Shown: positions 1 to 43,254 of the stretch, piece after piece
Numbering within the stretch: position 1 is the first letter of the stretch
How the letters are laid out: the number at the start of each line of letters is the position of its first letter
From: Clostridiales bacterium
GTDB taxonomy: Bacteria; Bacillota; Clostridia; Christensenellales; Borkfalkiaceae
DNA length: 43,254 nucleotides
Reading direction: 5' to 3'
Assembly (NCBI GenBank): GCA_022508245.1
Contig: JAFLVO010000008.1
Location: forward strand, 1-43,254
Translations under genes and position numbers: made by a program
The notes under the pieces: model-generated
What the model was told of the DNA's origin: nothing
Seen by the model: only the letters and a program-made list of their open reading frames with translations
The model's database searches: none

Positions 1-465
1 CACGTATCCTTTGCCGCTTACGGTACCCTTAACTGTAAGATTTTTGATAGTGCCATTTTCAACATATCCAAATAAACCTTGCCAGCCCTCAGTACTGTCG
101 ATATACAGACCTGAAATCGTATGATCGTCGCCGTCAAAGGTGCCTTTAAATGGCTTGCTATCGTTGCCGATTCGCGTCCAAGAAACACTTTCCCCGTTAA
201 GATTCGCGCCGCATACGGTAGAAAGGTCAATGTCCTGTGTCAGTTTGAAATTCTTGCCCCAATCCGAGTCGGTTTGAGAAAGTGTGTATAACTCATCTGC
301 CGACGAAATCAGATAGGTATCGCCCTCGGCGCCGCTTCCGTACTCCACCTCTATCGCAAATGCCGACATCGGTGCAAACATAAGTATTGTGCCCGCAACA
401 AAGCACACTAGTGCACTTAACACAACCACAAGTCCCACATAAAGCTTGCTTTTGATGATTTTCAT
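1..465 (-). CDS. Secreted GLUG-repeat surface protein, N-terminal part (runs off left edge)
   Basis: The reading frame is open from an ATG at 465 to the window edge (155 codons), so only the N-terminus is present. It begins with a basic n-region (MKIIKSK), a long hydrophobic stretch and a likely signal-peptidase site after MSAFA near residue 36. The mature part has the pattern of GLUG-type beta-helix surface proteins: FKGTFDGDDHTISGL, then GLFGYVENGTIKNLTVKG. Such proteins are exported and often sit on the cell wall of gut Firmicutes, and their ligand is usually unknown. A ribosome-binding site (AAGGAAG) lies about 9 nt before the ATG, and a promoter at 551-579 makes this a separate unit from the operon on its right. 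The C-terminus, and so the anchoring mode, is not visible. Confidence 0.8.
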   Translation of the reverse strand, partial: MKIIKSKLYVGLVVVLSALVCFVAGTILMFAPMSAFAIEVEYGSGAEGDTYLISSADELYTLSQTDSDWGKNFKLTQDIDLSTVCGANLNGESVSWTRIGNDSKPFKGTFDGDDHTISGLYIDSTEGWQGLFGYVENGTIKNLTVKGTVSGKGYV

Positions 466-550
466 TGCCTGTTTCTTCCTTATCTTTACCCAATCAAATT
501 GCCGTAATCGGATATTGTTTCTTAATATCAAATACCTTCTTAGGGGCTTT

Positions 551-579
551 ATTTTATCACAATATATCGTTATTCGCAA
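551..579 (-). promoter_or_regulatory. SigA-type promoter of the GLUG surface protein gene
   Basis: On the minus strand TTGCGA (574-579) and TAAAAT (551-556) are separated by exactly 17 nt. The expected start gives a leader of about 80 nt before the ATG at 465. No other element is evident between this promoter and the terminator at 717-756. Confidence 0.6.
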
Positions 580-716
580 GTTTATGCAGATTAATTTAGA
601 CAAAAAATCGATTGGCCCCGAAAAAAATATGGATTAGGTACAAAATTCAAGTGTTCAACTTGGATGGAAACATACTGTTTTAAAGCCATTTTGACTCTAA
701 TTTGTCCTGTTTTTGT

Positions 717-756
717 AAAAAAATTAGAGCTTATTCCGTTATAGAATAAGCTCTAA
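717..756 (-). terminator. Rho-independent terminator of the RiPP-like operon
   Basis: A perfect 12-bp stem (724-735 with 745-756, arm TTAGAGCTTATT) with a 9-nt loop is followed on the minus strand by a run of T (717-723). It is the first strong terminator downstream of the UvrA-like gene, so it probably marks the end of the operon that begins near 8.8 kb. Confidence 0.8.
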
Positions 757-985
757 ACTACTAAATATTGTAATAATTTTTTTCAGTAAACCACTAAATA
801 ATCGTAACGATTACTTTCTCGGATTCTTGATATTCGCCTGTACTGATGTCTTATTATGAAGGGTGACCGTTGGTTATCTAAGTAAACTGCTTCTATGTCT
901 TTTTTCGATAATAAACCCGTCCTCTGCGCTTACGCTTACGACATATGCCACTGTAATACAATTCCATAAATATTATATCCGTGAA
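757..985. other. Gene-free stretch with an imperfect direct repeat
   Basis: No convincing gene lies here. Two imperfect copies of a roughly 25-nt AT-rich sequence (AAACYACTAAATA...) occur at about 754-778 and 784-809. A 24-codon very basic frame (893-967, minus) was considered and rejected. The stretch separates the UvrA-like gene from its terminator and may be the scar of an insertion. Confidence 0.35.
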
Positions 986-3421
986 TTAAACAAAATGCCT
1001 CAGTGATTTGCCGGTGACAGTATTTGTTGCCGCTACTTCTTTTGCCGTACCGGTCGCAACGACCACTCCGCCGTCTTTACCTGCACCGGGCCCCATATCG
1101 ATAATGTAGTCTGAACATGCTATCAGTTCCATATTGTGTTCAACAATGATTATTGAATTGCCTTCAGCAATAAGCTTTTCAAACATAAATACCAAATTTT
1201 GTATATCGACGGAATGCAGTCCAGCTGAGGGCTCATCGAAAATATATAACACATTTTTCAATTTGCTGTTCATTAGATTACCGGCCAATTTTAACCGTTG
1301 CGATTCACCGCCTGACAGTTCAACAATATTTTGCCCTAGCCTTAAGTACCCTAAGCCGACATCCTTCAATAATTTGAGCTTTTTTTGAATCTTTTTTTCT
1401 TCACTGAAAAAGTTGCACGCCGTATCAACATCAAGGTCGAGTACTTCCGAGATATTCTTACCATGATATTTCACGCCTAAAATTTTGCTGTTAAATCTGC
1501 GTCCTTCGCAACAAGGGCATTTAATTTCCGAATTGCTTAAAAAATAACTCGAGAGCTTTATTTTCCCAAACCCGCCACATTGGGGACAAGCACCTGCTGC
1601 AGTATTAAAGCTGAAAGCCGTTTCGTTCAAGGCCTGTTTAGCGGCTTCTTGCGTAGCGGCAAACAACTTCCTTATTTCAGGCATGATTTCACTGTAGGTC
1701 GCTACGACAGAACGGGAATTGTTCCCGATAGGCGACTGGGAACAAAGTATAATTTGCTCCACCTTTTCGCTGTTTACTATCTCAGCCTGTACTGTCGTTC
1801 TCGTCTTGGAAACCTGTTTGTTTATTCTGCCGTATTCAACAAGCGAATCGAAAACTAACGAGCTTTTACCTGAGCCGCTGATACCCGTAATTGCCACGAT
1901 ACAATGGAGCGGTATGTCCACGTTTACATTTTTCAAATTGTTGGAATTTGCGTTGCGAATACCGATAAAGTCGCTCAGATCATACCCACACGGTCTGCCA
2001 CGCTCAATTTTTAATTGCTTCAACAATAATTTTTCTGTTAAACAGGCTGTATCCTTCAGTCCCTCTTTCGAACCGTTGTAAACGATTACACCACCATGAT
2101 AGGAAGCACCCGGACCGAATTCCATGATGTTGTCCGCAATATCTACGAGTTGCGAATTGTGTTCCACTAACAGTACCGTATTCCCGTTCCCCGCTTGCTG
2201 CAAAGCCTTTATTTCGCGAATCAGATTTGGAATCTCACAATAGTGCAGTCCGGTGGACGGTTCATCGAGAATATACAGCACACCGGACATTTTGTTGGAT
2301 ACCAATGTAGAGAGAAATAGCCGGTGCATTTCACCGCCGGAAAGCGAGGCCGTTTTTCTCGATAGACTTAGGTACGAAATTCCGAGATTGATAATAACCC
2401 CGCATTGATCTAAAATTTTACCAATTGGAATGCTAATGATATCGTCGCGCAAATCGCCGAAGTGAATATTCTTTAGAAAATGATATAGATCAAAAATGGT
2501 CATATTCTGCACATCGCAGATGTTTTTGCCGTCGATTAAAATGCTTTGCGCCAAACGGGAGATACCTGCGCCGTTACAGTCCTCACATACCGAGTATGTG
2601 AAAAATTGAGACAACTGCTGTCTTAGCTTACTGCTGGTAGTTGTCTTATACGTTTTAAAAATTTCGTTGACGATTCCCTCAAACGCAATCTTATTCCTTT
2701 TGCTTTTTGGCACGCCGTATAAAAGTGCAACTTTAAGCTCGTTGCTGAAGTATTTAATAGGCATATCCATTGTTGCGCCGTATTGCATGACAAAGGATTT
2801 GAAGAAATTGTATTTGGTAGTGCCCTTTGTAGGGATACCATAGAGAAACCCGCCTTCACTGAGCGATAATTCCTGATTGGGATAAATTTTCGTTTCATCG
2901 ACATCTACGATAACGCCTTCCCCTCCGCACGTTTGGCACATGCCGTTGGGCGACATATTGGAAAAAAACGAGGGCGGCAAAACCGCAGGCTTGACGCCGC
3001 AACTCGGACAAGGTATATATGCCGAAGTATAAAAATTCAACCCGGTCTTTTGACAATGCAAACAAGGTTGTTGACCAACAGACGAAAATATAGCAAACAA
3101 AAAGGAGTTGATATGCGATACGCTACCTACGGTGCTTAGCGGATTGGATACGTTCCTGACTTGCCGAACTGCTACGGTTGGAGGCAACCCGATTGCCATG
3201 TCAAGATCGGACGAGCAGGACTTCGATAAATAAAATGCCTCGCTCGGGTCTAAAATTTCTAAGAATTGGCGACGCCCCTCGCTGTAGACCGTATTAAAGG
3301 CAAAAGAAGATTTGCCGGAACCGGAAACACCGGTTACTGCCGTAATCTTGCCGTAAGGGAAGGAAACATCTATATTTTTGAGGTTGCCCTCTTTGCAACC
3401 TATAAACTTTATTTCATTCAC
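986..3421 (-). CDS. Short UvrA-like ABC ATPase, candidate self-protection protein
   Basis: This 811-residue protein has both ABC modules of UvrA: Walker A GVSGSGKSS (about 31-39) and a second GISGSGKSS, signatures ASLSGGEMHRL and ELSGGESQRL, and Walker B LYILDEPSTGLH and LYIFDEPSAGLH. Zinc-binding cysteine pairs are present (CPSCG, CQTCGGEG, CEDCNGAG, CPQCGGFG, CPCCEGRR). It is about 130 residues shorter than repair UvrA. The part that normally carries the UvrB-binding domain, after the first module begins, appears missing, as in UvrA2/DrrC-type proteins. Those proteins occur in producers of DNA-binding antibiotics and give resistance, so I infer self-protection or product handling here, not general excision repair. 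The start is GTG, 15 nt after the radical SAM gene, with a weak ribosome-binding site. It is the last gene of the operon. Confidence 0.85.
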   Translation of the reverse strand: MNEIKFIGCKEGNLKNIDVSFPYGKITAVTGVSGSGKSSFAFNTVYSEGRRQFLEILDPSEAFYLSKSCSSDLDMAIGLPPTVAVRQVRNVSNPLSTVGSVSHINSFLFAIFSSVGQQPCLHCQKTGLNFYTSAYIPCPSCGVKPAVLPPSFFSNMSPNGMCQTCGGEGVIVDVDETKIYPNQELSLSEGGFLYGIPTKGTTKYNFFKSFVMQYGATMDMPIKYFSNELKVALLYGVPKSKRNKIAFEGIVNEIFKTYKTTTSSKLRQQLSQFFTYSVCEDCNGAGISRLAQSILIDGKNICDVQNMTIFDLYHFLKNIHFGDLRDDIISIPIGKILDQCGVIINLGISYLSLSRKTASLSGGEMHRLFLSTLVSNKMSGVLYILDEPSTGLHYCEIPNLIREIKALQQAGNGNTVLLVEHNSQLVDIADNIMEFGPGASYHGGVIVYNGSKEGLKDTACLTEKLLLKQLKIERGRPCGYDLSDFIGIRNANSNNLKNVNVDIPLHCIVAITGISGSGKSSLVFDSLVEYGRINKQVSKTRTTVQAEIVNSEKVEQIILCSQSPIGNNSRSVVATYSEIMPEIRKLFAATQEAAKQALNETAFSFNTAAGACPQCGGFGKIKLSSYFLSNSEIKCPCCEGRRFNSKILGVKYHGKNISEVLDLDVDTACNFFSEEKKIQKKLKLLKDVGLGYLRLGQNIVELSGGESQRLKLAGNLMNSKLKNVLYIFDEPSAGLHSVDIQNLVFMFEKLIAEGNSIIIVEHNMELIACSDYIIDMGPGAGKDGGVVVATGTAKEVAATNTVTGKSLRHFV

Positions 3422-3436
3422 AGTCGCACCACTTTT

Positions 3437-5014
3437 CTAATAATTTTGAATGATTGACAGGATATTTTTATCAAATCTGCTCGGCTCAATGCCGGGGTCG
3501 TCCATAAATACTCTGCCGCCGTAACAATACTTATTGTTCTGCGCTCCTGCCATAAATGTATCTACAAGCGCAACATATTTCAGTACGTTGCTATAGCTAT
3601 GCTCATCATAATACAGCATATTGATATCTATATCTTTATTCCACCCTTTCACATACTGTTTCATGAGCTGATCGTATATGGGAGTGCCGGAATATGCGGT
3701 AAAGACGGACAGGCTGTAGGAGTAAATTTTATCCTTATTATTGACCATGAACCTTAGCGTTGCGTCCCTGTCCTCGTCTGTTTCTCCAGGGAACCCGAAC
3801 ATAATATACGCATGAATCCTTATGCCGGTTTGTTTTGCCACCGAAAGAAACGTATTGTATTCGTCAACATTCGTGCCCTTTAACATGGCATTTAACACTT
3901 TTTGGGAACCGCTTTCAAAACCGATCCTCAGCATGCAGCATCCGTTACTTGCTAATTGCGGCAATATTGACGTGAGCGACTTATCCGCTCTTGCGTTTAT
4001 TCCCCATTTGAATTCGCCGTGAATCAGATCTGCTATCTTCAACAAGTCACGCGGGATGATTGCCGCATCGGTAAAGTAGACGTGCGTTATGCCGCATTGG
4101 GCAACGAGAGCCCTCAACGAGCGTACCGTGTCTTCAATTAACTTATTGTCAAGCTTATGCACTTCAACGCTTCTGTCGCCATTGCAAAATCGGCATTTTC
4201 CGTAATAGCAGCTCGTTCGAAAGGAAAACGGAATACATCGGGTACGGCTATCCGTATAATATTGTTCCCATTTTACGTCGAAAAAATCAGGAACCCGTTC
4301 TAAATCTGCCCTGCCTTCTCTGTTTGAATTGCCATGGGGCAGACAGAGGGAGAGTAGCGTGCCTTCACCTGAACCGCATATTACGTTATCCGCCAATGCG
4401 CCAAACCGACTCATATACCGATATTCGCTCTTATTCTGCTCGAATAAACTACCGCCGAAGACGATTCGTATTTGAGAATTGTGCTTTTTTATGCGTTTTG
4501 CAATTAATAATGCGAAGGGCAGCTGTGAGAGGAAGGATACGGATAATCCAACAATAGAGCAGCCCAAGCGACAAACATCTGTAATTTCCTCTTCTAAAAG
4601 CGGTTCAAATATGGACAAATTTTCCATACCAATAACAATATCTTCATAGGATTTCAAACCCGACTTAAAGGTCACTGTACCTGCAGAGAATACGACATTG
4701 TTTTGAAGCCTATTCAACAATTCTTCTGCCAAAATCAGCTTACTGATTCTATCCTCGCTATCACTTTTATAATTTAACAGCAAGTCCTGATTGGGTACTT
4801 CAGTCTTCTTGCACAACGCCAAACATTTGTTGAGTTTATCCTGCTTTCGTACATTATGGTAAAACACTATCGAAAGATCGACCGCATATGATACTACGCC
4901 GTGCTTTTTTAGATAACGGTTTAATATGTATGCTCCCAACATCGGCATTGTGACATCGCCCGGTGGCGGAATTATGAGCGCGATTTCGTGCTTAGGAATC
5001 TCATCGTTACCCAT
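3437..5014 (-). CDS. Cobalamin-binding-type radical SAM enzyme, RiPP maturation
   Basis: 525 residues. The N-terminal half looks like a B12-binding Rossmann domain (IALIIPPPGDVTMPMLGAYI, later IVGLSVSFLSQ and IRIVFGGSLFE) without the classical DxHxxG motif, as is common in this class. The radical SAM cluster motif CYYGKCRFC (CX3CX2C) is near residues 268-276, followed by RIGFESGSQKVL and YIMFGFPGETDED, typical of B12-radical SAM proteins. Relatives methylate unactivated carbons or perform other cobalamin-assisted radical chemistry, and several act on peptides. The start ATG directly follows the TAA of the recognition-protein gene (5015-5017), so translation is probably coupled. Substrate and reaction are inferred from context only. 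Confidence 0.8.
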   Translation of the reverse strand: MGNDEIPKHEIALIIPPPGDVTMPMLGAYILNRYLKKHGVVSYAVDLSIVFYHNVRKQDKLNKCLALCKKTEVPNQDLLLNYKSDSEDRISKLILAEELLNRLQNNVVFSAGTVTFKSGLKSYEDIVIGMENLSIFEPLLEEEITDVCRLGCSIVGLSVSFLSQLPFALLIAKRIKKHNSQIRIVFGGSLFEQNKSEYRYMSRFGALADNVICGSGEGTLLSLCLPHGNSNREGRADLERVPDFFDVKWEQYYTDSRTRCIPFSFRTSCYYGKCRFCNGDRSVEVHKLDNKLIEDTVRSLRALVAQCGITHVYFTDAAIIPRDLLKIADLIHGEFKWGINARADKSLTSILPQLASNGCCMLRIGFESGSQKVLNAMLKGTNVDEYNTFLSVAKQTGIRIHAYIMFGFPGETDEDRDATLRFMVNNKDKIYSYSLSVFTAYSGTPIYDQLMKQYVKGWNKDIDINMLYYDEHSYSNVLKYVALVDTFMAGAQNNKYCYGGRVFMDDPGIEPSRFDKNILSIIQNY

Positions 5015-5284
5015 TTATATGATCTCGATTAAATCAAGCTTAATACAAGTTTCGATAAAATCCGTTACGACTTTTTCAGTCTCTATGTAGCCCATCCCGC
5101 TAAGCTGTTTTGCAATGTCGCCTATGGATGATTGTCCGTCGACGAGATGTAAAATTTTCGCTGCGTCATTATCAAATGATAGGATTGGCGTCCTGTTCGT
5201 AAATACGAGACAACCAAACTCCTCATCCCGAAACCGAACGCCTGCCCGAATTTGCGGAATCATATTCAGTGAAGTCATATTCAT
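5015..5284 (-). CDS. PqqD-like RiPP recognition element (RRE) protein
   Basis: 89 residues with the PqqD pattern: R-x-E/D-E-F-G-C-L-V-F (FRDEEFGCLVF), then ILSFDNDAAKILHLVDGQSS and IGDIAKQLSGMG. This is the winged-helix fold that binds the leader of RiPP precursors and brings it to the radical SAM enzymes. As a separate small gene between two radical SAM genes it is strong evidence for a peptide-modifying pathway. AAGGAG stands 4 nt before the first ATG and 10 nt before the third codon, also ATG, so the true start may be residue 3 (5278). The stop abuts the next start. Confidence 0.85.
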   Translation of the reverse strand: MNMTSLNMIPQIRAGVRFRDEEFGCLVFTNRTPILSFDNDAAKILHLVDGQSSIGDIAKQLSGMGYIETEKVVTDFIETCIKLDLIEII

Positions 5285-5298
5285 ATTTCTCCTTGTGA

Positions 5299-6297
5299 TT
5301 ATTTAGAACAGAACGAATCGGGCGTCTCGCGCCAATTTCCGTCTTTCATTGCCGAGGCACGGCATCCGCCATGGCAGGCAGCCAATGTACTGCACTTAAG
5401 ACATGTACGAGGCAATTGCTCTTGTCTTACGAAACAATTGAATACATCCGAATTTCTTTTGATCTCTGAAAGCGGCGTTTCCAAAATATTGCCGCCAAGC
5501 GGAATTCGCGTCAATCCGCAGACCATAAGATTCCCTTCCACATCTACATAAAATCTGTCATACCCGTAAGAGCATGTGTTACACAAGTGCTTTAAGTCGG
5601 GCGGCACAATGCAAAAAGGCATTGCTTCTGCGAATTCGATATGCATTTCATTGTGTTGCATAAAGTGCTCTGCAAACCTCATTATGTCAATCATATCATT
5701 TTTTTCTATTTCCAAATCATGTGCCAATTGCCCAATTCCGACCGGAACAAACCGCGTGACAGTCATGAATTTTAACCCTATCGACTGCAGATATTCGGCC
5801 GTCTTCGGCATAACCTCTTTGTTAAACGCATTAAGCACAAAATTGCTCGCAACAGGTACCCTTTTATCGCGTAAGTATGCCTTGATAGCATTCGTAGAAG
5901 CGTCAAAGCTCCCCTCAACACCCGTTAAACTATCATGCGTCTCCGCATCTCCGTGAATGGAAATACTAACGCTCATTGGTCCTATGTCACAAATCCGTTT
6001 TACGTTTTCGTCCGTCATCAAAGCGCCGTTTGACAGTATCATGACATTGGGGAAAAGCTCGACGGCCCTCTTTAAGATTTCAAAAAAATCTGGATGCATT
6101 AATGGCTCGCCTCCGGTGAGGGTAAGCTGCATAATACCCTGCTGCGCAAGCACATCCATCATTTCGAAAACTTTGTGATTGAATCTCGGCTTTTGCGAAT
6201 TGTAGCAAAAGCGGCATTTGAGATTACACGCCTCCGTTAACTCAATTTGAACCAGCAGCGGCTGTATCTCATATAAATGGTCGTATTTTTCCGCCAT
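5299..6297 (-). CDS. Radical SAM/SPASM peptide-maturation enzyme (second)
   Basis: 332 residues. CNLKCRFC (CX3CX2C, residues 24-31) binds the SAM cluster. LTLTGGEPLMHPDF and SNGALMT are standard radical SAM core motifs. The C-terminal half has a SPASM/twitch layout: CNTCSYGYDRFYVDVEGNLM, then CGL, then CLKCSTLAACHGGCRAS, which should hold auxiliary iron-sulfur clusters. SPASM enzymes make thioether, carbon-carbon or epimerised sites in RiPPs. It is paralogous in layout to the neighbouring enzyme at 6316-7302. An optimal ribosome-binding site (AAAAAGGAGG) lies in the 18-nt gap before the ATG, so this enzyme may be made well. The exact reaction cannot be read from sequence. Confidence 0.87.
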   Translation of the reverse strand: MAEKYDHLYEIQPLLVQIELTEACNLKCRFCYNSQKPRFNHKVFEMMDVLAQQGIMQLTLTGGEPLMHPDFFEILKRAVELFPNVMILSNGALMTDENVKRICDIGPMSVSISIHGDAETHDSLTGVEGSFDASTNAIKAYLRDKRVPVASNFVLNAFNKEVMPKTAEYLQSIGLKFMTVTRFVPVGIGQLAHDLEIEKNDMIDIMRFAEHFMQHNEMHIEFAEAMPFCIVPPDLKHLCNTCSYGYDRFYVDVEGNLMVCGLTRIPLGGNILETPLSEIKRNSDVFNCFVRQEQLPRTCLKCSTLAACHGGCRASAMKDGNWRETPDSFCSK

Positions 6298-6315
6298 ATA
6301 ACAAAATCCTCCTTT

Positions 6316-7302
6316 TTAATTGTTCAGCAGACACCCCGACTGATCGCACGGCAGGCATCCGCCGCCGCACACCTTCAAAAACAAACACTCGTTACAATTT
6401 TGATGTCTCGCGCCCGTCTTAGTCCATTTGTCTTCAAGAAATCCATCCCACGCTTTTGAAAATAATTCCGTTTTTATATTCCCGATGATCGGTGCATCCA
6501 AAACGGGGCAAGGCGTGATATCGCCCTCAGGCGTTATTCGCGCTGTAGCAAGCCCCGCAGAACATGGAACATTGCTCTCGCAAATAAAATTCAGTAATTT
6601 TGAATGAGAGCCTATGCGGCAGGGAGGGAACGGTTGAGGTAATCCGATCCGTGCAAACTGGTTTCTGCTCTCGGTTTGAAATTTAAAAACGGTTTCTACC
6701 GCGGTTAAGAATTCTGCATCCGAAACAGCTATTGCACTGTCATTTGTTAAAACACGGGACAATAACAGTGTTCCCACCCCCAGCGAGGATAGCAACTGTA
6801 ATATCGCCCCGATGTCGTCCTGATTTTGTTTAGTGACAGTTACGTTAACTGCAACATAGACATTATTTGCAACAAGATGCTTGATACCGGCTACCGCCTG
6901 TGCAAATGCACCCGTTCTGCCCACTACAAGATCGTGTTTTTCGGGAGTTGCGCCATGCAGAGAAGAGCACACGGCAGGAAACAGTCGGGCAATGCGTACC
7001 GCAGTTTTTTCGTCAATCAACGTAGCATTCGTATTAAAGTGAATGTCAAAGCCGAGCTCTAAGCACAATTGGGCTAAGTCAAAAAATTTTGTGTACAACA
7101 AAGGTTCCCCACCGTTAAAATTGATGGAGAAAACCCCGTACTCGCGCATGTCTGCCAATATAATCTTCAGTCTATCGTACGGAACCGTCTTTTGATTGCC
7201 TGTTCCGTCTAAATTATTGTAGCAGAATCCACATGTGTTGTTGCATGCGTAAGTAAGCTCAAGCTGTATTGATATGGGTCTCGTTTTGTAGATTAGCGGC
7301 AT
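6316..7302 (-). CDS. Radical SAM/SPASM peptide-maturation enzyme (first)
   Basis: CNNTCGFC (CX3CX2C) is at residues 20-27 if the start is the ATG at 7302. INFNGGEPLLYTKF and the C-terminal Cys-rich part (CPVLD, CNECLFLKVCGGGCLPC) give a SPASM architecture. Upstream in-frame ATGs at 7311 and 7326 would lengthen it by 3 or 8 residues. I chose 7302 because it leaves the usual spacing before the cluster motif and the shortest overlap (10 nt) with the precursor candidate, but no ribosome-binding site favours any of them. The lack of its own ribosome-binding site suggests translation coupled to the precursor gene. It probably acts on the Cys-rich peptide encoded just upstream. Confidence 0.85.
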   Translation of the reverse strand: MPLIYKTRPISIQLELTYACNNTCGFCYNNLDGTGNQKTVPYDRLKIILADMREYGVFSINFNGGEPLLYTKFFDLAQLCLELGFDIHFNTNATLIDEKTAVRIARLFPAVCSSLHGATPEKHDLVVGRTGAFAQAVAGIKHLVANNVYVAVNVTVTKQNQDDIGAILQLLSSLGVGTLLLSRVLTNDSAIAVSDAEFLTAVETVFKFQTESRNQFARIGLPQPFPPCRIGSHSKLLNFICESNVPCSAGLATARITPEGDITPCPVLDAPIIGNIKTELFSKAWDGFLEDKWTKTGARHQNCNECLFLKVCGGGCLPCDQSGCLLNN

Positions 7303-7496
7303 GCACAGCATTGGCACGGCGTGCATTTACATACGATTTTATCGCCAGCGTTGTCTGTCCCGCGCTTAATGAATTCCGAAACGCGAAAATCCAGCTGCGT
7401 CAATTGCGAAACACCACCGACATGCTCATGCGATTTCGCAAAAGGTCTTTCATAGGGGTTAAAGATTTCTATTTTCGGCTGCAATGCTTGATTCAT
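7293..7496 (-). CDS. Candidate RiPP precursor peptide with Cys-rich C-terminus
   Basis: 67 residues. The first 55 hold no cysteine and look like a leader (NPYERPFAKSHEHVGG, then LTQLDFRVSEFIKRG). The last 12 are CKCTPCQCCACR, six cysteines in 12 residues, which would be the core. AAGGAG (7505-7510) sits 8 nt before the ATG and inside the end of the FRG gene. The 3' end overlaps the start of the first radical SAM gene. Position next to an RRE protein and three radical SAM enzymes is what makes this a precursor candidate. The closest known themes are Cys-rich sactipeptides or ranthipeptides, but I recognise no named family. There is no acceptor-rich stretch typical of sactipeptides, so the cysteines may be linked to each other's neighbours, methylated or used for metal binding. 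Confidence 0.7.
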   Translation of the reverse strand: MNQALQPKIEIFNPYERPFAKSHEHVGGVSQLTQLDFRVSEFIKRGTDNAGDKIVCKCTPCQCCACR

Positions 7497-7499
7497 AAT

Positions 7500-8747
7500 T
7501 TATTCTCCTTCTATTTCTATTACAAATTTTGCTTTTTGATAAAATTTCAACCGATAAATATCATTTACCAGCTCGTCTCTGGCCTTAGATTCTTCCGGCG
7601 CACTCAACAACGTTGAAATTTTATCGTTTTCCGTTTGACTTTCGAAATCTAAAATGATTTTGGCATATTCTTTTCGCTTGAGCAAAAACTCATCTCGGTG
7701 ATCGCCCTTTTTTAATTTTTCTGCCACTTCAATGATATCTATACAACGTCCAAAATTATCTGCACTTGGAATAATTCGGGACTTATCATTCATTTCGATG
7801 GATAATTCATAACTATCGATTGCTTTCTCAAATTCTCCTTTTTCGACGGCAAGATCGCCTTTCAATCGATAAAGCCATCTCACTACAACTTGATGATCTC
7901 TTCTGATCAACGGCACCAACCTTTCGGCTTGTTCTATCTCATATTCAGCCTTCTCCAATTTATCTATAAAAATATATGTCGTTGCTGCTTGTAAGCGCAT
8001 GATGACATCGTTGATATAAAAAGATTCAACGATCAGGCTTGCCCCCCAACCGCAAAACCCATAGAAATCCTTAAAAAGCTCTTTCTTCGAAATGCCAAGA
8101 TTCGCCAAAGTTTTTAAAATTCCCGCCTTGCAACGGTTAGGTACGATATATTTATCCACCAGCATTTCGTCAATCCGACCGATGTTTGGAATAATAAAAC
8201 AACCCTGCTGGGATAAAATTCTCGTGTTGAATGCCACGGGATCCAATATGTAATTATACCACGCGTCATTATGTGCGAAAATATTCTCAATGGTACAATC
8301 ATTATTTATGATTGCAAATTTCGATTTTTTTACATAATATACAACGCCGTCATCGTTTTCGTTTTTTTCATCAGTCAGGCATGCAAAGAACAATGCGACC
8401 AACGGATTGTAGGAAAAATCAATCAGCCCTGTCTTTGCTCCGCCGTGTTGCAAAACCGCCAATAATTCAAACGGGGAAGAAGAAAGCTGCCTTTCCTCAT
8501 CGCTGTTGATTTTATGTGCCTGCTCCAAGAGCAATTGGTGATATCGTTTAATATCTTCGACGTTTACCTTCTCATCTTTTTTTGTTTCACTTATTACTCT
8601 ATATGCCCCGCTGCTGACATCGTATCTCGTTGAAGGCTGTCCTCTAAAAATAAATTTTTGTTTCTCGTCATTCGTCAAAGTGATAATAGCGTCAATGTAA
8701 TCAACGACGCCGTTTATTTCAATTTCGTTTGTCTTTTGTTCGCTCAT
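7500..8747 (-). CDS. FRG-domain protein with TPR-like C-terminus
   Basis: 415 residues. The N-terminal third has the FRG-domain hallmarks: FIFRGQPSTRYDV (about 32-44) and LLAVLQHGGAKTGLIDFSYN followed by PLVALFFAC. The C-terminal part is helical and contains a TPR-like unit (LKGDLAVEKGEFEKAIDSYE). FRG domains are widespread, often in mobile or defence-type loci. Their biochemical role is not well established, so I assign none. It is the first gene after the promoter at 8793-8821. Its TAA is 3 nt before the precursor ATG, and it contains that gene's ribosome-binding site, so it belongs to the same transcript. A role in regulation, immunity or target interaction is possible. Start chosen by the AAGGAAAC site just upstream. 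Confidence 0.8.
   Translation of the reverse strand: MSEQKTNEIEINGVVDYIDAIITLTNDEKQKFIFRGQPSTRYDVSSGAYRVISETKKDEKVNVEDIKRYHQLLLEQAHKINSDEERQLSSSPFELLAVLQHGGAKTGLIDFSYNPLVALFFACLTDEKNENDDGVVYYVKKSKFAIINNDCTIENIFAHNDAWYNYILDPVAFNTRILSQQGCFIIPNIGRIDEMLVDKYIVPNRCKAGILKTLANLGISKKELFKDFYGFCGWGASLIVESFYINDVIMRLQAATTYIFIDKLEKAEYEIEQAERLVPLIRRDHQVVVRWLYRLKGDLAVEKGEFEKAIDSYELSIEMNDKSRIIPSADNFGRCIDIIEVAEKLKKGDHRDEFLLKRKEYAKIILDFESQTENDKISTLLSAPEESKARDELVNDIYRLKFYQKAKFVIEIEGE
7505..7510 (-). promoter_or_regulatory. Ribosome-binding site of the precursor peptide
   Basis: AAGGAG, 8 nt before the ATG at 7496, embedded in the last codons of the FRG gene. It decides that the short Cys-rich frame is translated, and it ties its translation to that of the FRG gene. 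Confidence 0.7.
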
Positions 8748-8792
8748 ATTTAGTTTCCTTATTTCCTTATCAATAAAGAACTACCAGTAGAA

Positions 8793-8821
8793 AGAATAGC
8801 ACAATTCAACAATTTCTGCAA
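8793..8821 (-). promoter_or_regulatory. SigA-type promoter of the RiPP-like operon
   Basis: Minus strand TTGCAG (8816-8821), 17-nt spacer, TATTCT (8793-8798). The expected leader is about 40 nt with AAGGAAAC before the FRG start. No promoter as good was seen between the later genes, whose gaps are 0-18 nt, so one transcript to the terminator at 717-756 is likely. Confidence 0.6.
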
Positions 8822-8951
8822 GCAATTTTTTAACGGAAGTCTGTATGAACGTATTCTTTCAAAAATATTGATAATTCGTTTTCTTTATAGACGACAGAAA
8901 TCGATAAATTGTTACATTAAAATTCAAATTTATATAATAGATTTTTGCATC

Positions 8952-8962
8952 GCAACAATTAC
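8952..8962. repeat. 11-bp direct repeat, left copy
   Basis: GCAACAATTAC, exact match to 10931-10941. AAAATT follows shortly after in both places. The two copies bracket the decayed recombinase. It may be a target duplication or attachment-site remnant, though chance is possible in AT-rich DNA. Confidence 0.35.
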
Positions 8963-8983
8963 TCAAAATTACAATTCAAAGAC

Positions 8984-10706
8984 TTAAATGTAGATTTTTA
9001 CCATTAAATTCTGATACTGATTCTGTCTTAACAGTTGTTTCCTTTTATTTCTATATTTCAACGCTTCTTTGAAGGGAATACAAAAACTACAAAAAAATTT
9101 CTTATCCGTACTTAGATTCGCTTCTGTTTCAAACCGTAAATACCAAGAAAATTCCGTCTCGCTTTCTGCTTTTATTTGAGTCACATATTTATTAATGATA
9201 TTTTCATCAAAGTCAGTATTGTTGGAAGAAACAAAATCAAGTAAGTGCTTTTTGATTTCTTCCTTTGTGACGGGTGCGCTTGAGCAACTCTTGGTAAGCT
9301 CTCATAATCAAGCAATTGCTGTTCGGCTTGCTTTTTATCTGCATCTACTGATGCTTTTAATCTTAAATATGTATCTCTATCTATTTCGCCGTTCATGCGC
9401 ATCTCTATAAGGCGTTCTGCTTTTTCGGCAATCTTTTTAATCTCCAACCTATAACTATGCCTTATTCTTTCAATATCTTGCTGTTCCATTACAGTTTCAT
9501 CCATAAAAATTTTAATCGATTTTTCTAATAGTTCGCTATCTTTCCAAACCTTTCTGAAAACGGCTTTTGCCATCATCTCAAGTTTCCAGCCACAGATAGC
9601 TCGCATATCACAAAACCCCTCACTATCTCTGTTCGAAATTTTATTAGCCCCTTATTTAACTGGTTATAGCACTTATAGCCCACAGGTCTTTCACCGTTCA
9701 ATTTCGGTCTCCACTTATCCATACGCATAGACGAACCGCAACGGCACCTCAACTTTTTTGTCCAAACATTACCGCCTTTATTTATTCCTGAATATTGCAT
9801 CTTGGCATTGCCATTTACGTTTACTAACCGCAAATTTCTTTTACTCTCTCTGATAAGTTTACAGTGTTCCCACTGTTCTTCGGATACAATCGGCTCAAAG
9901 TTAGCAGTAACATACTCAAACGTATCTTCATTGTGATTGATAATAACTTTCTGCTCAAGATAGTTATTCCTATACGATTTATTATAGGCAACAACTCCCC
10001 TGTAAGCTGAGTTGTGTAGGCAGCGCATTATTCTTGTATTGTCCCATTTCACAATCCCACTTGAATTCTTCCTCCCACGTTTAATAAGTTCATCACAAAT
10101 TGACTAAATTCCAAAACCAAACTCGTACATATTAAATATCATGCGCACTGTTTCAGCTTGATCTTCATTTATAACATAAGTATCGCCAACCCTATCATAA
10201 CCAAGCAAATTGCCGTTCCCGTATAGAACGCCGTTTTTTCTGCTTATAGCTTGTCCCGCCTTAATTCTTTCCGACATCTTGCGGCTTTCTTCCTGTGCGA
10301 CCATCGCCCTTATAGTTAAAATTATTTCTCCTTCATTTTCCATTGTCCATATTCCCTCCTGCACAAAAAATACTTCTACTCCGTAATTTTTTAATTGTCT
10401 TGTAACTTCAAGACAATCAATTGTGTTTCTTGCAAATCTTGAAACCTCCCTTGTTACAATTAAATCAAATTTTCCAAGCTTTGCGTCGTCTATCATCCGC
10501 ATAAATTCAGGACGCTTTTTTGCTTGTGTACCGGTAATACCATCATCCACATATCTTTCAATAATAATCCAATTGGGATAACTTTTCTTTAACTCCTCAT
10601 ACCATTGCATCTGATTACTCAATGCGTATGTTTGCGCTTCGTGTTCTGTAGATACTCGCCCATAGAACACTACTTTTCTGTTGCTGATTGTTTGATAATT
10701 TTTCAT
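8984..10706 (-). pseudogene. Decayed large serine recombinase
   Basis: Read from the ATG at 10706 (AAAGGAG 8 nt upstream) the product starts as a serine resolvase: YGRVSTEHEAQTYALSNQ with the catalytic Ser, VDDGITGTQAKKRPEF, REVSRFARN, and AQEESRKMSERIKAG. An in-frame TAG at 10104-10106 breaks it after MYEFGFGI. The same frame then continues with the recombinase domain (CDELIKRGRKNSSGIVKWDN) and the zinc ribbon (CRCGSSM ... CYNQ). A first frameshift near 9625 moves reading to DSEGFCDMRAICGWKLEMM and the coiled-coil zone. A second near 9290 moves it to TKEEIKKHLLDFVSSNN, ending at 8984. Functional relatives mobilise conjugative transposons. With three lesions this copy cannot make a full enzyme, although the N-terminal catalytic domain alone is still encoded. 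Confidence 0.88.
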
Positions 10707-10765
10707 TTTTTGTTCTCCTTTAATTTTTAATGTTAACTTAAAATATAACAAATTAAGAGAACGTG

Positions 10766-10797
10766 AAAGTCCTGCAAACACTTGATTGCAGGACTTT
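10766..10797. repeat. 12-bp inverted repeat upstream of the recombinase
   Basis: AAAGTCCTGCAA (10766-10777) and TTGCAGGACTTT (10786-10797) form a perfect inverted repeat around an 8-nt centre, 60 bp before the recombinase ATG. It lacks a good T-run on either strand, so it is more likely an operator or recombinase attachment-type site than a terminator. Confidence 0.5.
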
Positions 10798-10930
10798 ATA
10801 AAAAGCTATTCAATTTGTTATTAAATCACTTGTTGCCGTATTCTGAAAAATCAGTGTAATAGCAAATAAAAAACCGGATTTTCTGTTACACGAAAAGATT
10901 ATTTTATCAATATCTACGGGTGCAAGTCTT

Positions 10931-10941
10931 GCAACAATTAC
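10931..10941. repeat. 11-bp direct repeat, right copy
   Basis: GCAACAATTAC, matching 8952-8962. It lies between the recombinase remnant and the PPDK terminator, where a boundary of an inserted segment would be expected. Confidence 0.35.
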
Positions 10942-10961
10942 CCCTAAAATTGGCATAAAAT

Positions 10962-10985
10962 GACCGTTTTCTTGCGAAAACGGTC
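10962..10985 (-). terminator. Terminator of ppdK
   Basis: GACCGTTTTC (10962-10971), TTGC loop, GAAAACGGTC (10976-10985): a perfect 10-bp stem, 10 nt after the ppdK stop. On the minus strand it is followed by ATTTTATG, a modest U-run. Confidence 0.65.
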
Positions 10986-10995
10986 AAATTTTATC

Positions 10996-13644
10996 TTATT
11001 TATTACGAGGCTGACGAATATTGGCTTGTGCTGCTGCGAGGCGCGCAATGGGTACGCGGTAAGGCGAGCAGGAAACATAGTCAAGACCGATGTTGTGGCA
11101 GAACTCTATGGACGAAGGGTCGCCGCCGTGCTCTCCGCAGATACCTACGTGAAGAGCCTTTCTTGTACCCTTGCCGAGCTTAACTGCCATATCCATAAGC
11201 TTACCTACACCTGTTGTGTCGAGGCGGGCGAACGGGTCGCTTTCGTAAATCTTATTTGCATAGTACGAAGGAAGGAACTTGCCTGCGTCGTCACGACTGA
11301 AGCCGAACGTCATCTGAGTTAAGTCGTTGGTGCCGAAACAGAAGAACTCTGCCTCTTTTGCAATCTCGTCTGCCGTGAGGCAAGCACGGGGAATTTCAAT
11401 CATGGTGCCGACTTCGTATTTAAGTGCAACGCCCGAAGCCTTGATAACCTCGTCAGCGGTTGCAACAACAATCTTTTTAACGAAAGCCATCTCTTTTACT
11501 TCGCCCGTCAAAGGAATCATAATTTCGGGAACTACTTTCCAATCGGGGTGCTTTTTCTGAACGTTGATTGCGGCTTTTATAACTGCCTTTGTCTGCATAA
11601 CCGCAATTTCGGGATAGGTTACCGTAAGGCGGCAACCGCGGTGTCCCATCATGGGGTTGAACTCATGCAAATCGGAGATAATCTGCTTAATCTGAGCAAC
11701 CGTCTTGCCCTGAGCCTTTGCAAGAGCCTTTATATCGTCCTCGTCGGTGGGAACGAACTCGTGAAGAGGGGGGTCAAGGAAACGGATGGTTACGGGATAA
11801 CCTTCAAGCGCCTCCATAATTCCTTCGAAGTCTGCCTGCTGCATGGGCTCGATTTTAGCGAGAGCTTTCTCCCTCTCCTCTACGGTGTCTGCGCAAATCA
11901 TTTCTCTGAACGCGCCTATTCTTGCGGGGTCGAAGAACATATGCTCGGTACGGCAAAGACCTATGCCCTGTGCGCCGAACGCAGCTGCCTGTTTAGCGTC
12001 TGCGGGGGTGTCTGCGTTGGTTCTTACGCCAACTGCCTTATATTTGTCGGCAAGCTCCATAATTCTGCCGAAGTAGCCCGAGTTGGGGTCTGCGGGAACG
12101 GTGGGAATGAGGCAATCGTAGATATTACCCGTCGAGCCGTCGAGCGAAATGCTGTCGCCCTCCTTGAATACCTTGCCTGCAAGCGTGAAGCGCTTGTTCT
12201 TTTCGTCCATTTTGATATCGCCGCAGCCCGATACGCAACAGGTTCCCATACCGCGTGCAACGACTGCCGCGTGAGAGGTCTGTCCGCCGCGAACGGTCAA
12301 AATACCTTGAGCATACTTCATACCCTCGATATCCTCGGGGGAAGTTTCAAGACGGACGAGAACTACTTTCTTGCCCTTCTTGCCTTCGATAACTGCGTCC
12401 TCTGCCGTGAACACGATAGAGCCGGCAGCCGCGCCGGGAGATGCTGCAATTCCATTGCCGACTACGTTGTTCTTGTCGGCATCCTTTAAAGCCTTTGCAT
12501 CGAACTGGGGATGAAGAAGCATATCGAGAGATTTTGCGTCAATCTGCATAAGCGCTTCTTTTTCGGTAATCATGCCCTCGTCGATGAGGTCGCAGGCGAT
12601 TTTAATTGCCGCAGCCGCGGTGCGCTTGCCGTTACGCGTCTGCAACATATAGAGCTTTTCGTTTTCAACCGTGAACTCCATATCCTGCATATCGCGGTAG
12701 TGATTTTCCAGTATTTTGCAAACTTCCTGGAACTGCTCATAAACTTTGGGGAATACTCTCTTCATCTCTGCGATGGGCATGGGAGTTCTTACGCCTGCAA
12801 CGACGTCCTCGCCCTGAGCGTTGGTAAGGAATTCGCCCATAAGTCCCTTTTCGCCCGTTGCGGGGTTACGCGTGAACGCAACGCCCGTTCCGCAGTTGTC
12901 GCCCATGTTGCCGAACGCCATCATCTGAACGTTTACGGCTGTCCCCCATGAATAGGGGATATCGTGGTCCATTCTGTAAATGTTTGCACGGGGGTTGTCC
13001 CACGAACGGAATACGGCTTTGACTGCCTCGAAGAGCTGTTCCTTGGGGTCGGCGGGGAAGTCTTTGCCAATCTGTTTTTTGTACTCTGCCTTGAACTGAT
13101 TTGCAAGCCGTTTCAAATCGTCTGCGTCAAGCTCTACGTCCTGCGTTACGCCCTTCTTCTCCTTCATCTCGTCGATGAGCTTTTCAAAGTACTTCTTGCC
13201 GACTTCCATAACGACGTCGGAGAACATCTGAATAAAGCGGCGATAGCAGTCGTACGCCCAGCGGGGATTGCCCGACTTGGTTGCAAGTACTTCTACAACC
13301 TCTTCGTTGAGACCGAGGTTTAAGATTGTGTCCATCATTCCGGGCATGGATGCTCTTGCGCCCGAACGAACGGAAACGAGAAGGGGATTTTCTTTATCGC
13401 CGAACTTCTTTCCGGTGATTTTTTCCATCTTGTCGATATAAGTTAAAATTTCTTTCTGTATATCATCGTTGATTTTTTTGCCGTCCTCGTAGTACTGTGT
13501 GCAGGCTTCGGTCGAAATTGTGAAGCCCTGAGGTACGGGAAGTCCGATATTTGTCATCTCCGCAAGGTTTGCACCCTTGCCGCCGAGAAGCTCTCTCATC
13601 TTTGCATTACCTTCGGTAAAAAGGTAGCAATACTTCTTTGCCAT
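10996..13644 (-). CDS. ppdK: Pyruvate, phosphate dikinase
   Basis: 882 residues, full family length. It interconverts ATP, phosphate and pyruvate with AMP, pyrophosphate and phosphoenolpyruvate in the cytosol. In Clostridia it works in glycolysis or gluconeogenesis. Visible landmarks are the N-terminal ATP-grasp start (LGGKGANLAEMTNIGLPVPQ), RSGARASMPGMMDTILNLGL, the phosphohistidine site GGQTSHAAVVARGMG near residue 457, the C-terminal TIM-barrel motifs FGTNDLTQM and the catalytic cysteine segment HVGICGEHGGDPSS. The ribosome-binding site GGAGG is 11 nt before the ATG, somewhat long. It has its own promoter (13688-13716) and terminator (10962-10985), so it is monocistronic. Confidence 0.98.
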   Translation of the reverse strand: MAKKYCYLFTEGNAKMRELLGGKGANLAEMTNIGLPVPQGFTISTEACTQYYEDGKKINDDIQKEILTYIDKMEKITGKKFGDKENPLLVSVRSGARASMPGMMDTILNLGLNEEVVEVLATKSGNPRWAYDCYRRFIQMFSDVVMEVGKKYFEKLIDEMKEKKGVTQDVELDADDLKRLANQFKAEYKKQIGKDFPADPKEQLFEAVKAVFRSWDNPRANIYRMDHDIPYSWGTAVNVQMMAFGNMGDNCGTGVAFTRNPATGEKGLMGEFLTNAQGEDVVAGVRTPMPIAEMKRVFPKVYEQFQEVCKILENHYRDMQDMEFTVENEKLYMLQTRNGKRTAAAAIKIACDLIDEGMITEKEALMQIDAKSLDMLLHPQFDAKALKDADKNNVVGNGIAASPGAAAGSIVFTAEDAVIEGKKGKKVVLVRLETSPEDIEGMKYAQGILTVRGGQTSHAAVVARGMGTCCVSGCGDIKMDEKNKRFTLAGKVFKEGDSISLDGSTGNIYDCLIPTVPADPNSGYFGRIMELADKYKAVGVRTNADTPADAKQAAAFGAQGIGLCRTEHMFFDPARIGAFREMICADTVEEREKALAKIEPMQQADFEGIMEALEGYPVTIRFLDPPLHEFVPTDEDDIKALAKAQGKTVAQIKQIISDLHEFNPMMGHRGCRLTVTYPEIAVMQTKAVIKAAINVQKKHPDWKVVPEIMIPLTGEVKEMAFVKKIVVATADEVIKASGVALKYEVGTMIEIPRACLTADEIAKEAEFFCFGTNDLTQMTFGFSRDDAGKFLPSYYANKIYESDPFARLDTTGVGKLMDMAVKLGKGTRKALHVGICGEHGGDPSSIEFCHNIGLDYVSCSPYRVPIARLAAAQANIRQPRNK

Positions 13645-13687
13645 AAAAAAGTTATCCTCCGAATTTTTTATTTTTACTAACTATAAC

Positions 13688-13716
13688 ATTTTAATATAAT
13701 TTTATCCATTAAGCAA
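13688..13716 (-). promoter_or_regulatory. Putative SigA-type promoter of ppdK
   Basis: Minus strand TTGCTT (13711-13716), 17-nt spacer, TAAAAT (13688-13693), about 45 nt before the ATG. The region is very AT-rich, so alternative placements exist. Confidence 0.45.
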
Positions 13717-13766
13717 GCAAATGAACGGATTTATGGAAAATTTTGACTAAATTGTAAAGTTTTAAC

Positions 13767-13799
13767 TTAAAAAGAATAAAGGGTGCAAAAAATGCACCC
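13767..13799 (-). terminator. Terminator at the end of the recO operon
   Basis: On the minus strand GGGTGCA, a T-rich loop and TGCACCC are followed by TTTATTCTTTTT. It starts 15 nt after the recO stop. Confidence 0.75.
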
Positions 13800-13814
13800 C
13801 CTTTAATATTTGTT

Positions 13815-14534
13815 TCAAAATAATCTTATGTATTCCGAAAGGCTGTTAAATGAATAATTGAGCTTGTATGCATAGTACTCGCGAAGAAGCCTTAAAGCCC
13901 GTTTTTCGCCGTCGGCGGTTATAAAGTCCTCTTCAAAGGACTTGCCGTCCAGCTTTCTTAAAAGGTTGTACGTAACTCTGCTTGCGCCCGCACCGCTTCC
14001 GCACTCCGCGCAAGTAAACGAGCCTGTTTCCATATCAAACCGCAATTTGTCTACGCCTATTAAGCTTTTTCCGCACTCCGAGCATTTATCGGCGTTTAAG
14101 CCGTAGCCAGAAAGCCTTAACGCGCGGACGAGAAAGTTAATTAAAGCCGTACTCTCCCCTCCCGTACACATGGCGGCGAGGGTATTTACCGCCTCGCTAA
14201 ACAGTTCTGTACACTCGCTACCCTCAAAGCTTAATGCGTTAGCCGCCTCGCATACGGCGCTTGCCGCGTAAAACTTGTTTATGTCCGTGCGCAAATCGTA
14301 AAAGCTTTCGCACTCCGAACAGTTTATAACGGTGTACTTATCTCCGCGCTTAACTAAAATATACTCCGCAAAACAAAAGGGCTGAGCCGCAAATTTAAGC
14401 TTTGCATTCGGCTTTTTTACGCCCTTTATGCCCGCGGAAATTTTGCCCTCCTCGGCAGAGAGCAGAGTAAGTATTTTATCGTTTTCGCCGTAGTCCACGG
14501 CGCGTATCATAAGTGCGTTTAACTTAATTTCCAT
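13815..14534 (-). CDS. recO: DNA repair protein RecO
   Basis: 239 residues, normal for the family. RecO loads RecA on SSB-coated single strands together with RecR (RecFOR pathway). The N-terminal OB-fold start is typical (KLNALMIRAVDYGENDKILTLL, then EGKISAGIKGVKK). A zinc-finger-like pair CSECGKS and CAECGSG lies near residues 150-180, as in many Gram-positive RecO proteins. It is the last gene of the yqfC-recO block. The gap to yqzL upstream holds a 123-bp repeat-like segment. Confidence 0.93.
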   Translation of the reverse strand: MEIKLNALMIRAVDYGENDKILTLLSAEEGKISAGIKGVKKPNAKLKFAAQPFCFAEYILVKRGDKYTVINCSECESFYDLRTDINKFYAASAVCEAANALSFEGSECTELFSEAVNTLAAMCTGGESTALINFLVRALRLSGYGLNADKCSECGKSLIGVDKLRFDMETGSFTCAECGSGAGASRVTYNLLRKLDGKSFEEDFITADGEKRALRLLREYYAYKLNYSFNSLSEYIRLF

Positions 14535-14567
14535 TTAAATCATTATTAAAAGCAATTCAAGTAACTT

Positions 14568-14690
14568 TAAACTTTGGAGATGCGAGCAGAACGAGGCGCG
14601 CGAGCATTTTTGAAGGGGAGTTTACTAACCCGTAAATGACCCGAAAAAAGCGGAGCGCAACAAAGTTATGCGACGCATATACGAAGTTTA
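14568..14690. repeat. 123-bp repeat-like intergenic segment
   Basis: Bounded by TAAACTT (14568-14574) and its inverse AAGTTTA (14684-14690), GC-richer than the flanks, with an inner hairpin TTTAC/GTAAA around 14630. It abuts the yqzL stop and has no plausible gene. The look is that of a small dispersed repeat, but only one copy is visible here. Confidence 0.35.
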
Positions 14691-14691
14691 A

Positions 14692-14796
14692 TTAGCCTTC
14701 GCCGTTAAGCCTTTTATAGAGCATATAATAGCTGACATTGCCAGTCTTTTCAAACATCTTCCAGGCAAGCTCTGCCGCGTCTTTATCTCTTTTCAT
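14692..14796 (-). CDS. yqzL: YqzL-family small protein
   Basis: 34 residues (MKRDKDAAELAWKMFEKTGN, then VSYYMLYKRLNGEG). The pattern W-x-x-F-x-x-T-G-x-x-x-x-Y-x-x-x-K matches the short YqzL family, which in Bacillus lies between era and recO, exactly the place here. GGGGG stands 7 nt before the ATG. Function is unknown in the family. It is easily missed by gene finders because of its size. Confidence 0.8.
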   Translation of the reverse strand: MKRDKDAAELAWKMFEKTGNVSYYMLYKRLNGEG

Positions 14797-14852
14797 AGTG
14801 CGCCCCCTTTAAAGTTAGGTTGCGTCAAAAGTCAAAAATTATAACCTTGAGG

Positions 14853-15734
14853 TTACAAGTCTCCGAAAATGTCCTTGACAAGCCCGGGGCGGTTGCGCCA
14901 ATCTTCCTCTACTCGGACGTAGGTTGTCAAAAAAACTTTTGCGCCCAAAAACTTCTCCATAGCCTCGCGCGCGAACGCGGAAACCTCCTTTATAGCTCTT
15001 CCCTGCTTGCCGATAATTATCGACTTGTGGTTAGCTTTTTCGCAGACTATGTCGAGATTTATATCGTAAACGCCGTTATCCTGACGTTCGAATTTATTTA
15101 TTACTATACCCACACCGTGGGGAATTTCGTCGTCGAATTTTAAAAGAATTTTTTCGCGCATAATTTCGGCAATCATAAACTTTTCACTCTTATCCGAAAC
15201 TATGTCCTCTTCAATAACCTTTCCGCCCTCGGGGAGCTGTTCTACAAGGTACGCCTCGAGCTTTTTGAGGTTGGTATACTTTCTCGCCGATACGGGGAAG
15301 ATATCGCAATTTATCCCGAAGTCGTACATCTTTTTGACTTCCTGTGCGATATTTTCCTTGGGCATTATGTCTATTTTAGTGAACGCTACGGCGACGGGAA
15401 TTTTGCCGTTCAAATATTTTTTTACGGTCTCCATATCGTTTTCACTGACGCCGTCGTGACCGTCGAGTACGTATAAAATAAAGTCGGCGTCCTTTGCGGC
15501 GTCGTCCGTACTCTTCATCATTATATCCGTTAAATAGGTAGAGCTCTTATAAAGTCCCGGAGTGTCCACGAACACAATCTGATACTCAGGCTTTGTCAGA
15601 ACGCCAAGAACGGAGTTGCGCGTGGTCTGGGGCTTGGGGGAAACTATTGAAACTTTTTCGCCCACCAACACGTTTACAAGCGTGCTCTTGCCTGCGTTTG
15701 CTCTGCCTATTACCGCTACTACGCCCCCTCTCAT
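14853..15734 (-). CDS. era: GTPase Era
   Basis: 293 residues. Era binds GTP and the 3' end of 16S rRNA and helps assemble the 30S subunit. The GTPase motifs are GRANAGKST (G1), PQTTRN (G2), DTPG (G3) and TKID (G4). The C-terminal KH domain has KSIIIGKQGRAIKEVSAFAR. The ATG at 15734 shares one base with the ybeY stop (TGATG), so translation is coupled. A TTG one codon earlier is possible but less likely. Its pairing with ybeY is common and both act in ribosome maturation. Confidence 0.97.
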   Translation of the reverse strand: MRGGVVAVIGRANAGKSTLVNVLVGEKVSIVSPKPQTTRNSVLGVLTKPEYQIVFVDTPGLYKSSTYLTDIMMKSTDDAAKDADFILYVLDGHDGVSENDMETVKKYLNGKIPVAVAFTKIDIMPKENIAQEVKKMYDFGINCDIFPVSARKYTNLKKLEAYLVEQLPEGGKVIEEDIVSDKSEKFMIAEIMREKILLKFDDEIPHGVGIVINKFERQDNGVYDINLDIVCEKANHKSIIIGKQGRAIKEVSAFAREAMEKFLGAKVFLTTYVRVEEDWRNRPGLVKDIFGDL

Positions 15735-16195
15735 CAAGCTCTCTCCAAATTGATTTTTTTAAGTATTTTCTCTTCCTTTTCCCGCATTTCCTGCTTGTCC
15801 CCGTCCGTCATATGGTCGTAGCCGAGAAGATGCCAAAGACCGTGTACGGCAAGATAGTTTATCTCCCTCTCCTCGGAATGTCCGTATTCCTCTGCCTGCT
15901 CCTTTGCGCGCTTTTCGCATATCGCAATACTGCCGAGGAATATCCCCCCCTCCTCGTCTAGGTCGGCGGGGTGCTCCTTTTTCAAAAGCTTTACGTCCTT
16001 TATGTTGTCAAGCGATGGAAAGCTTAAAACGTCGGTCACGCTGTCTATATCCCTCTGTTCACGGTTCAAGGTCTTTATGTACTCTTCGTCGGTAATTATT
16101 ATCTCTGCGGAAAGAGGGCAGTCGCTTTCGACTTCCCCCTCAAACGCCGCGCCAAGCGCGGTAAAATCATAATCTTCACAAAAAATTTTAATCAT
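15734..16195 (-). CDS. ybeY: Endoribonuclease/rRNA maturation factor YbeY
   Basis: 153 residues. The zinc-binding signature HGLWHLLGYDH lies at about 118-128 and is the hallmark of the family. The upstream core TDVLSFPS is also typical. YbeY takes part in 16S rRNA 3' processing and ribosome quality control. The ribosome-binding site is weak. The stop overlaps the era start. Confidence 0.95.
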   Translation of the reverse strand: MIKIFCEDYDFTALGAAFEGEVESDCPLSAEIIITDEEYIKTLNREQRDIDSVTDVLSFPSLDNIKDVKLLKKEHPADLDEEGGIFLGSIAICEKRAKEQAEEYGHSEEREINYLAVHGLWHLLGYDHMTDGDKQEMREKEEKILKKINLERA

Positions 16196-16222
16196 ATATG
16201 TCTATTTGTTGTACATTTACTC

Positions 16223-17719
16223 TTACTTCTGGTGTTTTGTAAGCACGAGCTTGGGATAGGCAATTCTCTCGTGATATACGCCCGTAAGGTTGTTTACAAG
16301 CGTGCGGATAATTACCGAAAGCTCTTTAAGCGTTATGTCGCAGTCCACGAATTGGTCCATATTCATGCGCTCTTCGACGAGGCTCTTTACGAGGGCTTCA
16401 ACCTTCTCGGGCGAGCGGTCGGAAAGCGAACGCGCAGCCGCCTCCGAAGCGTCGCAAATCATAATTATTGCCGCAATTTTAGAAGTGGGCGTGGGACCCA
16501 TGTAAGAATAGTTTACGGGGTTTAAGGTACCGTCCGAAAGCTTTAACGCCTTTGCGTAGAAATACTTTATGGGCATCGTGCCGTGGTGCTGAAGGGCTAC
16601 GTCGGCAAAGATTTCGGGCAGGTGGTGGCTCTTTATAAGCCTTGCGCCGTCGCGTGCATGCGAACGGATAATATCCACAGACAGCTCGGGTGTGAGCTCG
16701 TTGTGCATGTTGTAGCCACTCTGATTTTCTGTGAACATTTCGGGGTTTTTGAGCTTGCCAATGTCGTGATAGTAAGCCGCCGCTCTTGCAAGCTCTGCGT
16801 CCTCGTTTATGGCGATAGCGCAGGACTCCGCAAGCTGTGCAACCACTATACTGTGGTTATATGTTCCCGAAGCGTTCTCTTTAAGCTTTTTAATCAGTTT
16901 TGAGCTGTCTGAAGTGAGCTCTCTCAATCTGAAGGTGGTCAGCTCTGCAAAAATCCACTCGAATACGGGCAAAAGGAACATAAACAGCAGCATAGAGAAT
17001 ATGCAGTTTAGCGCGCTGTAAAGCAAGATTTCGCCCGCTTTCTCCCATATACCCGTTTCAATATACGGAAGCTGCATTGCCATATTCAGCGTGATTACGG
17101 GTATAAACAGCACGAAGGTAACCATTACGCTGCCCATCCTCGTCTTGACGCGCTGAATCATAAATATAGCAACTATACCGCCGCAGAATATAATCAGTAG
17201 TCTTATTACAAGCTCTACCTGGAAGTCTCCGATAAACGCGCTCGTTTCCTCCACGAGAAGGGTTAAGTATCTGTTTAAGACGAGCACGAACGCAAATATG
17301 GTATTTAAGAAAATTGCGTCCTTACGCTTGCACAGCTTGCCCGCAAGTAGCGCGAACAAGAGAAGGGGGCGCGCCATTGAAAGATCGTCGTCCTGCATAT
17401 CCATTACGGCGCAGATTGTGTAACAGACGAATATGAGAAGAAACAGCTCGGTAATCTTTCTTCCGCTTGCCAAAAGGTTCTTGTTTTCGAAGAATAAATA
17501 AAAGTAAGTAAGTACGAAAATTACGACGAGTGCTATACTTACCGTAATTATTACTTCGCGGTTGTCGTAAAGTATCTTGACGAAATCTCCCGTGCCGTTT
17601 CTTACGTAATTTCTTAAAAGAAGCATCAAAAATATGAGCAATGCCTGCAGTGCAACGCCGAATATAAACAGCAAAACGCTGACTGCTATTTCTTTTTGTG
17701 AAAGCTTTGTCTTATTCAT
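16223..17719 (-). CDS. 7TM-HD (PgpH-type) c-di-AMP phosphodiesterase, short form
   Basis: 498 residues: about seven hydrophobic helices between residues 10 and 260, then a cytosolic HD domain with LARAAAYYHDIGKL, HNELTPELS, IRSHARDGARLI and LQHHGT. PgpH proteins degrade c-di-AMP, which controls osmotic balance and potassium uptake. The usual protein is about 700 residues and has a large extracellular domain between helix 1 and helix 2. Here helix 1 (AVSVLLFIFGVALQALLIF) is followed after some 20 residues by helix 2, so that sensor domain is missing. The place between phoH and ybeY is the normal one. The start has a weak AGG site. Confidence 0.88.
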   Translation of the reverse strand: MNKTKLSQKEIAVSVLLFIFGVALQALLIFLMLLLRNYVRNGTGDFVKILYDNREVIITVSIALVVIFVLTYFYLFFENKNLLASGRKITELFLLIFVCYTICAVMDMQDDDLSMARPLLLFALLAGKLCKRKDAIFLNTIFAFVLVLNRYLTLLVEETSAFIGDFQVELVIRLLIIFCGGIVAIFMIQRVKTRMGSVMVTFVLFIPVITLNMAMQLPYIETGIWEKAGEILLYSALNCIFSMLLFMFLLPVFEWIFAELTTFRLRELTSDSSKLIKKLKENASGTYNHSIVVAQLAESCAIAINEDAELARAAAYYHDIGKLKNPEMFTENQSGYNMHNELTPELSVDIIRSHARDGARLIKSHHLPEIFADVALQHHGTMPIKYFYAKALKLSDGTLNPVNYSYMGPTPTSKIAAIIMICDASEAAARSLSDRSPEKVEALVKSLVEERMNMDQFVDCDITLKELSVIIRTLVNNLTGVYHERIAYPKLVLTKHQK

Positions 17720-17746
17720 AATTTTTACCTAACGTATAATATATGT

Positions 17747-18715
17747 TTAATTATTTTTATTTTCTTCGGACTTTTCGTAAGCCTTGACAATCGACATTAC
17801 GAGGGGGTTTCTGACTACGTCCTTATCCGACAGGGTTATGACCTCTATCCCCTCCACGTCCTTTAAAACGCCTACGGCGTGTTGAAGTCCGCTTCTCTTT
17901 CCCTCTGGCAAATCTATCTGCGTTATATCGCCCGTAATTACCATTTTGCTTCCGTCGCCGAGTCGGGTTAAAAACATCTTCATCTGCTCGCGGGTGGTGT
18001 TCTGCGCCTCGTCCAAAATTACGAAGGCGTTTGAAAGAGTTCTTCCGCGCATATACGCAAGGGGAGCTATTTCGATTGTTCCCCTCTCCATTAGCTTGGT
18101 ATAGGTCTCAAGCCCGAGCATCTCCTGAAGGGCGTCGTATAAAGGTCTCAAATAGGGGTCTACCTTTGTCTGCAAATCGCCCGGGAGGAAACCCAGCTTT
18201 TCGCCCGCCTCCACGGCAGGACGGGTTAAAATTATTTTATCTACCTGCTTTTGCTTGAACGCCTGCACCGCAAGGCAGACCGCAAGGTACGTCTTGCCCG
18301 TGCCCGCAGGACCTATGCCGAAAGTTATCGAATTTGTCTTGATTGCGTCTACGTACTTCTGCTGTCCTACCGTCTTGCACTTTATAGGCTTCCCGCGCGA
18401 GGTTATTGCAACCGTTCCCGACGAGAGCTTGGTAATATCGTGCGCCTTGCCCTCCTTTGAAAGCTCTATACAGTAGGAAACCCTGCCTTTGTCAATGCTG
18501 TCCACGCTGTCTGACAGCGCAATTAAGCTTTCGAGCACGGAGTATGCCTGATTGACCTTATCCTCCTCTCCGCTGACGACGAAATTTACCCCGCTTACGC
18601 GGATTAAAACGCCGATATCACGCATTATAAGGCTTATGTTTTCATCAAAGGTACCTAAAACGCGCTGTAACTTGTCCGCACTCTCCGCACTTATCTTTTT
18701 TACGCTTTCGTCCAT
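17747..18715 (-). CDS. phoH: PhoH-family ATPase
   Basis: 322 residues. An N-terminal KH-like part is followed by the P-loop GIGPAGTGKTYLAV near residue 138 and the Walker B ILDEAQNTTREQMKMFLTR. KMVITGDITQIDLP is also diagnostic. The family is linked to RNA metabolism and phosphate stress, and the true substrate is uncertain. The operon position next to ybeY is conserved and suggests ribosome or RNA quality control. AAGGAG is only 3 nt from the ATG, a short spacing. Confidence 0.95.
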   Translation of the reverse strand: MDESVKKISAESADKLQRVLGTFDENISLIMRDIGVLIRVSGVNFVVSGEEDKVNQAYSVLESLIALSDSVDSIDKGRVSYCIELSKEGKAHDITKLSSGTVAITSRGKPIKCKTVGQQKYVDAIKTNSITFGIGPAGTGKTYLAVCLAVQAFKQKQVDKIILTRPAVEAGEKLGFLPGDLQTKVDPYLRPLYDALQEMLGLETYTKLMERGTIEIAPLAYMRGRTLSNAFVILDEAQNTTREQMKMFLTRLGDGSKMVITGDITQIDLPEGKRSGLQHAVGVLKDVEGIEVITLSDKDVVRNPLVMSIVKAYEKSEENKNN

Positions 18716-18745
18716 AAACTCCTTAACCTGATAATTTTAAATTGG

Positions 18746-19651
18746 TTATGTAAGATTTATACTTATTTTGTGCAAGTATGTATAATTTAAAACGTATATC
18801 ACTCCGTCCGCCGTTGGAGTTACGTAGTGGTTTTTTTCTATAACTTCGACGTCCTCCAAAAGAAGTGAGGCGTACGCGTCTTTGAGGCTTTGCTCGCTTT
18901 CAGTTTCCGCAAAGTATTGAGAGGTTGCCCGGCACTCGATTTCGGCATAACCAGCCGCGATGCAGTCCACCTTTTCTTCCCCTGCGAGTGTGTAGGGGAA
19001 AATGAGCGTTGAACCCTTTTCTACGGAGTCCCCCTCATTTACCGCCGCCGTTCCGCAGATTGCAACAAGCCTTATAACCTTGCCCGCCCTGTCCGAAATA
19101 AGAGAGGAGTTCACAAGGCTTCCGCTATGTTCGGTATCCACCTGAACGTCAACCGTTAAAACACTGCCTTTTTTTGAGATATTGCAGAAAGTGACCTGTG
19201 GCAGGGCGAGTATACGCCCCGTTGCCCGGGCGCTGTTGAAGGAGGAATACAGCCTGAACTCCCCCGCGCCCTCGGATTGAATTATGCGCCTTACCTCGGG
19301 CTCGAGATAGCTTCCGCTCCCCCCTACTTCTATTTTGAGCATATAGAAATCCGAGGTGGCGGCAAGCGCGATAAAGGCAACTGCGCCCAAAAACAGTCCC
19401 GCGCGCAACTTCATAAAAGATAACGCGCGCTTTTTTGCGCTTTTTTTAATGACTTTTATATTATAACACGGTTTTGCGAAAATTGCAAAAACTTTTTCTA
19501 TATCTTTATCCGATACGGAAAATAGGAACTTTGCACCATCTTTTTTGCAGTTATAGACGGTAATTTGTCCCCTCTTGAGCTTTGAAAGAGCACTTTCCGC
19601 TGTTGATATTATACAAATTTGAGTTAAATCAGTCAATTTTAATGCCCTCAA
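18746..19651 (-). CDS. yqfD: Sporulation protein YqfD
   Basis: 301 residues, somewhat shorter than the Bacillus protein. One membrane helix (LRAGLFLGAVAFIALAATS, about 82-102) is followed by a beta-rich external domain (FCNISKKGSVLTVDVQVD, GKVIRLVAICGTAAVNEGD). This matches YqfD, a stage IV sporulation membrane protein expressed in the mother cell. The start is a TTG at 19651 with AAAGGGA just upstream. It overlaps yqfC by 23 nt, so the two are translated together. The 30-nt gap to phoH implies the same transcript. Confidence 0.85.
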   Translation of the reverse strand: MRALKLTDLTQICIISTAESALSKLKRGQITVYNCKKDGAKFLFSVSDKDIEKVFAIFAKPCYNIKVIKKSAKKRALSFMKLRAGLFLGAVAFIALAATSDFYMLKIEVGGSGSYLEPEVRRIIQSEGAGEFRLYSSFNSARATGRILALPQVTFCNISKKGSVLTVDVQVDTEHSGSLVNSSLISDRAGKVIRLVAICGTAAVNEGDSVEKGSTLIFPYTLAGEEKVDCIAAGYAEIECRATSQYFAETESEQSLKDAYASLLLEDVEVIEKNHYVTPTADGVIYVLNYTYLHKISINLT

Positions 19652-19874
19652 TATTTCCCTTTATAAAAATATCCTCTTCAAAATATTTTCCAACCTGCAT
19701 ATCCTCGCCGGAAAGAGTTATGTCAAACTTCTTAAGCCGAAGCACTATTTTCTGCGGAGTGTACTCTGCTATGCTCTTTACGCTTTGAAAATACCCCCCG
19801 AAGCGGGGCACCACCGTAAAGGATTTTAATGTGTCCCCGCCCAGCTCTTTTATTATCTGTTCCAAAAGTTTCAT
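19629..19874 (-). CDS. yqfC: YqfC/YabP-family sporulation protein
   Basis: 81 residues with the YabP/YqfC pattern of short beta-strands (YTPQKIVLRLKKFDITLSGE, then GKYFEEDIFIKGNIEGI). It is the first gene of the minus-strand block that ends with recO. No ribosome-binding site precedes the ATG, and a sigma-E-like promoter ends 5 nt before it, so the message may be leaderless. Paired with yqfD as in Bacillus, where both depend on sigma-E. Confidence 0.85.
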   Translation of the reverse strand: MKLLEQIIKELGGDTLKSFTVVPRFGGYFQSVKSIAEYTPQKIVLRLKKFDITLSGEDMQVGKYFEEDIFIKGNIEGIKID

Positions 19875-19879
19875 ATAAT

Positions 19880-19907
19880 AATCTATGCTTGAAATAATTG
19901 CTTATTC
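19880..19907 (-). promoter_or_regulatory. Possible sigma-E-type promoter of yqfC
   Basis: Minus strand GAATAA (19902-19907), 14-nt spacer, CATAGATT (19880-19887), near the sigma-E pattern CATA-A-T. The -10 box ends 5 nt before the yqfC ATG. Weighted by the known sigma-E control of yqfCD in Bacillus. The match itself is modest. Confidence 0.3.
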
Positions 19908-19967
19908 TTTGATTTGTGACAAAATAAGTTAATGTTTTTATTGAGTTTACCTTTAAAATTTTAACAA

Positions 19968-20699
19968 ATGGCGACCAAAATTCTTTTTACAAGCTTAAAG
20001 GGCGGGGTCGGAGTTACAACCTGCTGTGTAGGAATCGGGCTTGCGCTTGCCGAGGCTGGCGGGCGCACTTTGATTGTGGACGGCGACAGGGTGTGCGGAA
20101 GTGCGCTGACTATTGCCGACCTTGCGAATATGCAGGTCTATACCCTTGCCGATTACGAAAAGGGCGCGTGCCGGGCAAAGCAGACCTTGATAAGTCACGC
20201 AAAGAGCTCGAATTTATATATTATGCCCTCGGTAGGGCTGTCCGACGAGCGGGTATTTGCTCGGGCGGTTGCCGACGTGGACGGGCTGTTCGACTACGTA
20301 TTTTTGGATAAAGTCTATTCCGCGCCCTGCGACGAGGCGGTTATCGTTACCGAGCCGTACGCTCCTTCCATAAAGTGTGCCGACGTAAGCCGTTCGTATC
20401 TTGCCGACAGCGGGGTCAGGGAAATAGGGCTTATTGTTTGCAAGCTGAGCGGAGCGCAGATACTCGGCGGAGAGGTTATGTCCGCAAATCAGATTTCAAC
20501 CCTTTTACATCTGCCGTTAAAGGGGATAATTCCCGAGGACTTGACGTTATCTTCGGGCAAATGCAGGGAGGTTACTTCCCGGGCGTACTCGCTTGCGGCG
20601 GAAAATATTGCGGGCGAAAAAAGCGGATTGCCGGACGTTACGCGTCAATTTTACGGCTTGAACGGATATTTTAAAAGAAAGATGAGGCAAAAAATATGA
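19968..20699 (+). CDS. MinD-like ParA-family ATPase with altered Walker A
   Basis: 243 residues. The MinD/ParA fold is plain: TKILFTSLKGGVGVTTCCVG, LIVDGDRVCGSALTIADL and YVFLDKVY. The deviant-Walker lysine (KGG) is present, but the P-loop lysine of GVGKTT is replaced by valine (codon GTT at about 20019-20021). Nucleotide hydrolysis is therefore doubtful. The C-terminus ends basic (YFKRKMRQKI), which could form a short membrane-binding helix as in MinD. The next gene, overlapping by ATGA, is MinE-like. No MinC gene is nearby. It may take part in division-site placement as an atypical MinD, or be a different positioning ATPase. No clear ribosome-binding site precedes the ATG. Confidence 0.75.
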   Translation: MATKILFTSLKGGVGVTTCCVGIGLALAEAGGRTLIVDGDRVCGSALTIADLANMQVYTLADYEKGACRAKQTLISHAKSSNLYIMPSVGLSDERVFARAVADVDGLFDYVFLDKVYSAPCDEAVIVTEPYAPSIKCADVSRSYLADSGVREIGLIVCKLSGAQILGGEVMSANQISTLLHLPLKGIIPEDLTLSSGKCREVTSRAYSLAAENIAGEKSGLPDVTRQFYGLNGYFKRKMRQKI

Positions 20700-20908
20700 A
20701 CAATTTGACGGCTTCGCTCTCGCTTGACAGAGAGGATATGTCGGAATTTGCAAGACAGCTGTTTTTAAAGGATATCAAGCGGGTAATTGAAGAATACTTT
20801 GAATGCGACGAGGCAGCAAACCTTGAAATAACCCGCTCAGAGGAGGGCTTTTTAGTCTGCGTACTCTTCTCGGCAAGGAGAATTAAAACCGTTAAAAATC
20901 CACTGTAA
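20696..20908 (+). CDS. MinE-like small protein
   Basis: 70 residues. The stretch LKDIKRVIEEYFECDEAANL followed by EITRSEEGFLVCVLF resembles the C-terminal topological-specificity domain of MinE (KDIL-VI-KY then a beta strand). The N-terminal part is short, and a MinD-binding helix is not obvious. The start overlaps the upstream ATPase stop (ATGA), so the pair is co-translated. The assignment rests on this similarity and the neighbour and is moderate. Otherwise it is a hypothetical partner protein. It ends at a strong terminator. Confidence 0.55.
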   Translation: MNNLTASLSLDREDMSEFARQLFLKDIKRVIEEYFECDEAANLEITRSEEGFLVCVLFSARRIKTVKNPL

Positions 20909-20941
20909 AAGGCGGCGGCACGTTTAGTGCCGCCGCCTTTT
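20907..20941. terminator. Strong bidirectional terminator
   Basis: GGCGGCGGCAC (20911-20921), GTTTA, GTGCCGCCGCC (20927-20937): a perfect 11-bp GC-rich stem, with A4 before and T4 after, so it works in both directions. It serves the MinD/MinE-like pair on the plus strand and the S41 peptidase on the minus strand. Confidence 0.92.
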
Positions 20942-20945
20942 ATAT

Positions 20946-22238
20946 TTAACTTTGTCGGGATTTTATTATACGAACTACATCCCGAAGCTCTTTATCCTCT
21001 TTGGTTACGGTATTTTCCGTCTGAACGAGGATACAGCCGTCTGCTGCCGTAAGTCCGATATCGTGTATGCACTTGCCGTTAGGCCAATAAATTTTGGCGC
21101 AGGTCAGCTTCAAGACTTCTTTAGTCCACCCGTTCACGTACATGGACTGCATTATGCCCTTGCCGTACGTTCTACCCGTTGAGGACTGCCCGATATAGTC
21201 GGATATGAATATATTTTCGTAACTGCATATTCCGTAATCCACAAGCACACCTATAAGTGCCTCCGATGCGCTCGCAGTATTTGAGTTCGCAAGAATATAG
21301 ACCTGTACGCCCTCATCTATCTTTTGTGAGTGATTGCCGCAGTAGTATTTTTCCGATTTCCCGCTCTTATACACAGCCGTCATCGCTACTTTGGATGCGG
21401 ATTTCACGAAATACCCGCCTAAACTCTGCATTATATCTACGTACCCGCCGCCGTTATTGCGCAGGTCCAAAATGAGGGTATTCATTGAATATGCGTTGAA
21501 TTTTTCAACTATCCTGCCGAACTCGTTTGCCGCGCCGCCGTAGAACTGCGACAGCCTTATATATGCCGCATCTTCTGGCAGAAAGTCCAAGCTTAAATGC
21601 ATATTTTCAAACAGGGCAAGCTCGCTGCCCACCGACGAGCGGAATTCCCAGCCCGTGCTCTTCGTGCTCATAGTCACGTAGCTTTGGGTAAAGCTCTCTT
21701 TGGATAGAGTATATTCCCCGTCCGCCGTCCTTAAAATAAACTGCTCGCCCTTTGCCCGTGCGTCGATAAATTGCGTAAACTGCGTGTAGTCTTCAAAGGT
21801 CACGCTCTCGCCATGCGCCTCTCCGCCGATAATAACGTCGCCCGCCTCAAGCCCTGCTTTGAGTGCGGGGGAATTGCCCGAAACGGAAACTATAAGCGCG
21901 CCTGCACCATCTACCTTTTGAAGTGTTACGCCTATCCCGTAAAACTCGCCCGCGTTACTCTTTATGACCTCTTCGTACTGCTCCTTGGTGTAATAGGCGG
22001 AATATTTGTCCAAAAGAGCGGCAAGTGCGGCGGGGGTCTTTTCCTCTGCAAGGCTTGGGTCAAATTCGCCACCTACGTAGTGTTTTTCTATAGTTTCAAG
22101 CGCCCAGTCGTACGAAGACGGGATAATACAGCCGCTAAAAAAAACGGAAATCCAAAGTAAAAAAGCCACGAAAAGGCATATTGAAATTTTAAAAAAGTTT
22201 GATTTCTTTATATCCGAATACATACTATTTTGAAACAT
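20946..22238 (-). CDS. PDZ-containing S41 (CtpA-type) peptidase, likely lipoprotein
   Basis: About 430 residues from the ATG at 22238. A hydrophobic helix ends in VFFSGC, a plausible lipobox, so the enzyme is probably anchored on the outside of the membrane. The S41 N-terminal helical part (YTKEQYEEVIKS) and the PDZ domain (GIGVTLQKVDGAGALIVSV, AGLEAGDVIIGGE) follow. The catalytic site is NSNTASASEAL with Ser near residue 320 and GRTYGKGIMQS with the general-base Lys. Family members cut C-termini of exported proteins. In-frame ATGs at 22223 and 22310 are alternatives. The last has a weak AAAGG but a long unusual n-region. It ends 5 nt before the bidirectional terminator. Confidence 0.88.
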   Translation of the reverse strand: MFQNSMYSDIKKSNFFKISICLFVAFLLWISVFFSGCIIPSSYDWALETIEKHYVGGEFDPSLAEEKTPAALAALLDKYSAYYTKEQYEEVIKSNAGEFYGIGVTLQKVDGAGALIVSVSGNSPALKAGLEAGDVIIGGEAHGESVTFEDYTQFTQFIDARAKGEQFILRTADGEYTLSKESFTQSYVTMSTKSTGWEFRSSVGSELALFENMHLSLDFLPEDAAYIRLSQFYGGAANEFGRIVEKFNAYSMNTLILDLRNNGGGYVDIMQSLGGYFVKSASKVAMTAVYKSGKSEKYYCGNHSQKIDEGVQVYILANSNTASASEALIGVLVDYGICSYENIFISDYIGQSSTGRTYGKGIMQSMYVNGWTKEVLKLTCAKIYWPNGKCIHDIGLTAADGCILVQTENTVTKEDKELRDVVRIIKSRQS

Positions 22239-22437
22239 TTTACGGCACAAACAAAAACCACGCTTTTTATTTGTGCACTCAATTTGCGAATACTTTCGGC
22301 TTTGCACCATATTATTTGAAACCTTTGCAATAAGGTGTGCAAAGCATCGCTACGCTCGCGCACTGGAAGTGAATGCCCGTAATTTGATAATTGTTTGCCC
22401 TTAAATATACGGGCAGAGAAACATAGTTTCTGAAAAT

Positions 22438-22477
22438 CACAAAAATTGTTTGCGCAGAATAGCAAGCAATTTTTGTG
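22438..22477 (-). terminator. Terminator-like long hairpin after the HTH gene
   Basis: CACAAAAATTGTTTGC (22438-22453) pairs with GCAAGCAATTTTTGTG (22462-22477), 16 bp with one G-T pair and an 8-nt loop, 6 nt after the stop of the gene at 22484. The T-run after it on the minus strand is short (ATTTTC). The remaining 200 bp to the peptidase start hold a GCCCGTA/TACGGGC repeat and no gene. Confidence 0.55.
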
Positions 22478-22483
22478 AACCGA

Positions 22484-22843
22484 CTATTTCATCGCGTATA
22501 AGCTGTGCAGAATTTCAAATGTCACAGCCATTTTGAAATCTTTTAAATCCAGCCCTGTCTGACGGCGGATTGCGTTTAGTCTATATATTAGTGTATTTCT
22601 GTGCATGTACATCGCACGGGCGGTCTTGGCGACGTTCATTCCGTTTTCGAGAAAGCACTTTACCGTGCCCATCATAGTTTGGTCTTTAAAAAGTTTTTCA
22701 AAATTTTTTACGTTGCAGCCCGAACAGATTTTTTCCTTTTGCGACTTTGTAAGCAGCGAGGTAATTTTCGCAAGTTCTACAATCTCGGGTGTCTTTTCGT
22801 CTTCAAAATTTAAATTGCTTTCTCCGTAGTTTGACGTCTGCAT
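22484..22843 (-). CDS. Small PucR-type helix-turn-helix protein
   Basis: 119 residues. The C-terminal half is the HTH_30 domain found at the end of PucR/CdaR regulators: VKCFLENGMNVAKTARAMYM, then HRNTLIYRLNAIRRQTGLDL. The N-terminal half has no known sensor domain and contains CSGC. Stand-alone copies of this domain are probably DNA-binding regulators with unknown targets. It has its own promoter (22877-22905) and a hairpin after the stop. The neighbouring genes give no clear target. Confidence 0.82.
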   Translation of the reverse strand: MQTSNYGESNLNFEDEKTPEIVELAKITSLLTKSQKEKICSGCNVKNFEKLFKDQTMMGTVKCFLENGMNVAKTARAMYMHRNTLIYRLNAIRRQTGLDLKDFKMAVTFEILHSLYAMK

Positions 22844-22876
22844 GATTCGCCCTTTAATCTGAAATATTTCTAATCT

Positions 22877-22905
22877 ATTTTACTATTTTATTTACACATT
22901 TGCAA
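22877..22905 (-). promoter_or_regulatory. SigA-type promoter of the HTH gene
   Basis: Minus strand TTGCAA (22900-22905), 17-nt spacer, TAAAAT (22877-22882). The leader to the ATG at 22843 is about 25 nt. The stretch from here to 23137 is AT-rich and I see only a small hairpin (23083-23097) in it. Confidence 0.55.
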
Positions 22906-23137
22906 TACTTTAAGCAATAAAAAACATCTTTTAAATTACGTCGCAAAATATTATATTCGTGCGCTTGGTATTAAACTCTTGTTTTTGCGTAAAATGTTAT
23001 TAGAAAAATCCCAAAAAAGCGTTAAATAAAGCATATTCCCGCCCCAATTTCCAAAAGTTAATATTAAAATGCGGTTTAAAATTATTGCCCACGGCAATAA
23101 AAAAACCTAATTTAAGACAAATTATTGCGTTATATTC

Positions 23138-23166
23138 TTGACATATATTTCCGTTTACTATACAAT
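23138..23166 (+). promoter_or_regulatory. Near-consensus SigA promoter of the membrane protein gene
   Basis: TTGACA (23138-23143), 17-nt spacer, TACAAT (23161-23166). This is the best promoter in the window and suggests strong expression of the gene starting at 23234, with a leader of about 60 nt. Confidence 0.8.
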
Positions 23167-23233
23167 AATAATGTATAGGTAGACGTATAATTTTTACATA
23201 AGCGTTTAAATAATTTTTTTGGAGATCAACTAT

Positions 23234-24781
23234 ATGGCAGACAATCAGAAGAAGTCCACCAAAACCTTTGCCGTAATTACATACGCCATTATTCTTGTGT
23301 GTCTTTTGGCAGGGCTTTTGCTCCCTCCCAATTTCTTTCAAGGCGAGTACAATGCCGTAGTTTGGCAAATTCCGCGCGCACTCAAATGCGTGGGCGTTGA
23401 CTTGGCGAAAGGCGCCGAACTCGTCAATCCATACACCGTGTATTTATGGGGCGGCGAAGCGTTTGAATTAGGCGGTCTGTTCCTGCTTTTATTCGCAGCC
23501 GTTTGCGTAGTTGCGCTGTTTGCACTCTTTGTCGTACTGCTCGGCAAGAAGGAAAAAAACACCGCACTTCACAGCGCAAAATGTGTTGCAGTTTTAAGCA
23601 CAGTAGTTCTTTCCGTTCTCCTTGCAATGCAGATGGCAACTTTCTCTTTGGCGGACGGTTACGAAAAGGGCGGTTGGAATATCCCTCTCTTGATTGCTTT
23701 CGCCGGTCCGCTTGTAGTGCTCTTTGTTTTAAGCATCTACGAAAAGGGCGGCTCGGGCTTTGTAAAGACTTTGCTTACAATCTTCAGCTTGCTTGCCGTT
23801 GTCCTTTGCCTCTTCTCGTTTGCGGCAATCCTTCCCCAGCTTTCAGACGCTTTGAAGGACACTCTCAACGGTAACACACAGCTTTTGGCATGGACGGCTG
23901 AAGGTAACCCTTATCTTGGTTCCATTTGGTACCACCTGTCGGTTCCCTTCTTTGAGAACTACGGCGACTTCTTAGGCAAGCTCGGTTCGTGGGATAAGAC
24001 GGTAATTTCAATTTGCATGCTCCTTCTCGGAGTTCTGATATTGGTAAACTTCATCCTCGACGTTTGCGGACATGCCAAAGATACAACTCGCAAGATGATT
24101 GTTGCAAACCTTATAAGATACGGCGTTGAAGTTCTGCTTGTTTTGGTAGTGCTTATAATAGGCAAATTTGTATCCGGATACGAGATCGGTTTAGTATGCT
24201 ATGCGCTCATAGCTCTTGCAGCGTTGCCCGTAGTAATAAACATCTTCCGCCTGCTCGCCAACAAAGAGAACAAGGCGGATAAGAAGGTTTCTAAAAAGCG
24301 CGAGGCTGCAGCTACCGTCGCTAACGAACCCGCATATGAACCCGAGCTTACCGCATATACGGCTCCCGCACAGCCCGCACCTAAGCCCGCTGCGCAACCT
24401 GCACCCGCTGTTGCTACACAGACCGCACAGCCTGCTACACAGCCCGCACAGCCTGCCGCACAGCCCGCACCCCAACCCGCGAAACAGCAGACGGCCGCGC
24501 CCGTTGCTGCGCAGACTGAAAAAGTTTATGCACCCGTTATTTACAGCGGTCCCCGCGACAAGTTTATCGATACTCTTTCCAACGAGGAGAAAGTTGAATT
24601 CTCGAGAGTATTTTTAGAGCACCGCTCAGGCAATATTCAGGGCGTACCCGATTACGTGCTTGACGACGAAAACGAAAAGTTCTTCAAGTCGCTCTTTATC
24701 TACTATGCACGCGTACGCGGACTCGTTTCCGACGGGCTTATGAATAAGTTCTACGAAAAGGTCAGCGCATTTAAAAAATAA
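23234..24781 (+). CDS. Polytopic membrane protein with Pro/Ala-rich linker and cytosolic C-domain
   Basis: 515 residues from the ATG at 23234, preceded by GGAG at 9 nt. About eight hydrophobic helices occupy the first 350 residues (for example TYAIILVCLLAGLLL, LFLLLFAAVCVVALFALFVV). A charged segment (NKENKADKKVSKKRE), a roughly 55-residue AQPA-rich linker and a conserved-looking C-terminal domain follow (FIDTLSNEEKVEFSRVFLEH ... FFKSLFIYYARVRGLVSDGL). I do not recognise the family. The layout suggests a membrane anchor that presents a small cytosolic domain on a flexible tether. Strong promoter and own terminator make it monocistronic. Confidence 0.75.
   Translation: MADNQKKSTKTFAVITYAIILVCLLAGLLLPPNFFQGEYNAVVWQIPRALKCVGVDLAKGAELVNPYTVYLWGGEAFELGGLFLLLFAAVCVVALFALFVVLLGKKEKNTALHSAKCVAVLSTVVLSVLLAMQMATFSLADGYEKGGWNIPLLIAFAGPLVVLFVLSIYEKGGSGFVKTLLTIFSLLAVVLCLFSFAAILPQLSDALKDTLNGNTQLLAWTAEGNPYLGSIWYHLSVPFFENYGDFLGKLGSWDKTVISICMLLLGVLILVNFILDVCGHAKDTTRKMIVANLIRYGVEVLLVLVVLIIGKFVSGYEIGLVCYALIALAALPVVINIFRLLANKENKADKKVSKKREAAATVANEPAYEPELTAYTAPAQPAPKPAAQPAPAVATQTAQPATQPAQPAAQPAPQPAKQQTAAPVAAQTEKVYAPVIYSGPRDKFIDTLSNEEKVEFSRVFLEHRSGNIQGVPDYVLDDENEKFFKSLFIYYARVRGLVSDGLMNKFYEKVSAFKK
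24358..24490 (+). repeat. Low-complexity Pro/Ala/Gln coding repeat
   Basis: Degenerate repeats of CCCGCACAG-like units encoding AQPA motifs inside the membrane protein gene. Such linkers vary in length between strains by slippage. Confidence 0.7.
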
Positions 24782-24800
24782 TTCAATTTAATAAACTATA

Positions 24801-24831
24801 CCGCGCACGGTGTACGTGCGCGGTTTTATTT
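24801..24831 (+). terminator. Terminator of the membrane protein gene
   Basis: CCGCGCACG and CGTGCGCGG form a 9-bp GC-rich stem with a 5-nt loop, followed by TTTTATTTAT. Confidence 0.9.
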
Positions 24832-24832
24832 A

Positions 24833-24856
24833 TAAAAAAAGCTCCGTTTGGGAGCT
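24833..24856 (-). terminator. Terminator of the sigma-factor operon
   Basis: On the minus strand AGCTCC, CAAAC loop, GGAGCT, then seven T (24834-24840), just after the stop at 24860. It converges with the plus-strand terminator to its left. Confidence 0.85.
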
Positions 24857-24859
24857 GTT

Positions 24860-25219
24860 TTATTTTTTAATATACACTGTAAGAGCCTTTCCGTTTCGCT
24901 CTATCTCGCCTATGCACACGCTTTTAACGATGTACAGCCCCCTCCCGCTCTCGGACAGCAAGTCGGGCAGAGTTGCCGAGATTGCAAACGAGCCGTCCGC
25001 AGAGGTCACGGTTATCCGTATTCTGTCCGCAAGAATTTCGCCCTCGAAAGCCGCCTCCGCACCGCCGTGGCGTAGGGCGTTTGTCATTAGCTCGCACCCC
25101 GCAAGCCGACTGAAGAATATGGCGTCCTCTCTTACGCCCTGACTTTTGAGTTGGCTTGAAAAGGCGGAAAGACTCTCGCTCATACTTATTAAGTTGTCGG
25201 AAACAAACGAGTATTTCAA
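24860..25219 (-). CDS. RsbW/SpoIIAB-like anti-sigma kinase (intact N-box)
   Basis: 119 residues of the GHKL ATPase family. The N-box ELMTNALRHGG is complete and the G2-type motif SGRGLYIVKSV is clear. Such proteins hold the sigma factor inactive and phosphorylate the STAS antagonist on serine. The start is TTG at 25219, overlapping the sigma stop (TTGA), so the two are co-translated. Unusually, it lies after the sigma gene. In spoIIA and sigB operons the kinase precedes it. Confidence 0.82.
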   Translation of the reverse strand: MKYSFVSDNLISMSESLSAFSSQLKSQGVREDAIFFSRLAGCELMTNALRHGGAEAAFEGEILADRIRITVTSADGSFAISATLPDLLSESGRGLYIVKSVCIGEIERNGKALTVYIKK

Positions 25220-25947
25220 AGCAAACTTTCCTTTAATTTAGCTACTATTTTGCGCTCTGCGCGGGAGACGAACATTTGACTGACCCCCAAAATCTGACCG
25301 ACCTCTGTCTGCGACTTGCCCTGCAAGTACCTGAGCGAAATTACCTTTTTTTCTATGTCGTCGAGCTTGGCGATTTCGGTCTTTAAAGACTCCAAATCTT
25401 CAAAGCTTTCAAAGGAGTTGCCCTCGTCGCTGATAAGGTCGTAAAGGGGCGTGTCGTTTTCGCCGTCCTCCCCCTTGGTGCGCGAATCGAGAGACAGAGG
25501 CGCTTTGCACTCCAACGCCTCGATAATTTCTTCCTCGGTGTGACCGGTAAGCGAAGCAAGCTTTTTAACGGAGGGCTTTACTCCGTTTTGAGAATAGTAT
25601 TCGTCAGTCGCCCTTTTTATATCCGCAGCTACAGCGTACACCCTTCGGGGAAGCCTTACGGCGCGCGAATAATCGCGGAAATAATTTTTAATCATTCCCG
25701 TGATTGTAGGTGTTATGTACGTAGTGAACTTGTTGCCAAGCGTGGGGTCGAATTTTTCAACTCCGGCAATTAACGCCTCGCTTGCTATCTGATACAAATC
25801 GTCGTAGTCCACTCCCCTGCCCGAAAACTTTTTGGCGAGAATTTCGGCTATATACAGGTATTTTTCAACGAGCTTATTTCGAAGTGCCAAATCCTTGGTT
25901 TCAAAATACCTTAAAAAGAGCTCGTCCGCCTCTTCTTGATTCAGCAT
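25216..25947 (-). CDS. SigF/SigB-family RNA polymerase sigma factor
   Basis: 243 residues with sigma-70 regions 2 (GVDYDDLYQIASEALIAGVE, FTTYITPTITGMIKNYFRD), 3 (RAVRLPRRVYAVAADIKRA, SVKKLASLTGHTEEEI) and 4 (KVISLRYLQGKSQTEVGQIL, then VSQMFVSRAERKI). The RxVRxPRR motif and size place it in the SigB/SigF/SigG group, which serves stress response or sporulation. It is flanked by RsbW-like genes on both sides and a STAS gene, so it is under partner-switch control. The ATG overlaps the upstream gene by 7 nt. Whether it is the forespore sigma-F or a stress sigma cannot be decided from this window. Confidence 0.9.
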   Translation of the reverse strand: MLNQEEADELFLRYFETKDLALRNKLVEKYLYIAEILAKKFSGRGVDYDDLYQIASEALIAGVEKFDPTLGNKFTTYITPTITGMIKNYFRDYSRAVRLPRRVYAVAADIKRATDEYYSQNGVKPSVKKLASLTGHTEEEIIEALECKAPLSLDSRTKGEDGENDTPLYDLISDEGNSFESFEDLESLKTEIAKLDDIEKKVISLRYLQGKSQTEVGQILGVSQMFVSRAERKIVAKLKESLL

Positions 25948-26291
25948 ATTTTAAGACAAACTCTCTTTATAATATCTCCGCTGCGCTCAATCTCGCAGTT
26001 TTCCATAAGCGCGGATATAAGGGCAAGCGAAAGCTCGTTCTCCCCCTCTTTGGGCTGACCGCCTATTCCTTCAACGGTGCATAGGACGCCGTCTTTAGTA
26101 TTAAATGTTACGCCGGCTTCGTCAAAGCCGCAGTTCTTTAAAATGAGAACGCTCTCGGTCACACAAACTTTAAAATCCTCAGCCGTGTCTAAGTCTATTT
26201 CTTTAAGTGCGGCAACCGCGCCCGCGGCAAGCCTTAAAGCCGTTAAATATTCGTCGTCTCTGAGGTTGAATTTTACAAAAAACTCCTTCAT
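25941..26291 (-). CDS. Degenerate RsbW-like protein
   Basis: 116 residues from the ATG at 26291 (ATGA overlap with the STAS stop). The length, position and fold pattern (YLTALRLAAGAVAALKEIDL, EDFKVCVTESVLILKNCG, VTFNTKDGVLCTVEG) fit an RsbW/SpoIIAB relative. The N-box asparagine and histidine are lost (ESVLILKN in place of E-x-x-T-N-A-x-x-H), and the glycine-rich G2 box is replaced by ENELSLALISAL. It should not bind ATP normally. It may be a structural partner that binds sigma or STAS without phosphorylating. The assignment is by weak similarity and context. Confidence 0.6.
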   Translation of the reverse strand: MKEFFVKFNLRDDEYLTALRLAAGAVAALKEIDLDTAEDFKVCVTESVLILKNCGFDEAGVTFNTKDGVLCTVEGIGGQPKEGENELSLALISALMENCEIERSGDIIKRVCLKIC

Positions 26292-26596
26292 GAGCGTATC
26301 TCCATAAGCGTGTTGAGCGCGCAAATTTCAAATAGCTTTCTCACGTTCGGCTTCACGTTTTCAAGAACGACCGAAAAGCCGTCCTCTTTCAGCTTTTTGT
26401 ATATTTTCACAAAAGTGCCAAGCGTTGTGCTGTCGATAAAGGTCAAAGCGGCACAGTCGAACACTATGTCCTTTTTATCGTGCTCGTACGCCGCCATTAC
26501 CTGCGCGTAAAAATCGTCGCTCGTCGCCGAGTCTATCTCGCCGTAGAGCGAAAATAAAAGTGCGCCTTCCGTTCCGTTCAATTTTACCTGTTGCAT
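26288..26596 (-). CDS. STAS-domain anti-sigma factor antagonist (SpoIIAA/RsbV type)
   Basis: 102 residues, the usual length. GALLFSLYGEIDSATSDDF and DIVFDCAALTFIDSTTLGTF contain the phosphorylatable Ser of the D-S-[ST]-x-[LIVM]-G motif (DSTTLG, near residue 58). When unphosphorylated such proteins bind the RsbW-like kinase and free the sigma factor. It is the first gene of the four-gene module. GGAG is 7 nt before the ATG. It follows rluA by 78 nt with no terminator, so read-through from the feo operon is possible. Confidence 0.9.
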   Translation of the reverse strand: MQQVKLNGTEGALLFSLYGEIDSATSDDFYAQVMAAYEHDKKDIVFDCAALTFIDSTTLGTFVKIYKKLKEDGFSVVLENVKPNVRKLFEICALNTLMEIRS

Positions 26597-26674
26597 AATT
26601 TGACTCCGTAACAGTTATTTAACCGTAAGTTGTACTTATTTATTTTATAACCAAAGGGCAAGTGTGAAAAACAC

Positions 26675-27505
26675 TCAATTTTCTTTTTTTTGAGGGAATA
26701 GTATATCCTGTCGGCTTTCAAAGGTCTTTCCGCTTAAATATTTAAGCTTGCCGTCTGAAAATAGCGTAAGTTTTTTTGCAAGCAATACCTGACGGGACAG
26801 CCCGTATTTTTTATTCAAATCATTGTCGCCGTACTTGCCGTCGCCGAGCACCGGACAGCCGATATGCGCCATATGTGCGCGGATTTGGTGGGTTTTGCCC
26901 GTGTGCAGAACAATTTCCGCAAGCGCAATATCCCCCCTTTCCTCCAAAACACGGTAGTCGGTCAATATCTTAACCCCCTGCCTTTGGGGTTTATCGAAAA
27001 TTTTAACTTCCGAAGCTTTCGCATCCTTGACAAGATAGGCAGAAAGCCTGTCCAGCTTTTTAATAAAGCTGTTTTTGAGTATTGCAAGATAAATTTTTTC
27101 AACCTTTTGCTCTTTAAAGGCGTTTATAAGCTCTTCCTGCACCTCTTGGGTTTTGGCGAATACAATGAGCCCCGCCGTATTCCTGTCCAGCCTGTGGACT
27201 GGGAAATACCCCTCTCCGAGCTCGTATAAAAGCCCCTCGCTCGTCACGCCCGAAAGCTTGTCCGCAATATAAATATTTTCGTCCTCTAAAATTACTTCGT
27301 GGCTGATTTTTGCCTCTTGAGCGGGCGTGGTGTAGTAGGTAACCAGGTCGCCCTTAAAAAGGGAAACGTCTGAGCTTACCCTTTTTCCGTTTACCTTGAT
27401 ATCTTTCGCATTCAAAAGTCGGGAGAGACAGAACGCGCCCTGCGGAAATACGCTGTCCGTAAACTCTTTCAATTTGCAGTTTTGGGTTACTTGAAATGTT
27501 TTCAT
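26675..27505 (-). CDS. RluA-family pseudouridine synthase
   Basis: 276 residues from the ATG at 27505. A partial S4-like start (LSRLLNAKDIKVNGKRVSSD) precedes the catalytic segment PVHRLDRNTAGLIVFAKT, whose Asp is the nucleophile, and TGKTHQIRAHMAHIGCPVLG. It isomerises uridines in rRNA or tRNA. The specific target is not clear. The ATG overlaps the feoB stop (ATGA). The frame is open for another 79 codons upstream, but that part lies within feoB and is not protein-like, so the shorter start is chosen. Confidence 0.93.
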   Translation of the reverse strand: MKTFQVTQNCKLKEFTDSVFPQGAFCLSRLLNAKDIKVNGKRVSSDVSLFKGDLVTYYTTPAQEAKISHEVILEDENIYIADKLSGVTSEGLLYELGEGYFPVHRLDRNTAGLIVFAKTQEVQEELINAFKEQKVEKIYLAILKNSFIKKLDRLSAYLVKDAKASEVKIFDKPQRQGVKILTDYRVLEERGDIALAEIVLHTGKTHQIRAHMAHIGCPVLGDGKYGDNDLNKKYGLSRQVLLAKKLTLFSDGKLKYLSGKTFESRQDILFPQKKEN

Positions 27506-29133
27506 AGTATCAAATTGACCGCATACGCGGCGGTAAAAGCTATTAAAAGCTGAACAATTACGCATTTGAACGTGAATTTCAGACCCGCCTCCTTCACGGA
27601 GGCAGACAGTGCGGAAACGCACGCAGGACAAAAGAGCATAAATATGCACATCGCAAACGCCGAGCCGAAGGAAAGCGAAAGCCCCTCGGGAATAAGCAAA
27701 AGCACGGTTGCCGCGACGTTTTCCTTTGCGATAAATCCGCACAGAGCCGCATATGCGAGCCGCCAGTCCTTAATTCCCATAGGATAGAACAGGGGCGCAA
27801 TTATTTTGCTGAACGAGGCTAAAATACTCTCGTTCGGTTCAACGTAAACAAACGAAAACGAGAAATGGGATAAAAACCAGTTTACCACGCAAAAGAGCGT
27901 GACTATTCCCGCCACCTTTATTATAAACCCTTTTAAGTGAAAAAACAACTTAAAAAATACGGCTTTTAAAGAGGGAAAAATTACGGGCGTGACCTCGGAG
28001 AGCATTCCCTCCCCACCGCCCTTTATAATTGCAGAGGCAATTATTGACATACCGAGCCCCAAAAAATACAGACAGCAGACCGCGGGGAAAGGGTTTTCAA
28101 AGAGGGGGGTCAGAAAGGTTAAAAATACGGGCAGCTTTGCGCCGCAGGGCACGAATGGAAGAACGGCTATCGTGCGTTTTTGGGCGTCGGTTGTGGAATA
28201 TCCGCGGGTTGTGAGTATTGCCGCCGCAGTACAGCCAAACCCCGAGACGAGCGAAAACGCCGCCCGCCCCGAAAGATGTACCTTTTCAAACAGCCCGTCG
28301 GTTGCAAAGGCGAGCGCGCTCATAATTCCGCTTTCGTCGAGTACGGTTAAAAATAAATACAGAACTGCAAGCTGCGGCAGAAAGGAAATTACACTGCCCG
28401 CCCCGCCGAAAATTCCTTCCTCCAACAGGGAGATGAGTGCAGGATTGCTCATATGCGCGGTTATCGCTTTGCAAAGAGTGTCGCAGATAAAGCTTTCGGT
28501 TATATCCTTTAAATACGCGCCAATCATGGCGGGATGAAAGGCAATAAAAAACATAAAAATTATGGATATAACGAACACAAACAGCGCAAAAAAACGGTTG
28601 TATAAAAGTCTGTCCGCTTTGGAAATTTTTAAATTTCCGCCGCTGTACGCCTCGGTCAGGGGTATATCGCGCTTTTCTGTTTTTTCGTAGTTTCCGCTCT
28701 CTATAATTTTTTTGAGCTTTTTGGGCGCACAGTCGTAGACGGGAACGCCGAGGTGCGCGGAGAGCTTTTGAGTATCCACCCACCCTCCGCGCTTTTTGAG
28801 TGCACCCGTTTTAGTGAGATAAATTATGACCCTTTTATTGCCCGAAATTATGCGTTTGGTTAAATTCAGACTGTTTTCGAGGGTGAGTGCGTCGATTACG
28901 TTTATTGTTAAATCTGCCGACTTAATCTCGTCGATTGCAGACTGCTCTTCCATTGAATAGGGGTTGAAGGTGTACGTTCCCGGCACGTCGGAATAGGTTA
29001 CGCTTTTTACCTTTTTGCGGGCGGGCGAGGTGGTTACGCCGTGAAAGTTGCCCGTCCTTAAATTGCTGTTTGTGAGTGCATTGAACAGGGTTGTCTTGCC
29101 CGCGTTGGGGTTTCCTGCAAGGACTACGTTCAT
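27502..29133 (-). CDS. feoB: Ferrous iron transporter FeoB, shortened
   Basis: 543 residues, shorter than the usual 660-780. The N-terminal G domain has G1 GNPNAGKTTLFNALT, G2-like GVTTSP and G3 DVPGTY. The G4 motif NxxD, which sets guanine specificity, is replaced by LTKTGALKK, and the helical GDI region after it is very short. The membrane part is complete in outline, with gate motifs LPFVPCGAKLPVFL and FCPACVSALSASV. It should import Fe(II), but nucleotide preference may differ. It overlaps feoA upstream and rluA downstream by 4 nt each. Confidence 0.92.
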   Translation of the reverse strand: MNVVLAGNPNAGKTTLFNALTNSNLRTGNFHGVTTSPARKKVKSVTYSDVPGTYTFNPYSMEEQSAIDEIKSADLTINVIDALTLENSLNLTKRIISGNKRVIIYLTKTGALKKRGGWVDTQKLSAHLGVPVYDCAPKKLKKIIESGNYEKTEKRDIPLTEAYSGGNLKISKADRLLYNRFFALFVFVISIIFMFFIAFHPAMIGAYLKDITESFICDTLCKAITAHMSNPALISLLEEGIFGGAGSVISFLPQLAVLYLFLTVLDESGIMSALAFATDGLFEKVHLSGRAAFSLVSGFGCTAAAILTTRGYSTTDAQKRTIAVLPFVPCGAKLPVFLTFLTPLFENPFPAVCCLYFLGLGMSIIASAIIKGGGEGMLSEVTPVIFPSLKAVFFKLFFHLKGFIIKVAGIVTLFCVVNWFLSHFSFSFVYVEPNESILASFSKIIAPLFYPMGIKDWRLAYAALCGFIAKENVAATVLLLIPEGLSLSFGSAFAMCIFMLFCPACVSALSASVKEAGLKFTFKCVIVQLLIAFTAAYAVNLIL

Positions 29134-29363
29134 ATTTCCCCCTCTGTTTTAACGAAAATTTTGTTTGCAAGGCTCTTTCTTATCCCGACCCGCACCGCGC
29201 CTGCCATTAAAAGCACGCTTGAACGGAATAAGGAATAGGACAAAACCTGTATTTCCGCCCCCTCTTTAACGCCGAGCGAAAACAGCCTTGCCCTCGCTCC
29301 ACCCTCTATGTTTATGCGCTCTATTTCAGCGCGTTCGCCCCTCTTTAAATCAAAAACAGTCAT
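29130..29363 (-). CDS. feoA: FeoA, SH3-like Fe(II) transport partner
   Basis: 77 residues: LKRGERAEIERINIEGGARA, RLFSLGVKEGAEIQVL and AVRVGIRKSLANKIFV follow the FeoA pattern. It assists FeoB at the cytoplasmic side. The ATG at 29363 lies inside a perfect 12-bp inverted repeat and no ribosome-binding site precedes it. The inferred promoter leaves a leader of only about 12 nt. The stop overlaps the feoB start. Confidence 0.93.
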   Translation of the reverse strand: MTVFDLKRGERAEIERINIEGGARARLFSLGVKEGAEIQVLSYSLFRSSVLLMAGAVRVGIRKSLANKIFVKTEGEI

Positions 29364-29383
29364 AGAATAAATCTATGACTGTT
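29355..29383. promoter_or_regulatory. Perfect 12-bp palindrome over the feoA start: operator or start hairpin
   Basis: AACAGTCATAGA (29355-29366), ATAAA centre, TCTATGACTGTT (29372-29383). It covers the likely transcription start and the feoA ATG (29361-29363). A metal-responsive repressor of the DtxR, MntR or Fur type would fit an iron-uptake operon, but the sequence does not match a box I can name. Confidence 0.6.
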
Positions 29384-29409
29384 TATAGCGAAAAATGTTT
29401 TATTTTGAA
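29382..29409 (-). promoter_or_regulatory. Putative feoA promoter
   Basis: Minus strand TTCAAA (29404-29409), 16-nt spacer, TATAAA (29382-29387). The -10 box touches the palindrome at 29355-29383, so a bound repressor would block it. Confidence 0.4.
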
Positions 29410-29411
29410 TT

Positions 29412-29436
29412 TTAAGTTTAGGGGAGCCAAACTTAA
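29412..29436 (-). terminator. Inverted repeat at the end of ileS, possible terminator
   Basis: TTAAGTTT and AAACTTAA (8-bp arms, 9-nt centre) overlap the ileS stop. A short AT-rich tail follows on the minus strand without a clean U-run. The sequence GTTTGGCTCCCCTAAACTTA in it resembles the 24-nt arms found before ileS (32591-32614 and 32843-32866). Confidence 0.4.
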
Positions 29437-32400
29437 CTGCGCTTTACAAGGGTTAGGGTTACAAGGTCGCCGTTGATGTTCTGCTCCTTTGTAAAGCCGT
29501 CGGCAGTGCCTTTTTCAATCTTCTCTGCGAGGACGTCGCCCGCAAAGCTGCCCTTTTCAAGCACCTTTAATGCCCTGCCCTGCGCCGTGTAATAGACTTC
29601 TATTCTGTCGGTAACCTCGAAGCCCGCCTCCTTTCTCATATTCTGAATACGGGATACAAGCTCACGCTCAACGCCCTCGTCTATGAGCTCTTCAGAAAGT
29701 TCGGTATTGAGGGCAACGGTAATTCCCTTGTCCTCTGCCGAGGCGAAGCCCTTTGCACTCTCGGTAAAGATTTGCAAATCCTCATGCAAAAGTACTATAT
29801 CCTCGCCCGGAATCTGATAGCTGCCGCCGTTTCTGACCGCATCTACGACCTCTTTGGCGTTGCAATTATTCAGAAACGCCGAGATTACGCCGAGTTTTTT
29901 GCCGTATTTGGGTCCGAGCGTTTTAAGCTGGGGCTTTAATTTGTAGCTGACGTATTTCTCGGCTCCTTGCGCGGTGCGGAAGTTCTTGACGTTGAGCTCG
30001 TCCAAAACGACGCTTATTTCCTCTTCGGAAAGCTTTATATTTCTCTCGGAAACCACGAACATCTCCGAAAGGGGCTGTCTGTTTTTAAGATTGCCCGCAT
30101 TTCTTGCGGACCTGCCGAGAATTACTATTTCCAGAACTTCGTCCATTCCCTTTTCCAAGTTCTTATCAACGTAAGATTTGTCGCATACGGGGAAGGAACA
30201 CAGATGCACGGACTCCGGCGCGTCCTTATAGAACGCGGGAACGAGGTTCTGATACATCATTTCGGCAACATACGGGGTGTATGGCGCCGTAAGCTTTGCA
30301 AGCGTTACGAGTACGGTGTACAGCGTAGTATAAGCCGACTTCTTGTCCTCGGTCATCTCCGAGCCCCAATATCTGTCTCTGCCGCGGCGCACGTACCAGT
30401 TTGAAAGGATATCCGAAAAGTCCTGAATTGCACGGGCGCTTTCGCAGATTTCGTAGTTTTCAAGTCCCTTGTCCACCTCTTCGCACAGCGTGTTGAGCTT
30501 GGAGAGTATCCACTTGTCCATAAGACTCAGCTTGCAGTCCTTTAAGGAGTATTTTGAGGGGTCATAGCCGTCAATCTCTGCGTACAGGACAAAGAAGGCG
30601 TAGGTATTCCACAAAGTGCCTATATACTTGCGCTGTGCCTCCGAAACGGCTTCCTCGTAGAAGCGCGAGGGAAGATGGGGGGCGGAAGAGGTGTAGAAAT
30701 GCCAACGCACGGCGTCTGCGCCCTGCTTGTCGAGAACGCTCCATACGTCCACGACGTTGCCCTTGTGCTTGGACATCTTTACTCCGTTTTTATCGTTTAC
30801 GTGCCCCAGAACCACGCAGTTTTTGTAGGGCGCTTTGCCAAAGAGAATAGTGTTAACTACGAGCAGAGTATAGAACCAACCGCGGGTCTGGTCCACCGCC
30901 TCCGAAATGAAGTCGGCGGGGAAGGTCTGCTCGAATAATTCTTTGTTTTCAAAGGGATAGTGGTATTGCGCGAAAGGCATTGAGCCGGAGTCAAACCAGC
31001 AGTCTATTACCTCGGGCGTACGTTGCATTTTGCCGCCGCACTTTTTGCAGGTGCAGGTCAGTTTATCGAGATAGGGTCTGTGAAGCTCGATTTCCTCGGT
31101 TTCGGGAAGCCCGCATCTCTCTTTAAGCATTTTTTTGCTGCTAATAACCTCTATTTCGCCGCATTCCTTGCACTCCCATACGGGCAGGGGCGTTCCCCAA
31201 TATCTGTCGCGCGAAAGCCCCCAGTCTATAACGTTTTCAAGGAAATTGCCCATTCTGCCCTCTTTGATGTTGTCGGGCATCCAATTTATGGAGCGGTTAG
31301 CTCTTATTATCTCGTCCTTGACTGCCGTGACGCGGACAAACCAGCTCTTTCTTGCATAATACAGAAGAGGCGTGTCGCAGCGCCAGCAGTGGGGATAATC
31401 GTGCTCGTAGGGCAGAACTTTGAATAAAAGTCCCTTGTTTTCGAGCATTTCGAGTATGGTTTTGTCGGCTTTCTTGGCAAATACGCCGTTTAAGCTATCA
31501 AACCGCTCGTCAAAACAGCCCCTCTCGTTTACGAGCTGAACGACGGGCAGATTGTATCTCTTTCCTACCTTGTAGTCGTCCTCGCCGAACGCGGGTGCAA
31601 TATGAACTACGCCCGTGCCGTCCGACATGGTTACGTAGCTGTCGCATACGATATAGTGCGCCTTCATTTTAGCGCTTGCGGGAGAGATACGCGAGATTTC
31701 TTCGACCGTTTCGTCAAACAGGGACTCATATTCAAGCCCTTCCCACTCTTTGCCGAGTTTTTTGGAAATTACCTTATACTCCTCAAAGTAATTATGAACA
31801 AGTGCAGAGGCGAGAATATATCTTGTGCCGTCCGCCTCTATTTCAACGTACTCCTCATTAGGGTTCATACAGAGGGCGACGTTTGAAGGGAGCGTCCAGG
31901 GCGTAGTCGTCCATGCGAGAATATAAGTATTATCCTTTCCCTTTACCTTAAAGCGGGCAACTGCAGAGTTTTCCTTTACCAACTTATAGCCCTGCGCGAC
32001 CTCGTGCGAGGAGAGCGCCGTTCCGCAGCGGGGGCAATAGGGAACTATTTTGTGGCCCTTGTACAAAAGCCCTTTCTTGTGCATTTCGCCGAGCGCCCAC
32101 CACTCGGACTCGATATAGTTGTCCTCGTAGGTAACGTAAGGGTTTTGCATGTCCGCCCAGTAGCCGACGCGGGACGACATAACCTCCCACTCCGACTTAT
32201 ATTTCCAGACGGATTTTTTACACTGCTTTATAAAGGGCTCTATGCCGTAGCTTTCAATCTGAGGTTTGCCGTCGAGCCCGAGCACCTTTTCCACTTCGAG
32301 CTCTACGGGAAGTCCGTGAGTGTCCCAACCCGCCTTTCTTAAAACGTGGCATCCCTTCATAGTTTTATATCTCGGAATCAAATCCTTAATAACGCGGGTC

Positions 32401-32579
32401 AGCACGTGGCCTATATGGGGCTTGCCGTTTGCAGTGGGAGGACCGTCATAGAAAGAGAACTCCCGCTCCCCTTCGTTCTTCTGCACGGATTTTTCGAATA
32501 TTTTGTTTTGTTCCCAGAACGCCTCTATGTCCTTTTCTCTTTGGATAAAGTTTAAAGACGTATCTACCTTCTTATACAT
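29433..32579 (-). CDS. ileS: Isoleucyl-tRNA synthetase, type 2
   Basis: 1048 residues from the ATG at 32579 (AGGTG upstream). It charges tRNA-Ile. The HIGH motif is GKPHIGHVL and the KMSKS-type motif is GVKMSKHKGN. GWDTHGLPVELEVEK, IESYGIEPFIKQCKKSV and YVTYEDNYIESEWWAL are features of the eukaryote-like type 2 IleRS found in some bacteria, a class known to be insensitive to mupirocin. Cysteine pairs CPRCG, CKECG and CKKCGG mark zinc-binding segments. The start at 32609, in the inverted-repeat arm, would add 10 unlikely residues. The leader is long and contains a bounded repeat segment. I found no T-box motif, which many Firmicutes use for this gene. Confidence 0.97.
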   Translation of the reverse strand: MYKKVDTSLNFIQREKDIEAFWEQNKIFEKSVQKNEGEREFSFYDGPPTANGKPHIGHVLTRVIKDLIPRYKTMKGCHVLRKAGWDTHGLPVELEVEKVLGLDGKPQIESYGIEPFIKQCKKSVWKYKSEWEVMSSRVGYWADMQNPYVTYEDNYIESEWWALGEMHKKGLLYKGHKIVPYCPRCGTALSSHEVAQGYKLVKENSAVARFKVKGKDNTYILAWTTTPWTLPSNVALCMNPNEEYVEIEADGTRYILASALVHNYFEEYKVISKKLGKEWEGLEYESLFDETVEEISRISPASAKMKAHYIVCDSYVTMSDGTGVVHIAPAFGEDDYKVGKRYNLPVVQLVNERGCFDERFDSLNGVFAKKADKTILEMLENKGLLFKVLPYEHDYPHCWRCDTPLLYYARKSWFVRVTAVKDEIIRANRSINWMPDNIKEGRMGNFLENVIDWGLSRDRYWGTPLPVWECKECGEIEVISSKKMLKERCGLPETEEIELHRPYLDKLTCTCKKCGGKMQRTPEVIDCWFDSGSMPFAQYHYPFENKELFEQTFPADFISEAVDQTRGWFYTLLVVNTILFGKAPYKNCVVLGHVNDKNGVKMSKHKGNVVDVWSVLDKQGADAVRWHFYTSSAPHLPSRFYEEAVSEAQRKYIGTLWNTYAFFVLYAEIDGYDPSKYSLKDCKLSLMDKWILSKLNTLCEEVDKGLENYEICESARAIQDFSDILSNWYVRRGRDRYWGSEMTEDKKSAYTTLYTVLVTLAKLTAPYTPYVAEMMYQNLVPAFYKDAPESVHLCSFPVCDKSYVDKNLEKGMDEVLEIVILGRSARNAGNLKNRQPLSEMFVVSERNIKLSEEEISVVLDELNVKNFRTAQGAEKYVSYKLKPQLKTLGPKYGKKLGVISAFLNNCNAKEVVDAVRNGGSYQIPGEDIVLLHEDLQIFTESAKGFASAEDKGITVALNTELSEELIDEGVERELVSRIQNMRKEAGFEVTDRIEVYYTAQGRALKVLEKGSFAGDVLAEKIEKGTADGFTKEQNINGDLVTLTLVKRS

Positions 32580-32590
32580 AACGCACCTAT

Positions 32591-32866
32591 TAAGTTTAGG
32601 AGGGCCCAACCAGCGAAGCCCTAAGGGTGTCTATTTCGCGCTTTCCGCACGGCTTGTGCTTGAAATACGTTCAGTATTCCTGCGCGCAATCCGCACAAAA
32701 ACCATCAAAATATACTTACTTAGGGTGCGCAACAGTTTTTGCTATAAAAGCAAAGCAAGACGAGGAGTTTGGACGCAGGCGTATCGAATATACGTCAAGG
32801 ACAAACGACAAAGTATTGCAAAGATTTTATTGCAAAAACCTTGCTGGTTCGGCTCTCCTAAACTTA
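32591..32866. repeat. 276-bp segment with 24-nt inverted ends in the ileS leader
   Basis: The arms TAAGTTTAGGAGGGCCCAAC-CAGC (32591-32614) and the inverse of 32843-32866 agree at 22 of 24 positions. Both ends are TA. Inside are two 14-nt direct repeats, CGCGC-WW-TCCGCAC (32638-32651, 32683-32696), and a small hairpin CGTAT/ATACG. It could be a MITE-like insertion with TA ends, or a folded regulatory leader whose closing helix sits next to the ileS ribosome-binding site. No plausible gene is in it. Confidence 0.55.
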
Positions 32867-32877
32867 TCTTTTTTTAA

Positions 32878-32906
32878 ATTATATAAAAAAGCGGATAAAA
32901 AGTAAA
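32878..32906 (-). promoter_or_regulatory. Putative promoter of ileS
   Basis: Minus strand TTTACT (32901-32906), 17-nt spacer, consensus TATAAT (32878-32883). It would start a leader of about 290 nt that includes the whole inverted-repeat segment. Confidence 0.45.
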
Positions 32907-32918
32907 GCAAAACTCTTT

Positions 32919-32959
32919 AAAAAAATTATAGCGCGGAGAAATCCGCGCTATATTTTTTA
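32919..32959. terminator. Terminator of the giant surface protein gene
   Basis: TATAGCGCGGA (32927-32937), GAAA loop, TCCGCGCTATA (32942-32952): perfect 11-bp stem with A-run before and T-run after, so active in both directions. It lies 37 nt after the stop of the giant gene. Confidence 0.9.
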
Positions 32960-32995
32960 AGTTGTAGCATTGTTCTTGACTGCCGTCGCCTTCAA

Positions 32996-35900
32996 TTATT
33001 CAGTGAAGTCTTCCCAGTCATCGCCTTCGTAGTAGTCGTCGAAGCCTGTATCGTCGTAGCCACCTTCGTAGTAATCGCCGTAATAGATGTTTGCATTGTT
33101 TTCACTTGCAGCCTTCAACGCTTCTTCAAGCGCCTTCTTGTTCTTCCTTGACATACGAATCATCGCGATGATGAAGATAAGAAGTATTACAACAATAGCT
33201 ATTACAAGGAGGGTGTTGGTATCTAAGTTGAAACCTGCTCCGGGGTTGGAAGGTGTAGGAACGTCAGGTACTTCTACGGCGAACTTGAAGGTCAGAGGAT
33301 CGCTCGTGCCGTCTTCCCAGACGTACTTGCTGGTGTTGATAAGTCTTACGGATACGATGTACTCGCCGTTTACCAATACAGCCGTGTATGCCATCGTCTT
33401 TGCATCATAGTTCATTATGATTTCTGCTATGTGCTCGGGACTAATGATATATGTGCCGGTGTTGCCCTGTGCAATGAAGATGCTGTTTAATTGCTCGGGC
33501 GTGAGGTTGTCGGCGAACAGACTCTTAACGGGAACTTTGAGCTTCTTCTTCTCGATTTTGAGGTCGAAGCTGTTGTCCTTATCGGAATCTTCGAACGATG
33601 CGTCGCCTTCATCCTTAGGCTTAACTTCAATCTCGTAGTCACCGGGATGAGGAGCTACGCCGCCCTTGCCGGTTTCTTCGTCCTGAACGATATCTGCACC
33701 CGTTGAGTTGCCGTCCTTATCAGTTACGCTTGAATCAATGTTGCCGTTTTCGTCCTTCTTGGTCGAGGTATTCGATTGATTGCCTGCGGGATCTGTAACT
33801 GTGGAGCCTACACCGTTCTCGTCGGGCTGACTCGTGTTCATATCCGTTGACTTGTTCTTGCTGTCGGTAACGGTGGAATTTGTATTGCCTTCGTCGTCTT
33901 TACCGGTTGTAGCACTACCCGTAGTCTTGCCGTTGCCGTCCTTAACTTCGGTTTCGTGGTTACCCTTGTTATCCGTGCCGTCGGTTACGTCGGTTACGGT
34001 ATCGCCGTCTCCGTCCTTAACCTCGGTTTCGGTGTTACCCTTGGAGTCGGTATTGCTTTCAACCGTGCCCTTGGATTTGCCGTTCTCGTCGGTTGCGTCG
34101 GACTTGAAGTTGCCGTTGCCGTCCGTTTCGGCAGAGGACGATCTGTTGTCGCCGTCGGTAATGGTTACGGTGTAGTTGACAGACCTTGCTAAGCCTTTTT
34201 CTATCTTGACGCTACCGATTACTTTACCGTTGCTGTCTTTGATAGTGCCTTCGGTTTTGTCAGTATTCCACTCAATCTTACCGAACTTGCCGTACTGGTC
34301 AACAACCTTTTCGTTGACTACGTTTGCATTCGAATCGGTATAGATAGTAGTTCTGTCGCCGTCCTTATCCTTATGAGAGGTAATCATGTTACCGTCTTTG
34401 TCGGTCTGAACAGTCGTTTCGGTCGTCGTTCCGTCCGTGTACTTGACTTCGATATTGGAATACTTGTTGCCGTCCGAATCGGTCTTTACATACGAATTGG
34501 TTATGCTTCTGTCATCGTTTCTTACGATTGATTCAGTTTCAACCGTTGCCTTTCCGTCGGGAGTCGTAGTTATCGTAGTCTTGGACTCGCCGGGCTTCGT
34601 AGGCTTCCTTTCGGGCAATTCGACTATCTGGGTCGTTTCGCCTTTTTCGGAACCGGTGTAGTCGGTTATATGAGTTATGCAGTTGCCCTCATCGTCCCTC
34701 GTTCTTGTGGTAACGCTAAGGAGCTTGCCTTCGGGTGTGGTTACGGTAGTAGATGAAATCTTACCTGTACCGCCTTCGATGCCGTCCCATACGGGCGAGT
34801 CGATAACCATAACTATGTTGCCGTTATCATCGGTAGTGATGTGGATATGTCCGCCTTCTTTAGTAGTAAGACATACATCCTGCATACCGGGCTTGTAACC
34901 GTTGATGATATCGTCGAGCGTAAGGTCGGGATCGTAATCCGTGTTGCCTTCCTCGTCCTTAGGAATATCAGGATTAGGTGTAGGATTAGGCATTTCGAGA
35001 GATCTGATCTCTGCCGTCAACTCGTAGGTCGAGTGATCCATATCAACCACATAGTTGCCTGCGTCTGCGCCTGCAAGTTCGTATCTGATAACTTCAACGA
35101 GTTTTTCCTTGCCTGCGTGTCTGTCTGCGAACTGACCTACTGCGGTTGCCGTTACGGTATCGCCCTGAACTACGCCGTTAACAACCATCGCCGAATAGTT
35201 GAAGGTTACATTTACGGTTCCGTCGTAATCCTTATCTTCTGCGGTAACGCCCGTTACCGTGATGATGAGAGGAGTTACTTCGAATACGCCTGCCTTTCCA
35301 AGGTATGCGCCTGCGCCGTTCCAAGTACCCGTGAAGGTTACGTTGTAGTTGTCTGCATATCCGCCGCCAAGCTGGATACCGACGATTGCGTACTTACCTG
35401 CGTTGAGCTTGCCAGTGCCTACGTCAACGGAGACGATAACGATTTCGTTAATATCTTCGCCTGAAAGGACTTTGTCAAGGTCGCCTCTCAAAGTAACGAG
35501 ACGTCCGATCTGCGCATTGAGCAACGAGCCGGTTGCGTACCTGTTGTACTCTGCGGTTGCGTTACCTATGGTAATAAGCAGATCAATCTTGGTTACTTCT
35601 ACGGTTACTTCGTAGTTTTCGGGAAGTGCGTAGTTGGGATCGTTTTTTTCAACTACCGTGAGGGTATATACGCCTGCGTTAGGTCTTGCGCCGAGGTAAT
35701 CGGACTTAGCGTCTACGCCGTTCCTTATATACCTTACTGCAAGCAGGCACTGCGTGCCGCCTACAACGCCGGTGGTAATCGTAGGCTCTGTGAAGGTTAC
35801 GCCGTATTCTGCGGAGTAGTTGCCTTCCTGACCCATGGTTACCTTTTCGTTGTCGTCAAGGTGCCAGTTGATATCAACGACTTTCTTCTCTATTACGTAA

Positions 35901-38900
35901 GCGCCTTCGCCGTTAGTAAATACTATCTTGAGCTTGTAGCCCATGAATTCGTATCTGTCTGCTGCGATTTCGATATCGTACGAACCTGCATTGAGGATAG
36001 AACCAATCGTTGCGCCCTTGAGCGAAACGCTCGTTATCTTACCGATTATGCCTGCCGTATCCGTGATATCGTTGCCGTCGAAGTCAGCCGAAGTAATTGT
36101 AAGTTCTGCCTTGAGTTCGTCGGAAGTAGGAGCCTTCACGCCGTACGTCTTGGTTATCGTGCCGACAGTTATTACGAGCTCTGCCGCCTTAACGGTTACC
36201 GTTACATGTCCGTAGAGCGTCGTGTGGTTAGCTGCCTCTATCTTGTAGTGGAGATAATACGTACCTACGTTTGTTACGGATTCAGTAGTCTTATATTCGC
36301 CGTCTGCAGGATCGGTCTCAGAGGTATTTACAACGTAGGTAATAGTTGCCGTGTTGTTTATACCCTTCAATACTATGTCGGCTGCGTTGAGGCTTACAGT
36401 CTGTGCTTCGCCGCTTTCGTACATCGTAATGTTCTGGAAGTTGACTTCAATAGTAGCTTCTACGATGTAGACCGTAATTTCTGTGCCCGTAATGAAGTAG
36501 TTGACGGATTCTGCCGTGCTTTCGAGAGTTACGTAGAATCTGTAGCCTTCTGCACGAACGTCGGTAGCCGTTTCGTCGCACTTGACAGCCGTGATGCGTA
36601 CCGAGCCTGCCTCGCCTGCAGCAATCTTGTCTGCATTTGCGATTTCAGCCGAGATATCGGGCTGGTAGCCGCTGTAAACATGCGTCCACTTGCCGTCGGG
36701 TTGAGTGAGGTTATCGGTGTTCCAATAAACGATCAGCTCAATCTGCTTGATCTCTGCCGAAAGCTCGGGAAGCTCGGGAGCAGTGAACGAGTAGTTATCC
36801 TTATCTGCGCCGTCAAGCGTAATTGTTACGTTTACTTTGACGCTCTTCGCTGCGTTCTTGTCTTCGAACTCGCCTGCGAACGAGAAGGATACGTCGTCGC
36901 CCTCTACCTTTCCGCTGACCGTAACTTTCGAGGTGTCGAGCGTTACGTTCGTGGTGCCGTCGTAGTACTTTTCTGCTGCGGTGATGGTTTCTGTACCCGC
37001 AAGGGTTATAGTCTGCTTGCCTACCTTGAGAGCTCCGAGCTTGAATTCGATTGTAATATCTTCGGTGTGAAGCTCTGCAACGAATTCGTAAGCCACATCG
37101 CTTGCAAGGAGGTATCCGCTGTTCGAGTAGTTAGCGTTCTTTAACGTAATTGTGAACAGGCTGTACAGGTCTATATCTTCGGGGAGAGTATCTCCGCTGC
37201 TCTTAATGAGTGCTTTGATCTTGTTTGCTACGTTGCTGTTGCTCCAATCGCCGTAGGTTGCCGACTGTTCGTCAATCGTTACCGTCAAGCTCAATGCGCT
37301 GACTATAACGGTGAGAGTGTCGTCTTCAACCGTGTAATTCTTGGTGTCAACGATGATAGTTACAACGTATTCGCCTACGTGCAAGCCGTATTCGCTTGCG
37401 CTGACGGTAAGTCCGCCCTTTGCGTAACGAATTTCGTACTCGCCTGCTTCAAGTCCTGATACAACGGGAAGCGTTTCTATTGCTGCGTTGTTGAACTTCT
37501 TGGTGTAGGTCTTATCCTGAATTCCGCTGAGGTTCCAATTTACGGTGCCTACCTTCTTGGTTACGACGAACGCGCCGTTGCCGTTTGCAAGAACTATTCT
37601 TGCGCCGTCGTATTCGCCTGCCGTTACCGTAAGGCTGTAAGTACCTGCGTTGGGTTTGCCTGCTTTGAGCTCGCCGTCTATGCCGGTTACGCTTACTGCG
37701 GTAATGTTGCTTAAAATTGTCTGCCACGTGCCTTGCTCTACGGGCTGACCTTCACGCGTGATTGCTTTAACTTTGAACGCGTTGAGCAGTGTCACGCCGT
37801 CCGTGAAGTTGTAGCCGTAGGTTTCGGTAAGTTTGCCGTCAAGCTCTATGACGTAGAGTTCGTCTTTGACGATTACCGTTATATAACCCGTCTTGACGTT
37901 GTGGTTAGCTGCGGTAATTCTGTAGTAGAGCCTGTAGGTGCCGTCTGCCGTAACTTCGGGCTTCTCGCTGCCGTAGGTGCCGGTAGCTTCGCCTTCGCCT
38001 GTTACGAGCTCGTACTCAACCTGAACGTCGTTACCTGCGCCCTGAAGAACGATATCGCTCGTTTCAAGACCTACCTTAGTAGCTTTAACAGGTGAGATAT
38101 AGAGTGACGTGCGCGTTACAAGTACGTCTGCCGCTTCAACGACGAACCAACCTATAACTTCGTTTGCAATCTCGTAGTATTCAGCGATGTTGCAGCTTTC
38201 ATCAAGTACTATCTTGTACCTGCCTACCTTTGCAAAGCCGTTTACTACGTCGCCTGCTTCGAAGAGTACCTTGAACTTAACCGATACGGTGGGAAGTCCC
38301 TCGCCGATGAGGTCGAACTTGTCGCCGTTTTGGTCGGTTACCGTCCAGCCGGTAAGTTTAGCGCTGTTGCTCTTGAGTTGAGCGTCTTCGCCGTAGGTTG
38401 CTACGATATCGTCCTTGAACTCTATCGTGATGGTCATGTAGATGACTGTGTACTCAACCGAACCGTCTACAATCTCGTAGTTGACTGCGTCGGAGCCTTC
38501 AAGGAGGTAATATGCCTCGTGAGGACCCTTTTCGCCGCTCAAGCCAACGGTCTTGCCAAGGCGGACTGAATCGCCTTCGAGAACGTTTTCGGTATTAAGC
38601 ACCGCGTAGATTTCGGGAGCCTTACCATTGTAGTAATGGGTCAAGCCCTTATCCGTGGTAGTGAGAGCCTCAAGGTTCCAGGTTACGGAAAGCTTAATCG
38701 TCCAGATTTCAACGTTCTGAACCTGCTTCTGGCTGTTGCTTTCGTCAAGGACGTAGTTGCTTGCATCGCTGCCCGTGAGCTTGATTTCGATTGCAACGTT
38801 GTACTTGCCTGCGTTTGCACTTTCGAATGCGCCCGAAACGAAGAGGTCAAGGCTGTCGCCCTCTGCCAAGCCGTCTATCGTAGCGTTGTTCGTTACGAAG

Positions 38901-41900
38901 TTGACGTTTGTGGTTCTGTCGTAAATCCTGCTCTCTGCCCCTATACCGTTAACGCTTACTTTACGTTGTGTAATTATGAGTGAGCCGCTGACTGCTTCGG
39001 ATACTTTGTAGTTGTGAGCCTTCGAGCCAACGCCCTCAGCCGTGTTGATTACGATTGCGTAAGTGCCGACTTTGAGGTATCCGCCCGAGCTGAACATCGT
39101 GCCCTGCAAGGTAAGAGTGATTACCTGGCTGACTGCGTCGGGAAGTGCTTTTCCGTTAATATCCTTAACTTCAAGTTCGTCCGTCAACGCTTCGATTGCC
39201 GCTGCAAGGTCTGTTTCAGTCCAGTAGTCCTCGCCGTAGGTAACTTCCTTGGTCTCGGGAAGGGTTATCTTCACTTCGAGAGGAGTTACTTCGTACGTGA
39301 ACGAGCCGTTTGCGTCGTAGTGGTTGCCGTTTACGTCAACTGCCTTGAACGCTACGGTTACGGTACCGTTGGTTACGTCAAGCGCCTTGAGCGATTCAAC
39401 CCACTTCGTTCCGTCTAAGCTGTACGTCCAGAGGAGTTCAGCTCCGCCGACCGTAGTTGCCTTCTTCGAAACTACTACGTCGTGAGATGCGCCGTCGTAA
39501 ACGCCCGTGTAGCCCGTAACTTCTGCGCCCTCAACCGTTGCGGGAGTTACGCTTAACGAGCCGAGCTGCCACTTGATGACGTAGTTCTTGTTCGTATCGT
39601 TGGAGGTTCCCTTGAGTGCGTACGTGCCTACTGCAACGTAGGTGCTGTCGGGAAGGTTTCCGTCGATTGCAAGGGTAATTCTAAGGTTTGAACCTTCGTA
39701 GTCGCCTGCGATTGCGTCATTTGCAAGTTCTGCAAGTTTTGCTGCAACGCCTGCCTTGGTAAGCTGGCCGTATTCAACCGTTGCGTCGCTTACGGTTACC
39801 GTTACTTTGCGCTGTGCAACTACGTATACGTTGATGTTGCATCCGTCTGCGAACGTGATGGGATCGTGGTAAGCGTCGTGGTCGTAGGTGCCTTCAACCT
39901 TGACGGTATAAGTGCCTGCGTTGAGCGTTCCGCTTACTGCGCGGCCTTCGCTGTCAACAACCGTGAGCTTAATTGCGCTTTCGAGTGCTTCAATGCGCTC
40001 GGAATCCTTGACTTCTTCGCCGTCCTGGAGCCACTTGAAGCCTGTAAGTGCCTTGAGTGCTGCAAGGAGGTCTCCGCCGCTCAAAAGCCCGTCGCCGAAC
40101 GTCTTGTTGATCTTGCCCGTGAAGGAGATCTCGTAGAGAGCTGCTCCCTCTTTGACGTCGATCAGGATGTAGCCGTCTGCTCTGTTGTGGTTGTCTGCTT
40201 CAACTATGAAGTAGAGCCTGTATTTAGCCTGCTTATTGAATACGTGCGAAAGCCTGTTGCTTGTGAATACGCTGTCGTCGGGTTTATTTGCCTGACCGCC
40301 GATTTCTTCAACGAGAGCATACCTTACCGTTACGGAAGATCTGTTGTATTCTTCGCCTACGAGGGTAATTCTGTTTTCGGAAATGCCTACGGTCTGTGCT
40401 TCGTCCTTATCCGCGTTGAGGGTGATTATTTCTGCCTTGTCAACGTGCATATCGGCTTTCTTGACGACGAGCGTGCCGTACGTGCCGTTAGCTATTACTA
40501 TCTTGTAATTTACGGTATCGTTAGCTGTGCCGATTACCTGGTAGCCCTTCTCATAAGCTGCAAGATATCCGCTCTCGGGAAGGTTATGATCGAGTGAAAG
40601 CTCAATTGCAAGGGTCGAGCCTGCGAAGTCGCCTGATATAGTGAGGAGATTCTTAAGCTCTGCTCCAACGTTTGCGTTCTCCCAATCGCCGTAGGTGATA
40701 TATGCGGGAAGGTTTAACGTTACCGTTACTTCGCGCTGTGCAACCTTAAATGCATTTACGTTGCAAGCTCCTACGAACGTGATAGGTGCCAACAGCTCGG
40801 GATCCTTGGTGTTGTAGTTGAACGAACCGGTTATCTTAATCGTGTAGGTGCCTACGGGGATGAGGTTACCGGAGTGATATTCGTTGCCCTCGCTGTCAAC
40901 AATCGAAATAGTGATTGCCGCTTTGATTGCATTTACAAGGGCCGTGTTGTTTGTAACTTCAACACCGTTCTCGTACCATTTAGCACCGAGTGCCTCGATT
41001 GCCGAAAGGATATCTGCCTGCGAGGGAACCTTGTCACCGTACTTGCCGCCGTTGACGGAGCCCGTGAATTCAATCTCGTAAACTCTGCCTTCAACGATTA
41101 CGTCGATAGAGCCGGTTGCGGTCTCGTGGTTTGCTGCCTCGATAATGTAGTACAGCTTGTAGTTGCCCATTTCGAATACGCGTGAAGGCTGGGTCTCGGT
41201 GTATGCGCCGGGTTCTTCGCCCTCGCCTACCAATGCGTACTTGATGACAACCTTGGTGTTTTCTTTATCTACAAGGGTAAGTCTTCCAAGACCTATGCTT
41301 ACGGTCTGAACCTTATCCTTTATGTAGTAGAGGTTTATTGCAGATTCGTCAACCTGAATTTCAGCCTTTTCAACTATGATATTTCCGAATACAGAATCTT
41401 CGGATACGGTGTAGTTTTTAGCTGCGGTGTTGTAGGTTGCCTTAATCTTATACGTGCCTACTGCGAGGTATCCGCTATCGGGAAGCGAAGTTACGTCGAG
41501 CGCAAGGGTGATCTGGAGGTCGGAGCCGAGGAAGTCGCCCGAAACGTTCTTTATAAGAAGGTTCTGGAGTTCTTCGTCAACGTCTGCGTTCGCCCAGTCG
41601 CCGTAGTGGATCTTGACATCGTTCAGCGTAACGGTTACTTCGAGTCTGTTTACAACGTATGCGTTGAGGTTGCAGTAATCTGCGAACGTTACTTTGTAGT
41701 TGATATCTTCAACGTCGTAGGTGCCGGTAACCTTGATGGTGTAAGTACCTGCGTCGATTATCGAGCCTGCCTTCTTTTCGTTGCCGTCGCTGTCAACAAC
41801 CGAGAAGGTTACTGAATTGAACAATGCCTCGATAGTAGCCTTGTCTTCGACTTTCTGGCCGCTTGCAGTCCACTCGTAGTCTAACTTCTGGATCATTTCA

Positions 41901-43254
41901 AGAAGTTCTTCCTTCGTGAGAACCTTGTCGCCGTAGGTCGTGGTAATCTTTCCGCTGAAGGAAAGCTCGTAAACAACCTCGCCGTCAACGGTTACGTCGA
42001 TAGAGCCGGTTGCGGTCTCGTGGTTTGCTGCCTCGATGATGTAGTACAGCTTGTAGCTGCCTGCGTTGCCGAATACCTTGGAAGGTGCTACGAGTGAGTA
42101 GTCGCCCTCTGCAGGTTCTTTTGCCGTGCTATCTACAAGTGCGTACCTTATCTTGGTTGCCGCATTGCCAACAAGCGTAAGTCTGTTGTCGGAAATCTTA
42201 AGCGTCTGCAATTCACTTGATGCATAGAGGGTTATCGCCGACTTGTCAACTACGATCTTCGCAGGATTTACGATTACCTTGCCGTAGGTTGCGTTTACCG
42301 TGTAGTTTGCGGTGTCTGCAATCTTGCCTACGATCTGGTAGCCGCTCTTATATGCTGCAAGATATGCGGTTTCGTCTGCGGGAAGCTCTGCGTCGAGCGA
42401 AAGCGTTATGCCGAGCGTAGAGCCTACGAAGTCGTTCTCTACCGTGAGAAGGTTCTTCAGCTCTGCCTCTATATCGGCAATCGTCCAGTCACCGTAGGTT
42501 ATCGTCTTGCTCTCAACGTTTACAGTTACCGTGAGCTTGGTTACTTCATACTTGTTGATGTTGCAGCTGTCTGCAAATGCTATCGTGCATCCGCCGAGCG
42601 TGCCGTGAATCTTTATGGTGTAAGTACCTACGGGGATAAGATCGCCCGAGTTATATACCTTGCCCTTGCTGTCTTCGAGCGTAAGGCTGATTGCTCTTTC
42701 GAGTGCGGCTACGTCGTCTTCGCTTGCAACTTCGCCGTTAGCCGTCCACGAATACGTGCCGGACTTGATCTTCGTAAGCAGTTCTGCCTGCGTAAGAACG
42801 GTCTGACCGTAGGTCGTGGTAATCTCTGCATCGAATACAAGCTCGTAAACGGTTGCTTCTACGGTTACTACGATATAACCCGCTGCCTGCTCGTGGTTTG
42901 CCGCGTCTACCGTGTAGTACAGTAAGTAGGTTCCTACTTCAAACTTGCCGGAGGGCTCCGTTTCGGTGTATGCGGTTTCCAAAGGTTCGCCGTCGTCTGC
43001 GCCAACCAGTGCGTACTTGATGACGGGCTTACCGTCTACAAGGGTAATTCTGTCAAGCTCTATGCTCAACGTCTGAACTTCGGTTTCCTTATAGTAAAGG
43101 TTGATTGCGGTTTCGTCTACCAACAGTTCTGCTTTTGCTACCGTTACCTTTCCGTACTTGGAGTTCTTGGAAATGGTGTAGTTCTTTGCAGCTTCGTTGT
43201 AGCTTGCTTTAATCTGATACTCGCCTGCTGCGAGGTAGCCGCTCTTGGGAAGGC
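32996..43254 (-). CDS. Giant Ig-like repeat surface protein, C-terminal 3,400 residues (runs off right edge)
   Basis: The frame is open from the window edge to the TAA at 32996. Its start is outside. From N to C it has: large repeats of about 290-315 residues (to about 40.1 kb) with the recurring motifs VYELSFSGKITTTYG, AGTYTIKVTGTYD, ITYGDW and YKLYYIIEAANHETATGSI, a series of MBG/YDG-type Ig-like modules (GVYDGASHDVVV near 39.5 kb, RIYDRTTNVNF near 38.9 kb, KYYDGTTNVTL near 37.0 kb, KDYDGTVNVTF near 35.2 kb), an Asp/Gly/Asn/Thr-rich zone (about 33.7-34.5 kb, for example KDGDGDTVTDVTD), one membrane helix (TLLVIAIVVILLIFIIAMI, about 33.15-33.23 kb) and a 53-residue acidic Tyr-rich tail (YYGDYYEGGYDDTGFDDYY). 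There is no LPXTG. It is likely a cell-surface adhesin or stalk anchored by the helix. The ligand is unknown. Confidence 0.9.
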   Translation of the reverse strand, partial: LPKSGYLAAGEYQIKASYNEAAKNYTISKNSKYGKVTVAKAELLVDETAINLYYKETEVQTLSIELDRITLVDGKPVIKYALVGADDGEPLETAYTETEPSGKFEVGTYLLYYTVDAANHEQAAGYIVVTVEATVYELVFDAEITTTYGQTVLTQAELLTKIKSGTYSWTANGEVASEDDVAALERAISLTLEDSKGKVYNSGDLIPVGTYTIKIHGTLGGCTIAFADSCNINKYEVTKLTVTVNVESKTITYGDWTIADIEAELKNLLTVENDFVGSTLGITLSLDAELPADETAYLAAYKSGYQIVGKIADTANYTVNATYGKVIVNPAKIVVDKSAITLYASSELQTLKISDNRLTLVGNAATKIRYALVDSTAKEPAEGDYSLVAPSKVFGNAGSYKLYYIIEAANHETATGSIDVTVDGEVVYELSFSGKITTTYGDKVLTKEELLEMIQKLDYEWTASGQKVEDKATIEALFNSVTFSVVDSDGNEKKAGSIIDAGTYTIKVTGTYDVEDINYKVTFADYCNLNAYVVNRLEVTVTLNDVKIHYGDWANADVDEELQNLLIKNVSGDFLGSDLQITLALDVTSLPDSGYLAVGTYKIKATYNTAAKNYTVSEDSVFGNIIVEKAEIQVDESAINLYYIKDKVQTVSIGLGRLTLVDKENTKVVIKYALVGEGEEPGAYTETQPSRVFEMGNYKLYYIIEAANHETATGSIDVIVEGRVYEIEFTGSVNGGKYGDKVPSQADILSAIEALGAKWYENGVEVTNNTALVNAIKAAITISIVDSEGNEYHSGNLIPVGTYTIKITGSFNYNTKDPELLAPITFVGACNVNAFKVAQREVTVTLNLPAYITYGDWENANVGAELKNLLTISGDFAGSTLAIELSLDHNLPESGYLAAYEKGYQVIGTANDTVNYKIVIANGTYGTLVVKKADMHVDKAEIITLNADKDEAQTVGISENRITLVGEEYNRSSVTVRYALVEEIGGQANKPDDSVFTSNRLSHVFNKQAKYRLYFIVEADNHNRADGYILIDVKEGAALYEISFTGKINKTFGDGLLSGGDLLAALKALTGFKWLQDGEEVKDSERIEALESAIKLTVVDSEGRAVSGTLNAGTYTVKVEGTYDHDAYHDPITFADGCNINVYVVAQRKVTVTVSDATVEYGQLTKAGVAAKLAELANDAIAGDYEGSNLRITLAIDGNLPDSTYVAVGTYALKGTSNDTNKNYVIKWQLGSLSVTPATVEGAEVTGYTGVYDGASHDVVVSKKATTVGGAELLWTYSLDGTKWVESLKALDVTNGTVTVAFKAVDVNGNHYDANGSFTYEVTPLEVKITLPETKEVTYGEDYWTETDLAAAIEALTDELEVKDINGKALPDAVSQVITLTLQGTMFSSGGYLKVGTYAIVINTAEGVGSKAHNYKVSEAVSGSLIITQRKVSVNGIGAESRIYDRTTNVNFVTNNATIDGLAEGDSLDLFVSGAFESANAGKYNVAIEIKLTGSDASNYVLDESNSQKQVQNVEIWTIKLSVTWNLEALTTTDKGLTHYYNGKAPEIYAVLNTENVLEGDSVRLGKTVGLSGEKGPHEAYYLLEGSDAVNYEIVDGSVEYTVIYMTITIEFKDDIVATYGEDAQLKSNSAKLTGWTVTDQNGDKFDLIGEGLPTVSVKFKVLFEAGDVVNGFAKVGRYKIVLDESCNIAEYYEIANEVIGWFVVEAADVLVTRTSLYISPVKATKVGLETSDIVLQGAGNDVQVEYELVTGEGEATGTYGSEKPEVTADGTYRLYYRITAANHNVKTGYITVIVKDELYVIELDGKLTETYGYNFTDGVTLLNAFKVKAITREGQPVEQGTWQTILSNITAVSVTGIDGELKAGKPNAGTYSLTVTAGEYDGARIVLANGNGAFVVTKKVGTVNWNLSGIQDKTYTKKFNNAAIETLPVVSGLEAGEYEIRYAKGGLTVSASEYGLHVGEYVVTIIVDTKNYTVEDDTLTVIVSALSLTVTIDEQSATYGDWSNSNVANKIKALIKSSGDTLPEDIDLYSLFTITLKNANYSNSGYLLASDVAYEFVAELHTEDITIEFKLGALKVGKQTITLAGTETITAAEKYYDGTTNVTLDTSKVTVSGKVEGDDVSFSFAGEFEDKNAAKSVKVNVTITLDGADKDNYSFTAPELPELSAEIKQIELIVYWNTDNLTQPDGKWTHVYSGYQPDISAEIANADKIAAGEAGSVRITAVKCDETATDVRAEGYRFYVTLESTAESVNYFITGTEITVYIVEATIEVNFQNITMYESGEAQTVSLNAADIVLKGINNTATITYVVNTSETDPADGEYKTTESVTNVGTYYLHYKIEAANHTTLYGHVTVTVKAAELVITVGTITKTYGVKAPTSDELKAELTITSADFDGNDITDTAGIIGKITSVSLKGATIGSILNAGSYDIEIAADRYEFMGYKLKIVFTNGEGAYVIEKKVVDINWHLDDNEKVTMGQEGNYSAEYGVTFTEPTITTGVVGGTQCLLAVRYIRNGVDAKSDYLGARPNAGVYTLTVVEKNDPNYALPENYEVTVEVTKIDLLITIGNATAEYNRYATGSLLNAQIGRLVTLRGDLDKVLSGEDINEIVIVSVDVGTGKLNAGKYAIVGIQLGGGYADNYNVTFTGTWNGAGAYLGKAGVFEVTPLIITVTGVTAEDKDYDGTVNVTFNYSAMVVNGVVQGDTVTATAVGQFADRHAGKEKLVEVIRYELAGADAGNYVVDMDHSTYELTAEIRSLEMPNPTPNPDIPKDEEGNTDYDPDLTLDDIINGYKPGMQDVCLTTKEGGHIHITTDDNGNIVMVIDSPVWDGIEGGTGKISSTTVTTPEGKLLSVTTRTRDDEGNCITHITDYTGSEKGETTQIVELPERKPTKPGESKTTITTTPDGKATVETESIVRNDDRSITNSYVKTDSDGNKYSNIEVKYTDGTTTETTVQTDKDGNMITSHKDKDGDRTTIYTDSNANVVNEKVVDQYGKFGKIEWNTDKTEGTIKDSNGKVIGSVKIEKGLARSVNYTVTITDGDNRSSSAETDGNGNFKSDATDENGKSKGTVESNTDSKGNTETEVKDGDGDTVTDVTDGTDNKGNHETEVKDGNGKTTGSATTGKDDEGNTNSTVTDSKNKSTDMNTSQPDENGVGSTVTDPAGNQSNTSTKKDENGNIDSSVTDKDGNSTGADIVQDEETGKGGVAPHPGDYEIEVKPKDEGDASFEDSDKDNSFDLKIEKKKLKVPVKSLFADNLTPEQLNSIFIAQGNTGTYIISPEHIAEIIMNYDAKTMAYTAVLVNGEYIVSVRLINTSKYVWEDGTSDPLTFKFAVEVPDVPTPSNPGAGFNLDTNTLLVIAIVVILLIFIIAMIRMSRKNKKALEEALKAASENNANIYYGDYYEGGYDDTGFDDYYEGDDWEDFTE
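40139..42850 (-). repeat. Three large tandem coding repeats
   Basis: Unit starts, set at the V/L-Y-E motif, are 42850, 41974, 41083 and 40138, giving units of 876, 891 and 945 nt. Copies share motif order but differ at many positions, except that 41098-41167 and 41992-42061 are identical at 68 of 70 bases, a sign of recent exchange. A further partial unit continues to the right edge. Confidence 0.8.

Follow-up and report, generated by a model that had tools for sequence, protein, structure and literature searches.

Based on the order, kinship and conservation of its genes, we propose that an operon at one end of a 43,254-nucleotide stretch of DNA (hereafter the window; contig JAFLVO010000008.1 of Clostridiales bacterium assembly GCA_022508245.1) encodes a member of a RiPP family whose one product is near-fixed and is made with three radical SAM enzymes, two of the SPASM type and one of the B12 type, and that a UvrA paralogue encoded with them would confer self-resistance to this product, which would be DNA-bound. 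We regard the chances of this reading as evenly balanced. The RiPP logic of the operon is well supported by gene content and order, while for the modifications, the removal of the leader, the DNA target, the self-resistance and its mode we infer the steps from related systems. The more specific proposal, that this is a RiPP class of two phyla with an essentially fixed DNA-binding product derived from KCTPCQCCACR and a UvrB-free UvrA paralogue as immunity factor, is put forward tentatively. The family is not described in the sources searched (open-access literature and family models), and these non-exhaustive searches agree with an earlier sequence-only reading of the window, which knew of no named RiPP class with such a gene set.

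As listed in Table 1, the seven minus-strand genes that had been described as overlapping or separated by gaps of 0–18 nt were all found as open reading frames at their proposed positions, with spacings of 3, −10, 18, 14, 0 and 15 nt in 5′ to 3′ order; the overlap between the peptide gene and rSAM1 becomes −34 nt instead of −10 if rSAM1 starts at 7326, which yields a protein of 336 aa. For the single terminator proposed in that reading, a terminator-like stem-loop was likewise recovered, downstream of the UvrA gene. Its single promoter was not, as a consensus scan of positions 500–9200 gave no minus-strand site upstream of 8747, a result compatible with a promoter being there. Neither an exporter gene, sought among the open reading frames and with Pfam, nor a protease gene was found in the operon.

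Table 1. Features of the operon and its surroundings, in window coordinates
Feature	Position	Strand	Basis
Operon of seven genes	8747–986	minus	Open reading frames
FRG-domain protein with weak TPR matches, 415 aa	7500..8747	minus	Pfam FRG, 61.7 bits
Predicted precursor peptide, 67 aa	7293..7496	minus	Open reading frame, homologues, codon comparison
Near-invariant core, codons for KCTPCQCCACR and stop	7293..7328	minus	99/101 distinct precursors
rSAM1, SPASM radical SAM enzyme, 328 aa	6316..7302	minus	Pfam Radical_SAM and SPASM
rSAM2, SPASM radical SAM enzyme, 332 aa	5299..6297	minus	Pfam Radical_SAM and SPASM
Putative stand-alone RRE, PqqD-like, 89 aa	5015..5284	minus	Sub-cut-off PqqD matches and model fold
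B12-type radical SAM enzyme, 525 aa	3437..5014	minus	Pfam Radical_SAM, cluster motif
UvrA paralogue without UvrB-binding domain, 811 aa	986..3421	minus	Pfam ABC_tran and UvrA_DNA-bind
Intrinsic-terminator-like stem-loop	724..756	minus	14-pair stem and T run, downstream of UvrA

Homologous loci were sought in genome contigs through the B12 enzyme, using only the patterns VYFTDAA[IL] and KCxFCNGD, and three of 70 candidate stretches were confirmed: L029 and L030 in Clostridia records and L031 in a Spirochaetia record. All three keep the order peptide–rSAM1–rSAM2–RRE–B12 enzyme–UvrA, so that in every locus the enzymes were found to co-occur with a short Cys-rich frame in the corresponding position, as the sequence-only reading had suggested checking. 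Since L029 comes from the same genus as the window and carries an identical peptide, the window and these loci represent three independent lineages. Identity to the spirochaete proteins was 38% for the B12 enzyme, 45% for the RRE, 50% for rSAM1, 53% for UvrA and 64% for rSAM2.

The peptide belongs to a real gene family and is more than a chance open reading frame, because an AAGGAG ribosome-site-like sequence precedes the gene, homologues occur elsewhere, and comparison of the whole peptide with that of L030 gave 20 codon differences that are synonymous or in the stop and 9 that change the residue. It combines a leader with the motif PxIxxFxP(F/Y)xxPF and a conserved core, and it is adjoined by modifying enzymes and a precursor-recognition element; judged by this arrangement, it is the likely substrate within a RiPP-type operon, in line with the earlier proposal that a modified product derives from it. 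KCTPCQCCACR forms the C-terminal end of the peptide in L029, L030 and L031 alike. A profile search extended the family to 101 distinct precursors, of which 99 end in exactly this sequence and two in KCTPCQCSACR, with a mean identity of 45% outside the 11-mer. Keeping in mind that this set was seeded by shared 5-residue words and over-represents carriers of the core, we take L029, L030 and L031 as the evidence free of word-seeding bias. At the codon level, the core differs between the window and L030 by three synonymous sense changes and one stop-to-stop change, and between the window and L031 by six synonymous changes and one stop-to-stop change, with no non-synonymous change in either comparison. 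RiPP families often vary their cores. That the last 11 residues are near-fixed here while the enzymes are only 38–64% identical points to strong selection on one molecule, and a near-invariant core would mean essentially one product. No family in Pfam, NCBIfam or PADLOC matched the window's peptide, no NCBIfam model matched six further precursors at E 10 (seven precursors in total with the window's), and the core strings had no match in the open-access papers searched, among which the single paper that brings together UvrA, RiPPs and radical SAM appeared unrelated.

The three radical SAM enzymes predicted earlier agree with the Pfam assignments, which also place SPASM domains in two of them. 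By sequence, SkfB is the best PDB match of both SPASM enzymes (E 5.5e-33 for rSAM2 and 3e-19 for rSAM1), yet no NCBIfam family cut-off was reached: rSAM2 scored 110.7 bits against the SkfB model (cut-off 300) and 88.9 bits against PqqE (381.35), and rSAM1 scored 80.7 bits against PapB (340) and 110.7 bits against MftC, its best model (265). The B12-binding domain PF02310 was matched in the B12 enzyme below its cut-off (29.1 against 32.1 bits, E 9.5e-7), and the cluster motif C269-x4-C274-x2-C277 is invariant as C-x4-C-x2-C in 18 aligned sequences. The PqqD-like protein, which had been read as an RRE, gave no Pfam match at E 0.1 and stayed below the NCBIfam cut-offs of PqqD (25.6 bits against 46) and MftB (20.9 bits against 33). 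Its structure model (mean pLDDT 87.9) supports an RRE-like fold, with TruD, TbiB1 with leader, PqqD and the PbtF RRE among the top Foldseek rows.

The operon resembles SPASM radical SAM RiPPs of the SkfB sactipeptide, SuiB streptide, and CteB and PapB types in its SPASM enzymes, RRE and Cys-rich precursor; it differs from them in that two SPASM enzymes occur together with an enzyme of the B12 type and a UvrA paralogue, and in its stand-alone RRE and near-invariant core. Neither SPASM enzyme scores at the cut-off of a named sactipeptide or ranthipeptide maturase, and the Cys thioether of those classes is suggested here by kinship with SkfB. In its radical SAM core, with a B12-binding match that is weak, the B12-type enzyme resembles PhpK, the RiPP C-methyltransferases of TIGR03975, AprD4 and OxsB, but the C-x4-C-x2-C motif sets it apart and its scores lie far below the cut-offs of these named families.

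The "short UvrA" of the earlier reading is indeed short: compared with the full-length UvrA of the same genome it lacks about 111 residues, the UvrB-binding domain, corresponding to housekeeping residues 134–152 and 159–250 (numbering of the 941-aa open frame), while the insertion domain (UvrA_DNA-bind, 175–272) and two ATPase regions (ABC_tran in two stretches) are kept. CxxC motifs at 120 and 138 align with those at 123 and 252 of the housekeeping protein and, judged from position, probably represent zinc module 1. The paralogue narrowly misses the housekeeping model TIGR00630 (726.9 bits, cut-off 729.8) and matches PDB 7sh1, which is Ecm16; in PMC10192343, self-resistance UvrA proteins of the Ecm16 type are defined by the lack of the UvrB-binding domain, and Ecm16 is reported to shield E. 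coli against echinomycin also when UvrB is missing. As with Ecm16 (echinomycin) and DrrC (daunorubicin), a UvrA-like gene is co-encoded with a biosynthetic cluster, and its product has the ATPase regions and insertion domain; the missing UvrB-binding domain is a likeness to Ecm16, for which it is stated. In contrast, zinc module 1 is also absent from the Ecm16 type whereas the CxxC pairs are kept here, and the present paralogue adjoins a RiPP operon, where its resistance role is predicted.

Taken together, these relationships suggest a pathway in which the RRE would bind the leader motif and present the C-terminal core to the enzymes. The SPASM enzymes would likely introduce Cys-thioether or related bonds, the B12-type enzyme might perform C-methylation, and the leader would be removed, the operon itself having no protease gene. 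DNA is the probable target of the mature product, and the UvrA paralogue would bind product-loaded DNA and protect the producer without excision repair, as Ecm16 does, for example by stripping the product off DNA. The earlier suggestion of a DNA-directed product is thus plausible by analogy with Ecm16, the DNA target itself being a predicted element.

Alternatively, as for PQQ or mycofactocin, the peptide could give rise to a cofactor, a metal ligand or a signal, with the UvrA-type ATPase recruited, for example, for sensing or handling the product. We consider this unlikely but worth weighing, since a core so nearly invariant in records of two phyla recalls a cofactor, the best NCBIfam model of rSAM1 is mycofactocin MftC, although far below cut-off, an exporter is lacking, and MftB/MftC and PqqD/PqqE likewise pair a SPASM enzyme with a stand-alone RRE of the PqqD type. 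However, the operon proteins score far below the equivalog cut-offs of those systems, the Cys-rich core, B12-type enzyme and UvrA are foreign to them, and a redox cofactor would hardly be expected to go with a DNA-binding UvrA paralogue. Distribution also speaks against it. The precursor profile, which recovers all three known carriers (G035 and G578 among them apparently being the same assembly), matched only the window's own genome in overlapping draws of 391, 396 and 398 genomes, one of 100 genomes in the family of G579 (G579 itself), and none of 60 in family f58, a set with no positive control. Among 200 relatives, 136 matched the B12 enzyme at E 0.001, near-identical copies being confined to the window's genome and G035 (next best, 46.7 bits), and alignment at E 1e-40 retained one of 391 genomes, the window's own. 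Such rarity would be less expected of a core cofactor than of an accessory product.

Still less probable, in our view, is a chemical defence island in which the modified peptide acts inside the cell as a poison of phage DNA replication and the FRG protein, as a possible NADase effector, forms a second arm. The FRG protein matches the PADLOC candidate family PDC-S15, FRG domains are proposed as antiviral effectors and possibly NADases in PMC9503650, and the missing exporter would suit an intracellular poison. The FRG gene does head the seven-gene run, as first read, and it occurs in L029 (as an open reading frame) and L030; it is missing in the spirochaete, whose cassette has a TPR/DUF2971 gene 281 nt upstream, and we rejected FRG as a core part because of this absence. 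Judged by gene content, the FRG protein is accessory and outside the conserved core. PADLOC gives the SPASM enzymes no matches other than to viperin models, with 77.2 bits as the best score. The mad3 (MADS) match of the paralogue (171.7 bits) was rejected as a sign of defence and is put down to UvrA kinship, because the housekeeping UvrA reaches 329 bits there. No precursor was found in viral contigs (IMG/VR), in phage records for P0113 or in plasmid records for P0062; the B12 enzyme had four weak loci (24–30% identical) in viral contigs, and neither it nor the spirochaete rSAM2 had a match in plasmid records.

PPDK is carried by 47 genomes, among them the window's own, out of 56 sampled in the genus, and among 20 PPDK loci compared, one being the window's, five of the 19 others align after PPDK with window 849–640, beyond the operon and single-copy in the window's genome. 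These matches (L057, L060 and L062 by BLAST, L064 and L069 by local alignment only) are short, with identity in part near 70%, and fewer than 400 bases lie at that place in several loci; they are no more than suggestive of an empty site without about 10 kb. Recombinase remnants and the variable PPDK neighbourhood suggest a mobile locus, which would also suit a defence island.

That the small protein is a Cys-rich metal-binding or scaffold protein, with the enzymes acting on another substrate, is very improbable: Cys-rich tails can bind metal and the peptide's role as a substrate is read from sequence, but its gene directly precedes the SPASM enzyme genes in all four loci, an RRE gene lies between radical SAM genes, and the Cys-rich C-terminus, which ends at the stop, is set apart from a conserved motif at the N-terminus.

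If the paralogue is the immunity factor of a modified peptide, the target (DNA) would be indicated before the structure of the product is known, and the peptide would, to our knowledge, have no precedent among characterised ribosomal peptides in its UvrA-type self-resistance. The conserved pathway comprises six genes with a precursor of about 65 aa, which makes it possible to reconstitute it in a laboratory strain for testing. Mining by uvrA-like genes was done on actinobacterial clusters in PMC10413001; with the paralogue as immunity factor, it would extend to ribosomal peptides of Clostridia and spirochaetes.

The seven minus-strand open reading frames of the sequence-only reading were recovered at the same positions in an ORF check of the window, with distances of 3, -10, 18, 14, 0 and 15 nt in transcription order. 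It had also proposed one promoter and one terminator; a terminator-like stem was found, but the consensus scan listed no minus-strand promoter-like site in 8748-9200. The domain assignments stand in Pfam and NCBIfam, with the cautions that the B12-binding match of the B12-type radical SAM enzyme (B12 enzyme, 525 aa) is slightly under the Pfam cut-off and that the PqqD-like protein (RRE, 89 aa) has no match in Pfam. The usual radical SAM cluster motif is C-x3-C-x2-C, vs. C-x4-C-x2-C in the B12 enzyme and its aligned relatives.

Features of the operon in transcription order
Feature	Position	Strand	Remark
FRG/TPR protein	8747-7500	minus	first gene
67-aa peptide	7496-7293	minus	second gene
rSAM1, SPASM radical SAM enzyme	7302 or 7326 to 6316	minus	third gene
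rSAM2	6297-5299	minus	fourth gene
PqqD-like protein	5284-5015	minus	fifth gene
B12-type radical SAM enzyme	5014-3437	minus	sixth gene
UvrA paralogue	3421-986	minus	seventh gene
Terminator-like stem	756-724	minus	3' of operon; 14 pairs and T run

A genome scan with the B12-enzyme alignment as query, independent of the peptide, yielded three loci from 70 candidate stretches: Clostridiales bacterium isolate HAN108 (L029; the window's genus, identical peptide), uncultured Clostridia bacterium isolate Lapin-020__bin46 (L030) and Spirochaetia bacterium MS502-68 (L031). The suggested search for the same enzymes with a short Cys-rich frame at the same place was thus positive, as all three carry such a frame immediately 5' of rSAM1 and keep the order peptide, rSAM1, rSAM2, RRE, B12 enzyme, UvrA. 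In L031, adjoining cassette genes overlap or sit at most 6 nt apart, and despite identities to the window of 38% (B12 enzyme), 45% (RRE), 50% (rSAM1), 53% (UvrA) and 64% (rSAM2), the final 11 residues of the peptide are the same.

The 67-aa peptide is a real gene, and the near-invariance of this core, KCTPCQCCACR, is the most surprising fact. Queried alone against 5.8 billion proteins, the peptide had 4 relatives; a profile of six peptides gave 99 at E up to 0.1, from 192 candidates. With the window and locus copies the set comprised 103 peptides (101 distinct), in which the core forms the C-terminal end of 99 of the distinct sequences and KCTPCQCSACR that of the other 2. This set is enriched for core carriers because candidates were gathered via shared 5-residue words, a bias from which the loci linked through the B12 enzyme are free. 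Mean pairwise identity outside the 11 core columns was 0.446, and an N-terminal PxIxxFxP(F/Y)xxPF motif is almost invariant. Between the window and L030, 4 of 12 codons of core plus stop differ (3 synonymous, 1 stop-to-stop, 0 non-synonymous), vs. 16 synonymous and 9 non-synonymous differences in the remainder of the gene; against L031, 7 of 12 differ (6 synonymous, 1 stop-to-stop). Selection therefore keeps the peptide sequence, not the DNA.

In overlapping draws of 391 genomes from the class, 396 from the order and 398 from the phylum, the precursor profile matched only the window's genome; precursor clusters P0113 and P0062 cover 495 and 165 contigs. DNA downstream of the pyruvate phosphate dikinase gene (PPDK; window 10996-13644) varies widely among congeners (L051-L069) and resembles an insertion hot spot. 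Of 19 other PPDK loci, 5 have sequence like the window's beyond-operon stretch directly after PPDK, which, with the variable neighbourhood, would fit a mobile locus. A large serine recombinase, apparently interrupted, is broken up over separate ORFs between the FRG gene and PPDK (9181-10781, minus); a similar recombinase in L029 is split across two ORFs. A frame of 3375 aa elsewhere in the window (32996-43123, minus) resembles a repetitive cell-surface protein and has a hydrophobic segment at its C-terminal end.

The FRG protein (415 aa) occurs in L029 and L030 as in the window, but is missing from the L031 cassette; there, the gene found 281 nt upstream is of TPR/DUF2971 type. It matches the candidate-defence family PDC-S15 (PADLOC), and an antiviral effector role has been proposed for FRG domains (PMC9503650); we treat it as a passenger or second function. 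In L030, a YoeB-like toxin and a TIR-domain protein are encoded within 14244-18624, no more than 5 kb downstream of the cassette, and hint at a defence-rich neighbourhood.

A second UvrA in the window's genome is full-length (open frame of 941 aa, or 939 aa when counted from its ATG), and the 811-aa operon UvrA aligns to it with 35% identity. The paralogue lacks the UvrB-binding domain (housekeeping residues 134-152 and 159-250, 941-aa frame numbering) and retains both ATPase regions, the insertion domain and the CxxC pairs flanking the gap. Its best PDB match was ordinary UvrA (2r6f, 561.5 bits), with UvrA2 (2vf7, 444.7 bits) and then the echinomycin self-resistance protein Ecm16 (7sh1, 395.4 bits) among the others. 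A PADLOC match to MADS mad3 (171.7 bits) was put down to UvrA kinship because the housekeeping UvrA scores higher, at 329 bits. Ecm16, which likewise lacks the UvrB-binding domain, reportedly protects E. coli K12 from echinomycin also without UvrB, depends on its insertion domain to bind DNA and shows a 16-fold rise in ATPase activity with echinomycin-bound DNA; the same source gives the mechanism of DrrC, the daunorubicin counterpart, as unknown (PMC10192343). In an earlier study, 642 actinobacterial clusters were mined by means of uvrA-like genes, with RiPPs as one of eight classes and the saccharide class pursued (PMC10413001). In L031, a uvrB gene (9362-11428) 307 nt downstream of the cassette, 3' of the UvrA paralogue, may be a chance neighbour.

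Our literature and database searches found no described class with this gene set. Gene content and conservation lend good support to maturation of KCTPCQCCACR by the radical SAM enzymes under RRE guidance. The pathway may further include formation of thioether-type bonds, a B12-dependent step and an unlinked peptidase that cuts off the leader. DNA may be the product's target, with the UvrA paralogue providing immunity. Both a fixed antibiotic and a molecule of cofactor-like kind would agree with the near-invariant core; the rarity of the system together with the UvrA paralogue tilts us towards the antibiotic.
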